The notes beneath the pieces were generated by a model. The model was not told where the DNA came from, searched no databases, and worked only from the letters and a program-made list of their open reading frames with translations. A program made the translations under genes and the position numbers. A DNA stretch of 64,000 nucleotides from Chloroflexales bacterium ZM16-3 (GTDB lineage Bacteria; Chloroflexota; Chloroflexia; Chloroflexales; Chloroflexaceae), in the NCBI GenBank assembly GCA_004138175.2, contig RYFE02000026.1, positions 1 through 64,000 on the forward strand, written 5' to 3'. Numbering within the stretch: the stretch's first letter is position 1; every line of letters starts with the position of its first letter. Below, piece after piece: positions 1-64,000 of this stretch.

Positions 1-1
1 G

Positions 2-178
2 GTGGTCTACCCCTACCCGACCTTCTCCAGCGGCGTGCTGAAGGTGGCCGACGCCTTCTTGCGCGACACGCTGACCGGCCTAAGCGCGGAGCTACCAACC
101 TACCTGCTGCACCGCTGGGCGCGGGTCGGGGGTCGGGGGTTGGGGGTTGGGAGTCGGGGCACCGCGCCGAGCGCGTAG
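2..178 (+). CDS. C-terminal end of an FAD/NAD(P)-dependent disulfide-type oxidoreductase (partial)
   Basis: Only the last 58 codons are inside the window, open at the 5' edge and ending at TAG 176-178. The residues YPYPTFSSGVLKVADAF match the dimerisation-domain end of mercuric-reductase/dihydrolipoamide-dehydrogenase-like flavoproteins, where a HPYPT-type motif precedes a conserved alanine-aspartate helix. After about residue 40 the protein turns into a glycine-rich tail (RVGGRGLGVGSRG) encoded by a heptanucleotide repeat (about 123-160), so the natural C-terminus was probably replaced by repeat DNA. The exact substrate cannot be told from this fragment. Confidence 0.6.
   Translation: MVYPYPTFSSGVLKVADAFLRDTLTGLSAELPTYLLHRWARVGGRGLGVGSRGTAPSA
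123..160 (+). repeat. Heptamer tandem repeat (GTCGGGG-type) in a gene tail
   Basis: About five consecutive 7-base units of the form GTYGGGR run in frame through the end of the flavoprotein gene. It is the same unit family as the arrays at 31290-31327, 56645-56753 and 58427-58570. Confidence 0.8.
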
Positions 179-211
179 AAGTGCGGCGTATGCTCCCCGC
201 CACCGAGTCGC

Positions 212-320
212 CCGGCGACTGAAGTCGCGGGCTGACATGTGGCGAAGGCCGCCTGCGCGGCCTATCCAAGCCCGCGCAAGGGGGCTTCCCAAACCCTAGC
301 CGGGGGCTTCAGTCCCCGAC
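212..320. repeat. Dispersed REP-like palindromic element
   Basis: The region between the flavoprotein and the ABC lipoprotein contains mirrored segments: CGACTGAAGTCGCGGGCT and a later GGGGGCTTCAGTCCCCG, with a GGCCGCCTGCGCGGCC palindrome between them. No coding signal is seen. It resembles interspersed intergenic palindromes common in high-GC genomes and may act as a transcriptional boundary. Confidence 0.5.
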
Positions 321-332
321 AGGTGCCGCAGC

Positions 333-353
333 CAATCTGCAATCTGCAATCTG
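333..353 (+). repeat. CAATCTG heptamer array upstream of the YnjB-like gene
   Basis: Three perfect CAATCTG units plus half of a fourth end 22 bases before the ATG at 376, immediately before the AAAGGAG ribosome binding site. The same unit lies in the same orientation upstream of the genes starting at 18035 (minus), 22916 and 27066 (minus). Confidence 0.85.
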
Positions 354-375
354 CAATTCTACAAAGGAGCACCCA

Positions 376-1671
376 ATGACCTTCGCCCGCCCCCGACTTG
401 TCGCCCTGGCGGCGATGATCGCCCTGGCCGCCTGCGGCGCGCAGCCCGCCGCCGCCCCGCCCGCGCCCACAGATTCCCCGACCGCCGCCGCCCCGACCAG
501 TGGCGATCTGGATGTTGCCAGCTGGGACAGCGTGCTGGCCGCCGCGCGCGGACAGACGGTGAATTGGTACATATGGGGCGGCTCCGAGAGCATCAACCGC
601 TTTGTGGATGACTTCTACGGCAAACCGCTGCAGGAGCGCTATGGCATCACGCTCAACCGCGTGCCGCTGGCCGACACGGTGGACGCGGTGAACCAGGTGC
701 TCAGCGAGAAGACAGCCGGCAAAGACCCAGGTGCCGTCGACATGATCTGGATCAACGGCGAGAACTTCCTCTCGCTCAAGCAGGCCGACATGCTCTACGC
801 AGGCTGGTCGCAGGCCATCCCCAACGCCAAGCTGGTCAACTGGACGAACCCGGCGGTCTCCCTGGACTTTGGCGAGCCGGTGGAGACCCTGGAGAGCCCC
901 TGGTCGTCGGCGCAGTTCCAGCTGATCTACGACTCGGCGCGCATGGGCGCCGACGAGCTGCCGCGCTCGTACGCCGGGCTGCTGGCGTGGGTCAAGGCGC
1001 ACCCCGGCCGATTCACCTACATCGCGCCGGGGCCGGGGGCCTTCCAGGGCACCCGCTTCGTCAAGGGCGCCCTGTTCGAGCTGAGCGGCGACGCCAAGCA
1101 GTGGCTGGGCTTCGACCAGGCCCTGTGGAACCAGTGGTCGCCCCAGCTCTGGGCCTACATGAGCGAGCTGAAGCCCTACCTGTGGCGCGCGGGCGAGACC
1201 TACCCGAAGGACGAGAACGAGCTGCACAGCCTGTTCGCCAACGGCGAGGTGGACTTCAGCATCACCCAGGCGATCGCCGGGGCCGGCCCGCTGATCACGG
1301 ACGGGCTGGTGCCGGAGACGGCGCGGGCCTTCGTGTTCGACGGCTACATGATCGGCGACTTCAACTATGTGGCCATCCCAAAGAACGCGCCGCACAAGGC
1401 GGCGGCCCTGGTGCTGGCCAACCTGATCCTCGACCCGGAGCTGCAGGCCGCGCAGATCCTGCCCGAGAACGGATTTGGCCTGGGCTATGGCATCGATGTG
1501 ACGAAGGTGACCGACCCGGCGGCGCGGGAGAAGCTGGATGCGGCGGCCAGGCAGCTGGGCGACGCAGCCACCCCCGCCGCCGACCTGGCGAAGGCGCTGG
1601 TGGGCGACAGCGCTGGCGCGTATCAGGCCCTGGTCGAGGAGGGCTGGCGGACGAATGTGCTGATCAAATGA
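376..1671 (+). CDS. ynjB: YnjB-like ABC transporter substrate-binding lipoprotein
   Basis: This 431-residue extracytoplasmic binding protein should capture the ligand of the importer encoded by the next three genes. The start has an AAAGGAG ribosome binding site. A lipoprotein signal ends in LAAC with the lipidated Cys at residue 20, followed by an Ala/Pro-rich tether. The mature part carries family landmarks seen in E. coli YnjB: NWYIWGGSESINRF, DMIWINGENF and ESPWSSAQ. The ligand of YnjBCD systems is not established; thiamine and polyamines have been suggested for related binding proteins. The stop overlaps the next start (ATGA), so translation is coupled to the first permease. Confidence 0.9.
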   Translation: MTFARPRLVALAAMIALAACGAQPAAAPPAPTDSPTAAAPTSGDLDVASWDSVLAAARGQTVNWYIWGGSESINRFVDDFYGKPLQERYGITLNRVPLADTVDAVNQVLSEKTAGKDPGAVDMIWINGENFLSLKQADMLYAGWSQAIPNAKLVNWTNPAVSLDFGEPVETLESPWSSAQFQLIYDSARMGADELPRSYAGLLAWVKAHPGRFTYIAPGPGAFQGTRFVKGALFELSGDAKQWLGFDQALWNQWSPQLWAYMSELKPYLWRAGETYPKDENELHSLFANGEVDFSITQAIAGAGPLITDGLVPETARAFVFDGYMIGDFNYVAIPKNAPHKAAALVLANLILDPELQAAQILPENGFGLGYGIDVTKVTDPAAREKLDAAARQLGDAATPAADLAKALVGDSAGAYQALVEEGWRTNVLIK

Positions 1672-2549
1672 CACGCTCCCGCGACACCCTCCTGATCTGG
1701 CTGGCCCTGGCCCCGGCGCTGCTGGTGGCAGGCGGCCTCTTTGGGGCCAGCCTGTTCGACGGGGTGGCCCAGAGCCTGGGCGACCTGGCGATCATCGGCG
1801 AGCGTCGGCTGAGCCTCGACGCCTACGCCCATGTGCTCGGCGGGGCCACGCCCGCCGGGCGCGAGTTTTGGGTCGCCCTGGGCTTCTCGCTCTGGGTGAG
1901 CGGGGCATCCACGCTGCTGGCGGCGGCGGGCGCGCTGCTGCTCGCCGTGGCCCTCGGCGGGCGCGCCGGCCGCGCTGGCGGCGGTGACCTGCTCGTCTTG
2001 AATGCCAACCTCGCCCTGCCCCATCTCGTCTGGGCGATCGCCCTGCTGCTCTTGCTCGCCCAGAGCGGGCTGGTCGCCCGGATCGCCGCCGCCCTTGGCC
2101 TGATCCACATCCCCGCCGACTTCCCGGTGCTGGTGCGCGACCGCGCGGGGCTGGGGATCATCCTGCACTATGTGGGCAAGGAGACCCCCTTCCTGGCCTT
2201 ACTGGTGCTGGCCGTGCTGCGCACCCAGGGCCAGGCCTACGACGCGGTGGCGGCCACGCTGGGGGCCGGGCCGTGGCAGCGGCTGCGCCGGGTGACTCTG
2301 CCGCTCGTGCTGCCCGGGCTGGCCGCAGGGTCACTGCTGGTCTTCGCCTTCATCTTCGGGGCCTACGAGGTACCGGCCCTGCTGGGGGTGCGCTACCCGC
2401 GCGCCCTCGCGGTGCTGGCCCTCGACTACTTCGCCAACCCCGACCTCGGGCGCCGCGCCGAGGGCATGGCGATCAGCCTGATCATGGCGCTGGTTGTGGT
2501 CGCCGTCGCCGGGCTCGGCCGGGCACTGGGAGGGACACATGCGGGCTAA
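1668..2549 (+). CDS. YnjC-like ABC importer permease, first half
   Basis: A 293-residue inner-membrane permease with about six hydrophobic helices. The cytoplasmic coupling (EAA-type) loop YDAVAATLGAG...RVTLPLVLPG lies near residue 190. The ATG at 1668 overlaps the lipoprotein stop as ATGA, which fixes the start although the frame is open further upstream. In E. coli the YnjC permease is one long two-domain protein; here the two domains are separate genes that overlap by 11 bases. It pairs with the product of 2539-3360 to form the channel. Confidence 0.88.
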   Translation: MTRSRDTLLIWLALAPALLVAGGLFGASLFDGVAQSLGDLAIIGERRLSLDAYAHVLGGATPAGREFWVALGFSLWVSGASTLLAAAGALLLAVALGGRAGRAGGGDLLVLNANLALPHLVWAIALLLLLAQSGLVARIAAALGLIHIPADFPVLVRDRAGLGIILHYVGKETPFLALLVLAVLRTQGQAYDAVAATLGAGPWQRLRRVTLPLVLPGLAAGSLLVFAFIFGAYEVPALLGVRYPRALAVLALDYFANPDLGRRAEGMAISLIMALVVVAVAGLGRALGGTHAG

Positions 2550-3360
2550 CCCGAACTCCGGTCGGCGGGCCTGGGCCGCCGGCCTCCCGCAGCGCGTCGC
2601 CCTCGCCGCGCTGCTGCTCGGCCCGGTGTTCGCCCTCGTGGTGTACGCCGGCTCGGCGCGCTGGTTCTACCCGGCGCTGCTCCCGGCGGCGTGGACTCTC
2701 GGCCCACTCCAAGAGCAGCTGAGCAGCCCGCGCACCCGCGCGGCGCTCCTAACGAGCCTCCTGATCGCCGGATCGGTGACAGGGTTGTCCCTGCTGATCG
2801 GGCTGCCGGCGGCCTATGTGCTGGGCCTGCGGCGCTTCCGTGGGCGGCTGGCCGTGCTGCTGCTGCTCTTCCTGCCCAGCGTGGTGCCACCGCTGGCCAC
2901 CGGCATGGGCCTGAACATCCTCTTCCTGCGCCTCGGCCTGGCGGGGGGGATCAGCGGCGTTGTGCTCGTGCATCTGGTGCCGGTGCTGCCGTACACCGTC
3001 TTCGCCCTGCTCGGCGTCTTCGCCCGCTACGATGAGGGCTACGAGCAGCAGGCGCGCACCCTGGGGGCCGGACGCGCGCAGGTGATCTGGCGCGTGACCC
3101 TGCCGCTGGCCGGGCCAGGCATCATCGTCGCCGGGCTGTTCGCTTTCCTGGTGTCCTGGAGCCAGTATGTGCTCACCCTGCTGATCGGCGGCGGACAGGT
3201 GATCAGCCTGCCGCTGCTGCTCTTCGCGGCGGTGTCGGGCGGGCGGCCCGCCAGCATCGCCGCCCTGGCCCTGATCTTCGCCACCCCGCCGCTCCTCGCC
3301 ATCGCCCTGGCCTCCCGGGCGCTGGCGGGCGGGACGGCGCGCGTGGAGCAGCAGTATTGA
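2539..3360 (+). CDS. YnjC-like ABC importer permease, second half
   Basis: A 273-residue permease, the second membrane half of the importer. The ATG at 2539 is preceded by GGGAGG with good spacing and lies inside the end of the first permease gene. Hydrophobic segments cover most of the chain, and the coupling motif YEQQARTLGAG...VTLPLAGPGI lies near residue 166. The stop at 3360 is nine bases before the ATPase start, so the operon order is binding protein, permease, permease, ATPase. Confidence 0.88.
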   Translation: MRANPNSGRRAWAAGLPQRVALAALLLGPVFALVVYAGSARWFYPALLPAAWTLGPLQEQLSSPRTRAALLTSLLIAGSVTGLSLLIGLPAAYVLGLRRFRGRLAVLLLLFLPSVVPPLATGMGLNILFLRLGLAGGISGVVLVHLVPVLPYTVFALLGVFARYDEGYEQQARTLGAGRAQVIWRVTLPLAGPGIIVAGLFAFLVSWSQYVLTLLIGGGQVISLPLLLFAAVSGGRPASIAALALIFATPPLLAIALASRALAGGTARVEQQY

Positions 3361-3369
3361 AGAGGTTGC

Positions 3370-4449
3370 ATGACCCAGATTGAGCTCGTCGAGCTGCACA
3401 AATCCTACCCGCGCCAGGCGCACCCGGCGGTCGCGGGCGTCTCGCTGAATGTGGAGCCGCACACGCTGCTGGCCCTGCTGGGGCCGTCGGGCAGCGGCAA
3501 GTCCAGCATCCTCAAGCTGATCGCCGGGATCGAGCCGCCCGACGCGGGCGACATCCGCCTTGGCGGCCAGAGCGTGCGGAGCGTGCCGGCCCACCGGCGC
3601 GGCGCGGTGCTGATGTTTCAGAAGGCCTACCTCTTCCCCTTCCTCTCAGTGGCCGAGAATATCGCCTTCGGCCTGCGGGTGCAGGGCGCCCGCCGCGCGA
3701 CGATCCGCGCCGAGGTCACACGCATGCTCGATCTGGTGGAGTTGCCCGGCATCGCGGCCAAGCGCCCGACCCAGCTCTCGGGCGGCGAGCAGCAGCGAGT
3801 GGCCCTGGCTCGTGCCCTGGTGGTACGCCCACGGGTGCTGCTGCTCGACGAGCCCTTCAGTAGCCTCGATGCGGCGGTGCGCCAGACGCTCCAGGAGGCG
3901 GTGCGGCGCATCCAGCGTGAGCTGGGCATCACCACCATCCTCGTCACCCACGACCGCAGCGAGGCCATGGCGCTGGCCGACCGGGTGGCCCTCCTCGACC
4001 ACGGCGCCGTGCTGGCCGCCGACACGCCGCGCCAGCTGTTTCTGCGCCCGCCGACCCGCCGCGCGGCCCGTCTGATGGGCGTTACGACCTTCCTGCGCGG
4101 CGCGGTCGCCGGGGCCAGCTTCCAGACCAGCCTGGGCACCTTTGCGATCTGCGCGGAGCACCGCCGCGACGGGCCTGCGACCTACGCGATCCGGCCCGAG
4201 CATCTGCGCCTGTGTGGTGAGCCGGGGTGCAACACCCTGCCCGCGCGCATCCTCGCCCACACCTTTCGCGGCGAGCAGAGCGAGTATCTGCTCCAGGTCG
4301 GAGACCAGACCCTGCGGGCGCGGACGTTCGCGCCAACGGCGCTGCCTGAGGGCGGCCAGATCTACGTCCAGCTCCCGCCTGAGCAGCTCTTCCCGGTCTG
4401 TGATGACGCCAGCGATACGGATCCGAAAGGCGCCGGTGAATACGCCTAG
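3370..4449 (+). CDS. ynjD: YnjD-like ABC transporter ATP-binding protein
   Basis: This is the energy-coupling subunit, 359 residues. It shows Walker A GPSGSGKSS at residues 38-46, a Q-loop (FQKAYLFPF), the ABC signature LSGGEQQR near 136, Walker B VLLLDEPF near 157 and the switch His in VTHDRSEA. The C-terminal third, about residues 240-345, has a TOBE-like beta domain (TYAIRPEHLRL), typical of importers of the CysA/PotA/ThiQ group. A GAGGTTGC sequence before the ATG is a weak ribosome binding site. The downstream hydrolase gene begins inside its 3' end. Confidence 0.93.
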   Translation: MTQIELVELHKSYPRQAHPAVAGVSLNVEPHTLLALLGPSGSGKSSILKLIAGIEPPDAGDIRLGGQSVRSVPAHRRGAVLMFQKAYLFPFLSVAENIAFGLRVQGARRATIRAEVTRMLDLVELPGIAAKRPTQLSGGEQQRVALARALVVRPRVLLLDEPFSSLDAAVRQTLQEAVRRIQRELGITTILVTHDRSEAMALADRVALLDHGAVLAADTPRQLFLRPPTRRAARLMGVTTFLRGAVAGASFQTSLGTFAICAEHRRDGPATYAIRPEHLRLCGEPGCNTLPARILAHTFRGEQSEYLLQVGDQTLRARTFAPTALPEGGQIYVQLPPEQLFPVCDDASDTDPKGAGEYA

Positions 4450-5041
4450 CCACCTGATCATCAATGCGGCCCTGCGCAAGCGGGCCAACGCCGGCGGTGC
4501 CCTGGCCATCCCACGCAGCGCCTTCCTGCTCGGGGCGGTGCTGCCCGACATCCCGCTCTGGCTGCTCTGGATCGGGGCCTATGTCTACTATCGCTATGTC
4601 CTGGGCGACATGGCCGTCACGCCGATGGACCCCAGGTTCGACCAGCTCTACTTCACGAACCCCTTCTGGATCGCCGCCCACAACCTGCTGCACGCCCCCA
4701 CCCTGCTGCTGATCGTGCTGGGGGTGCTCTGGCGCGGCCGAGCGATGGTGGGCAGCCGTCGCCACTGGTGGTTCTGGTTCGCCGCCGGCTGTCTCATGCA
4801 TACCGCCCTAGACATTCCGACCCATGCGGACGACGGCCCGGTGCTCTTCTTCCCCTTCGAGTGGAGCATCCGCTTCCATAGCCCGATGAGCTACTGGGAC
4901 CAGCGCCACTTTGGGCGGCAGTTCGCCATCTTCGAGCTTGGGCTCGATCTCGTCTTGCTCGCCTATCTCGTGATGCCCTGGCTCGTGCGGCGTATGCGCG
5001 GGCACCGCAGCGACTCGCCGCCACAGGAACCGCACCCATGA
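4436..5041 (+). CDS. YdjM/DUF457-like membrane-bound hydrolase
   Basis: A 201-residue membrane protein with several hydrophobic helices (GAVLPDIPLWLLWIGAYV, LLHAPTLLLIVLGVLW, LDLVLLAYLVMPW). Histidine/aspartate pairs in LPD, AAHNLLHAP and MHTALDIPTHADDG fit the metal-ligand pattern of the YdjM/DUF457 family of putative metal-dependent membrane hydrolases. I chose GTG 4436, which overlaps the ATPase end by 14 bases and has AAAGG upstream; ATG 4403 is an alternative in the same frame. It belongs to the importer operon, but its relation to transport is unknown. Confidence 0.7.
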   Translation: MNTPSHLIINAALRKRANAGGALAIPRSAFLLGAVLPDIPLWLLWIGAYVYYRYVLGDMAVTPMDPRFDQLYFTNPFWIAAHNLLHAPTLLLIVLGVLWRGRAMVGSRRHWWFWFAAGCLMHTALDIPTHADDGPVLFFPFEWSIRFHSPMSYWDQRHFGRQFAIFELGLDLVLLAYLVMPWLVRRMRGHRSDSPPQEPHP

Positions 5042-5099
5042 ATCAACACACGGTGCTTATCACCGGCGGGGCCGACGGGATCGGCTGGGCGCTGACTGC
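5038..5099 (+). pseudogene. Truncated short-chain dehydrogenase start (stub)
   Basis: The ATG at 5038 overlaps the stop of the hydrolase gene (ATGA). It encodes MNQHTVLITGGADGIGWAL, the first beta strand and the TGxxxGIG dinucleotide-binding turn of a short-chain dehydrogenase/reductase. The SDR similarity stops after about 20 codons and the frame runs into the following selenoprotein-type gene. A deletion therefore probably removed the rest of an SDR gene that once closed this operon. Confidence 0.7.
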
Positions 5100-5124
5100 C
5101 CATAATACAATGGAGAGACATGCC

Positions 5125-5955
5125 ATGCCGGTACCAGACCGCCTGCGACAGTGGATGGGGCGCGCCTACGGACAGCTCTACACGCGGCTCCCGGCCCTGG
5201 CCCGCCGCTGGGGGCGTCGCTTCGACGCCCTCACGAGCGATGACGTGCCGTTCACCTGGTTCCGCACCCCGCTGCACCGCTGCCGGCTCGCCTTCATCAC
5301 GACGGGCGGCGTGCATCTGCGGACGCAGCCGCCCTACCGGATGGATGACTCACACGGCGACCCGAGCTTCCGCGCGATCGCGGCCAGCACCCCGGCGGAA
5401 CAGCTGATGATCACCCACGACTACTACGATCACCGCGATGCGGAGCACGACCTGAACATCCTCTTCCCGCTGGCCCTCGGGCGCGAGCTGGTGGCGCAGG
5501 GCGCGCTTGGCGGCCTCGGCACCAGCTACAGCTTTATGGGCCACATCGAGCCGCCCCACGTCGCGACCCTGCTGCGCCGCACCGCGCCCGAGGTGGCACG
5601 GCAGCTGCGCCAGGAGCAGATCGACGCGGTGCTGCTGACCCCGGCCTGAGGCATCTGCAACCAGTCCGTCGGACTGGTCGCGCGGGTGATCGAGGCCGTC
5701 GGCATCCCGACCGTCTGCGTGGTCGGGATACGCGAGATCGCCGAGCGGGTGCGCCCGCCGCGGGCAGTGCATCTCAAGTGGCCGTTTGGCCACCCACTGG
5801 GCGAGCCGGGCAATCGCGCCCAGCAGCTCAGCGTGATCCACTTCGCGCTCACGGCGCTCGCCACAGTGCAGGAGCCGGGGGCCATCCTCGACCCAGGCTG
5901 GCGCTGGCGGCGCGAAACGTACCGCGAGCCGGATTCCTGGGCGCTGCCGGTGTGA
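5125..5955 (+). CDS. Glycine/sarcosine/betaine-reductase selenoprotein-B-family protein with predicted Sec (in-frame UGA)
   Basis: Read through the TGA at 5647-5649, this frame gives 276 residues with selenocysteine at 175. Before the TGA it has YDHRDAEHDLNILFPL and GTSYSFMGHI, and after it UGICNQSVGLVARVIEAVGIPT and a WPFGHPLGEP segment. All of these are landmarks of the GrdB/PrdB-related reductase family, whose redox motif is UxxC (or CxxC in Cys forms). Without readthrough the protein would stop at its active site. A hairpin that meets bacterial SECIS rules follows the UGA. ATG 5125 is chosen because GGAG lies nine bases upstream; the frame also stays open back to 5038. Such proteins are thiol/selenol reductases; the substrate here is unknown. 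No selenium-insertion genes lie in the window. Confidence 0.75.
5656..5682 (+). promoter_or_regulatory. Bacterial SECIS-like hairpin
   Basis: Directly after the in-frame UGA lies the stem ACCAGTCC (5660-5667), the loop GTC (5668-5670) and the stem GGACTGGT (5671-5678). It is extended by further pairs below one A-C mismatch. The loop starts 18 bases after the UGA and its first base is G. This fits the known bacterial SECIS rule of a 3-14-base loop with a G in its first two positions, placed about 16-37 bases from the UGA. Confidence 0.75.
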
Positions 5956-5967
5956 CCGGCGGCGGCG

Positions 5968-6822
5968 CTAGGTCCCGACGAGCACCTCGCTCGGGAAGCC
6001 GCGCTGCACCACAACGTGCCGCTGGACGATGAACCCCGCACGCTCAAGCAGGTCGGCGAGCTGGAGCGGGCGGCACCCACCCAGGCGGCAGGGATCCAGC
6101 TGATACACAAGCTTCCAGCCGGCGACGAAGAGCCGGCTCGCCAGATCGGCGCCCTCGGTGAGCGAGACCAGGACCAGGCGGCCATCTGGCCGCAGCACCC
6201 GGCGAAATTCAGCCAGCGCCAGCGGAATATCCGCCAGGGGGATCAGGTCGAGCAGGTAGGCGGAGAAGACGCGGTCGAAGCGCTGCGAGCGCAACGGAAG
6301 ACGGGCGACGTCACCCTCGCAGAGCGGGGTGTCGGCGCGCTGGCGCGTCAGCTGGAGCATCCCCCGTGAGAGGTCACAGCCCACGACCAGCCCATCCGGC
6401 CCAACCGCGTGTCGCAGGGCCGCCTGCTCCGTGCCTGTGCCGACACCCACCTGAAGCACCCGCTGTCTTGGAGCCAAGGACAGCGCAGCAAGCGCGCGGG
6501 CCTTGGCCCGCCCTTCAAACACATCGGCGCGATCGAGGCTGGCCCCGAGGCGGTCATAGATCTGCCGCGCCGCGCTGCGCGAGATGGTCTCGGTACGCAT
6601 TCCGGGCACCTCCAGGCAGTCGATACGCGGTATTGGCCTGGTCAGCTTTTTTCCGGGAAAAGTCCCGCTAAGAGGAACGTGTGTATCAGGCTTGGCTGAG
6701 CCCCGACCAAAGAGGGCAATCGGCCCAGCGACGGCACCGGCGTTTAGCGCCTTGAGGAATTGGCGGCGAGACGTTCCAGTCGTGCGCTCCTTACCGGGCG
6801 TATCAAACGCATCACTGCCCAT
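5968..6822 (-). CDS. Class I SAM methyltransferase with a twin-arginine leader
   Basis: A 284-residue protein, convergent with the selenoprotein gene and only 12 bases from its stop. The start at 6822 has GGGAG eight bases upstream; a longer frame to 6900 has no such site. Residues about 16-45 read TSRRQFLKALNAGAVAGPI, a textbook Tat signal (S/T-R-R-x-F-L-K plus hydrophobic stretch). The rest is a Rossmann methyltransferase of the UbiE/Methyltransf_11 type, with motif I VLQVGVGTGTE, an acidic loop VVGCDLS, EGDVARLPL and LAEFRRVLRPDGRLVLV. A secreted SAM enzyme is unexpected, because SAM is cytoplasmic. The leader may serve as a membrane anchor, or the fusion may be recent. Confidence 0.8.
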   Translation of the reverse strand: MGSDAFDTPGKERTTGTSRRQFLKALNAGAVAGPIALFGRGSAKPDTHVPLSGTFPGKKLTRPIPRIDCLEVPGMRTETISRSAARQIYDRLGASLDRADVFEGRAKARALAALSLAPRQRVLQVGVGTGTEQAALRHAVGPDGLVVGCDLSRGMLQLTRQRADTPLCEGDVARLPLRSQRFDRVFSAYLLDLIPLADIPLALAEFRRVLRPDGRLVLVSLTEGADLASRLFVAGWKLVYQLDPCRLGGCRPLQLADLLERAGFIVQRHVVVQRGFPSEVLVGT

Positions 6823-6886
6823 CGTGGTTTCTCCCTGATAGGATAGCGACGAGCGCATGAACCTGCTATCTGGACTCGCAACATCG

Positions 6887-7226
6887 TCATCGCTCGGCAT
6901 TCTCCAGGAGGTTCTCCACGCCCGCGAGTTTGCTGGTCACCAGAAGCACGTGGGCATACGCAATGCCGAGCATGGGCGTGCAAGGTGCGCCAGAAAGCGG
7001 GCGGGGTCAGTATCCGCATCGTCGAGCGAGAGTCAAGCAGCGGGTCGCCCGCAGCCGCCGATCCACGTGCTGGACAGGCTGGTTTTCCCAACGCCGGCAG
7101 TGATCACGATGAGGGGTAGCCTGCAGTGGAAGCCCTCATGCAGTCGCGCAATGAGGTCGGCGCGGCGCACCGCGTTCGGCCGTGGCGGCGGGATAAGAGC
7201 TTGGTCGCAAACATGGGGATCGGCAT
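6887..7226 (-). pseudogene. Decayed MalT/LuxR-family regulator (NTPase start)
   Basis: On the minus strand MPIPMFATKL is the typical start of large MalT-type LuxR regulators. The continuation LIPPPRPNAVRRADLIARL is in another frame, followed by a degenerate P-loop (TAGVGKTSL), WIGGCGRPAA, a stop codon, LSLDDADTDPARFLAHLA, and later a TPR-like piece (RIAYAHVLLV, VENLLENAER). At least one frameshift, a nonsense codon and a large internal deletion have destroyed it. It sits just upstream of the Tat-methyltransferase, in the same direction. Confidence 0.75.
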
Positions 7227-7706
7227 AGCCTCATTATAGGGCATGCATCTCCTCTACGAAACCTGGACTGGTATGTTCCATGTGAGTACATCACCAACGT
7301 CAAATGAAGAGCTTTGTAATGCGCGTTAAGCTCGATCAGCAAGGCCACATTGTTTCGCGTGCCCTTCCTGCCTCGCGCTGAATCGCCCCCCCGCGCATGC
7401 CGGAGCCGCATATGTTCTACGTCATCTTGTCGCGCCACCTCCCGCCCGGATCTCGCCCGATCATCGCCGACCACCTCACCTCACCCTGCGATCACATCGC
7501 CCTGACGTGGCCCTCCGGATCGTGTTCCTCCACCAGCCCCAATGTGCGCGGCGCATCCGTCTGCCCACCTGAGCGTGCCACGCCGACGGCCCGGCGACAC
7601 GGGTCGAGATCGCCGACGGGCGGCGACGCTGCGCGCCCTGCGCCAGGCCATCCCGGTGTGGCGTTCGGCGCGCAGGCAGATGGATGACCACGACATGGAG
7701 GCGATG
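7227..7706. other. 480-base stretch without a recognisable gene
   Basis: Open frames here on both strands have no ribosome binding site and no family motif. The segment 7260-7390 is visibly less GC-rich than its surroundings, which suggests foreign or decayed DNA left of the two small orphan genes. Confidence 0.5.
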
Positions 7707-7913
7707 ATGGAACTCACGATCGGCGATCCGGTGCAAGTCTGGGACGATGATGGCGGTCGCTGGCGCTTTGGTGAGGTGACCGTGCTCAGCGACGACGAGG
7801 TCGAGGTGACCGTGCTGAACGGCGATCACCCGCTCCACCCCTGGCAGGCTGAGACGATCCTGGTGCCGCGCGACCCGGCGTTCATCCAGCTGCTGCGCTC
7901 CAGTACGCGCTAG
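7707..7913 (+). CDS. Small acidic beta-rich protein, unknown (68 aa)
   Basis: I do not recognise a named family. The start ATG 7707 follows GGAGG by five bases; in-frame ATGs at 7680 and 7704 fit the site less well. The chain MELTIGDPVQVWDDDGGRWRF then VTVLSDDEVEVTV looks like one small SH3/Tudor-like barrel (a GDPVxVWDDD...V turn-strand pattern), and it has no signal or membrane segment. It lies at the left of the accessory island. Confidence 0.5.
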   Translation: MELTIGDPVQVWDDDGGRWRFGEVTVLSDDEVEVTVLNGDHPLHPWQAETILVPRDPAFIQLLRSSTR

Positions 7914-8347
7914 CGCCCGCATCTGGGCTGCCGGCCGCACACGGTTGCGGCCGGCCGTGGGCCAAGCCGGCGTCGAGCCGTCTCGGCCCACCCGCGCCTG
8001 CGCGCGGGGTGGTCGCCGCCTCCGCCGGCGACGCTGCCGCCCTGGCGACCTGGCGCGCTGGCTGGCTGCGACGGGCAGGGCGTGGTCGGCGGAGGCGCTC
8101 GCCGTGGGCCGGTGTGCCGGGCGACGGGAGGCCAGCGTGGTGCTCCCTGCGCGTACAGCTGGCGTTCGTGGTTCTGGCCGGTTCAGCCTGCCACACCCCA
8201 CGCCCTGGCCGCAAGGGGTTCACCGTCTTTCGGGGGCCCCCGCCCCGAGAAGACGAGTCAACCGTATCCTTGCCCCCAGGCCGGGGGAGGTGGCGGATCT
8301 GGGCCAGGAACCGACGAGACGCCGCAGGACACGACAGGAGATCCCCG
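7914..8347. other. 434-base stretch without a supported gene
   Basis: The frame of the next small gene stays open upstream to about 8009, but the upstream part is Arg/Gly-rich, has no ribosome binding site and looks like GC-driven read-open sequence. A G/C run at 8234-8300 could fold. I see no RNA gene. Confidence 0.45.
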
Positions 8348-8632
8348 ATGGCCACCGACACCACCCGCACCGCCCCCGACGACGAGCCCCTGACCGCAGC
8401 CGACCGCGCCGCCATCGCCCGCGCCCTCGCCGAGCCCGGCATCGCCATCACCGCCGACGATCTGGCCGCCCTGATCGCCGCCGGCGGGGACGACGAAGTC
8501 CGCGAGCTCCTCGCCGCCGGCCAGGTCGCCGAGGCTATCGCGGTCGCCCGCTTCAACGTGGCCGAGGCGACCTATAACTGGGACGAGCCGCGAAACCGGC
8601 CGCTCCCGCACGGCGACGAGCCGTTCGCCTAG
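8348..8632 (+). CDS. Small hypothetical protein, helical (94 aa)
   Basis: ATG 8348 is preceded by AGGAG with seven bases of spacing. The product is acidic and helical: TAADRAAIARALAEPG, ITADDLAALIAAGGDDEVRELLAAG, VAEAIAVARFNVAEATYNWDEP. No membrane segment, zinc site or DNA-binding motif is visible. It lies between another orphan gene and a gene graveyard on the integrase-bearing island, so it is likely accessory. No function can be named. Confidence 0.5.
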   Translation: MATDTTRTAPDDEPLTAADRAAIARALAEPGIAITADDLAALIAAGGDDEVRELLAAGQVAEAIAVARFNVAEATYNWDEPRNRPLPHGDEPFA

Positions 8633-8905
8633 CGAGCGGCGGGGTGGGGCAGCAACCCTGGCCTGCTGCCTCCATCTCCCCGCCCAGGCGCCCCCGGCCC
8701 CCAGCCCCGCCCCGCCGCGCCCATGCCCTCGCTCCTGGGGCGGGGCGTCCGACTCGGCCCCCGCTCGGCACCCCGCCTCCCGCTGGGCCACGCCTGCGGC
8801 AGCGTGGAAGCAGGCCCGGCCCCGTTTGCCCCGCGCCGCATAATCTCCCTGGACCACACCTCCCGCTGCTGCGCCGTGCTACCATACGAGCCGACAGGAG
8901 GAGCG

Positions 8906-9540
8906 ATGCCATTCCATGACCACTTCTCGGGCCACGCCGGCCCGTACGCCCAGGCCCGGCCAACCTACCCGGATGCGCTGATCCGCTTCGTCGCCGCGGC
9001 CGCGCCGGGGCGGGCCTGCGCGTGGGACTGCGCCACGGGCAGTGGGCAAGCTGCGGTGGCCCTGGCCGCGCACTTCGACCTGGTGCGCGCCACCGACGCG
9101 AGCGCCGCCCAGATCGCTCAGGCCACGCCGCATCCCCGTGTCCAGTACGCCGTGCAGCCCGCCGAGCGGGTGGACTTCCCCGACGCCTCGGTGGACGCGC
9201 TGACCGTCGCCCAGGCCCTCCACTGGTTCGACATCCCCACCTTCTTCGCCGAGGCGCGGCGAGTGCTCCGGCCCGGCGGGCTCTTCTGCGCCTGGGGCTA
9301 CAGCTGGTCGCACGTGACGCCGGCCATCGACGTGATCGTCCGCACGCACATCCTCGCCATGATCCAGGATGCCTGGGCACCGCAGAACGCCCTGCTCTGG
9401 GATGGCTACCGCGCCATCGCGCTGCCCTTCGCGCCCGTGACGCCCCCACCGTGGAGATCCAGATGGCCTGGAGCCTGGGCCAGTATCTGGCCTACCTTGA
9501 GACGTGGTCGGCGACGCGCCATACGACGCGAAGCGTTTAA
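8906..9540 (+). pseudogene. SAM-dependent methyltransferase, frameshifted and 3'-truncated
   Basis: The strong ribosome binding site AGGAGGAG precedes ATG 8906. The protein begins MPFHDHFSGHAGPYAQARPTYP with motif I AWDCATGSGQAA, ATDAS, and VAQALHWFDIPTFFAEARRVLRPGG, a YcgJ/Methyltransf_11 enzyme close to trans-aconitate-methyltransferase-like proteins. At the C5 run 9443-9447 the similarity moves to the next frame (TVEIQMAWSLGQYLAYLETWSATR). It then ends abruptly near 9530, where helicase sequence begins. The enzyme lacks its last part and is presumably inactive. Confidence 0.8.
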
Positions 9541-9975
9541 GCAAGGCAAATGGCGTCCCCTGCGAGAAATTGTGGCGCTGGCACCTGATGCGCTCACCGC
9601 CGTCTGCCCCTGTTGGCTAGGTAGCCCACTCTCGGTTGCTCAGTTCACCCCGGTTGAGCGGCAACTGTTCGACGTGGTTATCTTCGACGAGGCCAGTCAG
9701 ATCGTCCCCGAAGTCGCTATCGCCGCCCTGCGCCGCGGCGCAGCGGTGGTTGTCGCTGGCGACCGCAATCAGCTCCCTCCCACCCCGTTCTTCACCAGCG
9801 GAAGTGGCGGTGAGTCGGAAGTTCCTGAGCCGGAAGATCGTTTTGAGAGTCTGCTTGACGCAGCCTCAACATTCCTGCCGACTTGGCCTCTTGATTGGCA
9901 TTACCGTAGCCGAGATGAATCCCTGATCGGTTTTGCCAATCAGGAGATATACGAAGGTCGGCTTGTTACCTTCCC
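9528..9975 (+). pseudogene. Internal fragment of a DNA2/NAM7-like superfamily 1 helicase
   Basis: The fragment includes APDALTAVCPCWLGSPLSVAQF, the Walker B segment DVVIFDEASQ, the motif VVVAGDRNQLPPTPFF and LDWHYRSRDESLIGFAN. These match the AAA_11/AAA_12 helicases often linked to DUF4011 or Vsr-like nucleases in defence loci. The Walker A half and the C-terminus are absent. The base composition is clearly lower in GC than the methyltransferase piece before it, so it came from another source. Confidence 0.8.
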
Positions 9976-10787
9976 CCTACATCGCCGGCCTGCCCTCGGC
10001 CCACAGCCAGCGGGCGCTCGATATGCGCATCAAGACCTGGGATCTGCTGCGGCGGCGCAGGAAGGTCGCCTTCCTCACCGCGACGCCGATCATGAACACG
10101 ATCGGCGAGGCGTACGTGATGCAGCTCTACCTCCAAGAGCCGCGATGAACGATGGCCGGGTGCGCGTCCTGCTCGGCTCGACCGGGAAGATGATCACCGG
10201 GATGAACGTCCAGCGCCGCCTGATCGCCCTGCATAACCTGGACTGCCCCTGGCGACCGGGCGACATCGAGCAGCGCCACGGTCGTATCCTGCGCCAGGGG
10301 AACCAGTGGCCGCAGGTGTATGTCTTTAGCTACATCACCGAGGGCTCCTTCGACGCCTATATGTGGCAAAGCGTGGAATCAAAGGCCCGCTTCATCGAGC
10401 AGGCGCTGGCGGGCGAGATCACCGCCCGCACCGTCGAGGACACCTCCGAGGTGATGCTCTCCGCCGCCGAGATCAAGGCTATCGCCAGCGGCAACCCGCA
10501 GGTGGTGCGCAAGGTGCAGCTGGAGGCCGAGGTGGCCCGGCTGGATCGGGTGCGGGCAGTCTGGCTGGACACCCGGCGCAACCTGAGAATCGAGCGCGGC
10601 CAGGTCGAGGACGAGATCCGCCGGGCCGAGCGGCGGCGGGCGCAGTGGTCACAGGCCCAGATGATCACCGCCGCCCACCCGCACGAGCCGTTCAGCGCCA
10701 CCGTGCAGACGACCGTGGGCAGCGATGCCTTCCAGTCCTTCACCGTGCGGGCGGAGGCCGGCGCGGCGGGCAGCGCGCACACCAGCA
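9976..10787 (+). pseudogene. N12-class DNA methylase/SNF2 helicase, internally deleted
   Basis: Frame one reads YIAGLPSAHSQRALDMRIKTW...VAFLTATPIMNTIGEAYVMQ and stops at 10146-10148. The C-lobe continues in another frame as MNDGRVRVLLGSTGKM, TGMNVQRRL and DIEQRHGRILRQGN (helicase motifs V and VI), then YITEGSFDAYMWQ. This is the helicase part of the very large N12-class adenine-methylase/helicase proteins of mobile elements. The methylase domain, the Walker A region and the segment between the two lobes are missing. Confidence 0.8.
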
Positions 10788-10932
10788 CCTGGAGCAGCAG
10801 TACGCCGACCTCGTTCTCAGCAATCCTTCGGTCGCCGCGCGGGTGGCGCACCGCATCCGCCAGGGACACCGCCTCGTCCTGGCCCTGCGTGTCGTGACGA
10901 TCGTCGATGCCATGAACGAGGGAGGCCGCTAA
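10788..10932 (+). pseudogene. C-terminal remnant of an unknown protein
   Basis: After another frame change the sequence reads QQYADLVLSNPSVAARVAHR and continues through RQGHRLVLALRVV to a TAA at 10930-10932. That stop overlaps the radC start (TAATG), so a gene preceding radC was once translationally coupled to it. I cannot assign the family. Confidence 0.45.
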
Positions 10933-11597
10933 TGCGCATCCGTGAGCTTCCCGCCGACGCCCAGCCCGCCCAGCGGATCGCCGCCGCCGGCCCGGCCGCC
11001 CTCAGCGACGCCGAGCTGCTCGCCCTCGTCTCGGGCCAGCAGGACCTGGCGGTCTGCCAGGAAGCCCTGACGAGCTACCAGGGCTGGGTCGGCCTGCTGC
11101 GCGCCGACGACCGCGCACTGGCCGCCGCCATCGGCACCGCCCGCAAGGCCGCCGCCGTGCGCGCCGCCCTGGAGATCGGCCGCCGCCTGGTGCAGGAGCG
11201 CGAGGACACCCGCTTCCAGGTGCGCTCCCCCGCCGACATCGCCAAGCTGCTGATGGTCGATATGCTCGCCCTCGACCAGGAGGAGCTCTGGGTGGCCTGC
11301 CTCGACACCAAGAACCGGCTGATCAAAATCGCCAAGGTCTACCGGGGCTCCGTGAACACCGCCCAGATCCGCGTGGGCGAGGTGTTCAAGGATGCCGTGC
11401 GGCTCAACGCAACTGCGGTGATCATTGCGCATAACCATCCGAGCCTTGACCCGACCCCCTGACCCGAGGACATCCTGCTCACCCGCCAGATCGTCGAGGC
11501 CGGCAAGCTCCTGGACATCGAGGCGCTCGATCACCTGGTCGTCGCGGGCGGAAGGTATGTCTCCCTGAGGGAAAGGGGCCTGGGCTTCTCGAGTTAA
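10932..11597 (+). pseudogene. radC: RadC/JAB-family protein interrupted by TGA
   Basis: ATG 10932 has GGGAGG upstream. The chain shows the UPF0758 start (MRIRELPADAQPAQRIAAAGPAALSDAELLAL), helical repeats, then the JAB segment VKVYRG-like AKVYRGSVNTAQIRVGEVFK and IIAHNHPSLDPTP. A TGA at 11460-11462 stands where the JAMM motif normally has Ser (HNHPSGDPTPS). The conserved frame then continues ([20 protein letters not shown]) to TAA 11595-11597. The usual Gly of PSGD is Leu here. A single nonsense mutation (TCA to TGA) explains the stop. MGE-borne radC genes are common. Confidence 0.85.
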
Positions 11598-11609
11598 TTG
11601 TCGCGTCCA

Positions 11610-11767
11610 ACGTAACTCCGGAATGAAATCGAATCTAGCGTAACGCAAGAAACGGAGATGTCGCTTTGGCGCTCTGCAAAGCCAACGCGCTTCGTAGGCG
11701 TTGGGGCCACTGGGCACCGGCGTGACTGCAAACGGCGGGACGAGATCTCCGTATTCCGGAGTTACGT
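11610..11767. repeat. 158-bp element bounded by 15-bp perfect inverted repeats
   Basis: ACGTAACTCCGGAAT at 11610-11624 is the exact reverse complement of 11753-11767. A second pair, ACGGAGAT at 11652-11659 and ATCTCCGT at 11745-11752, lies inside. The element fills the gap between the radC relic and the excisionase gene and could be a MITE or a recombination/attachment region. No clear target duplication is seen. Confidence 0.65.
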
Positions 11768-11784
11768 GAGATCCGACACGAGGT

Positions 11785-11822
11785 TGCCCCCCTTTTTGCC
11801 CCCCTTTTTGCCCCCCCTTTTG
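11785..11822. repeat. C6T5G tandem repeat
   Basis: Three consecutive units of CCCCCCTTTTTG lie just upstream of the excisionase gene. The strong strand asymmetry makes the segment slippage-prone. Confidence 0.8.
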
Positions 11823-11919
11823 TCCCCTTCGCAGATGTGGCATCTCCATATATGCTGTCCATACCGTATCGTGCGGTCATCGAACATGCGCAGCGATCAT
11901 TCGTATGGAGAGGATAGCC

Positions 11920-12144
11920 ATGTCTGAGCAGTCGGAGCAGTCAAAAACCAAGCCGGCCGTCGAACCGCTGCTGGTGCGGGTCGAGGAGGCCGCCCGCATC
12001 CTTAGCCTGAGCCGCTCGACCATCTATGAGATGATGGATGCCGGTGAGCTGCCGTCAGTCCGTCGCGGAACGGCGCGGCGTATCCCAGTCGATGCTCTGC
12101 GTGCGTGGGTCGCGCGCCAGACGGGGTCAGGCACACGCGGGTAA
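11920..12144 (+). CDS. Excisionase-type helix-turn-helix protein
   Basis: A 74-residue protein. ATG 11920 follows GGAGAGG by six bases; an in-frame ATG at 11905 lacks a site. The sequence LLVRVEEAARILSLSRSTIYEMMDAGELPSVRRG...RRIPVDALRAWV is the MerR-like winged helix-turn-helix (HTH_17) found in Xis proteins and plasmid regulators. It sits directly upstream of the integrase, which supports a role in recombination directionality. Confidence 0.9.
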   Translation: MSEQSEQSKTKPAVEPLLVRVEEAARILSLSRSTIYEMMDAGELPSVRRGTARRIPVDALRAWVARQTGSGTRG

Positions 12145-12230
12145 ATCCCTTGCCGCGTGCAGTTGCAAAAGCTCGGCACGCGTGTTACACTTTTACGTGT
12201 ATCTATCAGTTCAGGCATGGAGCGACACCG

Positions 12231-13433
12231 ATGGGCGAGAAACGTCGTGGCCGTGGAGAAGGCAGCATTTTCAAGCGCGAGGATGGCACCTGGTGTGCGT
12301 CGATGACCCTAGGTGTGCGCGACGGGCAACGCCGACGCACCTATGTCTACGGCAAAACCCGCAAGGAGGTCGTTGAGAAGCTCCAGGCGCTCCAGCGTGA
12401 TCAAGCCGCTGGGGCGACCTTTACCAAGCTTACCGTTAAGGCGTTCCTTGATCAGTGGCTGGAGCAGACGGTCAAGCGCATGAATCGCGTGCGCACCTAT
12501 GATAAGTACGCCGCCGATAGTGCGAACCATATTATCCCAGCCATTGGCCACCACCAATTGGCCAAGCTGACCCCTGACCATGTGCAAGCGATGCTGAATC
12601 AGCTCGAGGATGCCAAGCTCTCGCATCGCTCGATCCGCAATGTCCGCGCGGTGCTGCGCGCTGCGCTCAACCGGGCGCTGCGCTTCGGCTACGTTACGCG
12701 CAATGTGGCGACCCTCGTTGATGTCCCCGGCGAAGTCACGTTTCAGCCAGAGCCCATCGACGAGGATCCGGCCAAGCACCTAATCGCGGCCACCAAGGGC
12801 CATCGGTTCGAGGTGCTATTCCGCTTCGCGCTTGGGCTTGGCCTGCGCAAAGGGGAGATCCTTGGCCTGCGCTGGGAGGATGTAGATTTCGCGACGGCGA
12901 CGATGAAGATCACGGGCTCCCTGCAGCGCCAGCGCGGCAAGCTCGAGCGCTCGGCCACCAAGACGGATGCCAGTGTCCGCACCATCGCTCTGCCTCCAAC
13001 GCTACTCGCGATGCTCCACACCCACCGCGAGCAGCAGGAGGAGCGCCGTGCCGTGGCGGATCGCTGGACTGATACCGGGCTGGTCTTCACCTCCTCGGTC
13101 GGCACGGCCATTGAGCCGAGCGACCTGTCGCGTGCCTTTAAGCAGGTGCTGAAGCGCGCGGGTCTCCCTGAGCGGCTGCGCTTTCATGACCTGCGCCACG
13201 CCTGCGCCACCATGCTGATCGTGATGGGCGTTCACCCGCGTGTCGTGATGGAGATCCTGGGCCACTCCCAGATTGGCACAACGATGAACATCTACGCACA
13301 TGTGTTGCCGCGAGTCCAGCGTGATGCCGTGACCGGGTTGGACACCCTCTTTGCCGACGATACGCCGGATGACGATGACGCTGAGCCATCCACGGGCGAC
13401 GCGGAGGGCGAGCCTGATGCGGATCCCGAATAA
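12231..13433 (+). CDS. Tyrosine recombinase / phage-type integrase
   Basis: A 400-residue site-specific recombinase. The start MGEKRRGRGEGSIFKREDGTW at 12231 is the usual N-terminal arm-binding start of this family. A SAM-like core-binding domain covers about residues 60-150 (TVKAFLDQWLEQTV...IRNVRAVLRAALNRAL). The catalytic domain shows the first Arg in GLRKGEILGLRWEDVD, HDLRHACAT (H-x-x-R), GHS and the nucleophile Tyr in TTMNIYAHV. The C-terminus is an acidic tail. All catalytic residues are present, so it may be active. The GC content is lower than that of the housekeeping genes. Confidence 0.95.
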   Translation: MGEKRRGRGEGSIFKREDGTWCASMTLGVRDGQRRRTYVYGKTRKEVVEKLQALQRDQAAGATFTKLTVKAFLDQWLEQTVKRMNRVRTYDKYAADSANHIIPAIGHHQLAKLTPDHVQAMLNQLEDAKLSHRSIRNVRAVLRAALNRALRFGYVTRNVATLVDVPGEVTFQPEPIDEDPAKHLIAATKGHRFEVLFRFALGLGLRKGEILGLRWEDVDFATATMKITGSLQRQRGKLERSATKTDASVRTIALPPTLLAMLHTHREQQEERRAVADRWTDTGLVFTSSVGTAIEPSDLSRAFKQVLKRAGLPERLRFHDLRHACATMLIVMGVHPRVVMEILGHSQIGTTMNIYAHVLPRVQRDAVTGLDTLFADDTPDDDDAEPSTGDAEGEPDADPE

Positions 13434-13516
13434 AGGCGACGAATCCGCCAGCTCTTTCGCCACAGCTGGCGGAATAGTTGGCGGAATGGATACCATGCGT
13501 ACGGGTCGGCAGATTT

Positions 13517-13544
13517 CCGCGATCCGCGATCCGCGATCCGCGAT
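13517..13544. repeat. CCGCGAT heptamer tandem repeat
   Basis: Four perfect 7-base units lie between the integrase stop and the palindromic terminator. It is another instance of the 7-base period seen throughout the window. Confidence 0.9.
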
Positions 13545-13563
13545 CCGCTTCAATCGCGGCGAT

Positions 13564-13607
13564 AACCGCCAGTTTATCCGCCACGCGTGGCGGATAAACT
13601 GGCGGTT
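13564..13607. terminator. 44-base perfect palindrome between convergent genes
   Basis: The 22-base arm starting AACCGCCAGTTTATCC is exactly mirrored around the centre ACGCGT. A TTTCG follows on the plus strand. It lies between the integrase end and the end of the facing AlbA_2-type gene, so it probably terminates both transcripts. Confidence 0.75.
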
Positions 13608-13617
13608 TCGTTAACTA

Positions 13618-15027
13618 TTAGGGCAAATAGAATCGCTGCCCACGCTTCTTCCCGCGTACCACCAGCAGCCCTTTGGCGACCAGGCTTTGCAGATCACGCA
13701 AACCGGTGCGCTCCGGCGCACCCGTTGCCGCACAGTATTCCGGCGTGCTGATGCTCCCCTGCTCGCGGACAATGCGCAGCCCAATCCGTTGCCGCTCGGT
13801 GAGTCCAGGTTGTTCCTCGATCCGGGCTCCATTGCGGAAGGTAACAACAACATCCTGATGATCGGTGAACTCCGGGTCGGGCAGCTCCATCCGGCGCATC
13901 TCGCTGACCATAAAGCGAATGCCCGACCCAATCCGCTCCATGTAGCCGGGGATGTCGCGCAGATAGCCGGCCAGCACCGGGTTGCGCGGCACTGACCGCA
14001 CGCGCATCGCGACGAGCTCGTCGAGCGAGATGCCAGGCAGTAGCCCGCCTGGGCTGCGCACCTCTACGCGATCATCGTATATAAACACACGAACCGTCTC
14101 GCCGATACGGCTATAATCGCGATGGACAATGGCATTCACGACCGCCTCGCGCAGTGCCTCGTAAGGATACTCGGGCTCGTCCTCGCGAAAGAACCCCCGA
14201 ATGGTTGCGCCCACCCGGATGAACTGCTTCAAGAAATGGCCCGCCTGGATGATCAACTCTGGCAGCGTGCCACGGAGGTTGCGGCGATCAACATAGCTGC
14301 GCACACCGAGGCTGTCCGCGTACTTAATGCAGACGACCTCGCTTTGTGGCAGCTGGAGCTGGGGATCGTAGCCGAACATCAACAGGCCAGCATTGGTCGG
14401 TCGGAGCGCGCCGCTCTGCAGGTCGTGGGTCGCCGCTTCGAGACTCAGGAGCAGGTCGGCGGGGGCGACATAGCGCTGGCATTCACGGCTACGCTCGGCC
14501 CGAAAGGACAGATGCCGATCGACCGCCGCAGCATCGATATCGTCCAGTGTTGCCCGGGGGGCAGCGGCGACCTCCCAGCGGCTCGTGCCATACGCATTCA
14601 GGTAGGCATTGATCTCATCGAGGGCGAGCGCCACCGTGTGGGTGCCGCGGCGAACCAGGAATGCCCCGTCGTACTGGTACAGCGTCCCAAGGTTTGCGGG
14701 GATGTGTAGCGTGACCAGCTTGCGCTCGTCCAGCGTCCAGTGTCGGAGAGTGGAGTCCGTGATCGGGAGCGGCGGCTTGAGCATGCGTGCGGCGCGGAGC
14801 GTGATATCAATCGTATCGCTCGGCTCGGGCAGGCCGACCAGTGCCCGGGTCGCATCCTCTACGCCGAAGATGATCACCCCGCCGATGCGTGTGTTGGCCA
14901 TGCCACAGATCCGCTCGGCGAGTTCTGCTGGGCGCGGGGCCTTGATCTTGAACTCGACGGTGGCGCTTTCGCCGCCGTCGATGAGCTGGCGCAAGGTTTC
15001 TTCGGTCACGGCGACACCTATAGACAT
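13618..15027 (-). CDS. AlbA_2/Schlafen-type ATP-binding transcriptional regulator
   Basis: A 469-residue protein. The N-terminal AlbA_2 (Schlafen-like) nucleic-acid domain has GESATVEFKIKAPRPAEL and MANTRIGGVIIFGVED. The middle carries the GHKL-like ATP-binding-protein part with YPYEALREAVVNAIVHRDY and GSGIRFMV. The C-terminal winged helix spans about 400-469 (LTERQRIGLRIVREQGS...LQSLVAKGLLVV). I chose 15027 rather than 15060 because a good promoter ends just upstream, near 15046. Such genes often travel with mobile islands and defence loci. Confidence 0.85.
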   Translation of the reverse strand: MSIGVAVTEETLRQLIDGGESATVEFKIKAPRPAELAERICGMANTRIGGVIIFGVEDATRALVGLPEPSDTIDITLRAARMLKPPLPITDSTLRHWTLDERKLVTLHIPANLGTLYQYDGAFLVRRGTHTVALALDEINAYLNAYGTSRWEVAAAPRATLDDIDAAAVDRHLSFRAERSRECQRYVAPADLLLSLEAATHDLQSGALRPTNAGLLMFGYDPQLQLPQSEVVCIKYADSLGVRSYVDRRNLRGTLPELIIQAGHFLKQFIRVGATIRGFFREDEPEYPYEALREAVVNAIVHRDYSRIGETVRVFIYDDRVEVRSPGGLLPGISLDELVAMRVRSVPRNPVLAGYLRDIPGYMERIGSGIRFMVSEMRRMELPDPEFTDHQDVVVTFRNGARIEEQPGLTERQRIGLRIVREQGSISTPEYCAATGAPERTGLRDLQSLVAKGLLVVRGKKRGQRFYLP

Positions 15028-15045
15028 CGGCGGATAACTACCGAT

Positions 15046-15073
15046 ACGATAACACAGCACGGATGTTTGTCAA
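15046..15073 (-). promoter_or_regulatory. Sigma-70-type promoter of the AlbA_2 gene
   Basis: On the minus strand a perfect TTGACA (15073-15068) is followed after 16 bases by TATCGT (15051-15046). Transcription would begin near 15040, just before the ATG at 15027. Confidence 0.6.
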
Positions 15074-15253
15074 GGTTGTACGTGAGGAGAAAGTGCCTAT
15101 TTGGTAGCGTATATACCGCAATAAACCGCTGGGTGGGTCAGGGGGGGCAAACAATGCTTTACACATCAATGAACGGAAACGCTTTACACTTTCCTAACAA
15201 CGGGAGCATCTAAAGAATGAGCCGTCCAACGTTAGGCTGTACGTAGGCTGTAG

Positions 15254-15298
15254 AAACGGCCCCGGCGACGATCTTCAAGATCGTCGCCGGGGCCGTTT
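15254..15298 (-). terminator. Terminator of tRNA-Leu
   Basis: A 45-base inverted repeat has 22-base arms starting AAACGGCCCCGGCGACG around a single central C. It lies 15 bases past the 3' end of tRNA-Leu and ends in TTT on both sides. Confidence 0.85.
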
Positions 15299-15312
15299 AG
15301 CGCGTCCTAGTC

Positions 15313-15398
15313 TGGTGCCGAAGACGGGACTCGAACCCGTACGGGGTTGCCCCCAGCGGTTTTTAAGACCGCAGCGTCTGCCATTCCGCCACTCCGGC
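15313..15398 (-). tRNA. tRNA-Leu (anticodon UAA)
   Basis: The minus strand folds as a class II tRNA. The acceptor GCCGGAG pairs with CTTCGGC (one G-T), the T arm is GGGTTCGAGTCCC, and the anticodon stem-loop GCGGTCTTAAAAACCGC carries TAA. A long variable arm lies between them and CCA is encoded at 15315-15313. It borders the integrase island, a typical integration target, although no duplicate of its 3' end was found. Confidence 0.97.
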
Positions 15399-15435
15399 GC
15401 CTGCGGCCTATTATACACGCCGGGAGGGGACGGCG

Positions 15436-16578
15436 CTACCTGGGCTCCAGGTACTCTCCCGCGCACCAGCCCTCCTGGTTGGCAGCCCGCACCTTCCACC
15501 ACGTAAATCCGTCACGCTCGATCGGGCCTTCCACCACGGTGACCAGCGTGTCCGGCTCCAGGATCATGGCGATGTTGGTGTTAGTTCCGGGGCTCTCGCG
15601 CAGGTTCAGCGGGATTTCGGTGTTTACGCGGGCGCTCCTCCCGACGGCCAGATCCCCCGACGCTGCTGTCGGGGTGATGGACGGGGTAGGCTTAATCTCC
15701 AGCGACGCCGCCGCCGTCGGGGCCACGCTGTTGACGCTCTCTATGGGGTCGGCGCTGGCCTGTGGGGCCGCGGTGGTAATCTCCGGGGCGAAGGCGCTCG
15801 GTGCCGGTATCGACGTCGGGAGCGCCCGCACGGCGCGGATCTGCTGGAGGCTGATCGAGACCGCCGCGCCGATCAGGAAGATGCTGACGATAATCAGTAG
15901 CGGCAGGAGCCAGGGCTGCGCGCGCTGCCAGCGGTCGGGCAGTCCGTCGACGCGGCCAGCTACACCCATCCGCGTGCGAGCATCCTCGCCCCTGCGCGGC
16001 CGGGGGCTGTAGCGGGCGGGCTCATCGTCTGGGTAGACGCTGCGCTCGCGGAGCGGTCGCGCTAGCCGCGTGGTGGTGCGCCCGCGCTCTGGCCCGTGTC
16101 GGGGGGGGATGGGCTCGACATCCTCCGGGCGGCGGCGGGGGGGGGCGGGCTCGTCTGGCGCATCCGGCCCGGCCTCGTCCTCGGGGCCGATGACCAGCAC
16201 GCCGTAGCGCGGCAGCAGCCGGGCTGCTAGTCGGCGGTAGCCATCGACCGTCCCCGCTGTGACGGCGATCTGCTCGCCGTGGGCCACCCGCGCCCGCAGC
16301 CGGTGCATACGCCGGATGGCGTCGGCCTCGCCTACCTCCAGGGGCGTCCGTGCGTCTGTCGTCAGGGTGTCGACCAGCTGCGGGAAGGGCTCCATCGCCG
16401 CCGGGAGGCGCTGGCGCAGGGCGTGGCCGCGCAGCGCGTCCTCGATGCTGCCATGTAGGCTCAGCAGGGCCAGCTCAGGCGGGCCGTGGCGCATTCGCCC
16501 CAGGGCCAGGGTGTACTTTCCCCGCGCCGACTCGATGAGTTCCAGCGGCCCGGGCGGGCTGTCGTCTGTGCGTGTCAC
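15436..16578 (-). CDS. Single-pass membrane protein with C-terminal SH3b domain
   Basis: A 380-residue protein whose ATG overlaps the gatB stop (ATGA), so the two are co-translated. The N-terminal ~130 residues are helical (LELIESARGKYTLALGRMRHG). A charged Arg/Pro linker follows, then one membrane helix (WLLPLLIIVSIFLIGAAVSI) near residue 225. A Thr/Pro/Ala-rich external stalk leads to an SH3b domain (NLRESPGTNTNIAMILEPDT...WWKVRAANQEGWCAGEYL). SH3b domains usually bind cell-wall or surface polymers. The cytoplasmic domain is unrecognised. Confidence 0.8.
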   Translation of the reverse strand: MTRTDDSPPGPLELIESARGKYTLALGRMRHGPPELALLSLHGSIEDALRGHALRQRLPAAMEPFPQLVDTLTTDARTPLEVGEADAIRRMHRLRARVAHGEQIAVTAGTVDGYRRLAARLLPRYGVLVIGPEDEAGPDAPDEPAPPRRRPEDVEPIPPRHGPERGRTTTRLARPLRERSVYPDDEPARYSPRPRRGEDARTRMGVAGRVDGLPDRWQRAQPWLLPLLIIVSIFLIGAAVSISLQQIRAVRALPTSIPAPSAFAPEITTAAPQASADPIESVNSVAPTAAASLEIKPTPSITPTAASGDLAVGRSARVNTEIPLNLRESPGTNTNIAMILEPDTLVTVVEGPIERDGFTWWKVRAANQEGWCAGEYLEPR

Positions 16579-18035
16579 TTCGCCAGCTCTTCCTCAAGTA
16601 GGCTGCGCACCACCTGGGCGTTCGCCTGGCCCTTCGTCGCCCGCATCACGATGCCCACCAGGAACTGCACGGCGCTGGCCTTGCCGCCCCGGTACTCGGT
16701 GATCGCCTTGGCGGCCTTCGGGTCGGCCAGGGCCGCGCGCACCGCCACCAGCAGGGCGTCGCTGTCGCTGATCTGGGTCAGCCCGCGCTCGGCCACCAGC
16801 CCCGCCGGGTCGGCCCCGCTGTCGAAGCTCTCCTCGAAGAGCTGCTTGGCCACCCCTCGGGTGATGTCGCCCCGCACCACCAGCCCGATCAGGCCGGCGA
16901 TGTGGGTCACCGGCATCCGCACGGTCAGCGCCGTCGTCGGCTCGCCGCGATCCTTCAGCAGGCGGAATCCCTCGTTCAGCACCCAGTTGGCCACCTCTTT
17001 GGCGCTGCCGCCGACCGCCCCCGCCGCCACAACCGCGTCCTCAAAGTAGTCGGATACCGGTCGCTCTATCGTCAGCAGGTCGGAGTCCTGGATGCTCAGC
17101 CCGTAGGTGGCCTCGAAGCGCGCCCGCCGCACGTCCGGCAGCTCGGGCAGCTCGGCCCGCCGCGCAGCAATCCAGTCCGCGCTCAGCTCTAGCGGCGGGA
17201 TGTCGGGCTCCGGGAAGTAGCGGTAGTCGTGGGCGAACTCTTTGGTGCGCTGGCCCTCGGTGCGCCCCAAGTCCTCGCGCCAGCCGCGCGTCTCCTGCAC
17301 GATGGTGCCGCCCGCCTGGAGCATCTCGGTCTGGCGCTGGATCTCATAGGCCAGGGCGCGCTCCACGAAGCGGAACGAGTTGATGTTCTTGATCTCGACC
17401 TTGGCCCCGTATTCCTGCTGCCCCTCCGGCCGCACGCTCACGTTGGCGTCGCAGCGCACCGCGCCCTCGTCTAGGTTGCCAGTGCTCGCCCCGATCCAGA
17501 CCAGCACCTGGCGGATCTTCTCGAAGGTGAGCCGGGCCTCCTCGGGCGTGGCGATGTCGGGCCGGCTGACGATCTCCATCAGCGGGGTGCCGCTGCGGTT
17601 GTAGTCGATCAGCGAGGAGCCGTCGTCGGCGTGCAGCAGCCGCCCGGTGTCCTCCTCAATATGCAGCCGCTCGATGCCGACCCGCCGCAGCTCGCCCGCC
17701 GCCGTGCGCACCTCCAGCCAGCCGTCGCTGCACAGCGGCTCGTCGTACTGTGTGATCTGGAAGCCCTTCGGCAGGTCGGGGTAGGGGTAGGATTTGCGGC
17801 TGAACACTGAGCGCGGGTTGACGTGGCAGTTCAGCGCCATCCCGGCGCAGGCGGCCAGCTCTACGGCGCGCTCGTTCAGCACCGGCAGCGTCCCCGGCAG
17901 GCCCAGGCTCACCGCCGAGACGTAGCTGTTCGGCGGGGCGCCCGCGTAGTCGGCCGGGCAGCCGTCGAACATCTTTGATGCTGTCTTAATGTGGGCGTGG
18001 ATCTCTAGCCCGATCGTTACAAGGTACGCAGACAT
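16575..18035 (-). CDS. gatB: Asp-tRNA(Asn)/Glu-tRNA(Gln) amidotransferase subunit B
   Basis: A 486-residue GatB of normal length. It forms part of the GatCAB complex that converts misacylated Glu-tRNA(Gln) or Asp-tRNA(Asn). Signatures include GLEIHAHIKTASKMFDGCP (start), the family signature FSRKSYPYPDLPKGFQITQYD, and NVSVRPEGQQEYGAKVEIKNINSF. The C-terminal YqeY-like tail domain runs from about residue 330 (GRRAELPELPD-like helices to LLEEELAK). Subunits A and C are not in the window. Confidence 0.97.
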   Translation of the reverse strand: MSAYLVTIGLEIHAHIKTASKMFDGCPADYAGAPPNSYVSAVSLGLPGTLPVLNERAVELAACAGMALNCHVNPRSVFSRKSYPYPDLPKGFQITQYDEPLCSDGWLEVRTAAGELRRVGIERLHIEEDTGRLLHADDGSSLIDYNRSGTPLMEIVSRPDIATPEEARLTFEKIRQVLVWIGASTGNLDEGAVRCDANVSVRPEGQQEYGAKVEIKNINSFRFVERALAYEIQRQTEMLQAGGTIVQETRGWREDLGRTEGQRTKEFAHDYRYFPEPDIPPLELSADWIAARRAELPELPDVRRARFEATYGLSIQDSDLLTIERPVSDYFEDAVVAAGAVGGSAKEVANWVLNEGFRLLKDRGEPTTALTVRMPVTHIAGLIGLVVRGDITRGVAKQLFEESFDSGADPAGLVAERGLTQISDSDALLVAVRAALADPKAAKAITEYRGGKASAVQFLVGIVMRATKGQANAQVVRSLLEEELAK

Positions 18036-18051
18036 GAGGACTCCCTACGGC

Positions 18052-18069
18052 CATTGCAGATTGCAGGTT
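18052..18069 (-). repeat. CAATCTG heptamers upstream of gatB
   Basis: On the minus strand CAACCTG, CAATCTG and CAATGG end 16 bases before the gatB start. They have the same orientation to the gene as the arrays before ynjB, the PLP enzyme and the Nudix gene. Confidence 0.75.
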
Positions 18070-18131
18070 GGTTGGGCGCAGCAGTGCTACGCGATCGCCG
18101 GTATTGTAGCATAGCAAAGCCCTGCGAGATC

Positions 18132-20924
<2,793 letters not shown>

Positions 20925-21031
20925 CGCAGATCCTGACTCTAGGCAGATCGACGCTTCAAGCGGGGTGCATATCGTAACAGGGGGGCATTACATGGGCAGT
21001 AACAGGGAGTGGTCAGGTGCCCGAAACCTTG

Positions 21032-21040
21032 TGCTAGAAT
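21032..21040 (+). promoter_or_regulatory. Extended -10 element of rarD
   Basis: TGCTAGAAT (TGn plus TAGAAT) lies 45 bases before the rarD ATG. No good -35 is visible, which suits an extended -10 promoter. Confidence 0.5.
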
Positions 21041-21084
21041 AGGCGAACCACGATCCTGTGGGCCACGCAACAAGGCAGATCGTT

Positions 21085-21987
21085 ATGCGTAAGGGAACCA
21101 TGTACGCCGCCGGAGCCTATGTGCTCTGGGGCCTGCTCCCACTCTTCTGGCACGCCCTCAGCGGCGTGCCCGCCATCGAGATCCTCGCCCACCGCATCGT
21201 CTGGGCGCTCGTCGTCACACTGCTGTTCAGCGCCGCCACCGGCAGGCTTCCGGCGCTCTGGGCGAACCTGCGCACCCGGCGCACGCTGCTCGTCTTCACG
21301 CTCTCGTCGGTGCTGCTTACCGCCAACTGGTTCATCTACATCTGGGCGGTCAACGCCGGGTTTGTGGTGGAGACAAGCCTGGGCTATTTCATCAACCCGC
21401 TGGTGAACGTAGTGCTCGGCATGATCTTTTTGCGCGAGCGGCTGCGCCCCGGCCAGATCGCCGCCGTGGGAGTGGCCTTCGCCGGGGTGCTCTACCTGAG
21501 CATCCTCTACGGCACACCGCCCTGGATAGCCCTGGCCCTGGCCGGCAGCTTCGGCTGCTACGGCCTGCTGCGCAAGATAGCGCCCATTGGCTCGCTGGAG
21601 GGGCTGACTCTGGAGACGCTGATCGTGGCGCTTCCAGCCCTGATCTTCCTCCTGTTCATCGAGTCATCGGGCGGCGGGGCCTTCGTCCGCGCCGGGCTGC
21701 CCACCACAATCCTGCTGGCCGCCTCGGGCATCGTCACCGCCGTGCCCCTGCTGCTCTTCGCCTCCGGGGCGCGCCAGATCACCATGATCTCACTTGGTAT
21801 CCTCCAGTATATCGCACCTACTATCCAATTCGCCCTTGGAATCACCGTGTTTGGCGAAACGGTTACGCCCCAGCGGCTGATTGGCTTCGCCCTGGTCTGG
21901 CTGGCCCTGGGCCTCTACACACTGGAGGGGATGCTCGTGGGCGGGCGGCGGGCGCGCGTAGCGGCGGCGGGCGGCGGGCACGCGTAA
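21085..21987 (+). CDS. rarD: RarD-type EamA-family transporter
   Basis: A 300-residue inner-membrane permease with about ten helices in two EamA halves. The start MRKGTMYAAGAYVLWGLLPLFWHAL and the segments EILAHRIVWALVVTLL, NWFIYIWAVN and SLGYFINPLVNV are characteristic of RarD. ATG 21085 follows AAGG; the upstream in-frame start at 21058 has no site. RarD was named for chloramphenicol sensitivity in pseudomonads, but its physiological substrate is uncertain. The xthA gene follows after 16 bases in the same direction and is likely co-transcribed. Confidence 0.9.
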   Translation: MRKGTMYAAGAYVLWGLLPLFWHALSGVPAIEILAHRIVWALVVTLLFSAATGRLPALWANLRTRRTLLVFTLSSVLLTANWFIYIWAVNAGFVVETSLGYFINPLVNVVLGMIFLRERLRPGQIAAVGVAFAGVLYLSILYGTPPWIALALAGSFGCYGLLRKIAPIGSLEGLTLETLIVALPALIFLLFIESSGGGAFVRAGLPTTILLAASGIVTAVPLLLFASGARQITMISLGILQYIAPTIQFALGITVFGETVTPQRLIGFALVWLALGLYTLEGMLVGGRRARVAAAGGGHA

Positions 21988-22003
21988 CAGCCAAGGAGCA
22001 CGT

Positions 22004-22777
22004 ATGGCCCCCCTCAAGATCATCTCGTGGAACGTGAACGGCATCCGCGCCGCCGCGCGCAAGGGCTTCCTGGAGTGGCTGGAGGCGAGCGGGGCCGACA
22101 TCGTGGCCGTGCAGGAGACGAAGGCCGCCCCTGAGCAGCTGGCCTTCGACCTGCGCGACCCGCCGGGCTACTACGCCAGCTGGTGCGCCGCCCAGAAGGC
22201 CGGCTACAGCGGCGTGGCCACCTTCTCGCGCCAGGAGCCGTTGGAGGTGCGCACCGGCCTCGGCGAGCCGCGATTCGATGTGGAGGGCCGCGTCCTGGCC
22301 TGTGTCTTCCCCGCCTTCATCTTCTACAATGTCTACTTCCCCAGCGGCAACCAGGGGCCGGAGCGGGTGGCCTATAAGCTCGACTTCTACCGCCGCTTCC
22401 TGGATCTGATCCGCCCGCAGCTGGCTATGGGCCGCAGTATGGTGGTGGTTGGCGATGTGAATACGGCCTTCGCTGAGATCGACCTGGCCCGCCCGCGCGA
22501 GAATGTGAACACATCGGGCTTCATGCCCGTCGAGCGCGCCGCCCTCGGCGTGTTCTTCGCCACCGGCCTGGTCGATAGCTTCCGCCACCACAACCCCGAC
22601 ACCCGTAAGTACAGCTGGTGGACGATGCGCGTCGACGCGCGCGCCCGCAATGTCGGCTGGCGGCTTGACTATATCTTCACCTCGCCCGACCTCGCGGGCC
22701 GCATCCTGGCCGCCGACACCCACCCCGAGGTTGTGGGCTCCGACCACTGTCCCGTCAGCCTGGTGCTTGATCTTTGA
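22004..22777 (+). CDS. xthA: Exodeoxyribonuclease III
   Basis: A 257-residue AP endonuclease/3'-5' exonuclease for base-excision repair. Motifs: LKIISWNVNGIRAA, metal-binding Glu in VAVQETKA, VVVGDVNTAF (Asp/Asn pair), YSWWTMR, WRLDYIF, and the terminal catalytic GSDHCPVSL. The length is normal. AAGGAGCACGT gives a good ribosome binding site. The stop codon TGA abuts a run of 7-base units. Confidence 0.97.
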   Translation: MAPLKIISWNVNGIRAAARKGFLEWLEASGADIVAVQETKAAPEQLAFDLRDPPGYYASWCAAQKAGYSGVATFSRQEPLEVRTGLGEPRFDVEGRVLACVFPAFIFYNVYFPSGNQGPERVAYKLDFYRRFLDLIRPQLAMGRSMVVVGDVNTAFAEIDLARPRENVNTSGFMPVERAALGVFFATGLVDSFRHHNPDTRKYSWWTMRVDARARNVGWRLDYIFTSPDLAGRILAADTHPEVVGSDHCPVSLVLDL

Positions 22778-22870
22778 TTGGGGGTTGGGGGTTGTGGATT
22801 GTGGCAGCAAGATGCATGATGCGAGAAGCGGATCGCACAATGCAATCTGCAATCTGCAATCTACAATCTG
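22778..22870 (+). repeat. Two heptamer arrays between xthA and the PLP enzyme gene
   Basis: Directly after the xthA stop come TTGGGGG, TTGGGGG, TTGTGGA, TTGTGGC (22778-22805). Then follow four CAATCTG/CAATCTA units at 22843-22870, 45 bases before the next ATG. Confidence 0.85.
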
Positions 22871-22915
22871 CAACGGGGCGACGCTGCCCCAAGAATTCTT
22901 CAAGGAGGAAGTTTT

Positions 22916-24185
<1,270 letters not shown>

Positions 24186-24190
<5 letters not shown>

Positions 24191-24292
24191 AGAGAGAGTT
24201 GGAGAGAGTGTTTCACAGAAAAAGACCCGCGTGGAAGCCGCAGGGCTTTAGCCCTAGCGGTTTATGACACTCTCTCCAACTCTCTCTCTATA
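24186..24292. terminator. 26-bp perfect inverted repeat covering both stop codons of convergent genes
   Basis: The left arm 24186-24211 (starting TATAGAGAGAGAG) is the exact reverse complement of 24267-24292. The plus-strand stop TAG (24188-24190) lies in the left arm and the minus-strand stop (24290-24288) in the right arm. A small AGGGCTTTAGCCCT hairpin lies between them. It probably terminates both transcripts. Confidence 0.75.
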
Positions 24293-26012
24293 CGGAGATC
24301 GACCCCTTGCGAAAGTCCGTCTTGCCCAGGCGGGCGTTCAGCACCACAGGTCGGCCTGCGCGAGCCAGAGATCGCGCCTGATCAAGCACCTCCGGCGTCA
24401 GCTCGGGGTCGTCCAGGTACAGGCCGGCGGCCCCGAGACCCTCGGCGGCCCGGTGGTAGTCGGTGGCGGCCAGCTCGGTGCCCACCAGATCGCCCAGCAT
24501 CTCGCCCTGCTCGCGGGCGATCTGCGTCCAGGCGGCGTCGTTGCCCACCACGGCGATCACCGGCACCCCGTGGCGGACAAAGGTGTCCAGCTCAGCCAGG
24601 CTGTAGCCGAAGGCACCGTCGCCGAAGATCGCCCAGACCTCGGCGTCCGGGCGGCAGAGCTTGGCCCCCAGAGCAAAGCCCGCGCCCACGCCGAGCGTCC
24701 CGTAGGGGCCGGGGTCGAGCCAGCGCAGGGGGCCGCGCGGGCTGATCACATACGCGGCGGTGGCTACGAAGTCGCCGCCGTCGCCCACCAGGATCGAGTC
24801 GTCGGGCAGAGCAGACTCGATCTCGCGGCAGAGCTGGACGGGGTTGAGGTGGGCTGAGGGCGCCTCGGCCTGGCGGGCGATCTCTTGGTTGCGGGCCTCG
24901 TCGCGGGCGGCCAGGGACTCGCGCCAGGCGGCCCAGCACCCTGTCGGCGCGGCCAGCATGGCCAGGCGGCGCAGAAAGAGGCCGGGGTCGCCCAGCGCAG
25001 CGATGTCGGGCCGTCGGTTGAGGGTCATGTCGGCGCGGCTGCGGTTGGCGGCGATGTAGGTGGCCCCCCGGCGGATGTGGCGTCCATAGTCGAGCCGGAA
25101 GTCGCACGGCACACCGGCCAGGAGCACCAGGTCGGCCTCCTTGAGCGCAGCGCGGCGCTGGTGGCGCATCTGGAGCGGGTGGCCGCGCCCGAGCAGGCCG
25201 CGCGCACCGCTCGACAGGTAGACCGGCAGGCCGAGCTGATCAACGGCGCGGGCCAGGTCAGCGGCGGCGGCGGTATCGAGCAGCGCCTGCGCGCCCACCA
25301 GCAGCAGCGGGCGCTCGGCGCGATCCAGGGCGGCGGCCGCCCGGCGCAGCGGCTCGTCTGGCGGGATGGGCGGCTGGGCCAATCGCCGTGGGCCAGCCTT
25401 GGCCTGATCCGCCCCGCCGAACATCCTGGCCAGATGCGCGCCCATATAGACCCTCAGCGCCCGCGCCGCCAGCCCCTTGCCGCCGCCGGCCGCCCCGTAG
25501 AGCTTCCGCACCGTCGGCTCGTCGTAGAGCAGGTCTAGCGGCAGCTTCAGGAAGACCGGGCCGGGCACGCCATCCTGAGACAGAGCAAAGGCCCGCTCCA
25601 GCAGCGGCACAAGGTCGGCCACCCGCCGCGCCGTGGCCGCCCACTTCACGTGGGGCCGCAGCAGCGCCATCTGGTCGATGTCCTGGAGCGAGCCGCGCCC
25701 CTTCAGCAGGGTGGCCGTCGCCCCGCCCAGCAGAATAACCGGCGACTGGGCGATCTGGGCATTCTTCACGGCGGTTATCGTGTTGCTCAGTCCGGGGCCA
25801 GCCGTCGCGGCGGCCACGCCGGGGCGACCCGAGAGCCTAGCCACCGCGTCGGCCGCAAAGACCGCCGTGGCCTCGTGGCGCGTATCGATCACCCGGATGC
25901 CCCTGGCCTTACACCCCACCAGAATGGGCGAGATGTGCCCGCCGCACACGGTAAACAGGAAGGGTACGCCCTGCGCCCTCAGCACCTCCGCCACCAGATC
26001 GCCGCCGTGCAT
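24288..26012 (-). CDS. ThDP-dependent enzyme, ILVBL/2-hydroxyacyl-CoA-lyase-like
   Basis: A 574-residue ThDP enzyme of the acetolactate-synthase superfamily. The N-terminal PYR domain has [13 protein letters not shown], the activating Glu in [14 protein letters not shown], and [17 protein letters not shown]. The middle domain is residues about 200-335. The C-terminal PP domain holds [29 protein letters not shown], the ThDP/Mg GDG-N motif. The GGHISPIL segment is the hallmark of ILVBL-type proteins, which act as 2-hydroxyacyl-CoA lyases rather than in branched-chain amino-acid synthesis. Anabolic acetolactate synthase is the alternative, but no small subunit is nearby. Confidence 0.85.
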
Positions 26013-26070
26013 AGAGATCCTCCTTGACCTTCGGCTGTCTGTGGGTATGATACCCTACAGAAGACGTGTG

Positions 26071-26119
26071 TATATCTGACTGAAAGTGCCAGCGCAGCTG
26101 GCACTTTCAGTCAGATATA
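26071..26119. repeat. 49-base perfect palindrome in a divergent intergenic region
   Basis: Two 23-base arms, starting TATATCTGACTGAAAGTG, are exact mirror images around GCA. It lies between divergent genes (starts at 26012 minus and 26130 plus), so it is not a terminator for either. It would form a hairpin just before the ybaK ribosome binding site. Confidence 0.8.
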
Positions 26120-26129
26120 TGAGGATCCT

Positions 26130-26612
26130 ATGCCCACGCCAAAGCTCAACTCGATGCGCCTGCTGGAGAGCCAGAAGGCGCCCTACGATGTCAAGACCTA
26201 CGAGTACGACCCGGAGAGCCCGCCGGACGCATCCGACGTGGCCCGCCAGATCGGCCTGGAGCCGACCCAGGTCTTCAAGACCCTGGTGGTCTTCGGGGCC
26301 AGCCAGAGCCGCCCGCTGCTGATCATGCTCGCCGCCGACCGCCAGCTCGACCTGAAGCGGGCCGCCGCCGCCGTCGGCCAGAAGCGCCTGGAGCTGATGC
26401 CGCGCGCCGAGACCGAGCGGCTCACCGGGCTGAAGGTCGGCGGCATCGGCGCGCTGGCCCTGGCCGCCAAGCGCTGGCCCAGCTACCTCGACCGCTCCGC
26501 CGAGGCATTCGCGAAGATCTACGTGAACGCCGGCCAGCGCGGGGTGATGGTCGGCGTAGGCGTACACGACCTGCTGCGCGTCCTCGGCGCCACCCTGATT
26601 GACGCGACCTGA
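26130..26612 (+). CDS. ybaK: YbaK-type Cys-tRNA(Pro)/aminoacyl-tRNA deacylase
   Basis: A 160-residue editing protein that hydrolyses mischarged tRNA, most likely Cys-tRNA(Pro). The fold markers are YEYDPES...ASDVARQIGLEPTQVFKTLVV (catalytic Lys in VFKTLV), MLAADRQLDLKRAAAAVGQKRLELM and GLKVGGIGALAL followed by a YVNAGQRG loop. GAGG eight bases before the ATG is the ribosome binding site, immediately beyond the large palindrome. Confidence 0.93.
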   Translation: MPTPKLNSMRLLESQKAPYDVKTYEYDPESPPDASDVARQIGLEPTQVFKTLVVFGASQSRPLLIMLAADRQLDLKRAAAAVGQKRLELMPRAETERLTGLKVGGIGALALAAKRWPSYLDRSAEAFAKIYVNAGQRGVMVGVGVHDLLRVLGATLIDAT

Positions 26613-26622
26613 ACAGATGAAC

Positions 26623-27066
26623 TCAGCCCTCAGCCCTCACCCTCACGTGGTACACGCGCACATCCTCAAGGCTCACCAGCGAGAGCGGCGCGGGCAGGTC
26701 GCCGATAGAGAACCAGCCGATCGCGCTGCACTTGCCAGGCTCGCGGATGCTCGGCTCGCCACCCAGGTGGCGGGCCAGGTAGGTCGGCGAGACCCAGTGC
26801 TGGCCCTCGGCGGGCAGAATATGGTTGACCACATACAGCAGTTGCAGCTCGCCGATCAGCATGCCGTACTCCTCCTCAAACTCGCGCACAATCGCGTCCT
26901 CCAGCCGCTCACCGTAGTCGAGCGAGCCGCCGGGGAACTCCCAGCAGCCGCGCTCGTTCTTGGCCAGCGGCCCGCGCTGCGAGAGGAATACTCGGCCCGC
27001 ATCGTCGAACACCATCGCGCCCACCCCCACCCCGATATAGTCGCTCCCGGCCTTCAGAGCTGTCAC
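26623..27066 (-). CDS. Nudix hydrolase
   Basis: A 147-residue MutT-like phosphohydrolase. The Nudix box is complete: GGSLDYGERLEDAIVREFEEEYGM (described here as G-x5-E-x7-REFEEEYGM). The protein starts with GTG at 27066, preceded by GGGAGG. Family members cleave nucleoside diphosphate-X compounds; the substrate cannot be deduced. The last codons and the stop lie inside two CAGCCCT heptamers (26624-26637), so the C-terminal end VRVRAEG is repeat-derived. Confidence 0.92.
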   Translation of the reverse strand: MTALKAGSDYIGVGVGAMVFDDAGRVFLSQRGPLAKNERGCWEFPGGSLDYGERLEDAIVREFEEEYGMLIGELQLLYVVNHILPAEGQHWVSPTYLARHLGGEPSIREPGKCSAIGWFSIGDLPAPLSLVSLEDVRVYHVRVRAEG

Positions 27067-27082
27067 CGCTGCCTCCCTTTTC

Positions 27083-27103
27083 GATTGCAGATTGCAGATT
27101 GTA
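27083..27103 (-). repeat. CAATCTG heptamers upstream of the Nudix gene
   Basis: Plus-strand GATTGCA, GATTGCA, GATTGTA reads on the minus strand as CAATCTG-phase units. They end 16 bases before the GTG start and touch the ribosome binding site. Confidence 0.8.
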
Positions 27104-27159
27104 GCAGCCTTCCGCGCCTAGACATGGTTTATCCAAATCTTACAGCTTATGCCGGGCAG

Positions 27160-27266
27160 CCCTCACCCCCAGCCCCTCTCCCTCACGGGGAGAGGGGAGT
27201 ATATCCTTTCCTGATGCAGAATGCCCCCCTCTCCCTGAGCGGGAGAGGGGGTTGGGGGGTGAGGGT
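27160..27266. repeat. Double-hairpin REP-like element
   Basis: CCCTCACCCCCAGCCCCTC...GGGGAGAGGGG is followed by CCCCCCTCTCCC...GGGAGAGGGGG and GGTGAGGG. The outer edges mirror each other. This CCCTCACCCC/GGGTGAGGG layout is a widespread intergenic element in high-GC bacteria. It fills the promoter gap between the divergent Nudix and FGGY kinase genes. Confidence 0.75.
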
Positions 27267-27327
27267 CAGACAAGACGATCACGTAAAACTGGGCATTTTG
27301 AAGCCATACCTAGCAGGTAATAGTCTT

Positions 27328-28803
27328 ATGACAAGCACTCAGCATTCAGCATTCAGCGGATCGCTCTTCGCCGGGATAGACGTGGGAACGCAGGGCGTGC
27401 GCGTGGTCGTCGCCGACGCGCGGGGCGAGGTGCGCGCCCGATCCTCCGCGCCGCTAGCCACCGACGACGGCCCCGGCGGGCGATCCGAGCAGCGGCCCGA
27501 TGACTGGTGGCTCGCCGCCGCCGCCTGTCTGCGCGCCGCCACCGCCAGCCTCGGCTCAGAGGCCCAGGCCATCGCCGCCCTCGCCGTCACCGCCACCTCG
27601 GGCACGGTCTGCCTGCTCGACGCGGGCAGGCGGGCGGTGGCACCTGCGATCATGTACCGCGACCGCCGGGCCGTGGCCGAGGCCGCCGAGCTAAACCGGG
27701 CCGCCGCCGCGCTCTGCGGGCGCCTCGGCTACCGCTTCGACGCATCCTTCGGCCTGCCCAAGCTGCTCTGGCTGCGCAGGCACGCCGCCGACCTGCTCGA
27801 CTCCGCAGCCCACATCTGCCACGCCGCCGACCTGATCGTCGGTCGGCTCACCGGCGACTATGCCACCACCGACTGGAGCCACGCCCTGAAGAGCGGCTAC
27901 GACCTGATCGACCTACGCTGGCCCGAGGAGCTGCTCGAACCACTCGGCCTGCCGCTGAAGAAGCTGCCCCGCGTCATCGCCCCGGCAGACCCCATCGCCC
28001 AGGTGTCCCCCGCCGCCGCCGAGGCCACCGGGCTGCCCGCCACGGCCATCGTCGTGGCCGGGATGAGCGACGGCTGCGCCGCCCAGATCGCGGGCGGGGC
28101 CGCCGAGCCAGGTCAGTGGCTGAGCGTGCTGGGCACCACCCTGGTGCTCAAGGGCGTCAGCGCGGCGCTCCCGCACGATCCCCAGGGCCGGGTGTACGCC
28201 CACCGCCACCCGGACGGCCACTGGCTGCCGGGGGCGGCGAGCAGCACCGGCGGAGCCGCCCTGGCGGCCCGCTTCCCCGGCGCGGATCTGGCCGCCCTCG
28301 ACGCGCGGGCCGCCGCGATCACGCCTGGACAGGCGATCTGCTACCCGCTGGAGGGCCGGGGCGAGCGATTCCCTTTCGTTGCCCCGCAGGCCGAGGGCTT
28401 CCTGCTGGGCGCAGGCGCGGGCGGCGCGGCCGAGTACACGGCGATCCTGGAGGGCGTGGCCTACCTGGAGCGGCTGGCCTTCGCGGAGCTGACAGGGCTT
28501 GGCTACGCGGTAGAAGGGCCGGTGCGGGCAGCCGGTGGCGGCGCGCGCAGCCCCGTCTGGCTCCAGATCCGCGCCGATGTGCTGGGCCGGTCGCTGCTCG
28601 TCCCCCGCGAGGTCGAGGCGGCCTTCGGCGCGGCGGTGATCGCCGCCGCCGCCCTGGCCCACCCCGGACTGGGCGCGGCCACCCGCGCCATGAGCCACGC
28701 CCGCGCCGAGGTCGCCCCTCGCCCCGACGCCGCCCGCTACGATGAGCCATACGACCGCTTTCTTGAGGAGCTGCGCCGCCGGGGCTACCTGGCTGAGCGT
28801 TGA
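27328..28803 (+). CDS. FGGY-family carbohydrate kinase (xylulokinase-like)
   Basis: A 491-residue sugar kinase. The phosphate-1 motif FAGIDVGTQGVRVVVAD is at residues 13-30; other markers are ALAVTATSGTVCLLD, MYRDRRA, FGLPKLLWLR and DWSHALKSGYDL. The FGGY signature region is VAGMSDGCAAQIAGG, with the C-terminal adenosine motif VRAAGGGARSPVWLQIRADVLG. ATG 27328 is chosen because similarity starts there, although a CACTCAG/CATTCAG heptamer run encodes residues about 3-10 and there is no clear ribosome binding site. The stop TGA lies inside a TGAGCGT heptamer run. The substrate sugar is not certain. Confidence 0.9.
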   Translation: MTSTQHSAFSGSLFAGIDVGTQGVRVVVADARGEVRARSSAPLATDDGPGGRSEQRPDDWWLAAAACLRAATASLGSEAQAIAALAVTATSGTVCLLDAGRRAVAPAIMYRDRRAVAEAAELNRAAAALCGRLGYRFDASFGLPKLLWLRRHAADLLDSAAHICHAADLIVGRLTGDYATTDWSHALKSGYDLIDLRWPEELLEPLGLPLKKLPRVIAPADPIAQVSPAAAEATGLPATAIVVAGMSDGCAAQIAGGAAEPGQWLSVLGTTLVLKGVSAALPHDPQGRVYAHRHPDGHWLPGAASSTGGAALAARFPGADLAALDARAAAITPGQAICYPLEGRGERFPFVAPQAEGFLLGAGAGGAAEYTAILEGVAYLERLAFAELTGLGYAVEGPVRAAGGGARSPVWLQIRADVLGRSLLVPREVEAAFGAAVIAAAALAHPGLGAATRAMSHARAEVAPRPDAARYDEPYDRFLEELRRRGYLAER

Positions 28804-28814
28804 GCGTTGAGTGA
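28794..28814 (+). repeat. TGAGCGT heptamers over the kinase stop codon
   Basis: TGAGCGT, TGAGCGT, TGAGTGA run across the end of the FGGY kinase; the TGA of the second unit is the stop codon. Confidence 0.8.
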
Positions 28815-28910
28815 CACCGTGGGCTGCACGCGCCTGCCCAAAGATCGGCTATCATCATCGCCAACACTCATCGTAAGAGCGCAGCGTGCTGCGCCCCAAC
28901 AGGACACGCC

Positions 28911-29843
28911 ATGATCAACCTCCAGGCCAAGCTCACCGACCGGCAGCAGTTCGTGACCCTCTACGGATCGACCCCGCCGCGAGCAGGCTCCTCGGACGAG
29001 CAGATCGCCCTCGCCGCCGAGCGACGGGCCGAGCGGGTGCGCGGACTCCCCCTCGACGGACTCGTGGTCTATGATGTGCAGGATGAGAGCGGGCGCACTG
29101 AGGAGCCGCGCCCTTTCCCCTACCAGCCGACGGTTGACCCTCGAATCTACGCCCAGCAGCTCCAGGAGCGCATCGGAGCCCCGGCGATCACCTACAAGAG
29201 CGTCGGCACCCTCGCTGAGGATGACTGGATCGCGTGGCTGCGCGAGGCTCACCACGACTACGGCATCGGCCAGTTTATCCTCGTCGGATCATCGGTGCCC
29301 GTGCCCCCTCCCGGCACCCTGTTCGTCGACCGGGCCATGCAGCTCGCCCGCGAGCATATGCCTACGGCAATGCTCGGCGGCGTAGCTATCGCCGAGCGGC
29401 ACACGCCCGAGTATGACGAGAGCCAGCGGCTTGTGCTGAAGGCCGCCCAGGGCAGCCACTTCTTCGTCTCGCAGGTGGTCTACGACCCCGAGCCGACCCT
29501 GCGGCTGCTCGCCGACTACGCCCAGGCGTGCCGGCTCAAGGGGGTGGCCCCGCAGCGCGTCGTGCTCACCTTCTCGCCCTGCGGGCGGCCAGGGACGATG
29601 ACCTTCCTCAAGTGGCTCGGCGTCGCCATCGCCCCAGAGACCGAGCGGAGCATCTTGAATTCGGCAACCCCCTTCGCCACATCTATCCAGATCTGCCAGG
29701 CGAACCTGCGGGCCATCCTCGACAACGCGGCGGCCGAGTCGATCCCGCTAGGGGTCAATATCGAGAGCGTCTCAACCCACCGCGACGAGCTGGCGGCCTC
29801 GGCCGATCTGGTGCAGGCGCTGCACAATGTGGCGGTGGGGTAG
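28911..29843 (+). CDS. Methylenetetrahydrofolate-reductase-like TIM-barrel protein
   Basis: A 310-residue protein with the MTHFR fold. Diagnostic parts are the substrate/FAD segment GVAIAERHTPEYDESQRLVLKAAQGSHFFVSQVVYD, which parallels MetF (GGAIAER...FFVTQVVYD), and VVLTFSPCGRPGTMTFLKWLGV near the C-terminus. The N-terminal part (DGLVVYDVQDESGRTEEPRPFPYQP) matches the split MTHFR-like proteins of plants and bacteria, not E. coli MetF. It probably acts in C1 metabolism; the electron donor and actual reaction are uncertain. Confidence 0.8.
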   Translation: MINLQAKLTDRQQFVTLYGSTPPRAGSSDEQIALAAERRAERVRGLPLDGLVVYDVQDESGRTEEPRPFPYQPTVDPRIYAQQLQERIGAPAITYKSVGTLAEDDWIAWLREAHHDYGIGQFILVGSSVPVPPPGTLFVDRAMQLAREHMPTAMLGGVAIAERHTPEYDESQRLVLKAAQGSHFFVSQVVYDPEPTLRLLADYAQACRLKGVAPQRVVLTFSPCGRPGTMTFLKWLGVAIAPETERSILNSATPFATSIQICQANLRAILDNAAAESIPLGVNIESVSTHRDELAASADLVQALHNVAVG

Positions 29844-29852
29844 CGATTATAG

Positions 29853-29975
29853 GCAATACCGCAGAAGTAACCCTGTGAAGTGTTCTGTCATTCTGAGCGC
29901 AGCGAAGAATCCCGGCCGGGACGTTTCGCTGCGCTCAGCGTGACATGGGTGACAGGGTTACTTCTGCGGTATTGC
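29853..29975. mobile_element. 123-bp MITE with 24-bp terminal inverted repeats and 8-bp target duplication
   Basis: GCAATACCGCAGAAGTAACC... at 29853-29876 is exactly mirrored at 29952-29975. GATTATAG flanks both sides (29845-29852 and 29976-29983). The core holds a second imperfect palindrome (GTCATTCTGAGCGCAGCG...CGCTGCGCTCAGCGTGAC). It is non-coding and lies two bases after the MTHFR-like stop. Confidence 0.85.
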
Positions 29976-29984
29976 GATTATAGG

Positions 29985-31754
29985 CTAGCCCTCGCCCAGC
30001 CAGTCCCGGTAGATCCGCCGCTGCGTCGCATCAATCGCAGCCGCCGGGGCGATGCGCAGGCTGTCATAGGGCGCCTCGGCCAGCGTCACCGACAGCTCGA
30101 TCAGCGCGTCGCCCCGGAAGAGGCTCAGGCGCACCACATCGCCAGGGGCGCGCTCGGCCAGCCGTGCGTTCAGCTTATCCTCGTCCACGCGCGAGCCGTC
30201 CAGGGCCAGCAGCTCATCCTCGGCGTAGACCCCGGCGGCGTAGGCCGGGCCATCGGTGCGGACAGATGCCACGAGGGTGCGCTCGCCCTGCCGCTTGAGC
30301 TTCAGGCCCAGCCATGCCGGTGCGACTCCGTCGCCCCCCGGCTGGCGGTGGCCCCAGCGCAGCTCAAGTCCGGCGGTGGCCAGGGCAGTGGCATAGTCCA
30401 GATCGTCCGTGCCAGCGATATAGCGCGCAAAGAAGTCACTGAACGCGCCGCCGTGCGTCCCCGCCACTGCCTCAATGGCGGCGAGCACCCCGCCCTGCTC
30501 AGGGATTCCCGGCCCGCTGATCGGGTAGCGCCCGTACAGCTCGCGCACCACATCATCTAGGCTGCGCTCGCCCCCGCTGCGCCGACGGATCTCCATATCT
30601 AGCAGCAGACAGACCAGCGAGCCCTTCAGGTAGTAGGAGGTACTGCTGTTGGCCGTGTTCTCATCGGGCCGATAGAACTTCACCCAGGCGTCGAAGCTGC
30701 TCTCCTCCAAGCTCTGCACATGGCGGCCAGGCTGGCCCTGGAGCAACAGGATCTCGTCGGACAGCTTCTCCAGAAAGCGGCCCGACTGCATCAGGCCCGC
30801 CCGCACCAGCAGCAGCTCGTCGTAGTAGCTCGTCACCCCCTCCACAAACCAGAGCAGGCGCGTGTAGTTCTCGCTGCGGTAGTCGAACGGGCCGAGCGAC
30901 GCAGGGCGTAGCCGCTTCACATTCCACACATGGAACAGCTCGTGGCTGGTCAGCGACAGGTAGCGCTCGTAGGACCGCTCAGGCCGGAAGATCCAGCGGT
31001 CAACCATATTCGTCACGCTGTTGCGATGCTCCAGACCGCCGCCGCGCCCGTCGGTCAGGTGCAGGATGAAGCTGTAGTGCGGGTAGGGCAGCCCGTCGAA
31101 CATATCGCGCTGCACCTCGACGATCCGCTGGGTGTCGGCGATCAGGCGGGCCTCGTCCTCATTCCCGCGCCCCCAGATCACGATCTCGTGCGGCACCTCA
31201 TCCACCGTGAAGGTCAGCACCCGCTGCGTCCCGCACTCGAAGGGGCTATCCACTAGCTCGTCATAGTCCTGGACGACAAAGGAAGCGCGCCCCCCAACCC
31301 CCAGCCCCCAGCCCCCAGCCCCCGACTCCAGCGCCGTGCTCACCCGCCAGCCCTCGGGCACATCCACATGCACCGCCAGCCGCTCCTCGGTGCGGCCGGG
31401 CACATACATGCAGAGGGTGGAGGGGTTGAAGTAGCCGTGACTTATGTCAAGATGACTAGTACGCACCGTCAACTCGTTGGCGTAGACCTTGTAGCGCACC
31501 AGCACCTGGCCGCCAGCGCCAGCCTCGACCTGCCAGGTATCCTTGGCCGTCTTCCGCCAGGGCAGGGCGAGGCCGTCGGGGCCGAGGGCCACGAACTCCT
31601 GGACGTGGCGGGCGTACTCGCGGATCATGTAGGAGCCCGGCGTCCAGGCAGGCAGCACCAGATCCAGGGCAGGTGAAGACACGGCATCGACCGCCACCTC
31701 AACGTGGAAGAGGTGGGTGTGCGGCTCGGGCATAGAGATCGTGTAGGTAATCAT
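29985..31754 (-). CDS. M61-family glycyl aminopeptidase with PDZ domain
   Basis: A 589-residue metallopeptidase. An N-terminal beta domain (LPAWTPGSYMIREYARHVQEF) is followed by the thermolysin-like catalytic core with zinc motif LTSHELFHVWNVKRLRP near residue 275 and WFVEGVTSYYDEL carrying the third ligand Glu. A C-terminal PDZ domain (about 490-570; LGLKLKRQGERTLVASVRTDGPAYAAGVYAEDELLALDG) follows. No signal peptide is seen. An in-frame heptamer array adds the Gly-rich insert GAGGWGLGVGG near residue 150, in a surface loop of the beta domain. Confidence 0.93.
   Translation of the reverse strand: MITYTISMPEPHTHLFHVEVAVDAVSSPALDLVLPAWTPGSYMIREYARHVQEFVALGPDGLALPWRKTAKDTWQVEAGAGGQVLVRYKVYANELTVRTSHLDISHGYFNPSTLCMYVPGRTEERLAVHVDVPEGWRVSTALESGAGGWGLGVGGRASFVVQDYDELVDSPFECGTQRVLTFTVDEVPHEIVIWGRGNEDEARLIADTQRIVEVQRDMFDGLPYPHYSFILHLTDGRGGGLEHRNSVTNMVDRWIFRPERSYERYLSLTSHELFHVWNVKRLRPASLGPFDYRSENYTRLLWFVEGVTSYYDELLLVRAGLMQSGRFLEKLSDEILLLQGQPGRHVQSLEESSFDAWVKFYRPDENTANSSTSYYLKGSLVCLLLDMEIRRRSGGERSLDDVVRELYGRYPISGPGIPEQGGVLAAIEAVAGTHGGAFSDFFARYIAGTDDLDYATALATAGLELRWGHRQPGGDGVAPAWLGLKLKRQGERTLVASVRTDGPAYAAGVYAEDELLALDGSRVDEDKLNARLAERAPGDVVRLSLFRGDALIELSVTLAEAPYDSLRIAPAAAIDATQRRIYRDWLGEG
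31290..31327 (-). repeat. GTCGGGG/GCTGGGG heptamer insert inside the M61 gene
   Basis: On the minus strand one GTCGGGG, three GCTGGGG and one GTTGGGG unit are read in frame, with no disruption of the gene. Confidence 0.8.
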
Positions 31755-31767
31755 AGGGGTTATAGCA

Positions 31768-31804
31768 GGAGGGTTTGGGAGGGCTTCGCCCTGCCAAACC
31801 CTCC
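31768..31804 (-). terminator. Hairpin after the Ser/Thr kinase gene
   Basis: GGAGGGTTTGGGAGGGC pairs with GCCCTGCCAAACCCTCC (one mismatch) around TTC, directly after the kinase stop. Confidence 0.6.
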
Positions 31805-31808
31805 CCGC

Positions 31809-33884
31809 TCACTCAATCGCGAAGTAGCGGGTGTTCAGCTCGTTGCTGCTAAAGCTCGGGCCAAAGACCAGCAGCGCGCTCGGCGTATCCTTCGGGATGG
31901 CGACCGCCACCCAGCCCGCCGACTGGCCTCCGGGGTAGAGGTAGAAGGGCATAGTCGGCTCCGGCTCCACCAGCGACGCGTACTTAAGCTCCGTCGCCTC
32001 CACATCCGCAGCGTCGCCGACCACCGAGTAGAAGTTGCTATCGGAGACCATCACCGTCTCATCCTTCGTGCCGATGGAGCGCACCTCAACGAAGGCCAGC
32101 AGGTACTCGGTGCCCTCTTTGGGCGGCTTGTTAAACGAGTTTGCCTCAAGCAGCCGCTGGTACGCCTCGTCGCCGCGCACCATCTCGCGCACCGTCACCT
32201 CATAGTCCTCCGTCGTCACCGTCTCGCCGATGGCGGCCGGCTCGCGCAGATCCTTCCCGAGGGCGGTCGGCTTGATCGCCCGCAGCGCGGGGTCTACGGT
32301 GATCGCGGCCCCCTGATCAATAGCGACGAAGATTGGCTTCGTGTCCGAGTTCGCGAGATCATCGACATGCAAGATCAGCTTGCCCTCGCCGACCCCAACC
32401 AGATACGGGAAGTCAATATTGTGCTCGCTATCGGCGGCATACTCCTCAGGACGCTGGTTCGGCGTCACGGCGGCCACCGGCGCGTAGAGGATCAGCCTCT
32501 CGCTGGTAAGCCGGGGGTAGAGATCGCGCCCCGCATCGCTCCCCACCAGCGCCCGCGCCTTCACGTGGACGATCAGATACTCCTGACCCTCGGGGGCCGG
32601 GTCGTTGTTGGAATTCGTCTCGTAGAGCAGGTTCCACGCCTCGTCGCCACGAGTCACCCCCGTCACCAACACGGCCCAGCTGGCGATCTGGGCCGTTTTG
32701 CCGACAGGCAGCGGATTCGAGCGGCTACCCCCGGCATCGGCCTCGGGCGCGGCACCCGCAGTGGCCGAGATCAGCTCAATCGTCGGCCTCGGCGTCGCCG
32801 TCGCCGACGAGCCCTGTCCGCTGACCGCGCCGCCCGTAAGCAGCTGGAGCAGGAAGAAGACCGCAGCCACCAGGACGCCCACGCTGAGCGCGGCGGCGGC
32901 CCCGATGATCCGCCACTTCATAGATCCCGATGCCTGAGCTGGCGCGCCCTGGGTCTGGACAGTGGGCGCAGCACCCGGCCGGGCCATATTGATCGTCGGC
33001 TGACCAGCACTGCCCGCTACGCCAGCGGCGATCATCGTAGGCGGGACACTCGGCGCAGCGGCGGCCTGCTGCAAGGCACGGCGTAGATCGGCGGCCGAGG
33101 CGGGGCGCTGCGCAGCCGACTGGGCCATCGTCACCTGGAGCAGGTCGCCAAGGGCGGCGGGGATCTGTGGGCGCACCAGATGCGCCGGGCGCAGCGGGTC
33201 GGGCTGTCCCGCCACCAGCGCGGCCGCGCGGGAGAGGGCGTCAGGCGGAGCCTCGCCAGTGAGCAGCTGGTAGACCGTCGCCCCAAAGGAGTAGAGGTCG
33301 CTGCGCGGGTCGGTGCCAGCGCCCTGGATCTGCTCGATCGGGGCGTACTGGGGGGTGTAGCCGAACAGGCTGCGCCCGCCGGTGCTGCCCACGCTGCCCA
33401 GCTCACCCTTGGCCAGGCCAAAGTCGAGCAGAATAATCTCGCCGCGCGGCGTAAGCTTCAGGTTCTGGGGCTTCAGGTCGCGGTGGATGATCGGCGGGCG
33501 CTGGGTGTGCAGGTAGTCAAGGGCGTCGAGCAGGCGATCAGCCCAGGGCAGCACCTCGGCCAGCGGAAACGGCCCGCCCCGGCTGGCCAGCATCGAGGCC
33601 AGGTCATCGCCGGGGATGTACTGCATCACCAGGAACTGGCCATCGCCCTCGGTGAAATGGTCGCTCACCACGGGCAGAGCCGGGTGGTGCAGGCCAGCCA
33701 GCAGCCGGGCCTCGCGCTCGAAGGCCGCCCGCAGCTGCGGGTCGCTCATCAGCGTCTGCTTGAGGGCAACCGTATTGCCCAGGCGCTCATCAACCGCCCG
33801 AAAGACCGCGCCCATGCCGCCCTGGGCGATCAGCGCCTGCACACGGTAGCGGCCCTGGAGGAGGTCGTTGGGGGCGAGGTGCAT
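31809..33884 (-). CDS. Transmembrane Ser/Thr protein kinase with tandem extracellular beta domains
   Basis: A 691-residue PknB-type kinase. Cytoplasmic kinase domain about 1-275: glycine loop YRVQALIAQGGMGAVFRAV, catalytic Lys in VALKQTL, HRDLKPQNLKL, DFGLAKGE, and activation segment GYTPQYAPIEQIQG. After a low-complexity linker there is one membrane helix (about 330-350). The extracellular part holds two copies of the same about 130-residue unit, starting with PLPVGKTAQIASWAVLVTGVTRGDEAW and AAIGETVTTEDYEVTVREMVRGDEAY. Each ends in a YLIVHVKA/YLLAFVEV strand of the DUF4352 type. It likely senses an external signal; the ligand is unknown. Confidence 0.92.
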   Translation of the reverse strand: MHLAPNDLLQGRYRVQALIAQGGMGAVFRAVDERLGNTVALKQTLMSDPQLRAAFEREARLLAGLHHPALPVVSDHFTEGDGQFLVMQYIPGDDLASMLASRGGPFPLAEVLPWADRLLDALDYLHTQRPPIIHRDLKPQNLKLTPRGEIILLDFGLAKGELGSVGSTGGRSLFGYTPQYAPIEQIQGAGTDPRSDLYSFGATVYQLLTGEAPPDALSRAAALVAGQPDPLRPAHLVRPQIPAALGDLLQVTMAQSAAQRPASAADLRRALQQAAAAPSVPPTMIAAGVAGSAGQPTINMARPGAAPTVQTQGAPAQASGSMKWRIIGAAAALSVGVLVAAVFFLLQLLTGGAVSGQGSSATATPRPTIELISATAGAAPEADAGGSRSNPLPVGKTAQIASWAVLVTGVTRGDEAWNLLYETNSNNDPAPEGQEYLIVHVKARALVGSDAGRDLYPRLTSERLILYAPVAAVTPNQRPEEYAADSEHNIDFPYLVGVGEGKLILHVDDLANSDTKPIFVAIDQGAAITVDPALRAIKPTALGKDLREPAAIGETVTTEDYEVTVREMVRGDEAYQRLLEANSFNKPPKEGTEYLLAFVEVRSIGTKDETVMVSDSNFYSVVGDAADVEATELKYASLVEPEPTMPFYLYPGGQSAGWVAVAIPKDTPSALLVFGPSFSSNELNTRYFAIE

Positions 33885-33894
33885 AGTATATATC

Positions 33895-33936
33895 GGGAGG
33901 GGTCTGGGGAGGGCAAGCCCTCCCTAGACCCCTCCC
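33895..33936 (-). terminator. Hairpin between kinase and upstream gene
   Basis: GGGAGGGGTCTGGGGAGGGC pairs with its mirror (one mismatch) around AA. It lies 12 bases after the stop of the unknown gene that starts at 35786. Confidence 0.65.
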
Positions 33937-33947
33937 ATAGCCAGGAG

Positions 33948-35786
33948 CTAGTCGGTGTAGGGCTGGAACAGCCGGGAGAAGAGCGCCTCGAAGTTCGGCG
34001 AGTCGCTGGTGATCCGGTCGTAGATCTCAACAAGGCGAGATGCCTGGTCGCGGCGACGCCAGAGCGCCTGGGCGAAGCGATCCTCGCCGATCACGCCGCG
34101 CTCCTTCATAAAGCTGTAGAACTGCTTGACCGAGGTGCAGATCTCGCGCACCTGGCGCGGCGAGGTGTTCATCACCCGGCGCGGGTAGTAGTAGAACAGG
34201 CACTCGTCGAGCGTGGCATAGTCGCCATCGGCGAGGGTGCGGTTGTAGTAGGAGGCCAGAAACTCGGCGTAGATAAGCACATTCCGCGAGCGGGAGCGCG
34301 CCGTGGTGCCGCTCTTCCCCAGCTCAGAAAGATAGTCGTGGAACTGGCCGATCAGGTCGCCGCTCTCGGCGTAGACGCTCACCGACTCGTCGTCGTCTGG
34401 CTCAAGCAGGTCATCATCGACATCGCCCCAGTCGTCATCGTCCACATCCTCCTGCCAGATCGACGCATCGAACAGGCTATCGGTGGCCGGGTCAAGCCCA
34501 TCCTCATCTTCCCTGACGCTCAGGTCGAGGGGCGGGAAGAGGTGGGGCTTTTTGGCGAGGAGCATATTGAGGTGGCTGGCGATGATCACCTCAGCCTCCT
34601 CCGGGCGCGCAGCCTCGATCTGATCGGCGACGCCAGGGGGCAGGGCCGACATCAGCTCTTCGTGAGCGGCCTGTAGCCGGGCGAACTCCTCACCCTCCAG
34701 CAGAAAGTCGTCGACATCAAGGCCACCGAGGCCGATGTCGTCATCATCATCCTCAAGGTCATCGTAGCGATCCACCGAGCCAACCGAGCCACTACGGAGG
34801 TGAGGCTCATCGCCATAGTAGTCGAAGGTCGAGTAAGCCGCCGAGGCGCGCTGGATCTGGCCATTCCACAGGCCAGCGTCAGCGTCCTGCTCACGCGAGT
34901 GGCGCAGGTCGCGCTGGAGAGCGTCGATCTCGGCGAGGATGGCCGTATCGGCAGCGAGCTGCTCACCCTCAGGCACCGGCATCGGCGCAAAGACCTCGTC
35001 CGACGCGAAGAGCCGCAGCGAGGGCAGGTGCTGGCTGGTGAGGAAGATATCGTCCACCAGCTGAAGCCGAGCGTCGCGGGTGACAAGGTGCTGCCAGGGG
35101 CTGCCGGGGTAGCTGGCGCGCCATGGGGCGACGGCGAAGATCGGCAGGATAACCTCATCGCAGGGGATGAGGGACACCTGCGAGCGGTTCACCCTGGCCA
35201 CAATCGCGTCGATCAGCTCGGCGTCCTGGGCATCGGCGACAGTGCGCCGGAGATCTGCGGCGGCCTCGCGATCGATCCGTAAGGTCGGCGCATCCGCATC
35301 GACGACGGAGACCAGGATGCTATCGCCGGGCACAAACCCAGATCGGGCGTACCATGTGCCAAGATCGAAGCCAGGGGATGCGAAGGAGGCACCGCCCGCC
35401 GCGTCTGGGTCAAAGTCCACAAAGCGCATCAGCGCGCCAGAATCATCAATCAGGCGAATACCCATGCTGCGCAGGCCGGCGAAGGGCTGAAGGTGGGCGA
35501 TCGGCAGCATCCCCGCCTCGACATCGCGGTCGCGGGGGACGCAGCGGAATCGCAGGCCATTGAGGGCCACGTGCAGCGGCATCAGCTGGCCCCGGCTCAC
35601 GCGCAGCCAGCCGAGAGCCAGGCCATCCCAGCGCAGCCGCTCGCGGATCGTCGCGTAGGGGTTCTTCGCCGCGCTCGGCCGCCGCTCCAGCACCTGGTCG
35701 AGAACCCGGCGCTCCTCAACCGGCCCATCATACTCACTGGCAAGCATGCGCAGAATGCTCGCGATCGTCGGTTCCTGGTTCGACAT
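33948..35786 (-). CDS. Unknown protein: winged-helix start, acidic linker, integrase-core-like end
   Basis: I do not recognise a family for this 612-residue protein. Residues about 5-65 (IASILRMLASEYDGPVEERRVL...ATIRERLRWDGLALGW) look like a winged-helix/HARE-type domain. Residues 70-300 form an unassigned mixed domain. Very acidic, Asp-rich stretches follow at about 345-365 and 450-475 (DDLEDDDDDIGLGGLDVDDF; DVDDDDWGDVDDDLLEPDDDE). The last 130 residues (LIGQFHDYLSELGKSG...RSRNVLIYAEFLASYYN...TSVKQFYSFMKERGVI) resemble the SAM-like core-binding domain of tyrosine recombinases, without a catalytic domain. It precedes the kinase gene in the same direction. Confidence 0.6.
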   Translation of the reverse strand: MSNQEPTIASILRMLASEYDGPVEERRVLDQVLERRPSAAKNPYATIRERLRWDGLALGWLRVSRGQLMPLHVALNGLRFRCVPRDRDVEAGMLPIAHLQPFAGLRSMGIRLIDDSGALMRFVDFDPDAAGGASFASPGFDLGTWYARSGFVPGDSILVSVVDADAPTLRIDREAAADLRRTVADAQDAELIDAIVARVNRSQVSLIPCDEVILPIFAVAPWRASYPGSPWQHLVTRDARLQLVDDIFLTSQHLPSLRLFASDEVFAPMPVPEGEQLAADTAILAEIDALQRDLRHSREQDADAGLWNGQIQRASAAYSTFDYYGDEPHLRSGSVGSVDRYDDLEDDDDDIGLGGLDVDDFLLEGEEFARLQAAHEELMSALPPGVADQIEAARPEEAEVIIASHLNMLLAKKPHLFPPLDLSVREDEDGLDPATDSLFDASIWQEDVDDDDWGDVDDDLLEPDDDESVSVYAESGDLIGQFHDYLSELGKSGTTARSRSRNVLIYAEFLASYYNRTLADGDYATLDECLFYYYPRRVMNTSPRQVREICTSVKQFYSFMKERGVIGEDRFAQALWRRRDQASRLVEIYDRITSDSPNFEALFSRLFQPYTD

Positions 35787-36104
35787 AGCACTACTCCCAT
35801 TACGGTGCAGGGCGCCCCTCGGCGCGCCAACATCCTACTGGGCGATCAGGACACACGCCCGCCGGGCCGCCTGCGCAGAGACAGGCCCGCGGATAGAGAC
35901 ATCTGGATCACGCCGGTGGGGGTACAGCCGAGGATCAGGCGGGCAAACAGGCCATCGCCAGCGATACGGGCGATCTCGGTGGGGCAGGGCAGAAGCAAAA
36001 CGACACGCATCGCGGGCCTCCGCGCCGGCTGATCACAATATGTACAGGGTAGCATCCAGCGGGGGTGGTGTCAAGGTGAGCGATGAAGGGCTGAAAGGGA
36101 TCTC

Positions 36105-36133
36105 TTGACGATTTATCGAAAGCATAGTAGACT
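36105..36133 (+). promoter_or_regulatory. Promoter of the MarR-family gene
   Basis: TTGACG and TAGACT are separated by exactly 17 bases. Transcription would start near 36140, giving a leader of about 65 bases and arguing against translation starts inside the promoter. Confidence 0.7.
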
Positions 36134-36147
36134 CACAATCTACCCAC

Positions 36148-36193
36148 ACAACTATTGTAAAAAAAATAATTGCGTAAGCAACAATGAGGTTGT
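36148..36193 (+). promoter_or_regulatory. Candidate autoregulatory operators
   Basis: Two dyads of the same half-site, ACAA-N3-TTGT (36148-36158) and ACAA-N5-TTGT (36181-36193), flank an A-rich tract and a TTGC-N4-GCAA between the promoter and the MarR start. MarR proteins commonly bind such dyads next to their own promoter. Confidence 0.45.
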
Positions 36194-36203
36194 CGCACAC
36201 CGT

Positions 36204-36641
36204 ATGTCACCGCTCGCCGAGCAGCAGTATCGTATGATCTACGATATTTATATGATGCTGGACGACGGCGACCGTCGTCTGCTGCGGCAGTTTGACCTGA
36301 GTACCTCGCAGTACGCTGCCCTAAAGCTGCTCGACGACTCACAGGGGTTGCGCCTGACCGACATCGGCGTGCGCCTGCTGCTCGACAAGAGCACCGTGAC
36401 GCGCCTGATCGACCGCCTTGAACGACGCAATCTTGTGCGGCGTCTCCCCGAGCCGCTTGACCGTCGCGTGATCCGTGTTGTCCTCACCCCCCAGGGCGCA
36501 TCTCTTCGTACCGCTGCGTCCGATGCCCACACACGCTCCCTCGCCCGCCGCATGAAGATTCTGTCCGATGACGATCATCGGCAGCTCTATCTGCTGCTCG
36601 ATAAGCTCTGCGCTGACCTGCACTCCAATCTCAATGGGTGA
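36204..36641 (+). CDS. MarR-family transcriptional regulator
   Basis: A 145-residue winged-helix dimer. ATG 36204 begins MSPLAEQQYRMIYDIYMML. The DNA-binding part is LSTSQYAALKLLDDSQGLRLTDIGVRLLLDKSTVTRLIDRLERRNLVRRLPEPLDRRVIRVVLTP, a canonical MarR recognition helix, and the wing contains DxR. The N- and C-terminal helices form the dimer interface. It stands alone, just before the maltodextrin-type importer operon but with a terminator-like hairpin between. It may control that operon, which is inference from position. Confidence 0.93.
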   Translation: MSPLAEQQYRMIYDIYMMLDDGDRRLLRQFDLSTSQYAALKLLDDSQGLRLTDIGVRLLLDKSTVTRLIDRLERRNLVRRLPEPLDRRVIRVVLTPQGASLRTAASDAHTRSLARRMKILSDDDHRQLYLLLDKLCADLHSNLNG

Positions 36642-36644
36642 GCG

Positions 36645-36666
36645 GGGGCGCAGCGCACTGCGCCCC
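36645..36666 (+). terminator. Hairpin after the MarR gene
   Basis: GGGGCGCAG pairs with CTGCGCCCC around CGCA, three bases after the stop. No T-run follows. Confidence 0.6.
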
Positions 36667-36780
36667 AACGAAGGGGGGTGGTTCTCGGCCTCAAACCCGG
36701 TTTCTCTCTGTAGATCTCTGCACAGGTTCCCCAGTCAGCTCTCTTGCGTGGCTAGTAGTCTTTCCGGGTCATTTTGAGGG

Positions 36781-36808
36781 GTAGGGGCGCATCGCGATGC
36801 GCCCCTAC
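36781..36808. repeat. 28-base palindrome
   Basis: GTAGGGGCGCAT is mirrored around CGCG, in the gap between the MarR gene and the sugar-binding lipoprotein. It is a REP-like element; the rest of this about 250-base gap shows no gene. Confidence 0.75.
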
Positions 36809-36891
36809 GGCCACGCCCAGCCCATCAGAATAACTCGGTCGATGTACTAGTGTTGGCCACATTGATGATCCCTTAAGGAGCAAAACGACCT

Positions 36892-38154
36892 ATGAAGCGG
36901 TTCAACCTTTCGCTGATGGCGTCCCTTACGCTGTTCGCGATGCTGCTTGCAGCCTGTGGCGGTGCCCCTGCCGCCGCGCCCACCACCGCCCCCGCCGCCG
37001 CGACCGAGGCCCCCCCCGCCGTCGGCGAGACGAAGATTACCATCTGGCACCAGTGGGACGGCACCTACCTGGACGCGATCGCTGCCGCCTTCAAGGACTA
37101 CGAGGCCAGCCACCCCGGCGTGACGATCGACCTCTCGAAGCCTGACGATGTGAACAACGCCCTCCAGGTCGCCGTGCCGGCCGGCGAGGGTCCCGATATC
37201 ATCGGCTGGGCCAATGACCAGATCGGCCAATCGGCCCTGAACGGCAATATCGTCGCCCTCGACGACTACGGTATCACCCAGGACTTCCTGAAGAGCACCT
37301 ACGAGCCGGCCGCCGTGAACGGCGTGGTCTGGCAGGATAAGATCTGGGGCCTGCCCGAGAGCCAGGAGGGCATCGCCCTGATCTATAACAAGGATATGGT
37401 GGCTGAGGCCGATCTACCCACCAGCCTAGACGATCTGCTGACCAAGGCCGAGGCGTTCCGCACGGCCAACCCCGATAAGGCATATGTCTGCAACCAGGGC
37501 TTCGGCGGCTCCGACGCCTACCACGTCGCCCCGATCTACTTCGGCTTTGGCGTGCCCACCTATGTGGACGACGCGGGCAAGGCGTACATCAACACGCCCG
37601 AGATGCTCAAGGGCGGCGAGTACCTCGTCAGCCTCTCGAAGGTCTCCTTCACCGAGAACACCTACGACATCTGCAAGGCCGCCCTCGCCGAGGGCAAGAC
37701 GGCCATGTGGTGGACCGGCCCCTGGGCCGTGGCCGGCGTTGAGACCGACAAGGTGAACTACGGCATCCTGCCGATGGGCAAGCCGTTCGTGGGCATCAAG
37801 ACCCTGCTGCTCACCAAGAACGCGGTGGACCGCGGCAACGCCGAGGTGGCCCTGGATATTATGAAGTACTTCACCAGCGCCGAGGTGCAGAAGAAGATCG
37901 CCCTGGTGAACAAGACCATCCCGGCCGCCACGGCGGCGGTGCAGGACCCGGAGATCCAGGCGCTCTCGACGCTGGCCGGCTTCGGCTCGGCCCTGAACAG
38001 CGGCGTGCCCATGGCGAACACGCCCTACGCATCGGCCCAGTGGACCCCGGTAGGCGACGCGAGCGTGGCGATCTGGAACGGCTCGCAGCCGCCCCAGGAG
38101 GCGCTCGACGCGGCCCAGAAGGCGGTTGAGGACGCGATCGCTCAGATGAAGTAA
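36892..38154 (+). CDS. Maltodextrin-type ABC importer substrate-binding lipoprotein
   Basis: A 420-residue family-1 extracellular solute-binding protein. The lipoprotein signal ends LLAAC with Cys 22, followed by an Ala/Thr/Pro tether. The mature part shows ITIWHQWDGTYLDAIAAAF, VPAGEGPDIIGWANDQIGQSALNG, GLPESQEGIALIYNKDM and MWWTGPWAVAGV, all as in MalE-like cyclodextrin/maltose-binding proteins. Together with the GH13 enzyme downstream, a maltooligosaccharide ligand is likely. It is the first gene of the importer operon. Confidence 0.92.
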   Translation: MKRFNLSLMASLTLFAMLLAACGGAPAAAPTTAPAAATEAPPAVGETKITIWHQWDGTYLDAIAAAFKDYEASHPGVTIDLSKPDDVNNALQVAVPAGEGPDIIGWANDQIGQSALNGNIVALDDYGITQDFLKSTYEPAAVNGVVWQDKIWGLPESQEGIALIYNKDMVAEADLPTSLDDLLTKAEAFRTANPDKAYVCNQGFGGSDAYHVAPIYFGFGVPTYVDDAGKAYINTPEMLKGGEYLVSLSKVSFTENTYDICKAALAEGKTAMWWTGPWAVAGVETDKVNYGILPMGKPFVGIKTLLLTKNAVDRGNAEVALDIMKYFTSAEVQKKIALVNKTIPAATAAVQDPEIQALSTLAGFGSALNSGVPMANTPYASAQWTPVGDASVAIWNGSQPPQEALDAAQKAVEDAIAQMK

Positions 38155-38186
38155 CCTGAAGCGACGACCTCGATAAAACTCGCCCT

Positions 38187-38262
38187 GTCACGCTGAGCGA
38201 AGCGAAGCGTCCCGGTATCCATATCGCCCACCGGGACGCTTCGCTTCGCTCAGCGTGACATG
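38187..38262. repeat. Inverted-repeat element related to the MITE core
   Basis: GTCACGCTGAGCGAAGCGAAG... and its mirror ...CTTCGCTTCGCTCAGCGTGAC enclose about 20 bases. The arms resemble the inner palindrome of the MITE at 29853-29975, but the outer 24-bp repeats are absent. Confidence 0.75.
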
Positions 38263-38267
38263 TATCT

Positions 38268-38316
38268 CTCAGTGCCTCAGTGATGCCTCAGTGTTGCCTC
38301 AGTGCCTCAGTGTTGC
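38268..38316 (+). repeat. CTCAGTGC-type octamer repeats before malF
   Basis: About five CTCAGTG cores are separated by 1-4 bases and run up to the GGAGG ribosome binding site. They are the reverse complement of the array at 40389-40467. Confidence 0.85.
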
Positions 38317-38326
38317 GGAGGTCGCT

Positions 38327-39547
38327 ATGATCGGCTGGTCTGGCCGTCGGAAAGCTCTGGCCCTGTTCTTCTTTTTGGGGCCAACGATCCTCGGGATCAC
38401 GCTCTTCAGCCTCTACCCCATCCTGCTCAGCACCTTCGTCTCGTTCACCAACCGCAATAAGTTTCGCCCCAACCCAGACTGTTCGCTCTTCCCGACGAGT
38501 ATTATTGACCCGCTCTGCTGGCCGGCCTTCCGCGACCGCATCCCGCAGGGGCTGGGCAGCCCTTACCGTCTACAGGAGCCGCTGTTTGGCAACTACGCCC
38601 TGGTGCTGGGCAACCTGTTCACACCCACCACCCTCGGGGCCATCGCCATGATCGCGGCCTGCTTTGTGCCGCTGGCGGCGGCGGCATTCTTCAGCGGGCG
38701 ATTCGAGAAGCTGGCGAGCCCGCCGGTGCCCTCTAGCTGGCTCTGGCTTGGCGCGCTCGTCCTCGGCCTGATCATGGCCCTGGCCCTGAATGTGTCGGCG
38801 GCCTACAGCACCCTGCTCAGCGGCGGCGACTTCATCGTGGTGGTGCTGCGCACCTTCATCTTTGTGATCGCCCGCGTCCCGGCCAGCTTTGTGCTCGGCC
38901 TGACCCTCGCGCTCATCCTCAACAGCCCCAACCTGCCCGGCCGCACCTTCTTCCGCATCGTGCTCTTCATCCCCTGGGCCGCATCCTCGCTGGCCATCCT
39001 GATGTCGCTGGTCTGGCAGTTCTTCTTTCGCGAGCAGGGCACGATCAACCAGATCCTCGCGGCCTTCGGGGTGCCCGGTAAAGCCTGGCTGAATGACCCC
39101 TTCTGGGCCTTCGTCGTTGTGGTGATCGTGGACACATGGTTCTCCTACCCTTTCTTTATGGTCACCATCCTGGGCGCGCTCCAGTCGGTGCCGGGCGATG
39201 TCTATGAGGCCGCCGACCTGGACGGGGCCAGCTGGTGGACGCAGCTGACCCAGATCACGCTGCCGCTGATCCGCCCGGCCATCCTGCCTGCCACGGTGCT
39301 GACCTCGATCTCGGCCTTCCAGATGTTTGGCACGGTCTGGGCGATCACCAAGGGCGGCCCGATCGAGAAGGTCGGTCAGCCGGGGGCAACCGAGTTTGTG
39401 ATCGTCTACGCCTTCAAGCAGATCTTCCAGAGCCAGAACTACGGCCAGGCCACGGCCTTTGCGGTGATCTTGTTCATCTTCCTGTTTAGCCTGACCCTGT
39501 ACAGCCTGCGGCTGACCAATATCACGAAAGGGGCGTACGACACATGA
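38327..39547 (+). CDS. MalF-type sugar ABC importer permease
   Basis: A 406-residue permease with an extended N-terminal region like MalF, including an extra helix and a periplasmic loop (NPDCSLFPTSIIDPLCWPAF with paired Cys) before the five core helices. The coupling motif is YEAADLDGASWWTQLTQITLPLIRPAI. ATG 38327 has GGAGG six bases before; the frame extends upstream only through repeat DNA. The stop overlaps the malG start (ATGA). It forms the channel with the next gene's product. Confidence 0.93.
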   Translation: MIGWSGRRKALALFFFLGPTILGITLFSLYPILLSTFVSFTNRNKFRPNPDCSLFPTSIIDPLCWPAFRDRIPQGLGSPYRLQEPLFGNYALVLGNLFTPTTLGAIAMIAACFVPLAAAAFFSGRFEKLASPPVPSSWLWLGALVLGLIMALALNVSAAYSTLLSGGDFIVVVLRTFIFVIARVPASFVLGLTLALILNSPNLPGRTFFRIVLFIPWAASSLAILMSLVWQFFFREQGTINQILAAFGVPGKAWLNDPFWAFVVVVIVDTWFSYPFFMVTILGALQSVPGDVYEAADLDGASWWTQLTQITLPLIRPAILPATVLTSISAFQMFGTVWAITKGGPIEKVGQPGATEFVIVYAFKQIFQSQNYGQATAFAVILFIFLFSLTLYSLRLTNITKGAYDT

Positions 39548-40389
39548 TCCGCAAGCCGACGCTCGCCAGCCGCTCGCTCCAGTATGGGATCTTGATCGCC
39601 GCCTCGGTCTTCGCCTTCTACCCGCTCTGGTTCGCCCTGCTGGCATCCGGCCGTATCGGCGACCGGCTCTACACCCTGAGCCTGCCCGGCATGTTCTTGC
39701 CGGTCGAGTGGACCTTTGAGAACTACCGGGCGATGATCTTCGATAAGCCGCTGCTCACCTGGCTGCGCAACAGCCTGTACGTGGCCAGCCTGACCACGGT
39801 GCTCTCGCTGGTGATCACCACCTCGGCGGCCTACGCCTTCTCGCGGCTGCGCTTTGTGGGTCGCCAGTCGCTGCTCATCTTGCTGCTGGCCGTCCAGACC
39901 TTCCCCGGCGTGCTGTCGCTGGTGGCGGTGGCCCAGCTGCTCACGGCGCTGGGGCTGTACGGCAAGCACGAGGGGCTGATCTTGGCGTACACTACCAGCT
40001 CGCTGGTGTTCAGCACCTGGAATATGAAGGGCTACTTCGATACGATCCCAATAGATCTGGAGGAGGCGGCGCAGATCGATGGCTGCGGCCCGCTCCAGTC
40101 CTTCCTGCTGATCGCCCTGCCCCTGGCCCGCCCAGCCCTGGCGATCACGGCGCTGCTCGGCTTCCTGGCTGGCTGGGGCGACTTTATCTTCGCCTCGGTG
40201 CTGGTGCCCGCGCCGGACTCGATGAAGCTGGTGGTGCCCGGCCTGTTCAGCCTGGCCAGCAGCAACAGCACGCCCTGGGGCTACTTCGCCGCCGGCGGCC
40301 TGCTGATCATTATGCCGACGATTATGGTCTTCCTGGTGCTCCAGCGCTATATCGAGGGCGGCCTGACTGTGGGCGGTGTGAAGGGGTAG
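39544..40389 (+). CDS. MalG-type sugar ABC importer permease
   Basis: A 281-residue six-helix permease, translationally coupled to malF by ATGA. It has the coupling motif LEEAAQIDGCGPLQSFLLIALPLARPAL and the characteristic C-terminus QRYIEGGLTVGGVKG shared by MalG proteins. No ATPase gene follows, so the importer probably uses a shared MsmK/UgpC-like ATPase encoded elsewhere. Confidence 0.95.
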   Translation: MIRKPTLASRSLQYGILIAASVFAFYPLWFALLASGRIGDRLYTLSLPGMFLPVEWTFENYRAMIFDKPLLTWLRNSLYVASLTTVLSLVITTSAAYAFSRLRFVGRQSLLILLLAVQTFPGVLSLVAVAQLLTALGLYGKHEGLILAYTTSSLVFSTWNMKGYFDTIPIDLEEAAQIDGCGPLQSFLLIALPLARPALAITALLGFLAGWGDFIFASVLVPAPDSMKLVVPGLFSLASSNSTPWGYFAAGGLLIIMPTIMVFLVLQRYIEGGLTVGGVKG

Positions 40390-40467
40390 CACTGAGGTAT
40401 CACTGAGGCATCACTGAGGCACTGAGGCACTGAGGCACTGAGGCACTGAGATATTGAGGCACTGACT
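40389..40467 (+). repeat. GCACTGAG octamer array between malG and the GH13 gene
   Basis: About nine GCACTGAG-like units, five of them perfect and contiguous, fill the whole gap. The last GAGG serves as the only visible ribosome binding site of the GH13 gene. The array is inverted relative to that at 38268-38316. Confidence 0.9.
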
Positions 40468-42249
40468 ATGCCATATGTCGATAACATCTTCGGCGACCTG
40501 ATCGAGCCGGAGGGCAGGCTTGTTCGTCACCGCACGATGCGCGAGGGCGTGCGCCACCTCAGCCGGATCAGCCCGCCCGACCCCGCGCCCGGTCAGGCGA
40601 TCACGCTCATCCTTACCACGGGCGGCCCGCTGCCCTACGACGATGCGCGCTGCTGGTGGTGGGCCGAGGACGGGGACGAGCAGGTGCTTGATCTCACCCC
40701 GGCCGGTGCCGAGTGGGACGTGATTTCCTGGGGCTATGTGCGCCGCTGGGAGGCGCATCTGCCGCCCCAGCTCGCCGACACCATGCTGCGCTACCGCATT
40801 GCCGCGCGGGTCTCCGGCAGCGACCGCTGGGTCTACGCAGACACCAACGCCGAGTCTCCCGCCGACGGTGAGACCTTCGCCCTGCTGGTGGACGCCGACC
40901 CGGCTCCGGTATGGGCGCGTCAGACGGTGGTCTACCAGGTCTTCCTGGATCGCTTCGCCCCAGGGGCGGGCCGCGACTGGCTCAAGCCCGACGGGATGAG
41001 CGGTTTCTTTGGCGGGACGCTGCGCGGCCTGATCGAGCAGCTTGGCTACATCCAGGATCTCGGCTTTAGCGCGATCTGGATCTCGCCGGTGTTCGCCAGC
41101 CCCACCCATCACGGCTACGATGCGACCGACCTCTTCACCGTTGAGCCACGGCTTGGCACGAACGAGGATCTGCTGGAGCTGTTCGCGACGGCCCACACCC
41201 GTGGCATGCGGGTGATCCTCGACTTTGTGGCCAACCACTGGTCGAACCAGCACCCGAGCCTGCATGATGCCCAGGCCGACGCAGCGAGCCCCTACCACGA
41301 ATGGTACAGCTGGAAGCGCTGGCCCGATGACTACCAGGGCTACTTTGGGCTGGCCGATATGCCCGAGCTGAACCTGCGCTCGAAATCGCTCCGCGACCAC
41401 CTGATCGGCGCGGCGACCCACTGGCTGCGCGCCGGTGCCGACGGGCTGCGCCTAGACTACGCCTACGGCCCGCCCCACGCCTTCTGGGCCGAGTTCCGCC
41501 GGGCCTGCCGCGCGGCGAAGCCCGACAGCTGGCTCTTCGGCGAGATCATCTACGACCCGGATAAGCTGGTCTCCTATGTCGGCTACCTCGATGGCGTGCT
41601 CGACTTCCCTCTGACCTACGCCCTGCGCGAGACCTTCGCCCGCCGCACCTGGGATCTGGCCCAGCTTGAGTCCTTCCTGTCCGGCCACGAGCAGTTCTTC
41701 CCGCCCGCGCTGATGCGTCCGTCCTTCCTCGATAATCACGACATGAACCGCTTCCTGCTGCTGGCCAACGGCGAGCAGGCGCTGCTGCGGCTGGCGGCCC
41801 TGGTGCTCTTCACGCTGTCGGGGCCGCCGATCGTCTACTATGGCACCGAGGTGGGCGTGCGCCAGCGGGTTCACATCCACGGCGAGGGCGGCTCGAACAG
41901 GCTAGAGGAGTCGCGCGTGCCGATGCTGTGGGGCGCGGATCAGGACGGCGAGCTGCTGGCCTACTTCCGCCGACTGATCGGCCTGCGGCGCGAGAATCCC
42001 GCGCTGGCCGAGGGCGGGCGGCATGCGCTGCATCTGGATGCGGCGGCGGGCAGCTACGCCTATCTGCGCGATGGCGCGGCCCCGGTGATCGTGGCAATCA
42101 ACCTGGGCGATGCGCCCGTGACGATTCGCGTGCCACGCTCGGGGCTACACAACCACGCCGCCGATGCGCTCAACAGAAACCCGGTGCGGGTCGCGGGCGA
42201 TGAGGTCGCGGTGGATCTGCCAGCGCAAAGCGGGGCGTTCATCATATAG
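40468..42249 (+). CDS. GH13 neopullulanase/cyclomaltodextrinase-like alpha-glucosidase
   Basis: A 593-residue cytoplasmic enzyme without a signal peptide. An N-terminal CBM34-like beta domain covers about 1-140. The (beta/alpha)8 barrel follows with GFSAIWISPVF, VILDFVANH, GLRLDYAYGPP (nucleophile Asp 330), LFGEII (acid/base Glu 359) and FLDNHDMNRF (transition-state Asp 425), then a C-terminal beta domain. It would hydrolyse maltooligosaccharides or cyclodextrins brought in by the preceding importer. Start ATG 40468 uses a repeat-derived GAGG. Confidence 0.93.
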   Translation: MPYVDNIFGDLIEPEGRLVRHRTMREGVRHLSRISPPDPAPGQAITLILTTGGPLPYDDARCWWWAEDGDEQVLDLTPAGAEWDVISWGYVRRWEAHLPPQLADTMLRYRIAARVSGSDRWVYADTNAESPADGETFALLVDADPAPVWARQTVVYQVFLDRFAPGAGRDWLKPDGMSGFFGGTLRGLIEQLGYIQDLGFSAIWISPVFASPTHHGYDATDLFTVEPRLGTNEDLLELFATAHTRGMRVILDFVANHWSNQHPSLHDAQADAASPYHEWYSWKRWPDDYQGYFGLADMPELNLRSKSLRDHLIGAATHWLRAGADGLRLDYAYGPPHAFWAEFRRACRAAKPDSWLFGEIIYDPDKLVSYVGYLDGVLDFPLTYALRETFARRTWDLAQLESFLSGHEQFFPPALMRPSFLDNHDMNRFLLLANGEQALLRLAALVLFTLSGPPIVYYGTEVGVRQRVHIHGEGGSNRLEESRVPMLWGADQDGELLAYFRRLIGLRRENPALAEGGRHALHLDAAAGSYAYLRDGAAPVIVAINLGDAPVTIRVPRSGLHNHAADALNRNPVRVAGDEVAVDLPAQSGAFII

Positions 42250-42251
42250 CA

Positions 42252-44369
42252 ATGGATCTCCGCACACAGCATAGCGGATGGAGCGCACGCCGCAGGCTGA
42301 TCGCGGTGCTGGCGCTTGCGATCCTGCTGCGGGCCTGGGCCGCGCTGCTGCTGCCGGTAGACTTTGACGAGCCGACCTATGTGCGCGCGGCGCTGGGCTA
42401 TGCCCGCGCCCTACGCGCCGGCGACCTCGGGGCGGTGATCGACAGCTCGGCCAACAGCGAGCACCCGCCCCTGGTGAAGCTGCTCTACGCAGGCGGCGCA
42501 CTGGCGCTGGGCGATGCGGCCAACTCCACGAGCGTGATCTACAGCAGCCGTGCGATCTCCGCCCTGGCCGGGGTTCTCGCCGTGGCCGCGCTGGCCTGGT
42601 ACGCTGGCCCGCTGGCCGCCGGGCTGCTGGCCGTGCATACACTGGCGGTGAAGTACACCAGCCAGGCATACCTTGAGGCGGTGCCGCTGGCCTGGTCGAT
42701 CATCGCGGTTGGGGCCGCCGCGCGGGCATGCGGGCCACGCGCCGCCCCTGCTTCCCGCCGACAGCTCTGGCTCTCGGCGTTCGCCCTCGGCCTGACCGCC
42801 GCAGGCAAGCTCGACTATCTGATCGTCGCGCCCGCGATTGTCGCCATCATGCTCACTGGCCGACGGCCGACCTGGCGCGGCCTGACCGGCTACCTGCTGC
42901 TGGCGGCCCTGACCTTCTGGGCCTTCACCCCAACCCTCTGGCGCGACCCGCTCGGCAGGCTGGCGGCGATGGGCGCATTTCACTTGGCCTACAGCCATGG
43001 CGCAGATGTGGCGGCGGCGAGCTACCCCTGGTTCCAGCCGCTGATCTGGCTGGGCAGCTCGGCCGCGGCCGATTGGCACCCGGAGGTCTTCTTCTACTTC
43101 GGGTTCGATGGGCCAATCTTCCTGCTGGCGCTGGCCGGGCTGCCGCTGGCCTGGCGCGCGCCGGGCCGCCGCTGGCAGGTGATCTGGCTGCTGCTCGGGC
43201 TGCTGATCCTGCTGATCTGGCCGACCAAGTGGCCGCAGTACGCCCTGCCGCTGGTGCCGGCCGTATGTATTCTGGCGGCCCCAGCGCTGGCCCAAGGTGT
43301 CACACGGCTACGCGATCTCAACGACTACTGGGGCTGGGCGGCAGAGATGCTGCCGCGCCCGCCGCGCTACGCCTGGGTGGCCATGGGCCTGATGGGCCTA
43401 TTCGTACTGGGAGTCTACGCCTACGGCCTGATCAGCATCGCCCTGGGCAGCGTGGGCTGGACACAGCTGACGGCGAGCGATAGCCCGCTGCTCGGCGGGC
43501 CGGTAGCCGCCGCGCTGGCGCTGCCGGATGGCCGGGTCGCCCTGGCCGGCGGGCGGGGCGCGCAGATCTGGCAAGACGGTGCCGCCGGTGAGCAGCCGGT
43601 ATGGCGTGAGCTGACGCATGCGCCCACGCTGGCCATGGCTATGGACGCCAGCGGCGGGCTCTGGCTAGGCGGCGAGGCCGGGCTGTTCAGCGGCGCATCC
43701 GGGCGGCTCGTCTACGACGCAGCCGATTTTGGCGGCGGATCGTCGATCGTGTACGCCCTGGCCGTCGGCAGCGACGGCAGGCTCTGGGTGGGCACCGGCG
43801 CGGGCGCGGCGGTGCGCTCCGCCGACGGCGCCCGGTGGGAGGCGCTGCCACAGGCGGCGGGCGGCGGCGCAGTGCTCGCGATCACGGTGGAGCGGCGGGC
43901 GGCGGGCGACGTGATCTGGTTCGGCGGCATGGGGGCTGTCCGCCAGCTCGACACCGCCAGCGACGCGTGGCGCAGCTTCGGGGGCGCGGATGGCTTCGCC
44001 GGAACTGGGGTGAGCGCATTGCTGGCCGACTCACGCGGCCAGATCTGGGCGGCCACCCTGGGCGACGGGCTGGGGATGTGGGATGGGGCGAGCTGGAGCT
44101 GGCACACCGTTGCGGGCGGCGAACTGCCCTACGGCACCGTCACGGCGCTACACGAAGGCCCGCCGGGCACGCTCTGGGTGGGCACCGCCGAGGCGTTCAC
44201 AAAGGGCGGCGCGCTCACCCGCTACGATGGCGACTCCTGGCAGACCTACCTGCCGCGCAACTCGGGCTTTCGCGGAGCCGAGCCGCTGGCGATCTGCACC
44301 GACGCGCGCGGGCGGCTCTGGGTAGCCACCCGCAGCGACGGGGTGTTCCTCTATCAGCAAAATCCGTAG
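42252..44369 (+). CDS. GT39/PMT-like membrane glycosyltransferase fused to a two-component-type beta-propeller
   Basis: A 705-residue protein starting three bases after the GH13 stop. Residues 1-400 form a polytopic glycosyltransferase domain: DFDEPTYVRAALGYARAL (the DE catalytic pair in the first loop), NSEHPPLVKLLYAGG, and many helices, as in GT-C/PMT enzymes that use lipid-linked sugars. From about 410 the extracytoplasmic part has repeated blades (GGLWLGGEAGLFSG, GRLWVGTGAGAAVRSADGARW, GTLWVGTAEAF, GRLWVATRSDGVFLY) typical of Reg_prop propellers. It may glycosylate surface proteins or sense sugar; this is inference. Confidence 0.85.
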   Translation: MDLRTQHSGWSARRRLIAVLALAILLRAWAALLLPVDFDEPTYVRAALGYARALRAGDLGAVIDSSANSEHPPLVKLLYAGGALALGDAANSTSVIYSSRAISALAGVLAVAALAWYAGPLAAGLLAVHTLAVKYTSQAYLEAVPLAWSIIAVGAAARACGPRAAPASRRQLWLSAFALGLTAAGKLDYLIVAPAIVAIMLTGRRPTWRGLTGYLLLAALTFWAFTPTLWRDPLGRLAAMGAFHLAYSHGADVAAASYPWFQPLIWLGSSAAADWHPEVFFYFGFDGPIFLLALAGLPLAWRAPGRRWQVIWLLLGLLILLIWPTKWPQYALPLVPAVCILAAPALAQGVTRLRDLNDYWGWAAEMLPRPPRYAWVAMGLMGLFVLGVYAYGLISIALGSVGWTQLTASDSPLLGGPVAAALALPDGRVALAGGRGAQIWQDGAAGEQPVWRELTHAPTLAMAMDASGGLWLGGEAGLFSGASGRLVYDAADFGGGSSIVYALAVGSDGRLWVGTGAGAAVRSADGARWEALPQAAGGGAVLAITVERRAAGDVIWFGGMGAVRQLDTASDAWRSFGGADGFAGTGVSALLADSRGQIWAATLGDGLGMWDGASWSWHTVAGGELPYGTVTALHEGPPGTLWVGTAEAFTKGGALTRYDGDSWQTYLPRNSGFRGAEPLAICTDARGRLWVATRSDGVFLYQQNP

Positions 44370-44380
44370 CGGGACGTGGC

Positions 44381-45160
44381 TCAGGCGGCCTCAGCCACAA
44401 AGCTGATCTCCAGCTTAACCTGCTCGCTCACGTTAGCCACGCTCGGCACGCTGGGGATCTCCAGGCCAAAGTCGGCCCGGTTCACGGTCGTCGTCGCCGT
44501 GCCGCTCAGCCGGCTGGCGCTCTCGGGCGTGACGGTAGCTTCAAAGACCACCGGCACGGTCTTGTCGCGGATGGTCAGGTCGCCAGCGATCTGGAAGCTG
44601 TAGGGCGTGCCGGGCGCGCCGCTGCCGCTCAGGCCAGTGACCCCGGTGGGAGTAAAGGTGATCAGCTCGTAGCTATCGGTGTTCAGGATGAAGTTCTTGA
44701 TCGCCCGGTCGCGCATGCTGCTGTCGGTGGCGAAGGTGCGGGCATTCACCGTGATCACGCCGACCTGGGCGCTGCTCAGGTCGCTCGGGTTGACGGCAAG
44801 CTCACCGGCGACCTGGTCAGTCGTGCCGACAACGGTTTTCGGCTCGCCTTTCAGCACCTCGTCAAGGGTGAAGCTGGCCTTGGAGTCGGCCTGGACGATC
44901 TGGAATTTGGTGAGTGTGGCCTCAGCGGGCGCGGCGGCAGAAGCCTCGGTTGGCCCGGCGGCAGGTGCCTCGGTTGGCCCGGCGGATTCTGGTGCATCAG
45001 GCGAAGCGACGGTGGGCGCGCTCACCGCCAGCGGCACCGCCGTGATCGGCCCGCTGGCGGCCTCGGTGTCGCCAAGAACGGTGTTATACAGCCAGACTCC
45101 GGCCCCAGCAATGATCACGACAACAAGCGCGGCAACGATCGTCAGGTTCCTACGATTCAT
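44381..45160 (-). CDS. YceI-family lipid-binding protein with membrane anchor
   Basis: A 259-residue protein. The start MNRRNLTIVAALVVVIIAGAGVWLY gives an N-terminal anchor. A Pro/Ala/Thr-rich linker (about 30-85) follows, then a YceI lipocalin-like barrel with FQIVQADSKASFTLDEVL, FATDSSMRDRAIKNFIL and GDLTIRDKTVPVVFEATV. YceI proteins bind isoprenoid lipids in the periplasm. The start at 45160 was preferred to 45172 because GGAG lies upstream of it. It is convergent with the GT39-propeller gene. Confidence 0.9.
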   Translation of the reverse strand: MNRRNLTIVAALVVVIIAGAGVWLYNTVLGDTEAASGPITAVPLAVSAPTVASPDAPESAGPTEAPAAGPTEASAAAPAEATLTKFQIVQADSKASFTLDEVLKGEPKTVVGTTDQVAGELAVNPSDLSSAQVGVITVNARTFATDSSMRDRAIKNFILNTDSYELITFTPTGVTGLSGSGAPGTPYSFQIAGDLTIRDKTVPVVFEATVTPESASRLSGTATTTVNRADFGLEIPSVPSVANVSEQVKLEISFVAEAA

Positions 45161-45307
45161 CCTGTGCTCCATACCACTACTATGACCGATAACAGGTATG
45201 AATGTAGGGTACCATGGGAACAGTCAGAATGTCTGTCAATTTGGATGAGTATGCTGTGAGTGTCTGCGCTAGTACAAGGTTTCAAAAATCCCTTTTGGGT
45301 TCCGCTA

Positions 45308-45379
45308 ACGAACGACCAACGACCAACGACCAATGAGCAATCACGCATCGGCCTTCGTCGTTGGTCGTTGGTCGTTCGT
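45308..45379. repeat. Inverted cassette of CGACCAA heptamers
   Basis: A 23-base arm made of three ACGACCA-phase units (45308-45330) is exactly mirrored at 45357-45379 around a 26-base spacer. It lies between the yceI start and the end of the serine-hydrolase gene, so it could serve as terminator or as 5' leader structure. Confidence 0.9.
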
Positions 45380-45404
45380 CAGTACTGCACTGGAGCAGTG
45401 CGGG

Positions 45405-46913
45405 TCACTTCTCCAGCCGCACCGGGTTATACGCCGTATAAGCCAGGCGCGAGAAGGCCGCAACCACAGGTGCCATCTGCTCATCGGGCCACATAAGCAC
45501 GCCGCCAGTGAGCTTCTTATAGACATACACCGCCAGCACGTAGTCGCCGCCGGGCGTATGAACAATGCCTGCGTCCGCTTGCATGTCTTCGATCCAGCCA
45601 CTCTTATGCTGAGCGAGGGTGCCCTTAGGCAGGCCAGCCACAAGGCGAGTCTTATCGCCATTGGTGGCCAGGCGGTCGAGCATCTCCTGGCAGCGCTTAG
45701 GCGTCAGCAGGTCGAACTTCTCCAGCAGCACACCATCGCCACTGGCGCAGGCAGAGATAGCCTTATAGACCTGGGCGATCGCATAGGGCGTCGCCCGCAG
45801 GGCGCAGCCCGTCTCGGTGTAGGGCTTCTCGCCGACCGGGTCCTTGGGGCCACATTTATACTTGATCTTATTCTGCCGGATATAATCGCCCGACTCGTAG
45901 GGGATGTAGAGGTAGAGGTTCTCAAGCCCGAGGTCATCGGCGAGCATCGCGCTCATCTGCACGGCCCCAGTGAAGGCATCATCCGTGCCTGAGCCACCGG
46001 CGGCGGCGGCCATCAGGTTATTGGCCGAGATATTATCGCTGTACTTGATCATCTCACCGAGCCAGAACTCCTGCTTGTCGGTGAACTTCGGCACGTTGAT
46101 ATAGGCATTGAGCATGATCGCCACCTTGATCGTGCTCGCCCCGGCGAAGACCGTCTTATCGTGGAAGCGCACCGCATCGCCAGAGGCTATGTCGTACAGG
46201 TGAAACCCGATCACGCCATTCCAATCATCGGCCATAGACTCGACCTCAGCCAGCAGGCGATCATTACTGACCCTGGGCACGGTCGGATCCTCGGTGAGCG
46301 TGAGCGCGACGGTGGCGGCGGGGCGGGGCGAGGTGATCGCGGCGCGAACCTGATCCAGGGCGGAGTCGACATCGAGCATCATGCCGGGCGTATAGGCGAA
46401 GCTGCGCGAGATAATCTTCGTGGAGCTGATCACACTGATCTGGGGCGGGATGGCGGCCCGCTCAGCGAGGATAGCGAGCTGCGTGCGCAGCGTCTGCTCA
46501 TCGAGGCCGACAGAGAGCGGCACATCGGCAGGGCGACTGGCCCGAAGGGCGTCATCAGCCGTAGCGATCAGGTCGTCCACCGACGAGGAGAGGCCGATCA
46601 TCTCTGGCTCAAGGGTGAGAGAGGCATCGCCAGCCCGCAGCAGAATCGGCTTCGGCGGATCGGCCAGGGCGGCGACAAGGCGCTCGCGGGCGGCGGCGAG
46701 GCTCATCCCGCTCACATCAACCCCGGCCACCTGCGAGCCGGCGGCGAAGACCGGGAGCGGCGTGGGGCTCGGCGGCACAGACGTAGACGTGGGTGGGGGT
46801 GTGGCCGTAGGCGTGGCGGTGGGGCTGGGGACAGCGGCAACAGCTGGGCCGCAGGCAGACAGCAACAGCAGCGCAGCCAGCAGCAGTACGGCAGTACGGG
46901 GCCGAGTGTGCAT
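45405..46913 (-). CDS. Lipoprotein serine hydrolase, class A beta-lactamase fold
   Basis: A 502-residue lipoprotein: signal LLLLSAC with Cys 21 and a Thr/Pro stalk. Two VanW/PG_binding_4-like segments follow (GVDVSGMSLAAARERLVAAL; LSVGLDEQTLRTQLAILAE). The C-terminal hydrolase has S260-TIK (SxxK), SDN at 292-294 and KSG at 437-439. The class A Glu166 loop is not obvious, and an insert with two Cys (YKCGPKD, TGCALRA) could form a disulfide. It is probably a cell-wall peptidase or hydrolase; a true beta-lactamase is less likely. Confidence 0.87.
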   Translation of the reverse strand: MHTRPRTAVLLLAALLLLSACGPAVAAVPSPTATPTATPPPTSTSVPPSPTPLPVFAAGSQVAGVDVSGMSLAAARERLVAALADPPKPILLRAGDASLTLEPEMIGLSSSVDDLIATADDALRASRPADVPLSVGLDEQTLRTQLAILAERAAIPPQISVISSTKIISRSFAYTPGMMLDVDSALDQVRAAITSPRPAATVALTLTEDPTVPRVSNDRLLAEVESMADDWNGVIGFHLYDIASGDAVRFHDKTVFAGASTIKVAIMLNAYINVPKFTDKQEFWLGEMIKYSDNISANNLMAAAAGGSGTDDAFTGAVQMSAMLADDLGLENLYLYIPYESGDYIRQNKIKYKCGPKDPVGEKPYTETGCALRATPYAIAQVYKAISACASGDGVLLEKFDLLTPKRCQEMLDRLATNGDKTRLVAGLPKGTLAQHKSGWIEDMQADAGIVHTPGGDYVLAVYVYKKLTGGVLMWPDEQMAPVVAAFSRLAYTAYNPVRLEK

Positions 46914-46937
46914 TGCTACTCCAAACAGAGAGACGTA

Positions 46938-46951
46938 AGGCGTGAGGCGTG
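46938..46951. repeat. AGGCGTG heptamer pair
   Basis: Two perfect AGGCGTG units followed by AGGGGG occupy the short gap between clpS and the serine-hydrolase gene. Confidence 0.7.
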
Positions 46952-46958
46952 AGGGGGA

Positions 46959-47318
46959 TCACGCATCCGGCTCAAGGTAGAAGGTGAGCGGATAGCCCTC
47001 TTCGCGGGCGACCGTATGCGCGCTATAGACGCGCTCCTGAGCCTCCTCAAACGGCATTGTGGCAACCAGAGCGCGTCCGTCATTATGGGCAGTGAGCATC
47101 ACCTGCATCGCATCAGCCAGGCTCAGGCCAAAGAACAGACGCAGCACCATAACCACAAAGTCCATCGGGGTGACATCATCATTCTCAATGATCACCCGAT
47201 AAGGCTTCTCAAAATCCTCACGGCCCGCAACAATAAAGGTAACATCGGGAATAACGCGAGTATCAGGATCTGAGGTGAGATCGGGCATAACGCGAGTATC
47301 AGGATCTTGAGTAGCCAT
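46959..47318 (-). CDS. clpS: ATP-dependent Clp protease adaptor ClpS
   Basis: A 119-residue N-end-rule adaptor that delivers substrates to ClpAP/ClpCP. The core PYRVIIENDDVTPMDFVVMVLRLFFGLSLADAMQVMLTAHNDGRALVATMPFEEA contains the N-degron pocket and ClpA-binding residues. The N-terminal extension carries a tandem duplication (DPDTRVMPDLTS then DPDTRVIPDV), absent from typical ClpS proteins and produced by a DNA repeat of about 24 bases. A minus-strand extended -10 lies upstream. The clpB chaperone gene is 0.8 kb away, facing away. Confidence 0.93.
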   Translation of the reverse strand: MATQDPDTRVMPDLTSDPDTRVIPDVTFIVAGREDFEKPYRVIIENDDVTPMDFVVMVLRLFFGLSLADAMQVMLTAHNDGRALVATMPFEEAQERVYSAHTVAREEGYPLTFYLEPDA

Positions 47319-47363
47319 CGCTCACCACCTACGACGATGCGACCTGATGTCGCACCAAAGATC

Positions 47364-47372
47364 AGTATAGCA
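47364..47372 (-). promoter_or_regulatory. Extended -10 element of clpS
   Basis: On the minus strand TGCTATACT (TGn plus TATACT) lies about 46 bases before the clpS start. Confidence 0.5.
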
Positions 47373-47404
47373 TATCTATGGCTGGCAATGATACGAGCCC
47401 TATC

Positions 47405-47715
47405 TCAGGGGGTGCGGCGTATGTTTTCGGCGCATATGCGAGGCACCCAGCCGTAAACGGCTGGGCGGATCAACAAAGCCCCTGCGGGGTATAATGGCTC
47501 AAGGAATTCGGACACTCGGCCAGGCAAAAGAAAGGGAGCCTGACCCGATGAAAAAAGGTTACACCTCGCTTTACCTTTGGGCTCGATGTCATCCTCATTG
47601 GATTGGTCGGACACCTGCGGCTCGCCCAACACCAGACCGTGGATGAACTCCACGTGGCGCTCCAAGCGGTAAAGGCGTGCTGGGCCTGGATTGCGATCAT
47701 GCTGGCACCATTCCC
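47405..47715. other. Non-coding stretch with hairpins, possibly remnants of an IS200/IS605-like end
   Basis: CCCAGCCG-TAAA-CGGCTGGG (47446-47465) and a following AGCCCCTGCGGGGT fold are reminiscent of the stem-loops that mark IS200/IS605 ends. MKKGYTSLY at 47548 resembles the start of an IS200-type transposase but decays at once. No intact gene is seen. Confidence 0.3.
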
Positions 47716-47988
47716 TTATCGCTCCGCTAGGATAAACCCCGCGACGGTGTCATTCAGATCGGTGACCGCAGCGTTCTCATTGTTAGCCAGGATCATGATC
47801 GTCATATCGAGGTCGGTCATGCTCCAGTTGCTGGCATCGAAGCCGGGGTAGATCTGCCAGGGCACGCCGAAGATTACTAGCTGATGCCCTGTGATATAAG
47901 TGTCAGAGATGACCGTGCCATAACAAGAGTCCCACATACTCACCTGATTAAGAGGAGCGTGTCGCGCCCCTCGTTTGTGGCGTCCCAA
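47716..47988 (-). pseudogene. Relic of the C-terminal end of a serine beta-lactamase-family hydrolase
   Basis: The minus-strand frame ends WSMTDLDMTIMILANNENAAVTDLNDTVAGFILAER. This resembles the DLTIVVLSNNENA end of AmpC-type (Beta-lactamase family) serine hydrolases, preceded by YGTVISDTYITGH and PGFDASN. The catalytic part is missing and there is no ribosome binding site, so it is most likely a decayed fragment. Confidence 0.5.
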
Positions 47989-48046
47989 TGGGCGACGGAA
48001 TCATACACAACGCTAACAGGCCGCTAGTGCCGCACAGATGCGCGTG

Positions 48047-48055
48047 TGCTACCAT
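48047..48055 (+). promoter_or_regulatory. Possible extended -10 of clpB
   Basis: TGCTACCAT lies 28 bases before the clpB ATG. The identical sequence occurs before the ATG at 8906. No heat-shock CIRCE palindrome is present. Confidence 0.35.
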
Positions 48056-48082
48056 AAGCGCAGCACTTCAAAAGGAGGCACT

Positions 48083-50665
<2,583 letters not shown>

Positions 50666-50682
50666 CTTACCCTGCCTGGTTG

Positions 50683-50715
50683 GAATGCGGGGGCGGCAAA
50701 GCCGCCCCCGCATTC
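50683..50715 (+). terminator. Terminator of clpB
   Basis: GAATGCGGGGGCGGC pairs with GCCGCCCCCGCATTC around AAA, 18 bases after the stop, and is followed by TGTTTT. Confidence 0.85.
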
Positions 50716-50887
50716 TGTTTTGCTATAGCGGCGGGCAGAGGAGTTGAGCCTGTCATGAGGAAGACGCGAGCGCAGCGAGCCACCAGATTCAGTGCCTCAG
50801 TGGCTCAAGCATGCTGCTCAGTGCTATAGGGCTGGAGTGCTTCCCCAGAGGACTCTTACGCAATCCTAATGATTACGCCACGATATC

Positions 50888-50915
50888 TTGACATTGCGTA
50901 TGAACCTTGTATAGT
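50888..50915 (+). promoter_or_regulatory. Strong sigma-70-type promoter of the GH5-like gene
   Basis: TTGACA and TATAGT are separated by 16 bases. The start of transcription near 50922 would give an unusually long leader of about 170 bases before ATG 51093; I see no clear riboswitch in it. The rest of the 50716-51092 gap holds no gene. Confidence 0.7.
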
Positions 50916-51092
50916 GATGCGGCAGATACAGGTGAACACACGACCGAGCGTGCCCGTATCACCCTCTCCCTCGATAACCACACCAACCCCAACGGCAGCT
51001 CCTTGGCTCACATTCGGAAGACATAGTTCCTCTCCCAGGGCTAAAGCTCCACAGCATCACCAGCAACCAACCTGAGAGCATTCAGACACCCT

Positions 51093-52238
51093 ATGCCAAA
51101 CTACCGCCTCCGTGCCATGCGCCCTGTCCGCATCTACATGATGATCGCGGCCATGATCTGCACGCTCAGCGCCATGCCCACAGCTGCCAAAGAGATGACG
51201 CCGGATGCCCCCGCCGACGCGCCCCTCCCCGCCATCGCGATCAGCGACGGCCAGCTTGTGGCAGATGGGCAGCCCTTCGAGATCCGCGGCGTGAACTATG
51301 TCCGGCTCACCGGGAGCAGCGATATCTGCTCTGATATCCACTTCGGTGCCGACGGCAGGTGCCCCTGGGATCAGGCGGCCATCGACGCCGACATGGATCG
51401 CATGCAGGCGCTCGGCGTCAACACGATACGGGTCTTCCTGAACTACTATGTCTTCGGCGGGGCCCGCGCCGCCGACCCGGCCTATAACATCAACACGCCC
51501 CTGGAGCATCTGGACAGCCTGATCGCCAGCGCGAACCGCCGGGGGATCTACGTGCTGCCGGTGCTGATGGCCAAGTACCCCCAGGACCGCTTCACCGAGG
51601 ATGGCCTGAGCCAGGCGATCAACCTGCATATTACACCCGTGGCTTGGCACCTAGCGAATCGGACGGGGGTGCTCGCCTGGGATCTCTTCAACGAGCCGGA
51701 TATCGGCAGCCCGATCGACGAGCGCTGCTGGGATTGGGACAACGGCGATTTCCCGCTCTGCAAGGAGCTGGCGATCCAGCGAGCCGACTTCCTGACCGGT
51801 ATCCACTGGCACCTGCGGACGATTGACCCAGCCCACCTGACGACGATCGGCATGGGCTTCGCCAAGAGCTACTTCCGGCCCGCCGAGGCTGGCCCGCGCC
51901 TCGCCGCACTAGTGGATTTCTACTCGTTCCACTACTACGACAACGACCCCTACGATTCGGGGCGCTACGCCCAGCATTGGTACTACGGCCAGGGTCTGCC
52001 CGGCGACCTTCAGCGCGGGATCGACGAGCTGGCGACAATGGCCCAGGCCAAGCCCGTGCTGATTAGCGAGCTGGGCTTCCCCTCGGGGCCAGGTGCCCTG
52101 CGCGATGAGGCCACCCTGCGCCAAGATCTCGCACTGAGCCTACAGACCGCCCGCGATAGCAGGGCCGCCGGCGTGATCCTCTGGCCCTTCCAGCCCAGCC
52201 CCGAGGAGCTGATCGGCGACCTGTTCACCGCCCCATAG
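51093..52238 (+). CDS. Secreted GH5-like (cellulase/mannanase-fold) glycoside hydrolase
   Basis: A 381-residue protein with a signal-peptide-like N-terminus (about 10-32, MMIAAMICTLSAMPTAA). It is a TIM barrel of clan GH-A: RGVNYVRL, GVNTIRVFLNYYVFG, WDLFNEPD (acid/base Glu 201), DFYSFHYYDND, and PVLISELGFPSG (nucleophile Glu 326). Four Cys near 79-90 and 212-223 could form disulfides. The substrate is unknown; GH5/GH113/GH-A mannanase or glucanase types are possible. A strong terminator follows. Confidence 0.8.
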   Translation: MPNYRLRAMRPVRIYMMIAAMICTLSAMPTAAKEMTPDAPADAPLPAIAISDGQLVADGQPFEIRGVNYVRLTGSSDICSDIHFGADGRCPWDQAAIDADMDRMQALGVNTIRVFLNYYVFGGARAADPAYNINTPLEHLDSLIASANRRGIYVLPVLMAKYPQDRFTEDGLSQAINLHITPVAWHLANRTGVLAWDLFNEPDIGSPIDERCWDWDNGDFPLCKELAIQRADFLTGIHWHLRTIDPAHLTTIGMGFAKSYFRPAEAGPRLAALVDFYSFHYYDNDPYDSGRYAQHWYYGQGLPGDLQRGIDELATMAQAKPVLISELGFPSGPGALRDEATLRQDLALSLQTARDSRAAGVILWPFQPSPEELIGDLFTAP

Positions 52239-52261
52239 CCTACATCCCGCAAACCCACCCG

Positions 52262-52460
52262 ATATATGCGCATAAAATGTGCCCGGCAGGCACATGCCGC
52301 ACTGGTTCTGCTGCGGCGCGGCTACGCCGCGCCGCAGCAGAACCAGTTTTTTTGTGGGAGAGCGAAGCTCTCCCACACCCTCACGGTGCGCAGTGTTGTT
52401 GCTGGCAATATATATGCGCATAAAATGGCCAGCTATGCTGGCCATTTTATGCGCATATAT
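52262..52460. repeat. Cluster of palindromes sharing an 18-base word
   Basis: ATATATGCGCATAAAATG occurs at 52262-52279 and 52410-52427, and inverted at 52443-52460. The last two form a perfect 51-base palindrome (24-base arms around TAT). A TGTGCC-CGGCA-GGCACA hairpin follows the first copy. The whole block lies between a terminator and the promoter of the receiver gene. Confidence 0.85.
52301..52353 (+). terminator. Very strong intrinsic terminator
   Basis: A 21-bp perfect stem (arm starting ACTGGTTCTGCTGCGG) with loop CTACG is followed by seven T. A second hairpin, GTGGGAGAG-CGAAG-CTCTCCCAC, follows at 52354-52376. It ends the GH5-like transcript. Confidence 0.92.
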
Positions 52461-52465
52461 CATGG

Positions 52466-52494
52466 TTGACTCGTCGGCATGTTCGACGTATGCT
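52466..52494 (+). promoter_or_regulatory. Promoter of the receiver-like gene
   Basis: TTGACT and TATGCT are separated by 17 bases, immediately beyond the 51-base palindrome. The palindrome is well placed to act as an operator or upstream boundary. Confidence 0.6.
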
Positions 52495-52530
52495 TATAGT
52501 CCGCTATGTTCCGAACGAGGGGAAGTAACT

Positions 52531-52953
52531 ATGAGCGACGGCCAGCAGTATCCGACCATTGTTCTCGCTGGGGCCGACCCGGCCTGGATGTTCGATATGC
52601 AGGCGCACCTGCGCACGATCGTCGGCTGGGACTACGACCTGCTCATGACCTTCTCGGCCAGCCAGGCTCTGCGCTATGTGACGGAGCGCCGGGTGCGCCT
52701 GCTGATCACCGAGGCAATGTTTATGCGCCGCGCCGAGGGCAGCGGTGTAGATCTGGCCCGGCGTGCCCGTGAGCATACGTCCGACATTCAGGTGCTCCTC
52801 ATTCACGATGGCAATGGCGCAACGCTGGCCTCGCCGGATATCGCCCACGCTCTAGAGCGTAAGGCATCCCCCGAGGAGACATACGCGGTGCTGAGCGCTA
52901 TCCTCACGCCAGGCGCATCGGGGCAGGCCGCCGAGCTCTCATCTTCGCTTTAG
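52531..52953 (+). CDS. Degenerate response-regulator receiver (stand-alone)
   Basis: A 140-residue CheY-like protein. ATG 52531 follows GAGGGG. The fold pattern is visible: TIVLAGADPAWMFDMQAHLRTIVG (first strand/helix), SASQALRYVTERRVRLLITEAMFM, DIQVLLIHDG and ALERKASPEETYAVL (Lys near the last loop). The phospho-acceptor strand reads LLITEA, so Asp is replaced by Thr or Glu and the acidic pair after strand 1 is only partly kept (GADP). It is probably a phosphorylation-independent pseudo-receiver; the partner is unknown. Confidence 0.7.
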   Translation: MSDGQQYPTIVLAGADPAWMFDMQAHLRTIVGWDYDLLMTFSASQALRYVTERRVRLLITEAMFMRRAEGSGVDLARRAREHTSDIQVLLIHDGNGATLASPDIAHALERKASPEETYAVLSAILTPGASGQAAELSSSL

Positions 52954-53058
52954 ATTGTCCTCATACCCGGCTTATACAGACAAGCTATCCTACAGGTGTC
53001 ATCGAGAGCCTGATGCGGGGAACTAGGCAAGCGGTGGCGAGCATCTTCTCCCTCCTTA

Positions 53059-53104
53059 ACCACCGGGGGCGCACGGCGAGAGCCGCGCGCCCCCGGTGGT
53101 TTTT
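53059..53104 (+). terminator. Intrinsic terminator before argD/lysJ
   Basis: ACCACCGGGGGCGC pairs with GCGCCCCCGGTGGT, with an inner GGC-GAGA-GCC, and is followed by five T. It closes the receiver transcript. Confidence 0.85.
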
Positions 53105-53114
53105 GTCTGCCTCG

Positions 53115-53123
53115 TGGTATACT
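53115..53123 (+). promoter_or_regulatory. Extended -10 of the aminotransferase gene
   Basis: TGGTATACT (TGn plus TATACT) lies 52 bases before ATG 53175. No -35 match is evident. Confidence 0.5.
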
Positions 53124-53174
53124 TGCCGCACTCAGTGGCATAGCCCTAAACCACACCCCTACCGGAATCTATAA

Positions 53175-54338
53175 ATGTCAAGCGAAGCAATCATCGCTGC
53201 GGAGCAGCAGTTCACCTCGGGGCTCTACCCGAAGCGCCAGGTCGCCATTGTGCGCGGCGAAGGCGCCCGGCTCTACAACGCCGAGGGGCGCATGTTTATC
53301 GACTGCGTGGGAGGGCAGGGTGCGGCGAACCTCGGCCACAGCCACCCGGCGGTGGTGGCCGCCGTGCAGGCCCAGGCCGCCCGGCTGATGAGCTGCCCCG
53401 AGATCTTCCACAATGACGAGCGGGCCGCCTACCTCCAGGAGCTCGCCGCCGCCCTGCCCTTCCCGGCGCGGATCTTCCTCTGCAACAGCGGGGCCGAGGC
53501 GATCGAGGCCGGCCTCAAGTTTGCCCGCCTGCTCAGCGGACGCAAGCAGATCATCGCCACCAAGCGCGGCTTCCACGGGCGCACCATGGGCGCGCTCAGC
53601 GCCACCTGGGAGCCTAAGTACCGCGAGCCCTTCCTGCCCCTGGTGCCCGAGTTCGCCCACGTGCCCTATGGCGACCCGGAGGATCTGGCCGAGGCGGTGG
53701 GCGAGGGGACGGCGGCGGTGCTGCTGGAGCCGGTGCAGGGCGAGGGTGGTGTGCGCCCGGCCCCAGCTGGCTACCTGGAGTCCGCCCGCCGGATCTGCGA
53801 CGAGCGCGGCGCGCTGCTGCTGCTCGACGAGGTGCAGACGGGCTTCGGCCGCACCGGCAGGCTCTTCGGCTGCGAGCATAGCGGCGTGACGCCCGACATC
53901 CTCATTCTGGCTAAGAGCATTGCAGCTGGCTTGCCCATGGGCGCGGTGGCCATCCATGCGCGCCACGGTGCCCTGCCCGGCGGTGCGCACGGCACCACCT
54001 TCGGCGGCAACCCGCTGCTCTGCGCGGCCGCCCGCGCCGCCCTACGCACCTACATCCAGGATGACATCCCGCGCCAGGCCACCGAGAAGGGCGCATGGCT
54101 CGTCGAGCAGCTGCGCGCCCTGAATCTTCCCGCCGTGCGCGAGGTGCGCGGCCTCGGCCTGCTCATCGGCCTGGAGCTGAAGACCCGCGCCCAGCCCTAC
54201 CTCTCCGCCCTGATGGAGCGCGGCGTCCTCGCTCTCCCCGCCGGCCCCACCGTGCTACGCCTCCTGCCACCACTGGTGATCTCCTACGAGGATCTGGAGA
54301 CGGTTGTTCGCGAGATCAAAGCGGTGCTGAGCGTCTAG
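53175..54338 (+). CDS. argD: Acetylornithine / LysW-aminoadipate-semialdehyde aminotransferase
   Basis: A 387-residue class III PLP aminotransferase for arginine or lysine biosynthesis. Signatures: GEGARLYNAEGRMFIDCVGGQGAANLGH, FLCNSGAEAIEAGLKFAR, KRGFHGRTMGALSAT, LLEPVQGEGGVRPA, LLLLDEVQTGFGRTGRLF and the Schiff-base Lys 247 in LAKSIAAGLPMG. The short N-terminus and CVGGQGAANLGH resemble the LysJ/ArgD enzymes that use LysW-bound substrates in Thermus and Chloroflexota, so lysJ is an equally good name. No ribosome binding site is obvious. Confidence 0.92.
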   Translation: MSSEAIIAAEQQFTSGLYPKRQVAIVRGEGARLYNAEGRMFIDCVGGQGAANLGHSHPAVVAAVQAQAARLMSCPEIFHNDERAAYLQELAAALPFPARIFLCNSGAEAIEAGLKFARLLSGRKQIIATKRGFHGRTMGALSATWEPKYREPFLPLVPEFAHVPYGDPEDLAEAVGEGTAAVLLEPVQGEGGVRPAPAGYLESARRICDERGALLLLDEVQTGFGRTGRLFGCEHSGVTPDILILAKSIAAGLPMGAVAIHARHGALPGGAHGTTFGGNPLLCAAARAALRTYIQDDIPRQATEKGAWLVEQLRALNLPAVREVRGLGLLIGLELKTRAQPYLSALMERGVLALPAGPTVLRLLPPLVISYEDLETVVREIKAVLSV

Positions 54339-54366
54339 TGTCGCGTGTCGTCTTCGACTGTCACTC

Positions 54367-54387
54367 AACACCCAACACCTAACACCC
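54367..54387 (+). repeat. AACACCC heptamers abutting the ppx start codon
   Basis: AACACCC, AACACCT, AACACCC run directly into ATG 54388, so the normal ribosome-binding position is occupied by repeat with no purine-rich site. Confidence 0.9.
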
Positions 54388-55899
54388 ATGCAAAAGATCG
54401 GCATCATCGACCTCGGCTCAAACACCACACGCCTAATCGTCATGGCCTACGAGCTGGGGCACTCCTTCCGCCTGATGGATGAGGTTAGCGAGACGGTGCG
54501 CCTGGCCGAGGGCGTCGGCAGCTCGGGCACCCTACGGGCTGCGCCCATCCACCGCGCCGTCGAAGCGCTCTCGATGTTCGAGCGCTTCTGCCACAACACT
54601 GGAGTGACCCAGATCATCGCCGTTGGCACCAGCGCCATCCGTGAGGCACAGAACCAGGATGTGTTCTGGAATGCCCTGCACCAGCAGACGGGCCTCGACC
54701 TCCAGATCATCAGCGCCGAGGAGGAGGCCCACTTCGGCTACCTCGGCACGGTCAACGCCCTCACGATCAGCGACGGCTTTGTCTTCGACACCGGCGGCGG
54801 ATCGACGCAGGTTTCCGCCGTGCGCAACCACCGTCGGCTGCGCAGCTTCTCGGCCCAGGCTGGCGTGCTGCGCTTCACCGAGCGCTTCGTCAAGTCCGAC
54901 CCGATCAGCAAGAACGACATGCGCCGCCTGCGCGAGGGCGCCCAGCAGGCATTTGCCGAGCTCGACTGGGTGCGCGGCGGCGACGGGCTCCAGCTGGCCG
55001 GCATGGGCGGCACCGTGCGGACCCTGGCCCGCATGGACCAGAAGCAGCGCGGCTATCCGCTCGACCGTGTCCACGGCTATGTGCTGGCGCGCGAGTCGAT
55101 CAGCCGCATGATCGAGGAGATGGCCGGGCGCACCCGCCGCGAGCGCGAGTCGATCCCAGGGCTCAAGTCCGACCGCGCCGACGTGAGCCTCGCCGGCGCC
55201 GTGATCATCGACCAGCTCATGGAGCAGGGCGGGTTCAGCGAGCTGACGGTGAGCGGCCAGGGCGTCCGCGAAGGGATCTTCTACAAGCACTTCCTCCAGC
55301 CCGCCGACCCGCCGATCCTGGAGAATCAGCGCGAGTTCAGCATCCTGAACCTGGCCCGCCTGCACGGCTACGAGCCTGCCCACTGCGCCAAGGTCGCCGA
55401 GCTGAGCCTCTCGCTCTACGACCAGCTCGCCCCCATCCACCTCTACGGCGCGTGGGAGCGCGAGCTGCTCGGCTACGCCGCGCTCATCCACGATATCGGC
55501 GTGCAGGTGGGCTACTACGACCACCACAAGCACTCGGCCTACCTGGTGTTCAACGCCGCCATGCTTGGCTTCTCCCACCGCGAGATCATCATCCTGGCAT
55601 GCCTGGTGCGCAACCACCGCAAGGGTATGGCCGACACCGCCGAGTACGCCCAGATCCTCCAGCCCGATGACGAGCAGCGGATCGCCCGCCTGAGCGCCCT
55701 CCTGCGCCTGGCCGAGTACCTGGAGCGCAGCAAGAGCCAGGTCGTCCGCGCCGTTCAGGTGCATGCCACCGAGGACGCCATCCGCATCCTCGTGTACGCC
55801 GATGGCGACCCGACCGTCGAGATCTGGGACGCCAACCGCCGCGCCGGGCTGATGAAGAAAGCCTTTGGCCGCGCCATCGAGATCATCGCCGCCCCATAG
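54388..55899 (+). CDS. Ppx/GppA-type exopolyphosphatase/guanosine-pentaphosphatase with HD domain
   Basis: A 503-residue enzyme hydrolysing inorganic polyphosphate and/or pppGpp. The ASKHA domain has GIIDLGSNTTRLIVM, AVGTSAIREAQN, ISAEEEAHFGYLGTVNAL, FDTGGGSTQVS and GMGGTVRTLARM. The C-terminal HD domain (about 320-500) has HDIGVQVGYYDHHKHSAYLV and ILACLVRNHRKG. Fusion of both domains is usual in the E. coli Ppx/GppA group. The start M-Q-K-I-G directly follows a heptamer repeat, so translation may be leaderless-like or coupled to the aminotransferase. Confidence 0.93.
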   Translation: MQKIGIIDLGSNTTRLIVMAYELGHSFRLMDEVSETVRLAEGVGSSGTLRAAPIHRAVEALSMFERFCHNTGVTQIIAVGTSAIREAQNQDVFWNALHQQTGLDLQIISAEEEAHFGYLGTVNALTISDGFVFDTGGGSTQVSAVRNHRRLRSFSAQAGVLRFTERFVKSDPISKNDMRRLREGAQQAFAELDWVRGGDGLQLAGMGGTVRTLARMDQKQRGYPLDRVHGYVLARESISRMIEEMAGRTRRERESIPGLKSDRADVSLAGAVIIDQLMEQGGFSELTVSGQGVREGIFYKHFLQPADPPILENQREFSILNLARLHGYEPAHCAKVAELSLSLYDQLAPIHLYGAWERELLGYAALIHDIGVQVGYYDHHKHSAYLVFNAAMLGFSHREIIILACLVRNHRKGMADTAEYAQILQPDDEQRIARLSALLRLAEYLERSKSQVVRAVQVHATEDAIRILVYADGDPTVEIWDANRRAGLMKKAFGRAIEIIAAP

Positions 55900-55917
55900 G
55901 GCAAAGAACAGCATAGG

Positions 55918-55956
55918 TATGATGACGTGGGTGCCTTTGGCACCCACATCATCATA
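55918..55956 (+). terminator. Hairpin after ppx
   Basis: TATGATGACGTGGGTGCC pairs with its mirror (one mismatch) around TTT. It lies 18 bases after the stop and ahead of the acylase start. Confidence 0.65.
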
Positions 55957-55977
55957 TCCAAAATGAAGAGATCAACA

Positions 55978-58428
55978 ATGCGGTTGTTTCGGATCATCGG
56001 CCGAGTCCTCGCCGTCGTCGCCGTCCTCGCCCTCGCCCTCGCAGGCGGCGGCTACCTCTGGCTGCGCCGCAGCCTGCCCGCCACCAGCGGCACCGCCCAG
56101 GTGGCCGGCATCTCCGCCCCGGTCACGATCACCCGCGACGCCGACGGCGTGCCCCACATCCGTGGCCAGAGCGAGGCCGACGCGCTCTTCGGGCTCGGCT
56201 ACGCCCACGCCCAGGACCGGCTCTGGCAGATGGAGTTCCAGCGCCGCATCGGCAGCGGCCGCCTCTCCGAGGTCTTCGGCGAGGCCACCCTCGACACCGA
56301 CAAGTTCCTGCGCACCCTCGGCGTGGGCCGCGCCGCCGCCAGCGCCGTGGAAGCCCTCACCCCCGCCACCCGCGCGCTCCTAGAGGCATATGTGGCCGGG
56401 GTCAACGCCTACGTCGAGGGCCACCGCGACGCCCTGCCCGTCGAGTTTACGATCCTCGGCGTCAGCCCCGAGCTATGGAGCGCGGCCGATGTGATCGCCT
56501 GGCAGAAGATGATGGCCTGGGACTTGGGCGGCAACTGGACCGATGAGCTGCTGCGCGCCAACCTGGAGGCCCAGATCGGCCCGGAGGCCACCGCCCAGCT
56601 TATGCCCGGCAGCGGCCCCAGCGACCCGATCATCCTGCCGGACGGGGGAGTCGGGGGTCAGGAGTCGGGAGTCGGTGTTGCCTACACCGATGCTTTTGCG
56701 CACCAGATTCTAGCCACTGACTCCCGACTCCCGACTCCTGACTCCCGACTCCTCGAAATCGGCCGCCAGATCCAGGAGTCCCTCGGCCTCGGCGGCGAGC
56801 TGATCGGCTCGAACAACTGGGTCGTGGCTGGCTCGCGCACCACCACCGGCAAGCCGCTGCTGGCCAACGACCCACACCTCGGCGCGCAGATCCCTTCGAT
56901 CTGGTACCTCGCCCAGATCACCGGCGGGTCCATCGACGCCGTCGGCGCGACCCTCCCCGGCCTGCCCGGCGTCGTGATCGGCCACAACGCCCGCATCGCC
57001 TGGGGCGTCACCAACACCGGCCCCGATGTGCAAGATCTCTATGTCGAGCACGTCAACGCCCGCAACGAGGTGGAGTACAAAGGCCAGTGGGAGCCCCTGA
57101 CGATCATCCCCGAGACGATCAAGGTCAAGGGGCAGGACGACCTGACTCTCTATGTGCGGGTTAGCCGCCACGGCCCGCTGATCTCTGACGTGACCTCGGG
57201 CACCGGCGACCCGCTGGCCTTCCGCTGGACGGCGCTCGACCCCGAGGATAATACGATGGAGGCATTCCTCGGCATCGACCGCGCCCAGAGCTGGGAGGAG
57301 TTCACCGCCGCCCTGACCCATTACCACGCGCCCATGCAGAACTTCGTCTTCGCCGATGTGGATGGCAATATTGGCTACTACGCCCCCGGCGATCTGCCCA
57401 TCCGCGCCCAGGGCGACGGCAGCCGCCCCGCCCCCGGCTGGGACGGATCGCACGACTGGACGGGCTACGCGCCCTTCACCGGCCTGCCCCACAGCTACAA
57501 CCCGCCCGCCGGGTTCATCGCCACCGCCAACAATAAGGTCGTGCCCGACAGCTACCCCTACCTGATCGGCACCGCCTTCGCCGCACCCTACCGCGCCGCC
57601 CGCATCGTCGAGCTGATCCAGGCCAAACCGAAGCTCTCGCCCGACGACATCGCCGCCATGCAGGCCGATGTGGTCTCGCTCCAGGCCCGCGAGATTCTGC
57701 CCTACCTGCTTGAGGCCACGCCCGCCGGTGAGCGCGAGCGCCAGGCACTCGACATGCTGCGCGGCTGGGACGGCACCATGGACGGCGACAGCGCCGCCGC
57801 AGCCGTGTATAACGCCTACTACCAGGCCATCCCCCGGCAGCTCTTCGGCGACGAGCTGCGCGACCTGTTCGAGAGCGACTACACCGGCGAGACGGGGTAC
57901 CAGGCCATGGTGATCGCCCAGACCCTCGCAGGCCAGGGGTCCCCCTGGTGCGACGATGTGAACACCCCGGCCGCCGAGAGCTGCGCCGACACGCTGGGCC
58001 TGGCGCTCACCGCCGGGCTAGAGGATATGGCCGCAGCCCAGGGCAGCGAGAATATCGCCACCTGGCGCTGGGACAAGGTTCACCTAACGATGTTCCCGCA
58101 CAACCCCTTCGACAAAGTCGGCGCGCTCAAGCCGATCTTCAGCCGCAGCGTGCCCAACGGCGGCGACGGCTTCACCGTCGATGTTGCCCCCGTGCGGCGC
58201 AGCGAGCTCTACAAGCAGTACCACGTGCCATCCTACCGCGAGATCATCGACCTGAGCGACCTCGACGCATCCCGGTTCATGCACACGACTGGCCAGTCGG
58301 GCCAGGCGCTGAGCAACAACTACAGCAACTTCATCACGCGCTGGCAGAAGGTCGAGTACCTGCCCATGCGCTTCAGCCAGGCCGCCGTGGATGCCGCAGG
58401 CGCGGGGACACTGACCCTAAGGCCCTAG
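55978..58428 (+). CDS. Penicillin acylase family Ntn-hydrolase
   Basis: An 816-residue precursor with an N-terminal membrane/signal helix (IIGRVLAVVAVLALALAGGGYLWL). The alpha chain includes ITRDADGVPHIRGQSEADALFGLGYAHAQDRLWQMEFQRR. The spacer ends at GELIG and the catalytic Ser 278 in SNNWVVAGSRTTTGKPLLANDPHL opens the beta chain; MTN-type NARIAWGVTNTGPDVQDLY follows. These enzymes hydrolyse amide bonds, often of acyl-homoserine lactones. Residues about 223-260, just before the cleavage site, come from a heptamer-repeat cassette inserted in frame in the excised spacer. Start 55978 was chosen by a weak GAAGAG site. Confidence 0.92.
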   Translation: MRLFRIIGRVLAVVAVLALALAGGGYLWLRRSLPATSGTAQVAGISAPVTITRDADGVPHIRGQSEADALFGLGYAHAQDRLWQMEFQRRIGSGRLSEVFGEATLDTDKFLRTLGVGRAAASAVEALTPATRALLEAYVAGVNAYVEGHRDALPVEFTILGVSPELWSAADVIAWQKMMAWDLGGNWTDELLRANLEAQIGPEATAQLMPGSGPSDPIILPDGGVGGQESGVGVAYTDAFAHQILATDSRLPTPDSRLLEIGRQIQESLGLGGELIGSNNWVVAGSRTTTGKPLLANDPHLGAQIPSIWYLAQITGGSIDAVGATLPGLPGVVIGHNARIAWGVTNTGPDVQDLYVEHVNARNEVEYKGQWEPLTIIPETIKVKGQDDLTLYVRVSRHGPLISDVTSGTGDPLAFRWTALDPEDNTMEAFLGIDRAQSWEEFTAALTHYHAPMQNFVFADVDGNIGYYAPGDLPIRAQGDGSRPAPGWDGSHDWTGYAPFTGLPHSYNPPAGFIATANNKVVPDSYPYLIGTAFAAPYRAARIVELIQAKPKLSPDDIAAMQADVVSLQAREILPYLLEATPAGERERQALDMLRGWDGTMDGDSAAAAVYNAYYQAIPRQLFGDELRDLFESDYTGETGYQAMVIAQTLAGQGSPWCDDVNTPAAESCADTLGLALTAGLEDMAAAQGSENIATWRWDKVHLTMFPHNPFDKVGALKPIFSRSVPNGGDGFTVDVAPVRRSELYKQYHVPSYREIIDLSDLDASRFMHTTGQSGQALSNNYSNFITRWQKVEYLPMRFSQAAVDAAGAGTLTLRP
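56645..56753. repeat. GGGAGTC heptamer inverted cassette inside the acylase gene
   Basis: About four GGAGTCG-phase units (56645-56674) and about five mirrored GACTCCC-phase units (56719-56753) flank a 45-base spacer. The architecture matches the cassette at 58427-58570. The insert is read through in frame. Confidence 0.88.
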
Positions 58429-58570
58429 GGGTCGGGGGTCGGGGGTCGGGAGTCGGGAGTCGGGAGTCGGGAGTCGGGAGTCGATGCTGCTCAGCCACAT
58501 ACTGAGGAATAGCCCGCAGATACATTATCAGCGGAGATCCCGACTCCCGACTCCCGACTCCCGACTCCCC
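58427..58570. repeat. GGGAGTC heptamer inverted cassette between acylase and nrdR
   Basis: Eight GGGRGTC units (58427-58482; the first uses bases of the acylase stop codon), a spacer of about 54 bases, then four mirrored GACTCCC units ending just before the nrdR promoter. Confidence 0.92.
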
Positions 58571-58573
58571 GTA

Positions 58574-58582
58574 TGTTATAAT
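58574..58582 (+). promoter_or_regulatory. Extended -10 promoter of nrdR
   Basis: TGTTATAAT (TGn plus a perfect TATAAT) lies 37 bases before ATG 58619. Its -35 region is formed by the heptamer array. Confidence 0.7.
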
Positions 58583-58618
58583 GCCCCGAAGCACACACCC
58601 GCCGCCCAATAGGACGCT

Positions 58619-59080
58619 ATGCGCTGCCCCTACTGCCAGCATCAGGAAACCGATGTCTCCGACTCACGCAAGCTTAGCGACGGTGAGCTGATCCGGCGGC
58701 GGCGCAAGTGCCGCAATTGCGGCAGGCGCTTCACCACCTACGAGCGCGTCGAGTCCGTCAGCCTGACGGTGGTGAAGAAAGACGGCAAGCGTGAGCCCTA
58801 CGACCGCGAGAAGATTATGCGCGGCGTGCGTACGGCCTGCTACCGTCGGCCGATCTCCGTGCAGCAGATGGAGCAGCTGGTCAACGATGTCGAGGCGGCC
58901 ATGATGGCCACCGATGACCAGGAGATCAGCACACGTGTGATCGGCGACGAGGTCATGCGCCGCCTGCGCGATCTCGACGAAGTAGCCTACATTCGCTTCG
59001 CCTCGGTCTATCGCTCCTTCGCCGACATCGGCAAGCTGCGCGAGGCCGTGGATGAACTGCTGGATAATACTGAAGCGTAA
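58619..59080 (+). CDS. nrdR: Transcriptional repressor NrdR
   Basis: A 153-residue global repressor of ribonucleotide-reductase genes. The zinc ribbon MRCPYC...[14 protein letters not shown] holds four Cys; the ATP-cone domain follows ([30 protein letters not shown]). Length and start are standard. It is the first gene of a plus-strand series that runs to the fatty-acid genes. Confidence 0.98.
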
Positions 59081-59083
59081 CAC

Positions 59084-59112
59084 GTGATGCGTCTACGCGC
59101 ATCACGCATCAC
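59084..59112 (+). terminator. Hairpin built of GCATCAC heptamers after nrdR
   Basis: GTGATGCG pairs with CGCATCAC around the loop TCTACG; a second GCATCAC unit follows. It lies four bases after the nrdR stop. Confidence 0.6.
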
Positions 59113-59126
59113 GGAGCCTTTTTAGC

Positions 59127-60041
59127 ATGAGTGTGGACACCACCCCCGAGCAGCGCGGCGAGAAGAAACCCACCCCCGCTGAGCCGCGCCCATCGATCAT
59201 CCAGCGCGCCACCGCATCGCTCATGCAGGTGCAATGGGGCGAGACCTTGCTGATCGCCCTGGCGATGTCTGCGGCCTGGTGCGGGCTGTTCCTTGCCAAC
59301 AACGTCCTCCAGATCCTCGCCGGGATCGTCCCGGTGATGGCCGGCCTCTACCTGGGCCGACGGGTCAAGGGCAACTACCTGGCCAACGGCATTGTCCTCG
59401 GCGTCGCTGGCTTCTTCTTCGGCCTGATCATTGTGTTTAGCTACGGGCTCCTCGGCAGCGCTGGCATTGTGCCGATGCCCCAACTCAGCCTTACACAAGG
59501 GCAGGACCCACAGACGGCCAGCGCAGGCGACCTCCTCTTTGTCTACCTGACCTTCTCGCTCTTCGCGCTGCTCCCCTTCCCGGCCTTCGGCACGGTGATG
59601 GCCGGGCGCACCGAGCAGCGCAACCGTGAGATGCAGAAAGATATCGATGATCGCGGCGGGAAGCTAGAGAAGCCCGGCGTTGTGCGCACCCTTGAGGATC
59701 TGCGCGGCCTCTCGCTGCCCCAGCTCGGCTCCTACATCGCGAACCTCTACAAGAAGAAGGGCTTCGAGCTCAAGGACTACCGCTTCATCGACAAAGACAA
59801 GCACCTCGACCTGGAGATGGACTATAACGGCGAGCACTACCTGATGCGTCTCTCGGTAGCCGATAAGGTGCGCGTCGGCACCGTCGAGAGCCTCATCCAG
59901 GACATGCGCCGCCGCGAGGTTCGCAAGGGCATCGTCATCACCTCAACCGAGTTTGCCCCTGAGACCATCAAAACGGTCACGAATAAGCGCAACCTGATCG
60001 CCATCGATGGCCAGACGTTATTTGATATCGCCGAGGCGTAG
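59127..60041 (+). CDS. Membrane protein with Mrr-like restriction-endonuclease domain
   Basis: A 304-residue protein. Two hydrophobic blocks form about three to four helices (TLLIALAMSAAWCGLFLA, NGIVLGVAGFFFGLIIVFSYG, LLFVYLTFSLFALLPF). The C-terminal ~110 residues (LPQLGSYIANLYKKKGFELKDYRFIDKDKHLDLEMDYNGEHYLMRLSVADKVRVGTVESLIQDM) follow the Mrr_cat layout. The D-x(n)-E-x-K motif is only partly kept: DLEMDYNGEHYLMRLSV has no clear QxK. It may be a degenerate nuclease or a membrane sensor. It sits between nrdR and fabG, a position it seems to share with related genomes; this is inference. Confidence 0.65.
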   Translation: MSVDTTPEQRGEKKPTPAEPRPSIIQRATASLMQVQWGETLLIALAMSAAWCGLFLANNVLQILAGIVPVMAGLYLGRRVKGNYLANGIVLGVAGFFFGLIIVFSYGLLGSAGIVPMPQLSLTQGQDPQTASAGDLLFVYLTFSLFALLPFPAFGTVMAGRTEQRNREMQKDIDDRGGKLEKPGVVRTLEDLRGLSLPQLGSYIANLYKKKGFELKDYRFIDKDKHLDLEMDYNGEHYLMRLSVADKVRVGTVESLIQDMRRREVRKGIVITSTEFAPETIKTVTNKRNLIAIDGQTLFDIAEA

Positions 60042-60080
60042 GGGCGGCTCGCGAGCCACCTCTACCCGATGTGGAAATGA

Positions 60081-60836
<756 letters not shown>

Positions 60837-60857
60837 CGGTGCCGCCGCCGACGCCGT

Positions 60858-60881
60858 AGGGACGCAGCGCGCTGCGTCCCT
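60858..60881 (+). terminator. 24-base palindrome after fabG
   Basis: AGGGACGCAGCG is followed by its exact mirror. No T-run follows, so it may be an attenuator or REP-like element in the fabG-accC gap. Confidence 0.55.
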
Positions 60882-60905
60882 GCACCGGGATGCTAGAAAT
60901 ACGTT

Positions 60906-62279
60906 ATGTTAAATAAAGTTCTAGTCGCGAACCGTGGCGAGATCGCCGTCCGCATCATCCGCGCCTGCCAGGAGCTTGGCATTCGCACCGTGGCCGCATT
61001 TAGCGAGGCCGACCGCGACTCGCTGGCTGTGCGCCTGGCCGATGAGGCCGTCTGCATCGGGCCGGCCGCGCCCGCCCGCTCCTACCTCAATACGCCGGCC
61101 CTGATCAGCGCGGCCCTGATCACCGGCTGCGACGGCATCCACCCCGGCTACGGGTTCCTCTCGGAGAACCCCTACTTCGCCGAGATCTGCGCCGAGTGCA
61201 AGCTCGTCTTCATCGGCCCAGAAGCCGAGACGATCCGCCTGATGGGCGACAAATCGATCGGACGACAGACGATGCGCGAGGCCGGGGTGCCGATCATCCC
61301 CGGCTCTGAGGGCGAGCTGCGCTCGGTCGAGGAGGCCATCGACCTGGCCCGCCAGATCGGCTACCCCGTGCTGCTCAAGCCCAGCGCCGGCGGCGGCGGG
61401 CGCGGTATGCGCGTGGCCCAAGATGAGAACGACCTGCTGCGGGCCTACCCCACCGCCCGCGCCGAGGCCGAGGCCGCCTTCGGTCGCGGCGATCTGATTC
61501 TAGAGAAGTACCTGCCGAAGGTGCGCCATATCGAGATCCAGGTGCTCGCCGATGCCTACGGCCACGCCATCCACCTCGGCGAGCGCGACTGCTCGGCCCA
61601 GCGCCGCCACCAGAAGATCCTCGAAGAGTCGCCCTCGCCGGTGGTCGGCCCCGAACTGCGCGCCCGCATGGGTGCCGATGCCCTGCGCGGCATCCAGACG
61701 ATCGGCTACCGCAATGCTGGCACCCTTGAGTTTCTGATGGACCCCGACGGAAACTACTACTTTATCGAGATGAATACCCGCATTCAAGTCGAGCACCCGG
61801 TGACAGAACTCGTCACCAATACCGACCTGCTACGCTGGCAGCTGCTGATCGCCTCCGGCGAACGCTTGACGCTCCAGCAGAATGATATTAGAATAGCCCG
61901 ACACGCGGTTGAGTGTCGTATTAATGCGGAAGATCCCAAGCGGGATTTTCTGCCGGCCGGCGGCGAGATCGAGTTTTTCCTACCACCCGGCGGCCCCGGT
62001 GTGCGAGTCGACTCGCATATCTACGCCGGGTACACGCCGCCCCAGAACTACGACTCGCTACTGGCGAAGATTATCACCTACGGGGACACGCGCGACGACG
62101 CCCTCAACCGTATGCGCCGCGCCCTGAACGAGTGCATTATCACCGGGGTCAAGACGACGATCCCGTTTCAACTTCGCCTGGTCGATGACTCGGCCTTCCG
62201 CGCCGGGAATATCTCGACAAGCTACGTCGCCGATCTGCTGCAGCGCTGGAAGGAAGAGCGCGCGATGGCCGAGGCATAG
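60906..62279 (+). CDS. accC: Biotin carboxylase (acetyl-CoA carboxylase subunit)
   Basis: A 457-residue ATP-grasp enzyme that carboxylates biotin on BCCP. Signatures: VLVANRGEIAVRIIRACQELGI, HPGYGFLSENPYFAEIC, the glycine-rich ATP loop KPSAGGGGRGMR, ERDCSAQRRHQKILEESPSP, FIEMNTRIQVEHPVTE (catalytic Glu/Arg) and the C-terminal YDSLLAKIITYGDTRDDALNRMRRAL. Length is normal. The N-terminus MLNKVLVANRG sets the start. No accB lies beside it. Confidence 0.98.
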   Translation: MLNKVLVANRGEIAVRIIRACQELGIRTVAAFSEADRDSLAVRLADEAVCIGPAAPARSYLNTPALISAALITGCDGIHPGYGFLSENPYFAEICAECKLVFIGPEAETIRLMGDKSIGRQTMREAGVPIIPGSEGELRSVEEAIDLARQIGYPVLLKPSAGGGGRGMRVAQDENDLLRAYPTARAEAEAAFGRGDLILEKYLPKVRHIEIQVLADAYGHAIHLGERDCSAQRRHQKILEESPSPVVGPELRARMGADALRGIQTIGYRNAGTLEFLMDPDGNYYFIEMNTRIQVEHPVTELVTNTDLLRWQLLIASGERLTLQQNDIRIARHAVECRINAEDPKRDFLPAGGEIEFFLPPGGPGVRVDSHIYAGYTPPQNYDSLLAKIITYGDTRDDALNRMRRALNECIITGVKTTIPFQLRLVDDSAFRAGNISTSYVADLLQRWKEERAMAEA

Positions 62280-62355
62280 CGAACAGGCATATTAGGTAGC
62301 ATGGTGGATCGCTGCTTAACAAGTTATACCGCAGCCCTACCCTGGGAGGTTCGCC

Positions 62356-62808
62356 GTGGGTAGTCTACGCCACCGGGTGCGCATCGCGGCGCTACAAACC
62401 CTCTTTGAGGTTGACGCCACCGACCACCCACTCGACGTGGTCTATGAGCGCAGCCTCGCCGATGAGGAGCTGCCGTCAGATGGCGAGCGCTTCCTCAGCC
62501 GAATCGTCTTTGGGTGCTGGGAGCACCGCACCTACCTCGACCGGATCATCGAGGAGGCCGCGCCGAACTGGCCGGTCACCCAGATGCCCGGTATCGATAA
62601 GACGATCCTGCGGATCGCACTCTTTGAGCTGCTGATCGATGAGGATGAGCAGACACCGGTGAAGGCGGTGATCAATGAGGCCGTTGAGCTCGCCAAGCAC
62701 TTCGGCAGCGATAACTCAAGTCGCTTTGTGAACGGAGTCCTCGGCACGGTGGTCAGCCGCCACCGCCCAGGGAACGAAGACCTGCTCGCCAGTGATGGCG
62801 ATGAGTGA
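62356..62808 (+). CDS. nusB: Transcription antitermination factor NusB
   Basis: A 150-residue all-helical RNA-binding protein of the rRNA antitermination complex. [23 protein letters not shown] and the C-terminal [48 protein letters not shown] are diagnostic. The start is GTG at 62356 with GGGAGG eight bases upstream. Confidence 0.96.
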
Positions 62809-62840
62809 GCGGGATCAACCGCCCCATGCTTGGTTCCGCT

Positions 62841-62874
62841 CTGCCGCGGCGGGCGGGCCCGCCCGCCGCGGCAG
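62841..62874 (+). terminator. 34-base perfect GC palindrome between nusB and acpP
   Basis: CTGCCGCGGCGGGCGGG is exactly mirrored. It has no T-run. It lies 32 bases after the nusB stop and 38 before the ACP start. Confidence 0.65.
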
Positions 62875-62912
62875 CGAACATAGAGACTCTATACACGAAA
62901 GGTAGATAGTCC

Positions 62913-63164
62913 ATGGCTTCTCAGGAGATCCAGGATCGCCTGCGCAAGATCGTCGCCGAGCAGCTCGGTGCCGACGAGACCAGCGTCGTCCCTAACGCCC
63001 ACTTCACCGATGACCTGAACGCCGACTCGCTCGACCTCGTCGAGCTGATTATGGCCCTCGAAGAGGAATTCGGCATCGAGATCCCCGACGATGATGCCGA
63101 GAAGATTGTCACCGTTGGCGACGCCCTCAGCTACATCGACGCCCACATGCCCGAGGCCGAGTAG
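62913..63164 (+). CDS. acpP: Acyl carrier protein
   Basis: An 83-residue ACP. The phosphopantetheine Ser 39 lies in [30 protein letters not shown], the standard [15 protein letters not shown] motif of fatty-acid ACPs. The protein is acidic and helical. AAAGG is upstream but distant. Close to accC and fabG, it completes a fatty-acid-synthesis neighbourhood. Confidence 0.97.
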
Positions 63165-63186
63165 CACCACCGCAAAGATCTATCAG

Positions 63187-63218
63187 GCCCCCCTCCTCCA
63201 TATGCGGAGGAGGGGGGC
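63187..63218 (+). terminator. Terminator of acpP
   Basis: A 13-bp stem GCCCCCCTCCTCC / GGAGGAGGGGGGC closes on an ATATGC loop, followed by TCTGTT. Confidence 0.85.
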
Positions 63219-63331
63219 TCTGTTCATGGTAAGATAGAAGAGTCCCACAGCTGTTGTAACGTCTCTGGGGTTCCCTCCATGCGCATAGTGTAGATTTCCT
63301 CATGCGCATGGCGCTCCGCCCCAGACCTCGC

Positions 63332-63408
63332 TTTTTGTTGGGATTGGGCGGCGTAGTCGCCCAATCCCAACAAAAAACATACCGTGGGGGCGGCGCAGCC
63401 GCCCCCAC
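63332..63408. terminator. Two further hairpins before tatA/B
   Basis: A 19-bp stem (TTTTTGTTGGGATTGGGCG and mirror, loop GCGTAGT; 63332-63376) ends in A and T runs on both sides, so it is bidirectional. Then GTGGGGGCGGC-GCA-GCCGCCCCCAC follows at 63384-63408. The 63165-63431 gap holds no gene. Confidence 0.8.
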
Positions 63409-63431
63409 ACCCCCACCGGGGCGAAGAACCT

Positions 63432-64000
63432 ATGGAGATTTTTAACGTCGGCATCCCCGAGCTTATGGTGATCGCCGGGCTGGCCCTGGTGGTCTTCGGC
63501 CCTGAGCGGCTGCCTGAGGTCGGGCGCTTCCTCGGCAAGCAGGTCGCCAGAGTGCTCGCCTGGCAGCAGAACTCGCCCGAGCTCCAGATGCTCAACGAGG
63601 TGCGCGGTGAGTTCGAGTCCGAGATCGCCAGCCTGCGCGATGAGCTGGTGCGCACCCGTAAGCAGCTCGATGTCTCCAAAGACATCTCCGCGATCAAAGA
63701 GGAGCTGCGGCCCATGCTCGACCTGCGCGGCAGCACCAACGGAGCCGTCCAGGCTGCCGCCGCAAAGGCGACCGAGCCGACAATCGCCCCGCCCCACCCC
63801 GCCGAGAGTATAAGCCCAGCCGAGGTAGCACCCGCCGAGCTCGCGCCGCCTGCAAAGCCCCCGACGCTCAACCCCACCCCCGCAGGGCAGACGATCCCGG
63901 CAGCCGCCCGGCCTAGCAAGCTCGTCGCCGCCGAGCCGACCAATGTGCTCGCGCCGCCGCAGCTCGCCGCCGCCCCGCCCGCCGCCGCACCCGACAACCA
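63432..64000 (+). CDS. Twin-arginine translocase subunit TatA/TatB (3' end outside window)
   Basis: At least 189 residues, cut by the window end. MEIFNVGIPELMVIAGLALVVFGPERLPEVGRFLGKQVARV is the single helix plus the FGPxxLPE amphipathic hinge of TatA/B. A long coiled region (ELQMLNEVRGEFESEIASLRDEL) and an Ala/Pro-rich tail favour TatB. It shows that the Tat pathway implied by the leader on the methyltransferase at 5968-6822 exists in this genome. Confidence 0.93.
   Translation, partial: MEIFNVGIPELMVIAGLALVVFGPERLPEVGRFLGKQVARVLAWQQNSPELQMLNEVRGEFESEIASLRDELVRTRKQLDVSKDISAIKEELRPMLDLRGSTNGAVQAAAAKATEPTIAPPHPAESISPAEVAPAELAPPAKPPTLNPTPAGQTIPAAARPSKLVAAEPTNVLAPPQLAAAPPAAAPDN

Follow-up and report, generated by a model that had tools for sequence, protein, structure and literature searches.

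A predicted PrdB-like selenoprotein of Chloroflexales, probably misnamed as a D-proline reductase

Both D-proline reductase and glycine reductase need a subunit that forms a pyruvoyl group (PrdA or GrdE). The redox motif of PrdB is UxxC, and that of GrdB, from glycine, sarcosine and betaine reductase, is given by a review as UxxCxxC (PMC13188914). In Synergistota, the GrdB- and GrdE-like proteins FarB and FarE have been proposed to reduce fluoroacetate (PMC10838667). Catalogues have listed PrdB selenoproteins since 2005, and ocean metagenomes are rich in them: 42 genes were reported from the Sargasso Sea (PMC1088965) and 235 sequences from the Global Ocean Sampling (PMC2398784), and a 2016 survey lists a "proline reductase" selenoprotein in 110 organisms (PMC5029168). 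Thus, the kind of selenoprotein described here is already known. For Chloroflexi, a 2006 count gave three selenoprotein families (PMC1794560). We found no paper on the PrdB-like selenoproteins of Chloroflexales in the open-access literature.

We analyzed a window of 64,000 nucleotides from Chloroflexales bacterium ZM16-3 (contig RYFE02000026.1). Taken as a whole, the segment 5125-5955 is best explained, with high confidence, as a PrdB-like selenoprotein gene (Table 1). Its frame is interrupted once, by an in-frame TGA at 5647-5649, and no further stop occurs before the gene ends at TGA 5953-5955; reading through gives a product of 276 residues (5125-5952) with the motif U175-G-I-C178. The earlier note had seen family similarity run in frame across this TGA and form a U-G-I-C motif, and the read-through translation confirmed both. 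The start is soundly placed at 5125, or 5110: GGAGAG at 5112-5117 suits the ATG at 5125 as a ribosome-binding site, and the nearest relative becomes similar again from 5110 onward. The reading corrects a likely truncated gene call.

Table 1. Features of the PrdB-like gene (positions within the window)
Feature	Position	Strand	Basis
PrdB-like selenoprotein gene (predicted), 276 residues, Sec at position 175	5125..5955	+	read-through translation; TIGR04483; PF07355; AlphaFold
UGA codon, predicted to be read as selenocysteine (U175)	5647..5649	+	column conservation; Cys codons at same position in sister subfamily
Codon of putative resolving cysteine C178, UxxC motif	5656..5658	+	invariant in both homologue alignments
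Alternative in-frame start (MERHA)	5110..5124	+	sequence; similarity to nearest relative from 5110 on
Predicted SECIS hairpin: 8-bp stem ACCAGTCC/GGACTGGT, loop GTC	5660..5678	+	fold; synonymous constraint; covariation

We compared the gene with its homologues in 61 genomes, comprising its own and those of its genus, family and order. PrdB-like matches were present in 30 of the 61; about 25 of them span most of the length, and each of these has TGA at the equivalent column. Among named relatives, Oscillochloris sp. ZM17-4 is the nearest (94%). A wider, species-level collection of genomes yielded 212 loci for related proteins. The best 80 of these 212, which belong to Chloroflexota, Geobacteraceae, Nitrospirae, Methylomirabilota, SAR324 and further groups, have TGA at this column without exception (80/80). 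The earlier note had held that unrelated disruptions in close relatives would speak against its reading; the relatives show the same single TGA instead. Past the TGA, residues C178, R187, E190, R213, G222 and G226 are invariant in the homologue alignments.

These data bear on two other readings of the TGA. A nonsense mutation might have broken the gene and left everything after 5649 as a decaying pseudogene, as the one stop codon in the frame and a clearly degraded partial copy elsewhere in the genome (contig C35) could suggest. Such a history is very improbable given that the TGA is kept in all of the best 80 of 212 loci across several phyla, that the frame holds no other stop before its end and that conservation after the TGA is like that before it. 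Alternatively, the UGA could simply end translation, giving a functional product of 174 residues and leaving the remainder non-coding or as a separate protein. A frame of 203 codons does terminate at 5649, and a GTG-start ORF comes next, at 5686. However, the downstream half has many invariant residues, among them the latter part of the UxxC motif, and is part of one compact predicted fold, so we consider plain termination highly unlikely.

In a sister subfamily from other Chloroflexota, the corresponding motif is [U/C]-P-L-C-H-R, and Sec and Cys codons exchange at the same position: 7 loci have TGA and 9 have TGC or TGT. Downstream, the codons of most Cys versions have drifted away from the hairpin sequence of the Sec versions. 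One locus, L188, keeps the hairpin sequence, and we read it as a probable recent Sec-to-Cys change. A paralogue in two order-level relatives (L069, G043:C42; L072, G046:C53) has two in-frame TGAs three codons apart, U-P-I-U-H. The double TGA is conserved in both genomes and may be a double-selenocysteine UxxU motif.

Bacterial SECIS elements are stem-loops shortly 3' of the UGA, with a small apical loop that contains a G (PMC1088965). Here, arms at 5660-5667 and 5671-5678 enclose a loop at 5668-5670. Counted from the UGA, the stem begins after 10 bases and the GUC loop after 18, and this arrangement is joined by both synonymous constraint and covariation. The perfect 8-bp stem and GTC loop of the earlier note stand, and its distance of 18 bases applies to the loop, not to the start of the stem. 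The segment of 42 bases behind the UGA has a folding energy of -22.4 kcal/mol; synonymous recodings give -9.8 +/- 2.7 kcal/mol, and none of 200 reached so low a value (z -4.6). Over 16 genes the same comparison gave a mean z of -2.3, with L088 and L099 unremarkable by energy alone.

The hairpin overlaps the conserved peptide NQSVGLIAR, and its conservation is therefore partly driven by the protein, a point that the synonymous test addresses. Among 25 Chloroflexales genes, synonymous codon entropy vanished or nearly vanished at Q180, S181, G183 and L184: CAG (Q180), TCC (S181) and CTG (L184) were fixed in 25/25 and GGA (G183) in 24/25, while the third base of the loop codon V182 varied. A raw Mann-Whitney test covering 15 codons past the UGA gave no significant result (p 0.12) because that stretch took in unconstrained codons. 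In a test of contiguous six-codon blocks, chosen after this result had been seen, codons 180-185 were the most constrained block of the gene, with a mean z of -7.4 versus -2.2 for the best block elsewhere (25 genes).

Covariation was scored over 87 distinct sequences. Stem cells were paired in 95.3% of cases versus 89.9% in shuffles, and two-sided changes numbered 34, versus a mean of 7.4 and a maximum of 15 in 1000 shuffles. Examples are T-A replaced by G-C or A-T, and G-C replaced by A-T. Slid versions of the stem, used as controls, were 8-52% paired. The innermost pair was lost in 15 of the 87 sequences and one outer pair was mismatched in 12. Selection acts on the hairpin at the RNA level.

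Does the genome encode the machinery to use such a hairpin? Completeness of the assembly is rated at 100% and contamination at 0.26%, and a search for selA, selB, selD and tRNA-Sec, the check proposed with the original reading, found all four, which favours selenocysteine. SelA and SelD matched at 552 and 369 bits, SelB is a 647-codon open frame whose C-terminal SelB winged-helix domain has an E value of 2.6e-17, and tRNA-Sec scored 66.9 bits, its anticodon being UCA by ARAGORN. The selD gene itself has an in-frame UGA (context CAG-U-GSK). Across the 61 genomes, selA was present in 27/28 carriers of the gene versus 19/33 non-carriers (Fisher p 0.0006, without correction for kinship). Among the matches listed for the formate dehydrogenase family, the one family searched in this way, no UGA-containing formate dehydrogenase appeared in nine Chloroflexales genomes. 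Two formate-dehydrogenase-like matches with an in-frame TGA were seen in G037, an order-level relative without a PrdB-like gene.

Decoding of the UGA as another amino acid, for instance Trp, or Cys by misreading, has next to no likelihood: the genome has a full Sec system, the SECIS-like element is under selection, and the residue that replaces Sec in the sister subfamily is Cys, not Trp. A broken gene, plain termination and alternative decoding were all rejected on conservation. The Sec machinery and the same TGA in relatives support the claim that the gene is translated with Sec and not broken. From these sequence comparisons, UGA 5647 almost certainly encodes selenocysteine by Sec insertion: SelB loaded with Sec-tRNA(UCA) would bind the hairpin at 5660-5678 and selenocysteine would then be inserted at the UGA.

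Which reductase is this? The top family match is the PrdB model TIGR04483, at 149.9 bits over model positions 20-227 of 238, half the equivalog cut-off of 300 bits. The best TIGR04483 match among 36 homologues had an E value of 1.3e-66 and, by our estimate, likewise falls below 300 bits. The GrdB family PF07355 was narrowly passed (24.6 bits versus a gathering cut-off of 22; residues 39-172), and the GrdB models scored 44-50 bits (TIGR01917, 44.0; TIGR01918, 48.5), below their curated cut-offs of 602 and 65. Assignment to the GrdB/PrdB family was thus right, PrdB being the closer of the two. The product resembles GrdB in the C-terminal region around Sec; however, GrdB models have about 435 residues, whereas the window protein consists of the C-terminal part and UxxC alone, and no GrdE was found. 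FarB is likewise a predicted Sec-containing GrdB relative with a non-amino-acid substrate, but it is of the GrdB type and is partnered by a GrdE-like protein (PMC10838667). AlphaFold predicts a compact alpha/beta fold (mean pLDDT 91.4). A sequence search of solved structures gave no relative, and fold searches returned only generic alpha/beta folds (Foldseek best E 0.06; VIA Z <=7.7), so these matches are uninformative on function.

We searched for the partner subunit with one Pfam model, PF09338, which covers PrdA and GrdE. It matched in 0/61 genomes of the relatives set, the window's own included. Among other genomes carrying a PrdB-like gene it matched in 2/46, at 310-400 bits, and in none of the remaining 44. 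The search therefore demonstrably works, and carriers are usually without the partner. Both positive genomes encode a Grd-like B protein nearby. The missing partner and the half-cut-off PrdB score are thus evidence against a D-proline reductase. There is only a small chance that the product is a true D-proline reductase subunit whose pyruvoyl partner the search missed: PrdB is its best family match over nearly the whole model, its size is similar and its UxxC is that of PrdB (PMC13188914), but against this stand the score, the absence of PF09338 matches from all 61 genomes and from all but two of the 46 other carriers, and the fact that no Prd-type genes were noted adjoining the gene in the window. 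D-proline reduction is probably the wrong function for this gene.

We infer instead that the window protein is a stand-alone selenol/thiol reductase, and we moderately favour such an enzyme over a D-proline reductase. It would most likely work without Schiff-base activation because no PrdA/GrdE-type subunit was found. The predicted product is an alpha/beta redox protein, compact and carrying the pair U175-x-x-C178. By analogy with established Grd/Prd chemistry, the selenolate would attack an activated bond of the substrate, C178 would resolve the adduct to form a selenenyl sulfide, and a thioredoxin-type donor would regenerate the enzyme.

The ocean "Proline reductase PrdB" (PMC1088965, PMC2398784), from surface sea water, has the same label, a UxxC motif and known Cys homologues. 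Likened by description, it probably belongs with the window protein in one broad PrdB-like group. The ocean proteins are known as metagenome sequences, whereas a whole genome allows the partner subunit to be sought. The earlier note had expected a selenoprotein of this family to be notable in a Chloroflexia-like genome, but it is common in Chloroflexales, broadly distributed and long catalogued (PMC1088965, PMC2398784, PMC5029168). The less familiar point is the missing partner subunit. It opens function to a direct test in relatives that can be cultured, Herpetosiphon among them, and for a large set of selenoproteins the widely used name "D-proline reductase PrdB" is probably incorrect. We give about even weight to a broader proposal: the "PrdB" selenoproteins outside amino-acid fermenters would form a distinct selenoenzyme family, with no pyruvoyl partner and a substrate other than D-proline, and together with SelD they may be a main reason why lineages such as Chloroflexus and Herpetosiphon keep the Sec machinery.

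Neighbourhood searches gave no answer on substrate or electron donor: no neighbour conserved across Chloroflexales was found, and only local clusters recur around the best 80 of 212 loci. Directly upstream (376-4449) lies an ABC transporter operon with a YnjB-type substrate-binding protein (PRK11622, 395 bits), two permeases and an ATPase; it is linked to the PrdB-like gene only in the window genome and its nearest relative. It is followed by a putative membrane protein (4433-5041) with weak PF00882/PF04307 matches. The locus of the nearest relative, otherwise colinear, lacks the segment 4457-5109. Within this segment, 5038-5104 holds about 20 first codons of an apparent short-chain dehydrogenase (MNQHTVLITGGADGIGWALT), upstream of and in frame with the PrdB-like gene. 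This piece is a truncated remnant and is absent at the relative's locus.

The same genome holds a degraded second copy of the cluster (L074, G000:C35, approximately bases 280-1010), in which deletions have joined the start of the substrate-binding protein to the end of a YdjM-like membrane protein and to the middle part of the PrdB-like gene. Elsewhere, at seven loci from Methylomirabilota and one Acidobacteriota genome (L107, L129, L140, L143, L153, L154 and L158), the PrdB-like gene is preceded by a radical SAM gene and, in most cases, by a metallophosphoesterase gene. At L158 the radical SAM domain forms a fusion with an arsenite-methyltransferase-like domain, and this neighbourhood, the fusion included, is a possible functional lead.

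Follow-up and report, generated by a model that had tools for sequence, protein, structure and literature searches.

Mirrored heptamer cassettes with a purine-rich first arm occupy shared sites with changing units in two congeneric Chloroflexales genomes

The window analysed here is a stretch of 64,000 nucleotides from Chloroflexales bacterium ZM16-3. It belongs to contig C47, one of the 127 contigs of a 6.27-Mb genome referred to as G000. At three places in the window, an array of seven-base units is followed by a spacer and then by an array of the reverse-complementary unit (Table 1). All three mirrored cassettes lie where the preliminary description had located them (cassette 1 at 56645-56753, cassette 2 at 58427-58570, cassette 3 at 45308-45380), and their spacers are indeed unlike.

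Cassette 1 is found inside a protein-coding gene. Its units are imperfect (GGGAGTC, GGGGGTC and AGGAGTC), and its site is a linker of the amidase whose length varies across homologues. In a Roseiflexaceae homologue (L050), a different heptamer, CCCTCAG/CCCTCAA, is present in the same linker. In the congeneric genome G004, the site is a GTAGAGACGCCCC palindrome. The best named relatives of the amidase are records from Herpetosiphonaceae and other Chloroflexota.

The TAG stop of the amidase gene marks the start of cassette 2, whose right arm runs up to a -10-like element with identical letters in the genomes G002, G003 and G004. The site upstream of nrdR occurs in four states: GGGAGTC units in G000, GGAGGTT units in G004, a non-heptamer palindrome in G003, and nothing in G002. 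The right arm of cassette 3 lies about 25 bases past the 3' end of a minus-strand open reading frame (45405-46913). Cassette 3 also coincides with a break in gene order relative to G004, where its flanks map to two contigs (C110 and C99).

Table 1. Features of the window discussed in the text.
Feature	Position	Strand	Remarks
Intergenic GGGAGGGGTCT... palindrome	33884..33947	.	Orthologous G004 site is an AATGTTG mirrored cassette
Cassette 3, left arm	45308..45333	+	(ACGACCA)n, unit equals CGACCAA
Cassette 3, spacer, 23 b	45334..45356	+	
Cassette 3, right arm	45357..45380	+	(TGGTCGT)n
Penicillin-amidase family gene (PF01804)	55927..58428	+	Carries cassette 1 in frame
Cassette 1, left arm	56645..56675	+	(GGGAGTC)n, variants GGGGGTC and AGGAGTC
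Cassette 1, spacer, ~40 b	56676..56715	+	In-frame read-through within the penicillin-amidase gene
Cassette 1, right arm	56716..56753	+	(GACTCCC)n, variant GACTCCT
Cassette 2, left arm	58427..58483	+	GGGGTCG units, then (GGGAGTC)n
Cassette 2, spacer, 54 b	58484..58537	+	Missing from the G004 counterpart
Cassette 2, right arm	58538..58570	+	(GACTCCC)n
TATGTTATAAT, -10-like element before nrdR	58572..58582	+	Directly beyond the cassette 2 right arm
nrdR (Zn ribbon and ATP cone)	58619..59080	+	Downstream of cassette 2

Each cassette is predicted to fold into a strong hairpin. The predicted energies of cassettes 1, 2 and 3 are -74.2, -94.8 and -45.4 kcal/mol, values that none of 200 shuffles matched (z -10.0, -7.3 and -8.5). 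A known structured RNA was rejected as their identity, with no Rfam match at the gathering score in positions 44000-64000 of the window.

Mirrored cassettes are dispersed throughout the genome. Two exact copies of GGGAGTC, a gap of 20 to 80 bases and two copies of GACTCCC are matched 40 times in G000, counting overlaps, which corresponds to 22 distinct loci. G004, whose long aligned segments are 82-92% identical in the part of the window compared, also has many cassettes, built from units other than GGGAGTC. In the sampled parts of both genomes, the mirrored cassettes use 29 left-arm units. The genome-wide collection that the preliminary description had proposed confirms that the layout recurs, at many loci rather than a few and with units that differ between G000 and G004.

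Seven is also the dominant repeat period. A 451-kb sample of G000 contains 171 exact tandem runs of period 7 and at most 31 of any other period from 4 to 14; its control, a first-order Markov sample, contains one period-7 run. Expressed per Mb, there are 324 period-7 runs in 666 kb of G000 and 237 in 553 kb of G004, compared to 41 and 43 runs of period 6 and to 20 period-7 runs in sampled loci from other organisms. Because the 451-kb sample and the first G000 stretches were partly picked around GGGAGTC matches (contig C1 was completed later), the repeat densities of G000 are somewhat inflated.

Arrays with the same unit are inverted neighbours far more often than random placement predicts. Pairs no more than 200 bp apart number 41 in G000, about tenfold above the 3.9 expected (at most 11 in any of 300 random placements), and 29 in G004, where 1.5 are expected (at most 6). 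The idea that the cassettes are due to chance, base composition or faulty assembly draws on the G+C-rich background only; given the shuffle, Markov and placement controls, and counterparts at orthologous sites in a separate genome, its probability is negligible. The mirrored heptamer layout is real, abundant, polar and fast-evolving.

Cassettes of the form GGGANTC were found in just three of 400 genomes across the phylum (39, 1 and 1 matches), so this unit is local; the GGGAGTC cassette was found in none of 30 relatives. Within G000, at about 8590-9970 of the stretch C13:85001-105000 (L140), GGGAGTC-family cassettes with near-identical spacers recur every ~330 bp, as if they were carried by a larger tandem repeat.

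The two arms follow a preferred order. Where arrays of opposite type are neighbours within 200 bp, the purine-rich array precedes the pyrimidine-rich one in 118 cases and follows it in 8 (67 vs 4 in G000, 51 vs 4 in G004). Mirrored loci are purine-first in 111 of 114 cases, covering 26 of 29 units, and the exact-unit set is purine-first throughout (73 of 73 loci, 15 of 15 units). Among the three pyrimidine-first loci are C1:31764, in which two adjacent cassettes were joined, and C1:78435 of G004, in which non-identical units were paired. For GGGAGTC itself, the reverse order has no match beside the 40 of the forward order, the gap ranges being different (0 to 60 and 20 to 80 bases). The same polarity holds in divergent regions and inside predicted genes.

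Polarity extends beyond mirrored cassettes. Unpaired intergenic arrays tend to follow it too, with purine-rich ones beside the left gene edge and pyrimidine-rich ones beside the right (60/75 and 37/44). Intergenic palindromes that are not made of heptamers lean purine-first as well, though more weakly than the cassettes, by 146:47 and 146:28, or by 74:29 and 78:19 once copies sharing 9-mers are removed. No such lean was seen for palindromes within genes (64:48 and 60:62), or in sampled loci of other organisms with intergenic and coding palindromes pooled (82:79).

Two other accounts of the polarity were rejected. A general purine gradient of intergenic DNA is absent: in 116 and 89 repeat-free regions, the left half minus the right gives -0.02 and -0.01. 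A keto rule (G/T first), an idea drawn from the template-switch literature as excerpted from PMC8794818, performs less well than the purine-first rule, describing 98 of 114 loci and 19 of 29 units. The purine-first rule could stem from fold-back copying from purine-rich nascent strands, or from transcription favouring purine 5' arms.

The arms of a cassette are matched in unit. Among purine-then-pyrimidine neighbours, 39 of 67 and 36 of 51 share the same unit, whereas about 9 and 7 do so after shuffling. Finer likeness between arms is less uniform: unit variants do not follow a more similar order in the two arms than they do after shuffling (35 cassettes, p 0.35), and in a test that is partly circular, pairs having been chosen for matching units, within-cassette arm likeness is not significant in two of six sets (GGGAGTC, p 0.11; AGATTGC of G004, p 0.13).

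An example of a change common to both arms can be found at C1:366046. Both arms there consist of GCAGATG units throughout, the G004 counterpart has GCAGATT in both, and the outermost half-units are unchanged. No further mirrored cassette of the sample has GCAGATG as its left arm. Similarly, C1:119989 consists mainly of TGAATGC and its counterpart mainly of TGAATGT. At C1:355505, the spacer aligns with that of C1:453879 in G004 in inverted orientation (score 40 vs 16), while both flanks keep the same orientation; of about five spacer pairs that can be aligned, this one is inverted and about four are not. These observations suggest that one arm is recopied from the other. They also uphold the view, already put forward in the preliminary description, that more than simple slippage is involved.

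A mirror could, in principle, also be maintained by selection alone. Two slippage arrays would then evolve independently on either side of a tolerant spacer, with RNA-hairpin selection fixing compensatory changes and no copying between arms. Cassettes that adjoin stop codons, and hairpins that persist at a site despite differing sequences, are both consistent with this idea. It is nevertheless improbable, as the arms share units far above shuffled pairing, a unit new to both arms appeared at once at C1:366046, and the C1:355505 spacer is inverted.

The turnover of cassettes can be followed by comparing orthologous sites, many of which are counted here from both genomes. From 65 cassettes of G000, 40 without anchors and two with weak flanks were dropped, leaving 23 that could be judged in G004. 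Twenty of these correspond to a hairpin of some kind, namely 16 mirrored cassettes and four other hairpins; the remaining three sites are short or empty. Although the site is kept, the unit is altered in 11 of the 16 mirrored counterparts: six units are one or two bases off, five are different, and five are the same.

The reverse comparison started from G004. After 13 of 49 G004 cassettes without anchors and one with weak flanks were dropped, 35 were judged (the cassettes at 237192 and 237213, both among the 49, are one locus). Their G000 sites hold 15 mirrored cassettes, 12 other hairpins, one array only, three sequences without a hairpin and four short or empty alleles. At least four of the 12 other hairpins (208522, 231388, 3519 and 44559) look like degenerate cassettes, and C161:112175, counted among the four short alleles, is clipped, its G000 partner being the cassette C73:189856. 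Six of the 15 mirrored counterparts have the same unit, five a unit one or two bases off, and four another unit.

A mirrored region in G000 makes a hairpin of some kind at the orthologous place in G004 more likely. Among 154 orthologous intergenic regions, 14 of the 15 that are mirrored in G000 have a mirror (10) or a hairpin (4) in G004. Where G000 has neither, 24 of 71 regions have one in G004 (Fisher p 2e-5). Non-heptamer palindromes such as GGGAGGGGTCT.., TAAGGGCGCAGCAGC.. and GTAGAGACGCCCC.. sit at sites that carry heptamer cassettes in the sister genome, and they lean purine-first.

The explanation that we consider probable combines array growth by slippage, arm matching by template switching, and retention of the hairpin as a structure at the 3' end. 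Each arm would gain and lose heptamer units through replication slippage. Template switching between the inverted arms would copy one from the other (quasipalindrome correction), so that they stay complementary; a new unit variant would be spread to both arms in this way, and the spacer sometimes inverted. Despite the turnover of its sequence, the hairpin would stay in place, probably serving as an insulating structure or as one at the mRNA 3' end. Template switching is proposed because homogenised arms and inverted spacers are the outcomes reported for switching between inverted repeats in the available portions of PMC8604942 and PMC8794818. From these patterns we infer template switching as the copying step, selection on the hairpin, and the way in which unrelated units replace one another. 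Template switching alone cannot turn one unit into an unrelated one, and it leaves both the period of seven and the non-heptamer palindromes at cassette sites without explanation.

Alternatively, the sites may be fixed hairpin slots, mostly behind genes. Unrelated hairpins would replace one another there, and a strand-polar process in which the purine-rich arm must lead would make or select them. This is a tentative reading to which we give less than even chances. A separate proposal, that long palindromes persist because SbcD has been lost, was rejected, since SbcD is present in all six genomes.

Cassettes might also be mobile. Small non-autonomous elements, similar to MITEs or REPs, would insert as blocks of unit, spacer and mirror and prefer sites behind genes; a strong target preference would even account for unlike units at one and the same position. 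In favour of such elements are a single clear near-empty site (C1:305496) and one AGATTGC spacer stretch common to two distant G004 cassettes. Members of a MITE family have an interior common to their copies. Here, the 71 spacers of at least 18 bases are mostly unrelated; apart from orthologous loci and a single local tandem cluster, few are alike. A minority of counterpart sites are short or empty (3/23 and 4/35), and clean empty sites, at which a target-site duplication could be seen, are few. The two-arm single-base change at C1:366046 left the outer half-units intact, and a search for the Y1 transposase family PF01797, at the level of the whole family, gave five matches in G000 and none in the cassette-rich G004. 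Mobility is therefore an unlikely origin, and a Y1 transposase can be rejected as a necessary motor. Of the mechanisms that the preliminary description had offered as examples, hairpin-templated copying fits the two-arm change and the inverted spacer, and mobile insertion is unsupported as a general mechanism. A comparison with the congeneric G004, in place of the strains that it suggested, found differing units often and short or empty sites in a minority of cases.

Some spacers do resemble each other. The G004 cassettes C161:102740 and C1:286215 have a spacer stretch in common, in inverted orientation, and a third site, C73:219188 of G000, has a GCATTCTATTGCGC-like end; a small dispersed element is possible. 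In the spacer of cassette C1:50461, a 109-base stretch is also present in a G004 cassette of another unit.

Cassettes mostly lie at gene 3' ends, and their position relative to genes, as placed by a custom codon-usage caller, is informative for their role. Between tandem genes (n=49), cassettes start a median of 3 bp past the upstream stop (quartiles -1 and 13) and end a median of 34 bp short of the next start; the stop is the nearer of the two in 39 of 48 untied cases. A role at the mRNA 3' end is suggested by these REP-like starts near stop codons. A classical terminator is unsupported, because convergent gene pairs show no excess of mirrored cassettes (2 of 25 regions, compared to 11 of 107 for tandem and 2 of 22 for divergent pairs) and cassettes 1-3, on reading of the sequence, have no T run behind them. 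The general position of cassettes behind genes would suit an intrinsic terminator; the lack of T runs at these three does not.

Several known systems are similar in part. Cyanobacterial STRR sequences, named as the nearest parallel in the preliminary description, are tandem repeats of seven-base units in heterocystous cyanobacteria, and a mirrored layout is not known to be part of their definition. The cassettes described here share the seven-base tandem units and differ in host phylum, the amidase relatives being Chloroflexota. The nearest published parallel found, closer than STRR, is provided by the convergent GGGAATC pairs of Xanthomonas. In the accessible part of Rehm et al. 2015 (PMC4692102), the heptamers GGGAATC and GGGGA(C/T)T of Xanthomonas and Nostoc form dispersed G-rich arrays, mostly intergenic and close behind ORFs, whose position is largely conserved between species while their length varies. 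Convergent, G-rich-first pairs are reported in 70 and 75 cases. That part of the paper offers slippage for heptamers in general and no mechanism for inverted pairs.

Dispersed arrays behind ORFs, convergent G-rich-first pairs and kept positions are thus common to that system and to the present one, and convergent heptamer pairs as a kind are already published for Xanthomonas (PMC4692102, as far as excerpted). Unlike the single unit type described there, the 29 left-arm units found here include many without G runs; the GGGAGTC family fits the Xanthomonas-type form GGGANTN (at least two tandem copies), and most other units do not. Unit replacement at orthologous sites, two-arm unit change and spacer inversion are further differences from what that excerpt describes.

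Replacement of heptamers has been reported in another setting. According to the available text of PMC4476775, the P6b stem of the Nostoc trnL intron is built from complementary Class I and Class II heptamers, and motifs were replaced repeatedly at this one site with the fold kept. The replacement reported there concerns a single cyanobacterial intron stem, whereas many intergenic sites are involved here. Template-switch hairpins, or quasipalindromes, share arm homogenisation and spacer inversion (one case here) with the cassettes; the excerpted studies (PMC8604942, PMC8794818) deal with short arms in yeast and with RNA genes, in contrast to the polar arms of tandem heptamers described above.

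GTAG REP palindromes are short, lie behind genes, often touch the stop codon, and are reported in Chloroflexi in the portion of PMC3733652 available. Compared to these, cassettes 1-3 of the window lack GTAG at the hairpin base, no fixed palindrome sequence is seen, and the Y1 family is distributed as given above. TAACTGA heptamers of Beggiatoaceae and cyanobacteria occur as many dispersed arrays near ORFs, across distant phyla (PMC4679880, in part). In that excerpt they are direct repeats (169 sets, a single one inverted), mostly upstream of start codons. Heptamers are also, in work cited there, the most abundant longer class of simple repeats in most repeat-rich bacterial genomes surveyed.

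Three features look new: a polarity rule that covers many units, the replacement of units, and the inversion of a spacer. The open-licence literature yielded no report of unit replacement at orthologous intergenic sites, of spacer inversion or of a purine-first rule for heptamer cassettes. Two congeneric, cassette-rich genomes with common sites in different states make the origin of heptamers and of their mirrors directly testable. The step that copies between the arms, the reason for a period of seven and the reason for a leading purine arm can all be addressed. If hairpins do persist as their letters change, the cassettes would also be a natural example of structure conserved without sequence.

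Other repeats occur in the same window. A 36-base sequence at 47237-47307 is duplicated head to tail with 91% identity. Units of 8 or 11 bases around CACTGAGG / CCTCAGTG form tandem arrays at 38268-38312, 40385-40465 and 50789-50807, the first two arrays lying about 2 kb apart in opposite orientation. Finally, short stretches at 52278-52408, 50721-50830 and 63309-63424 are multi-copy in G004, G003 or G002 and look MITE-type.
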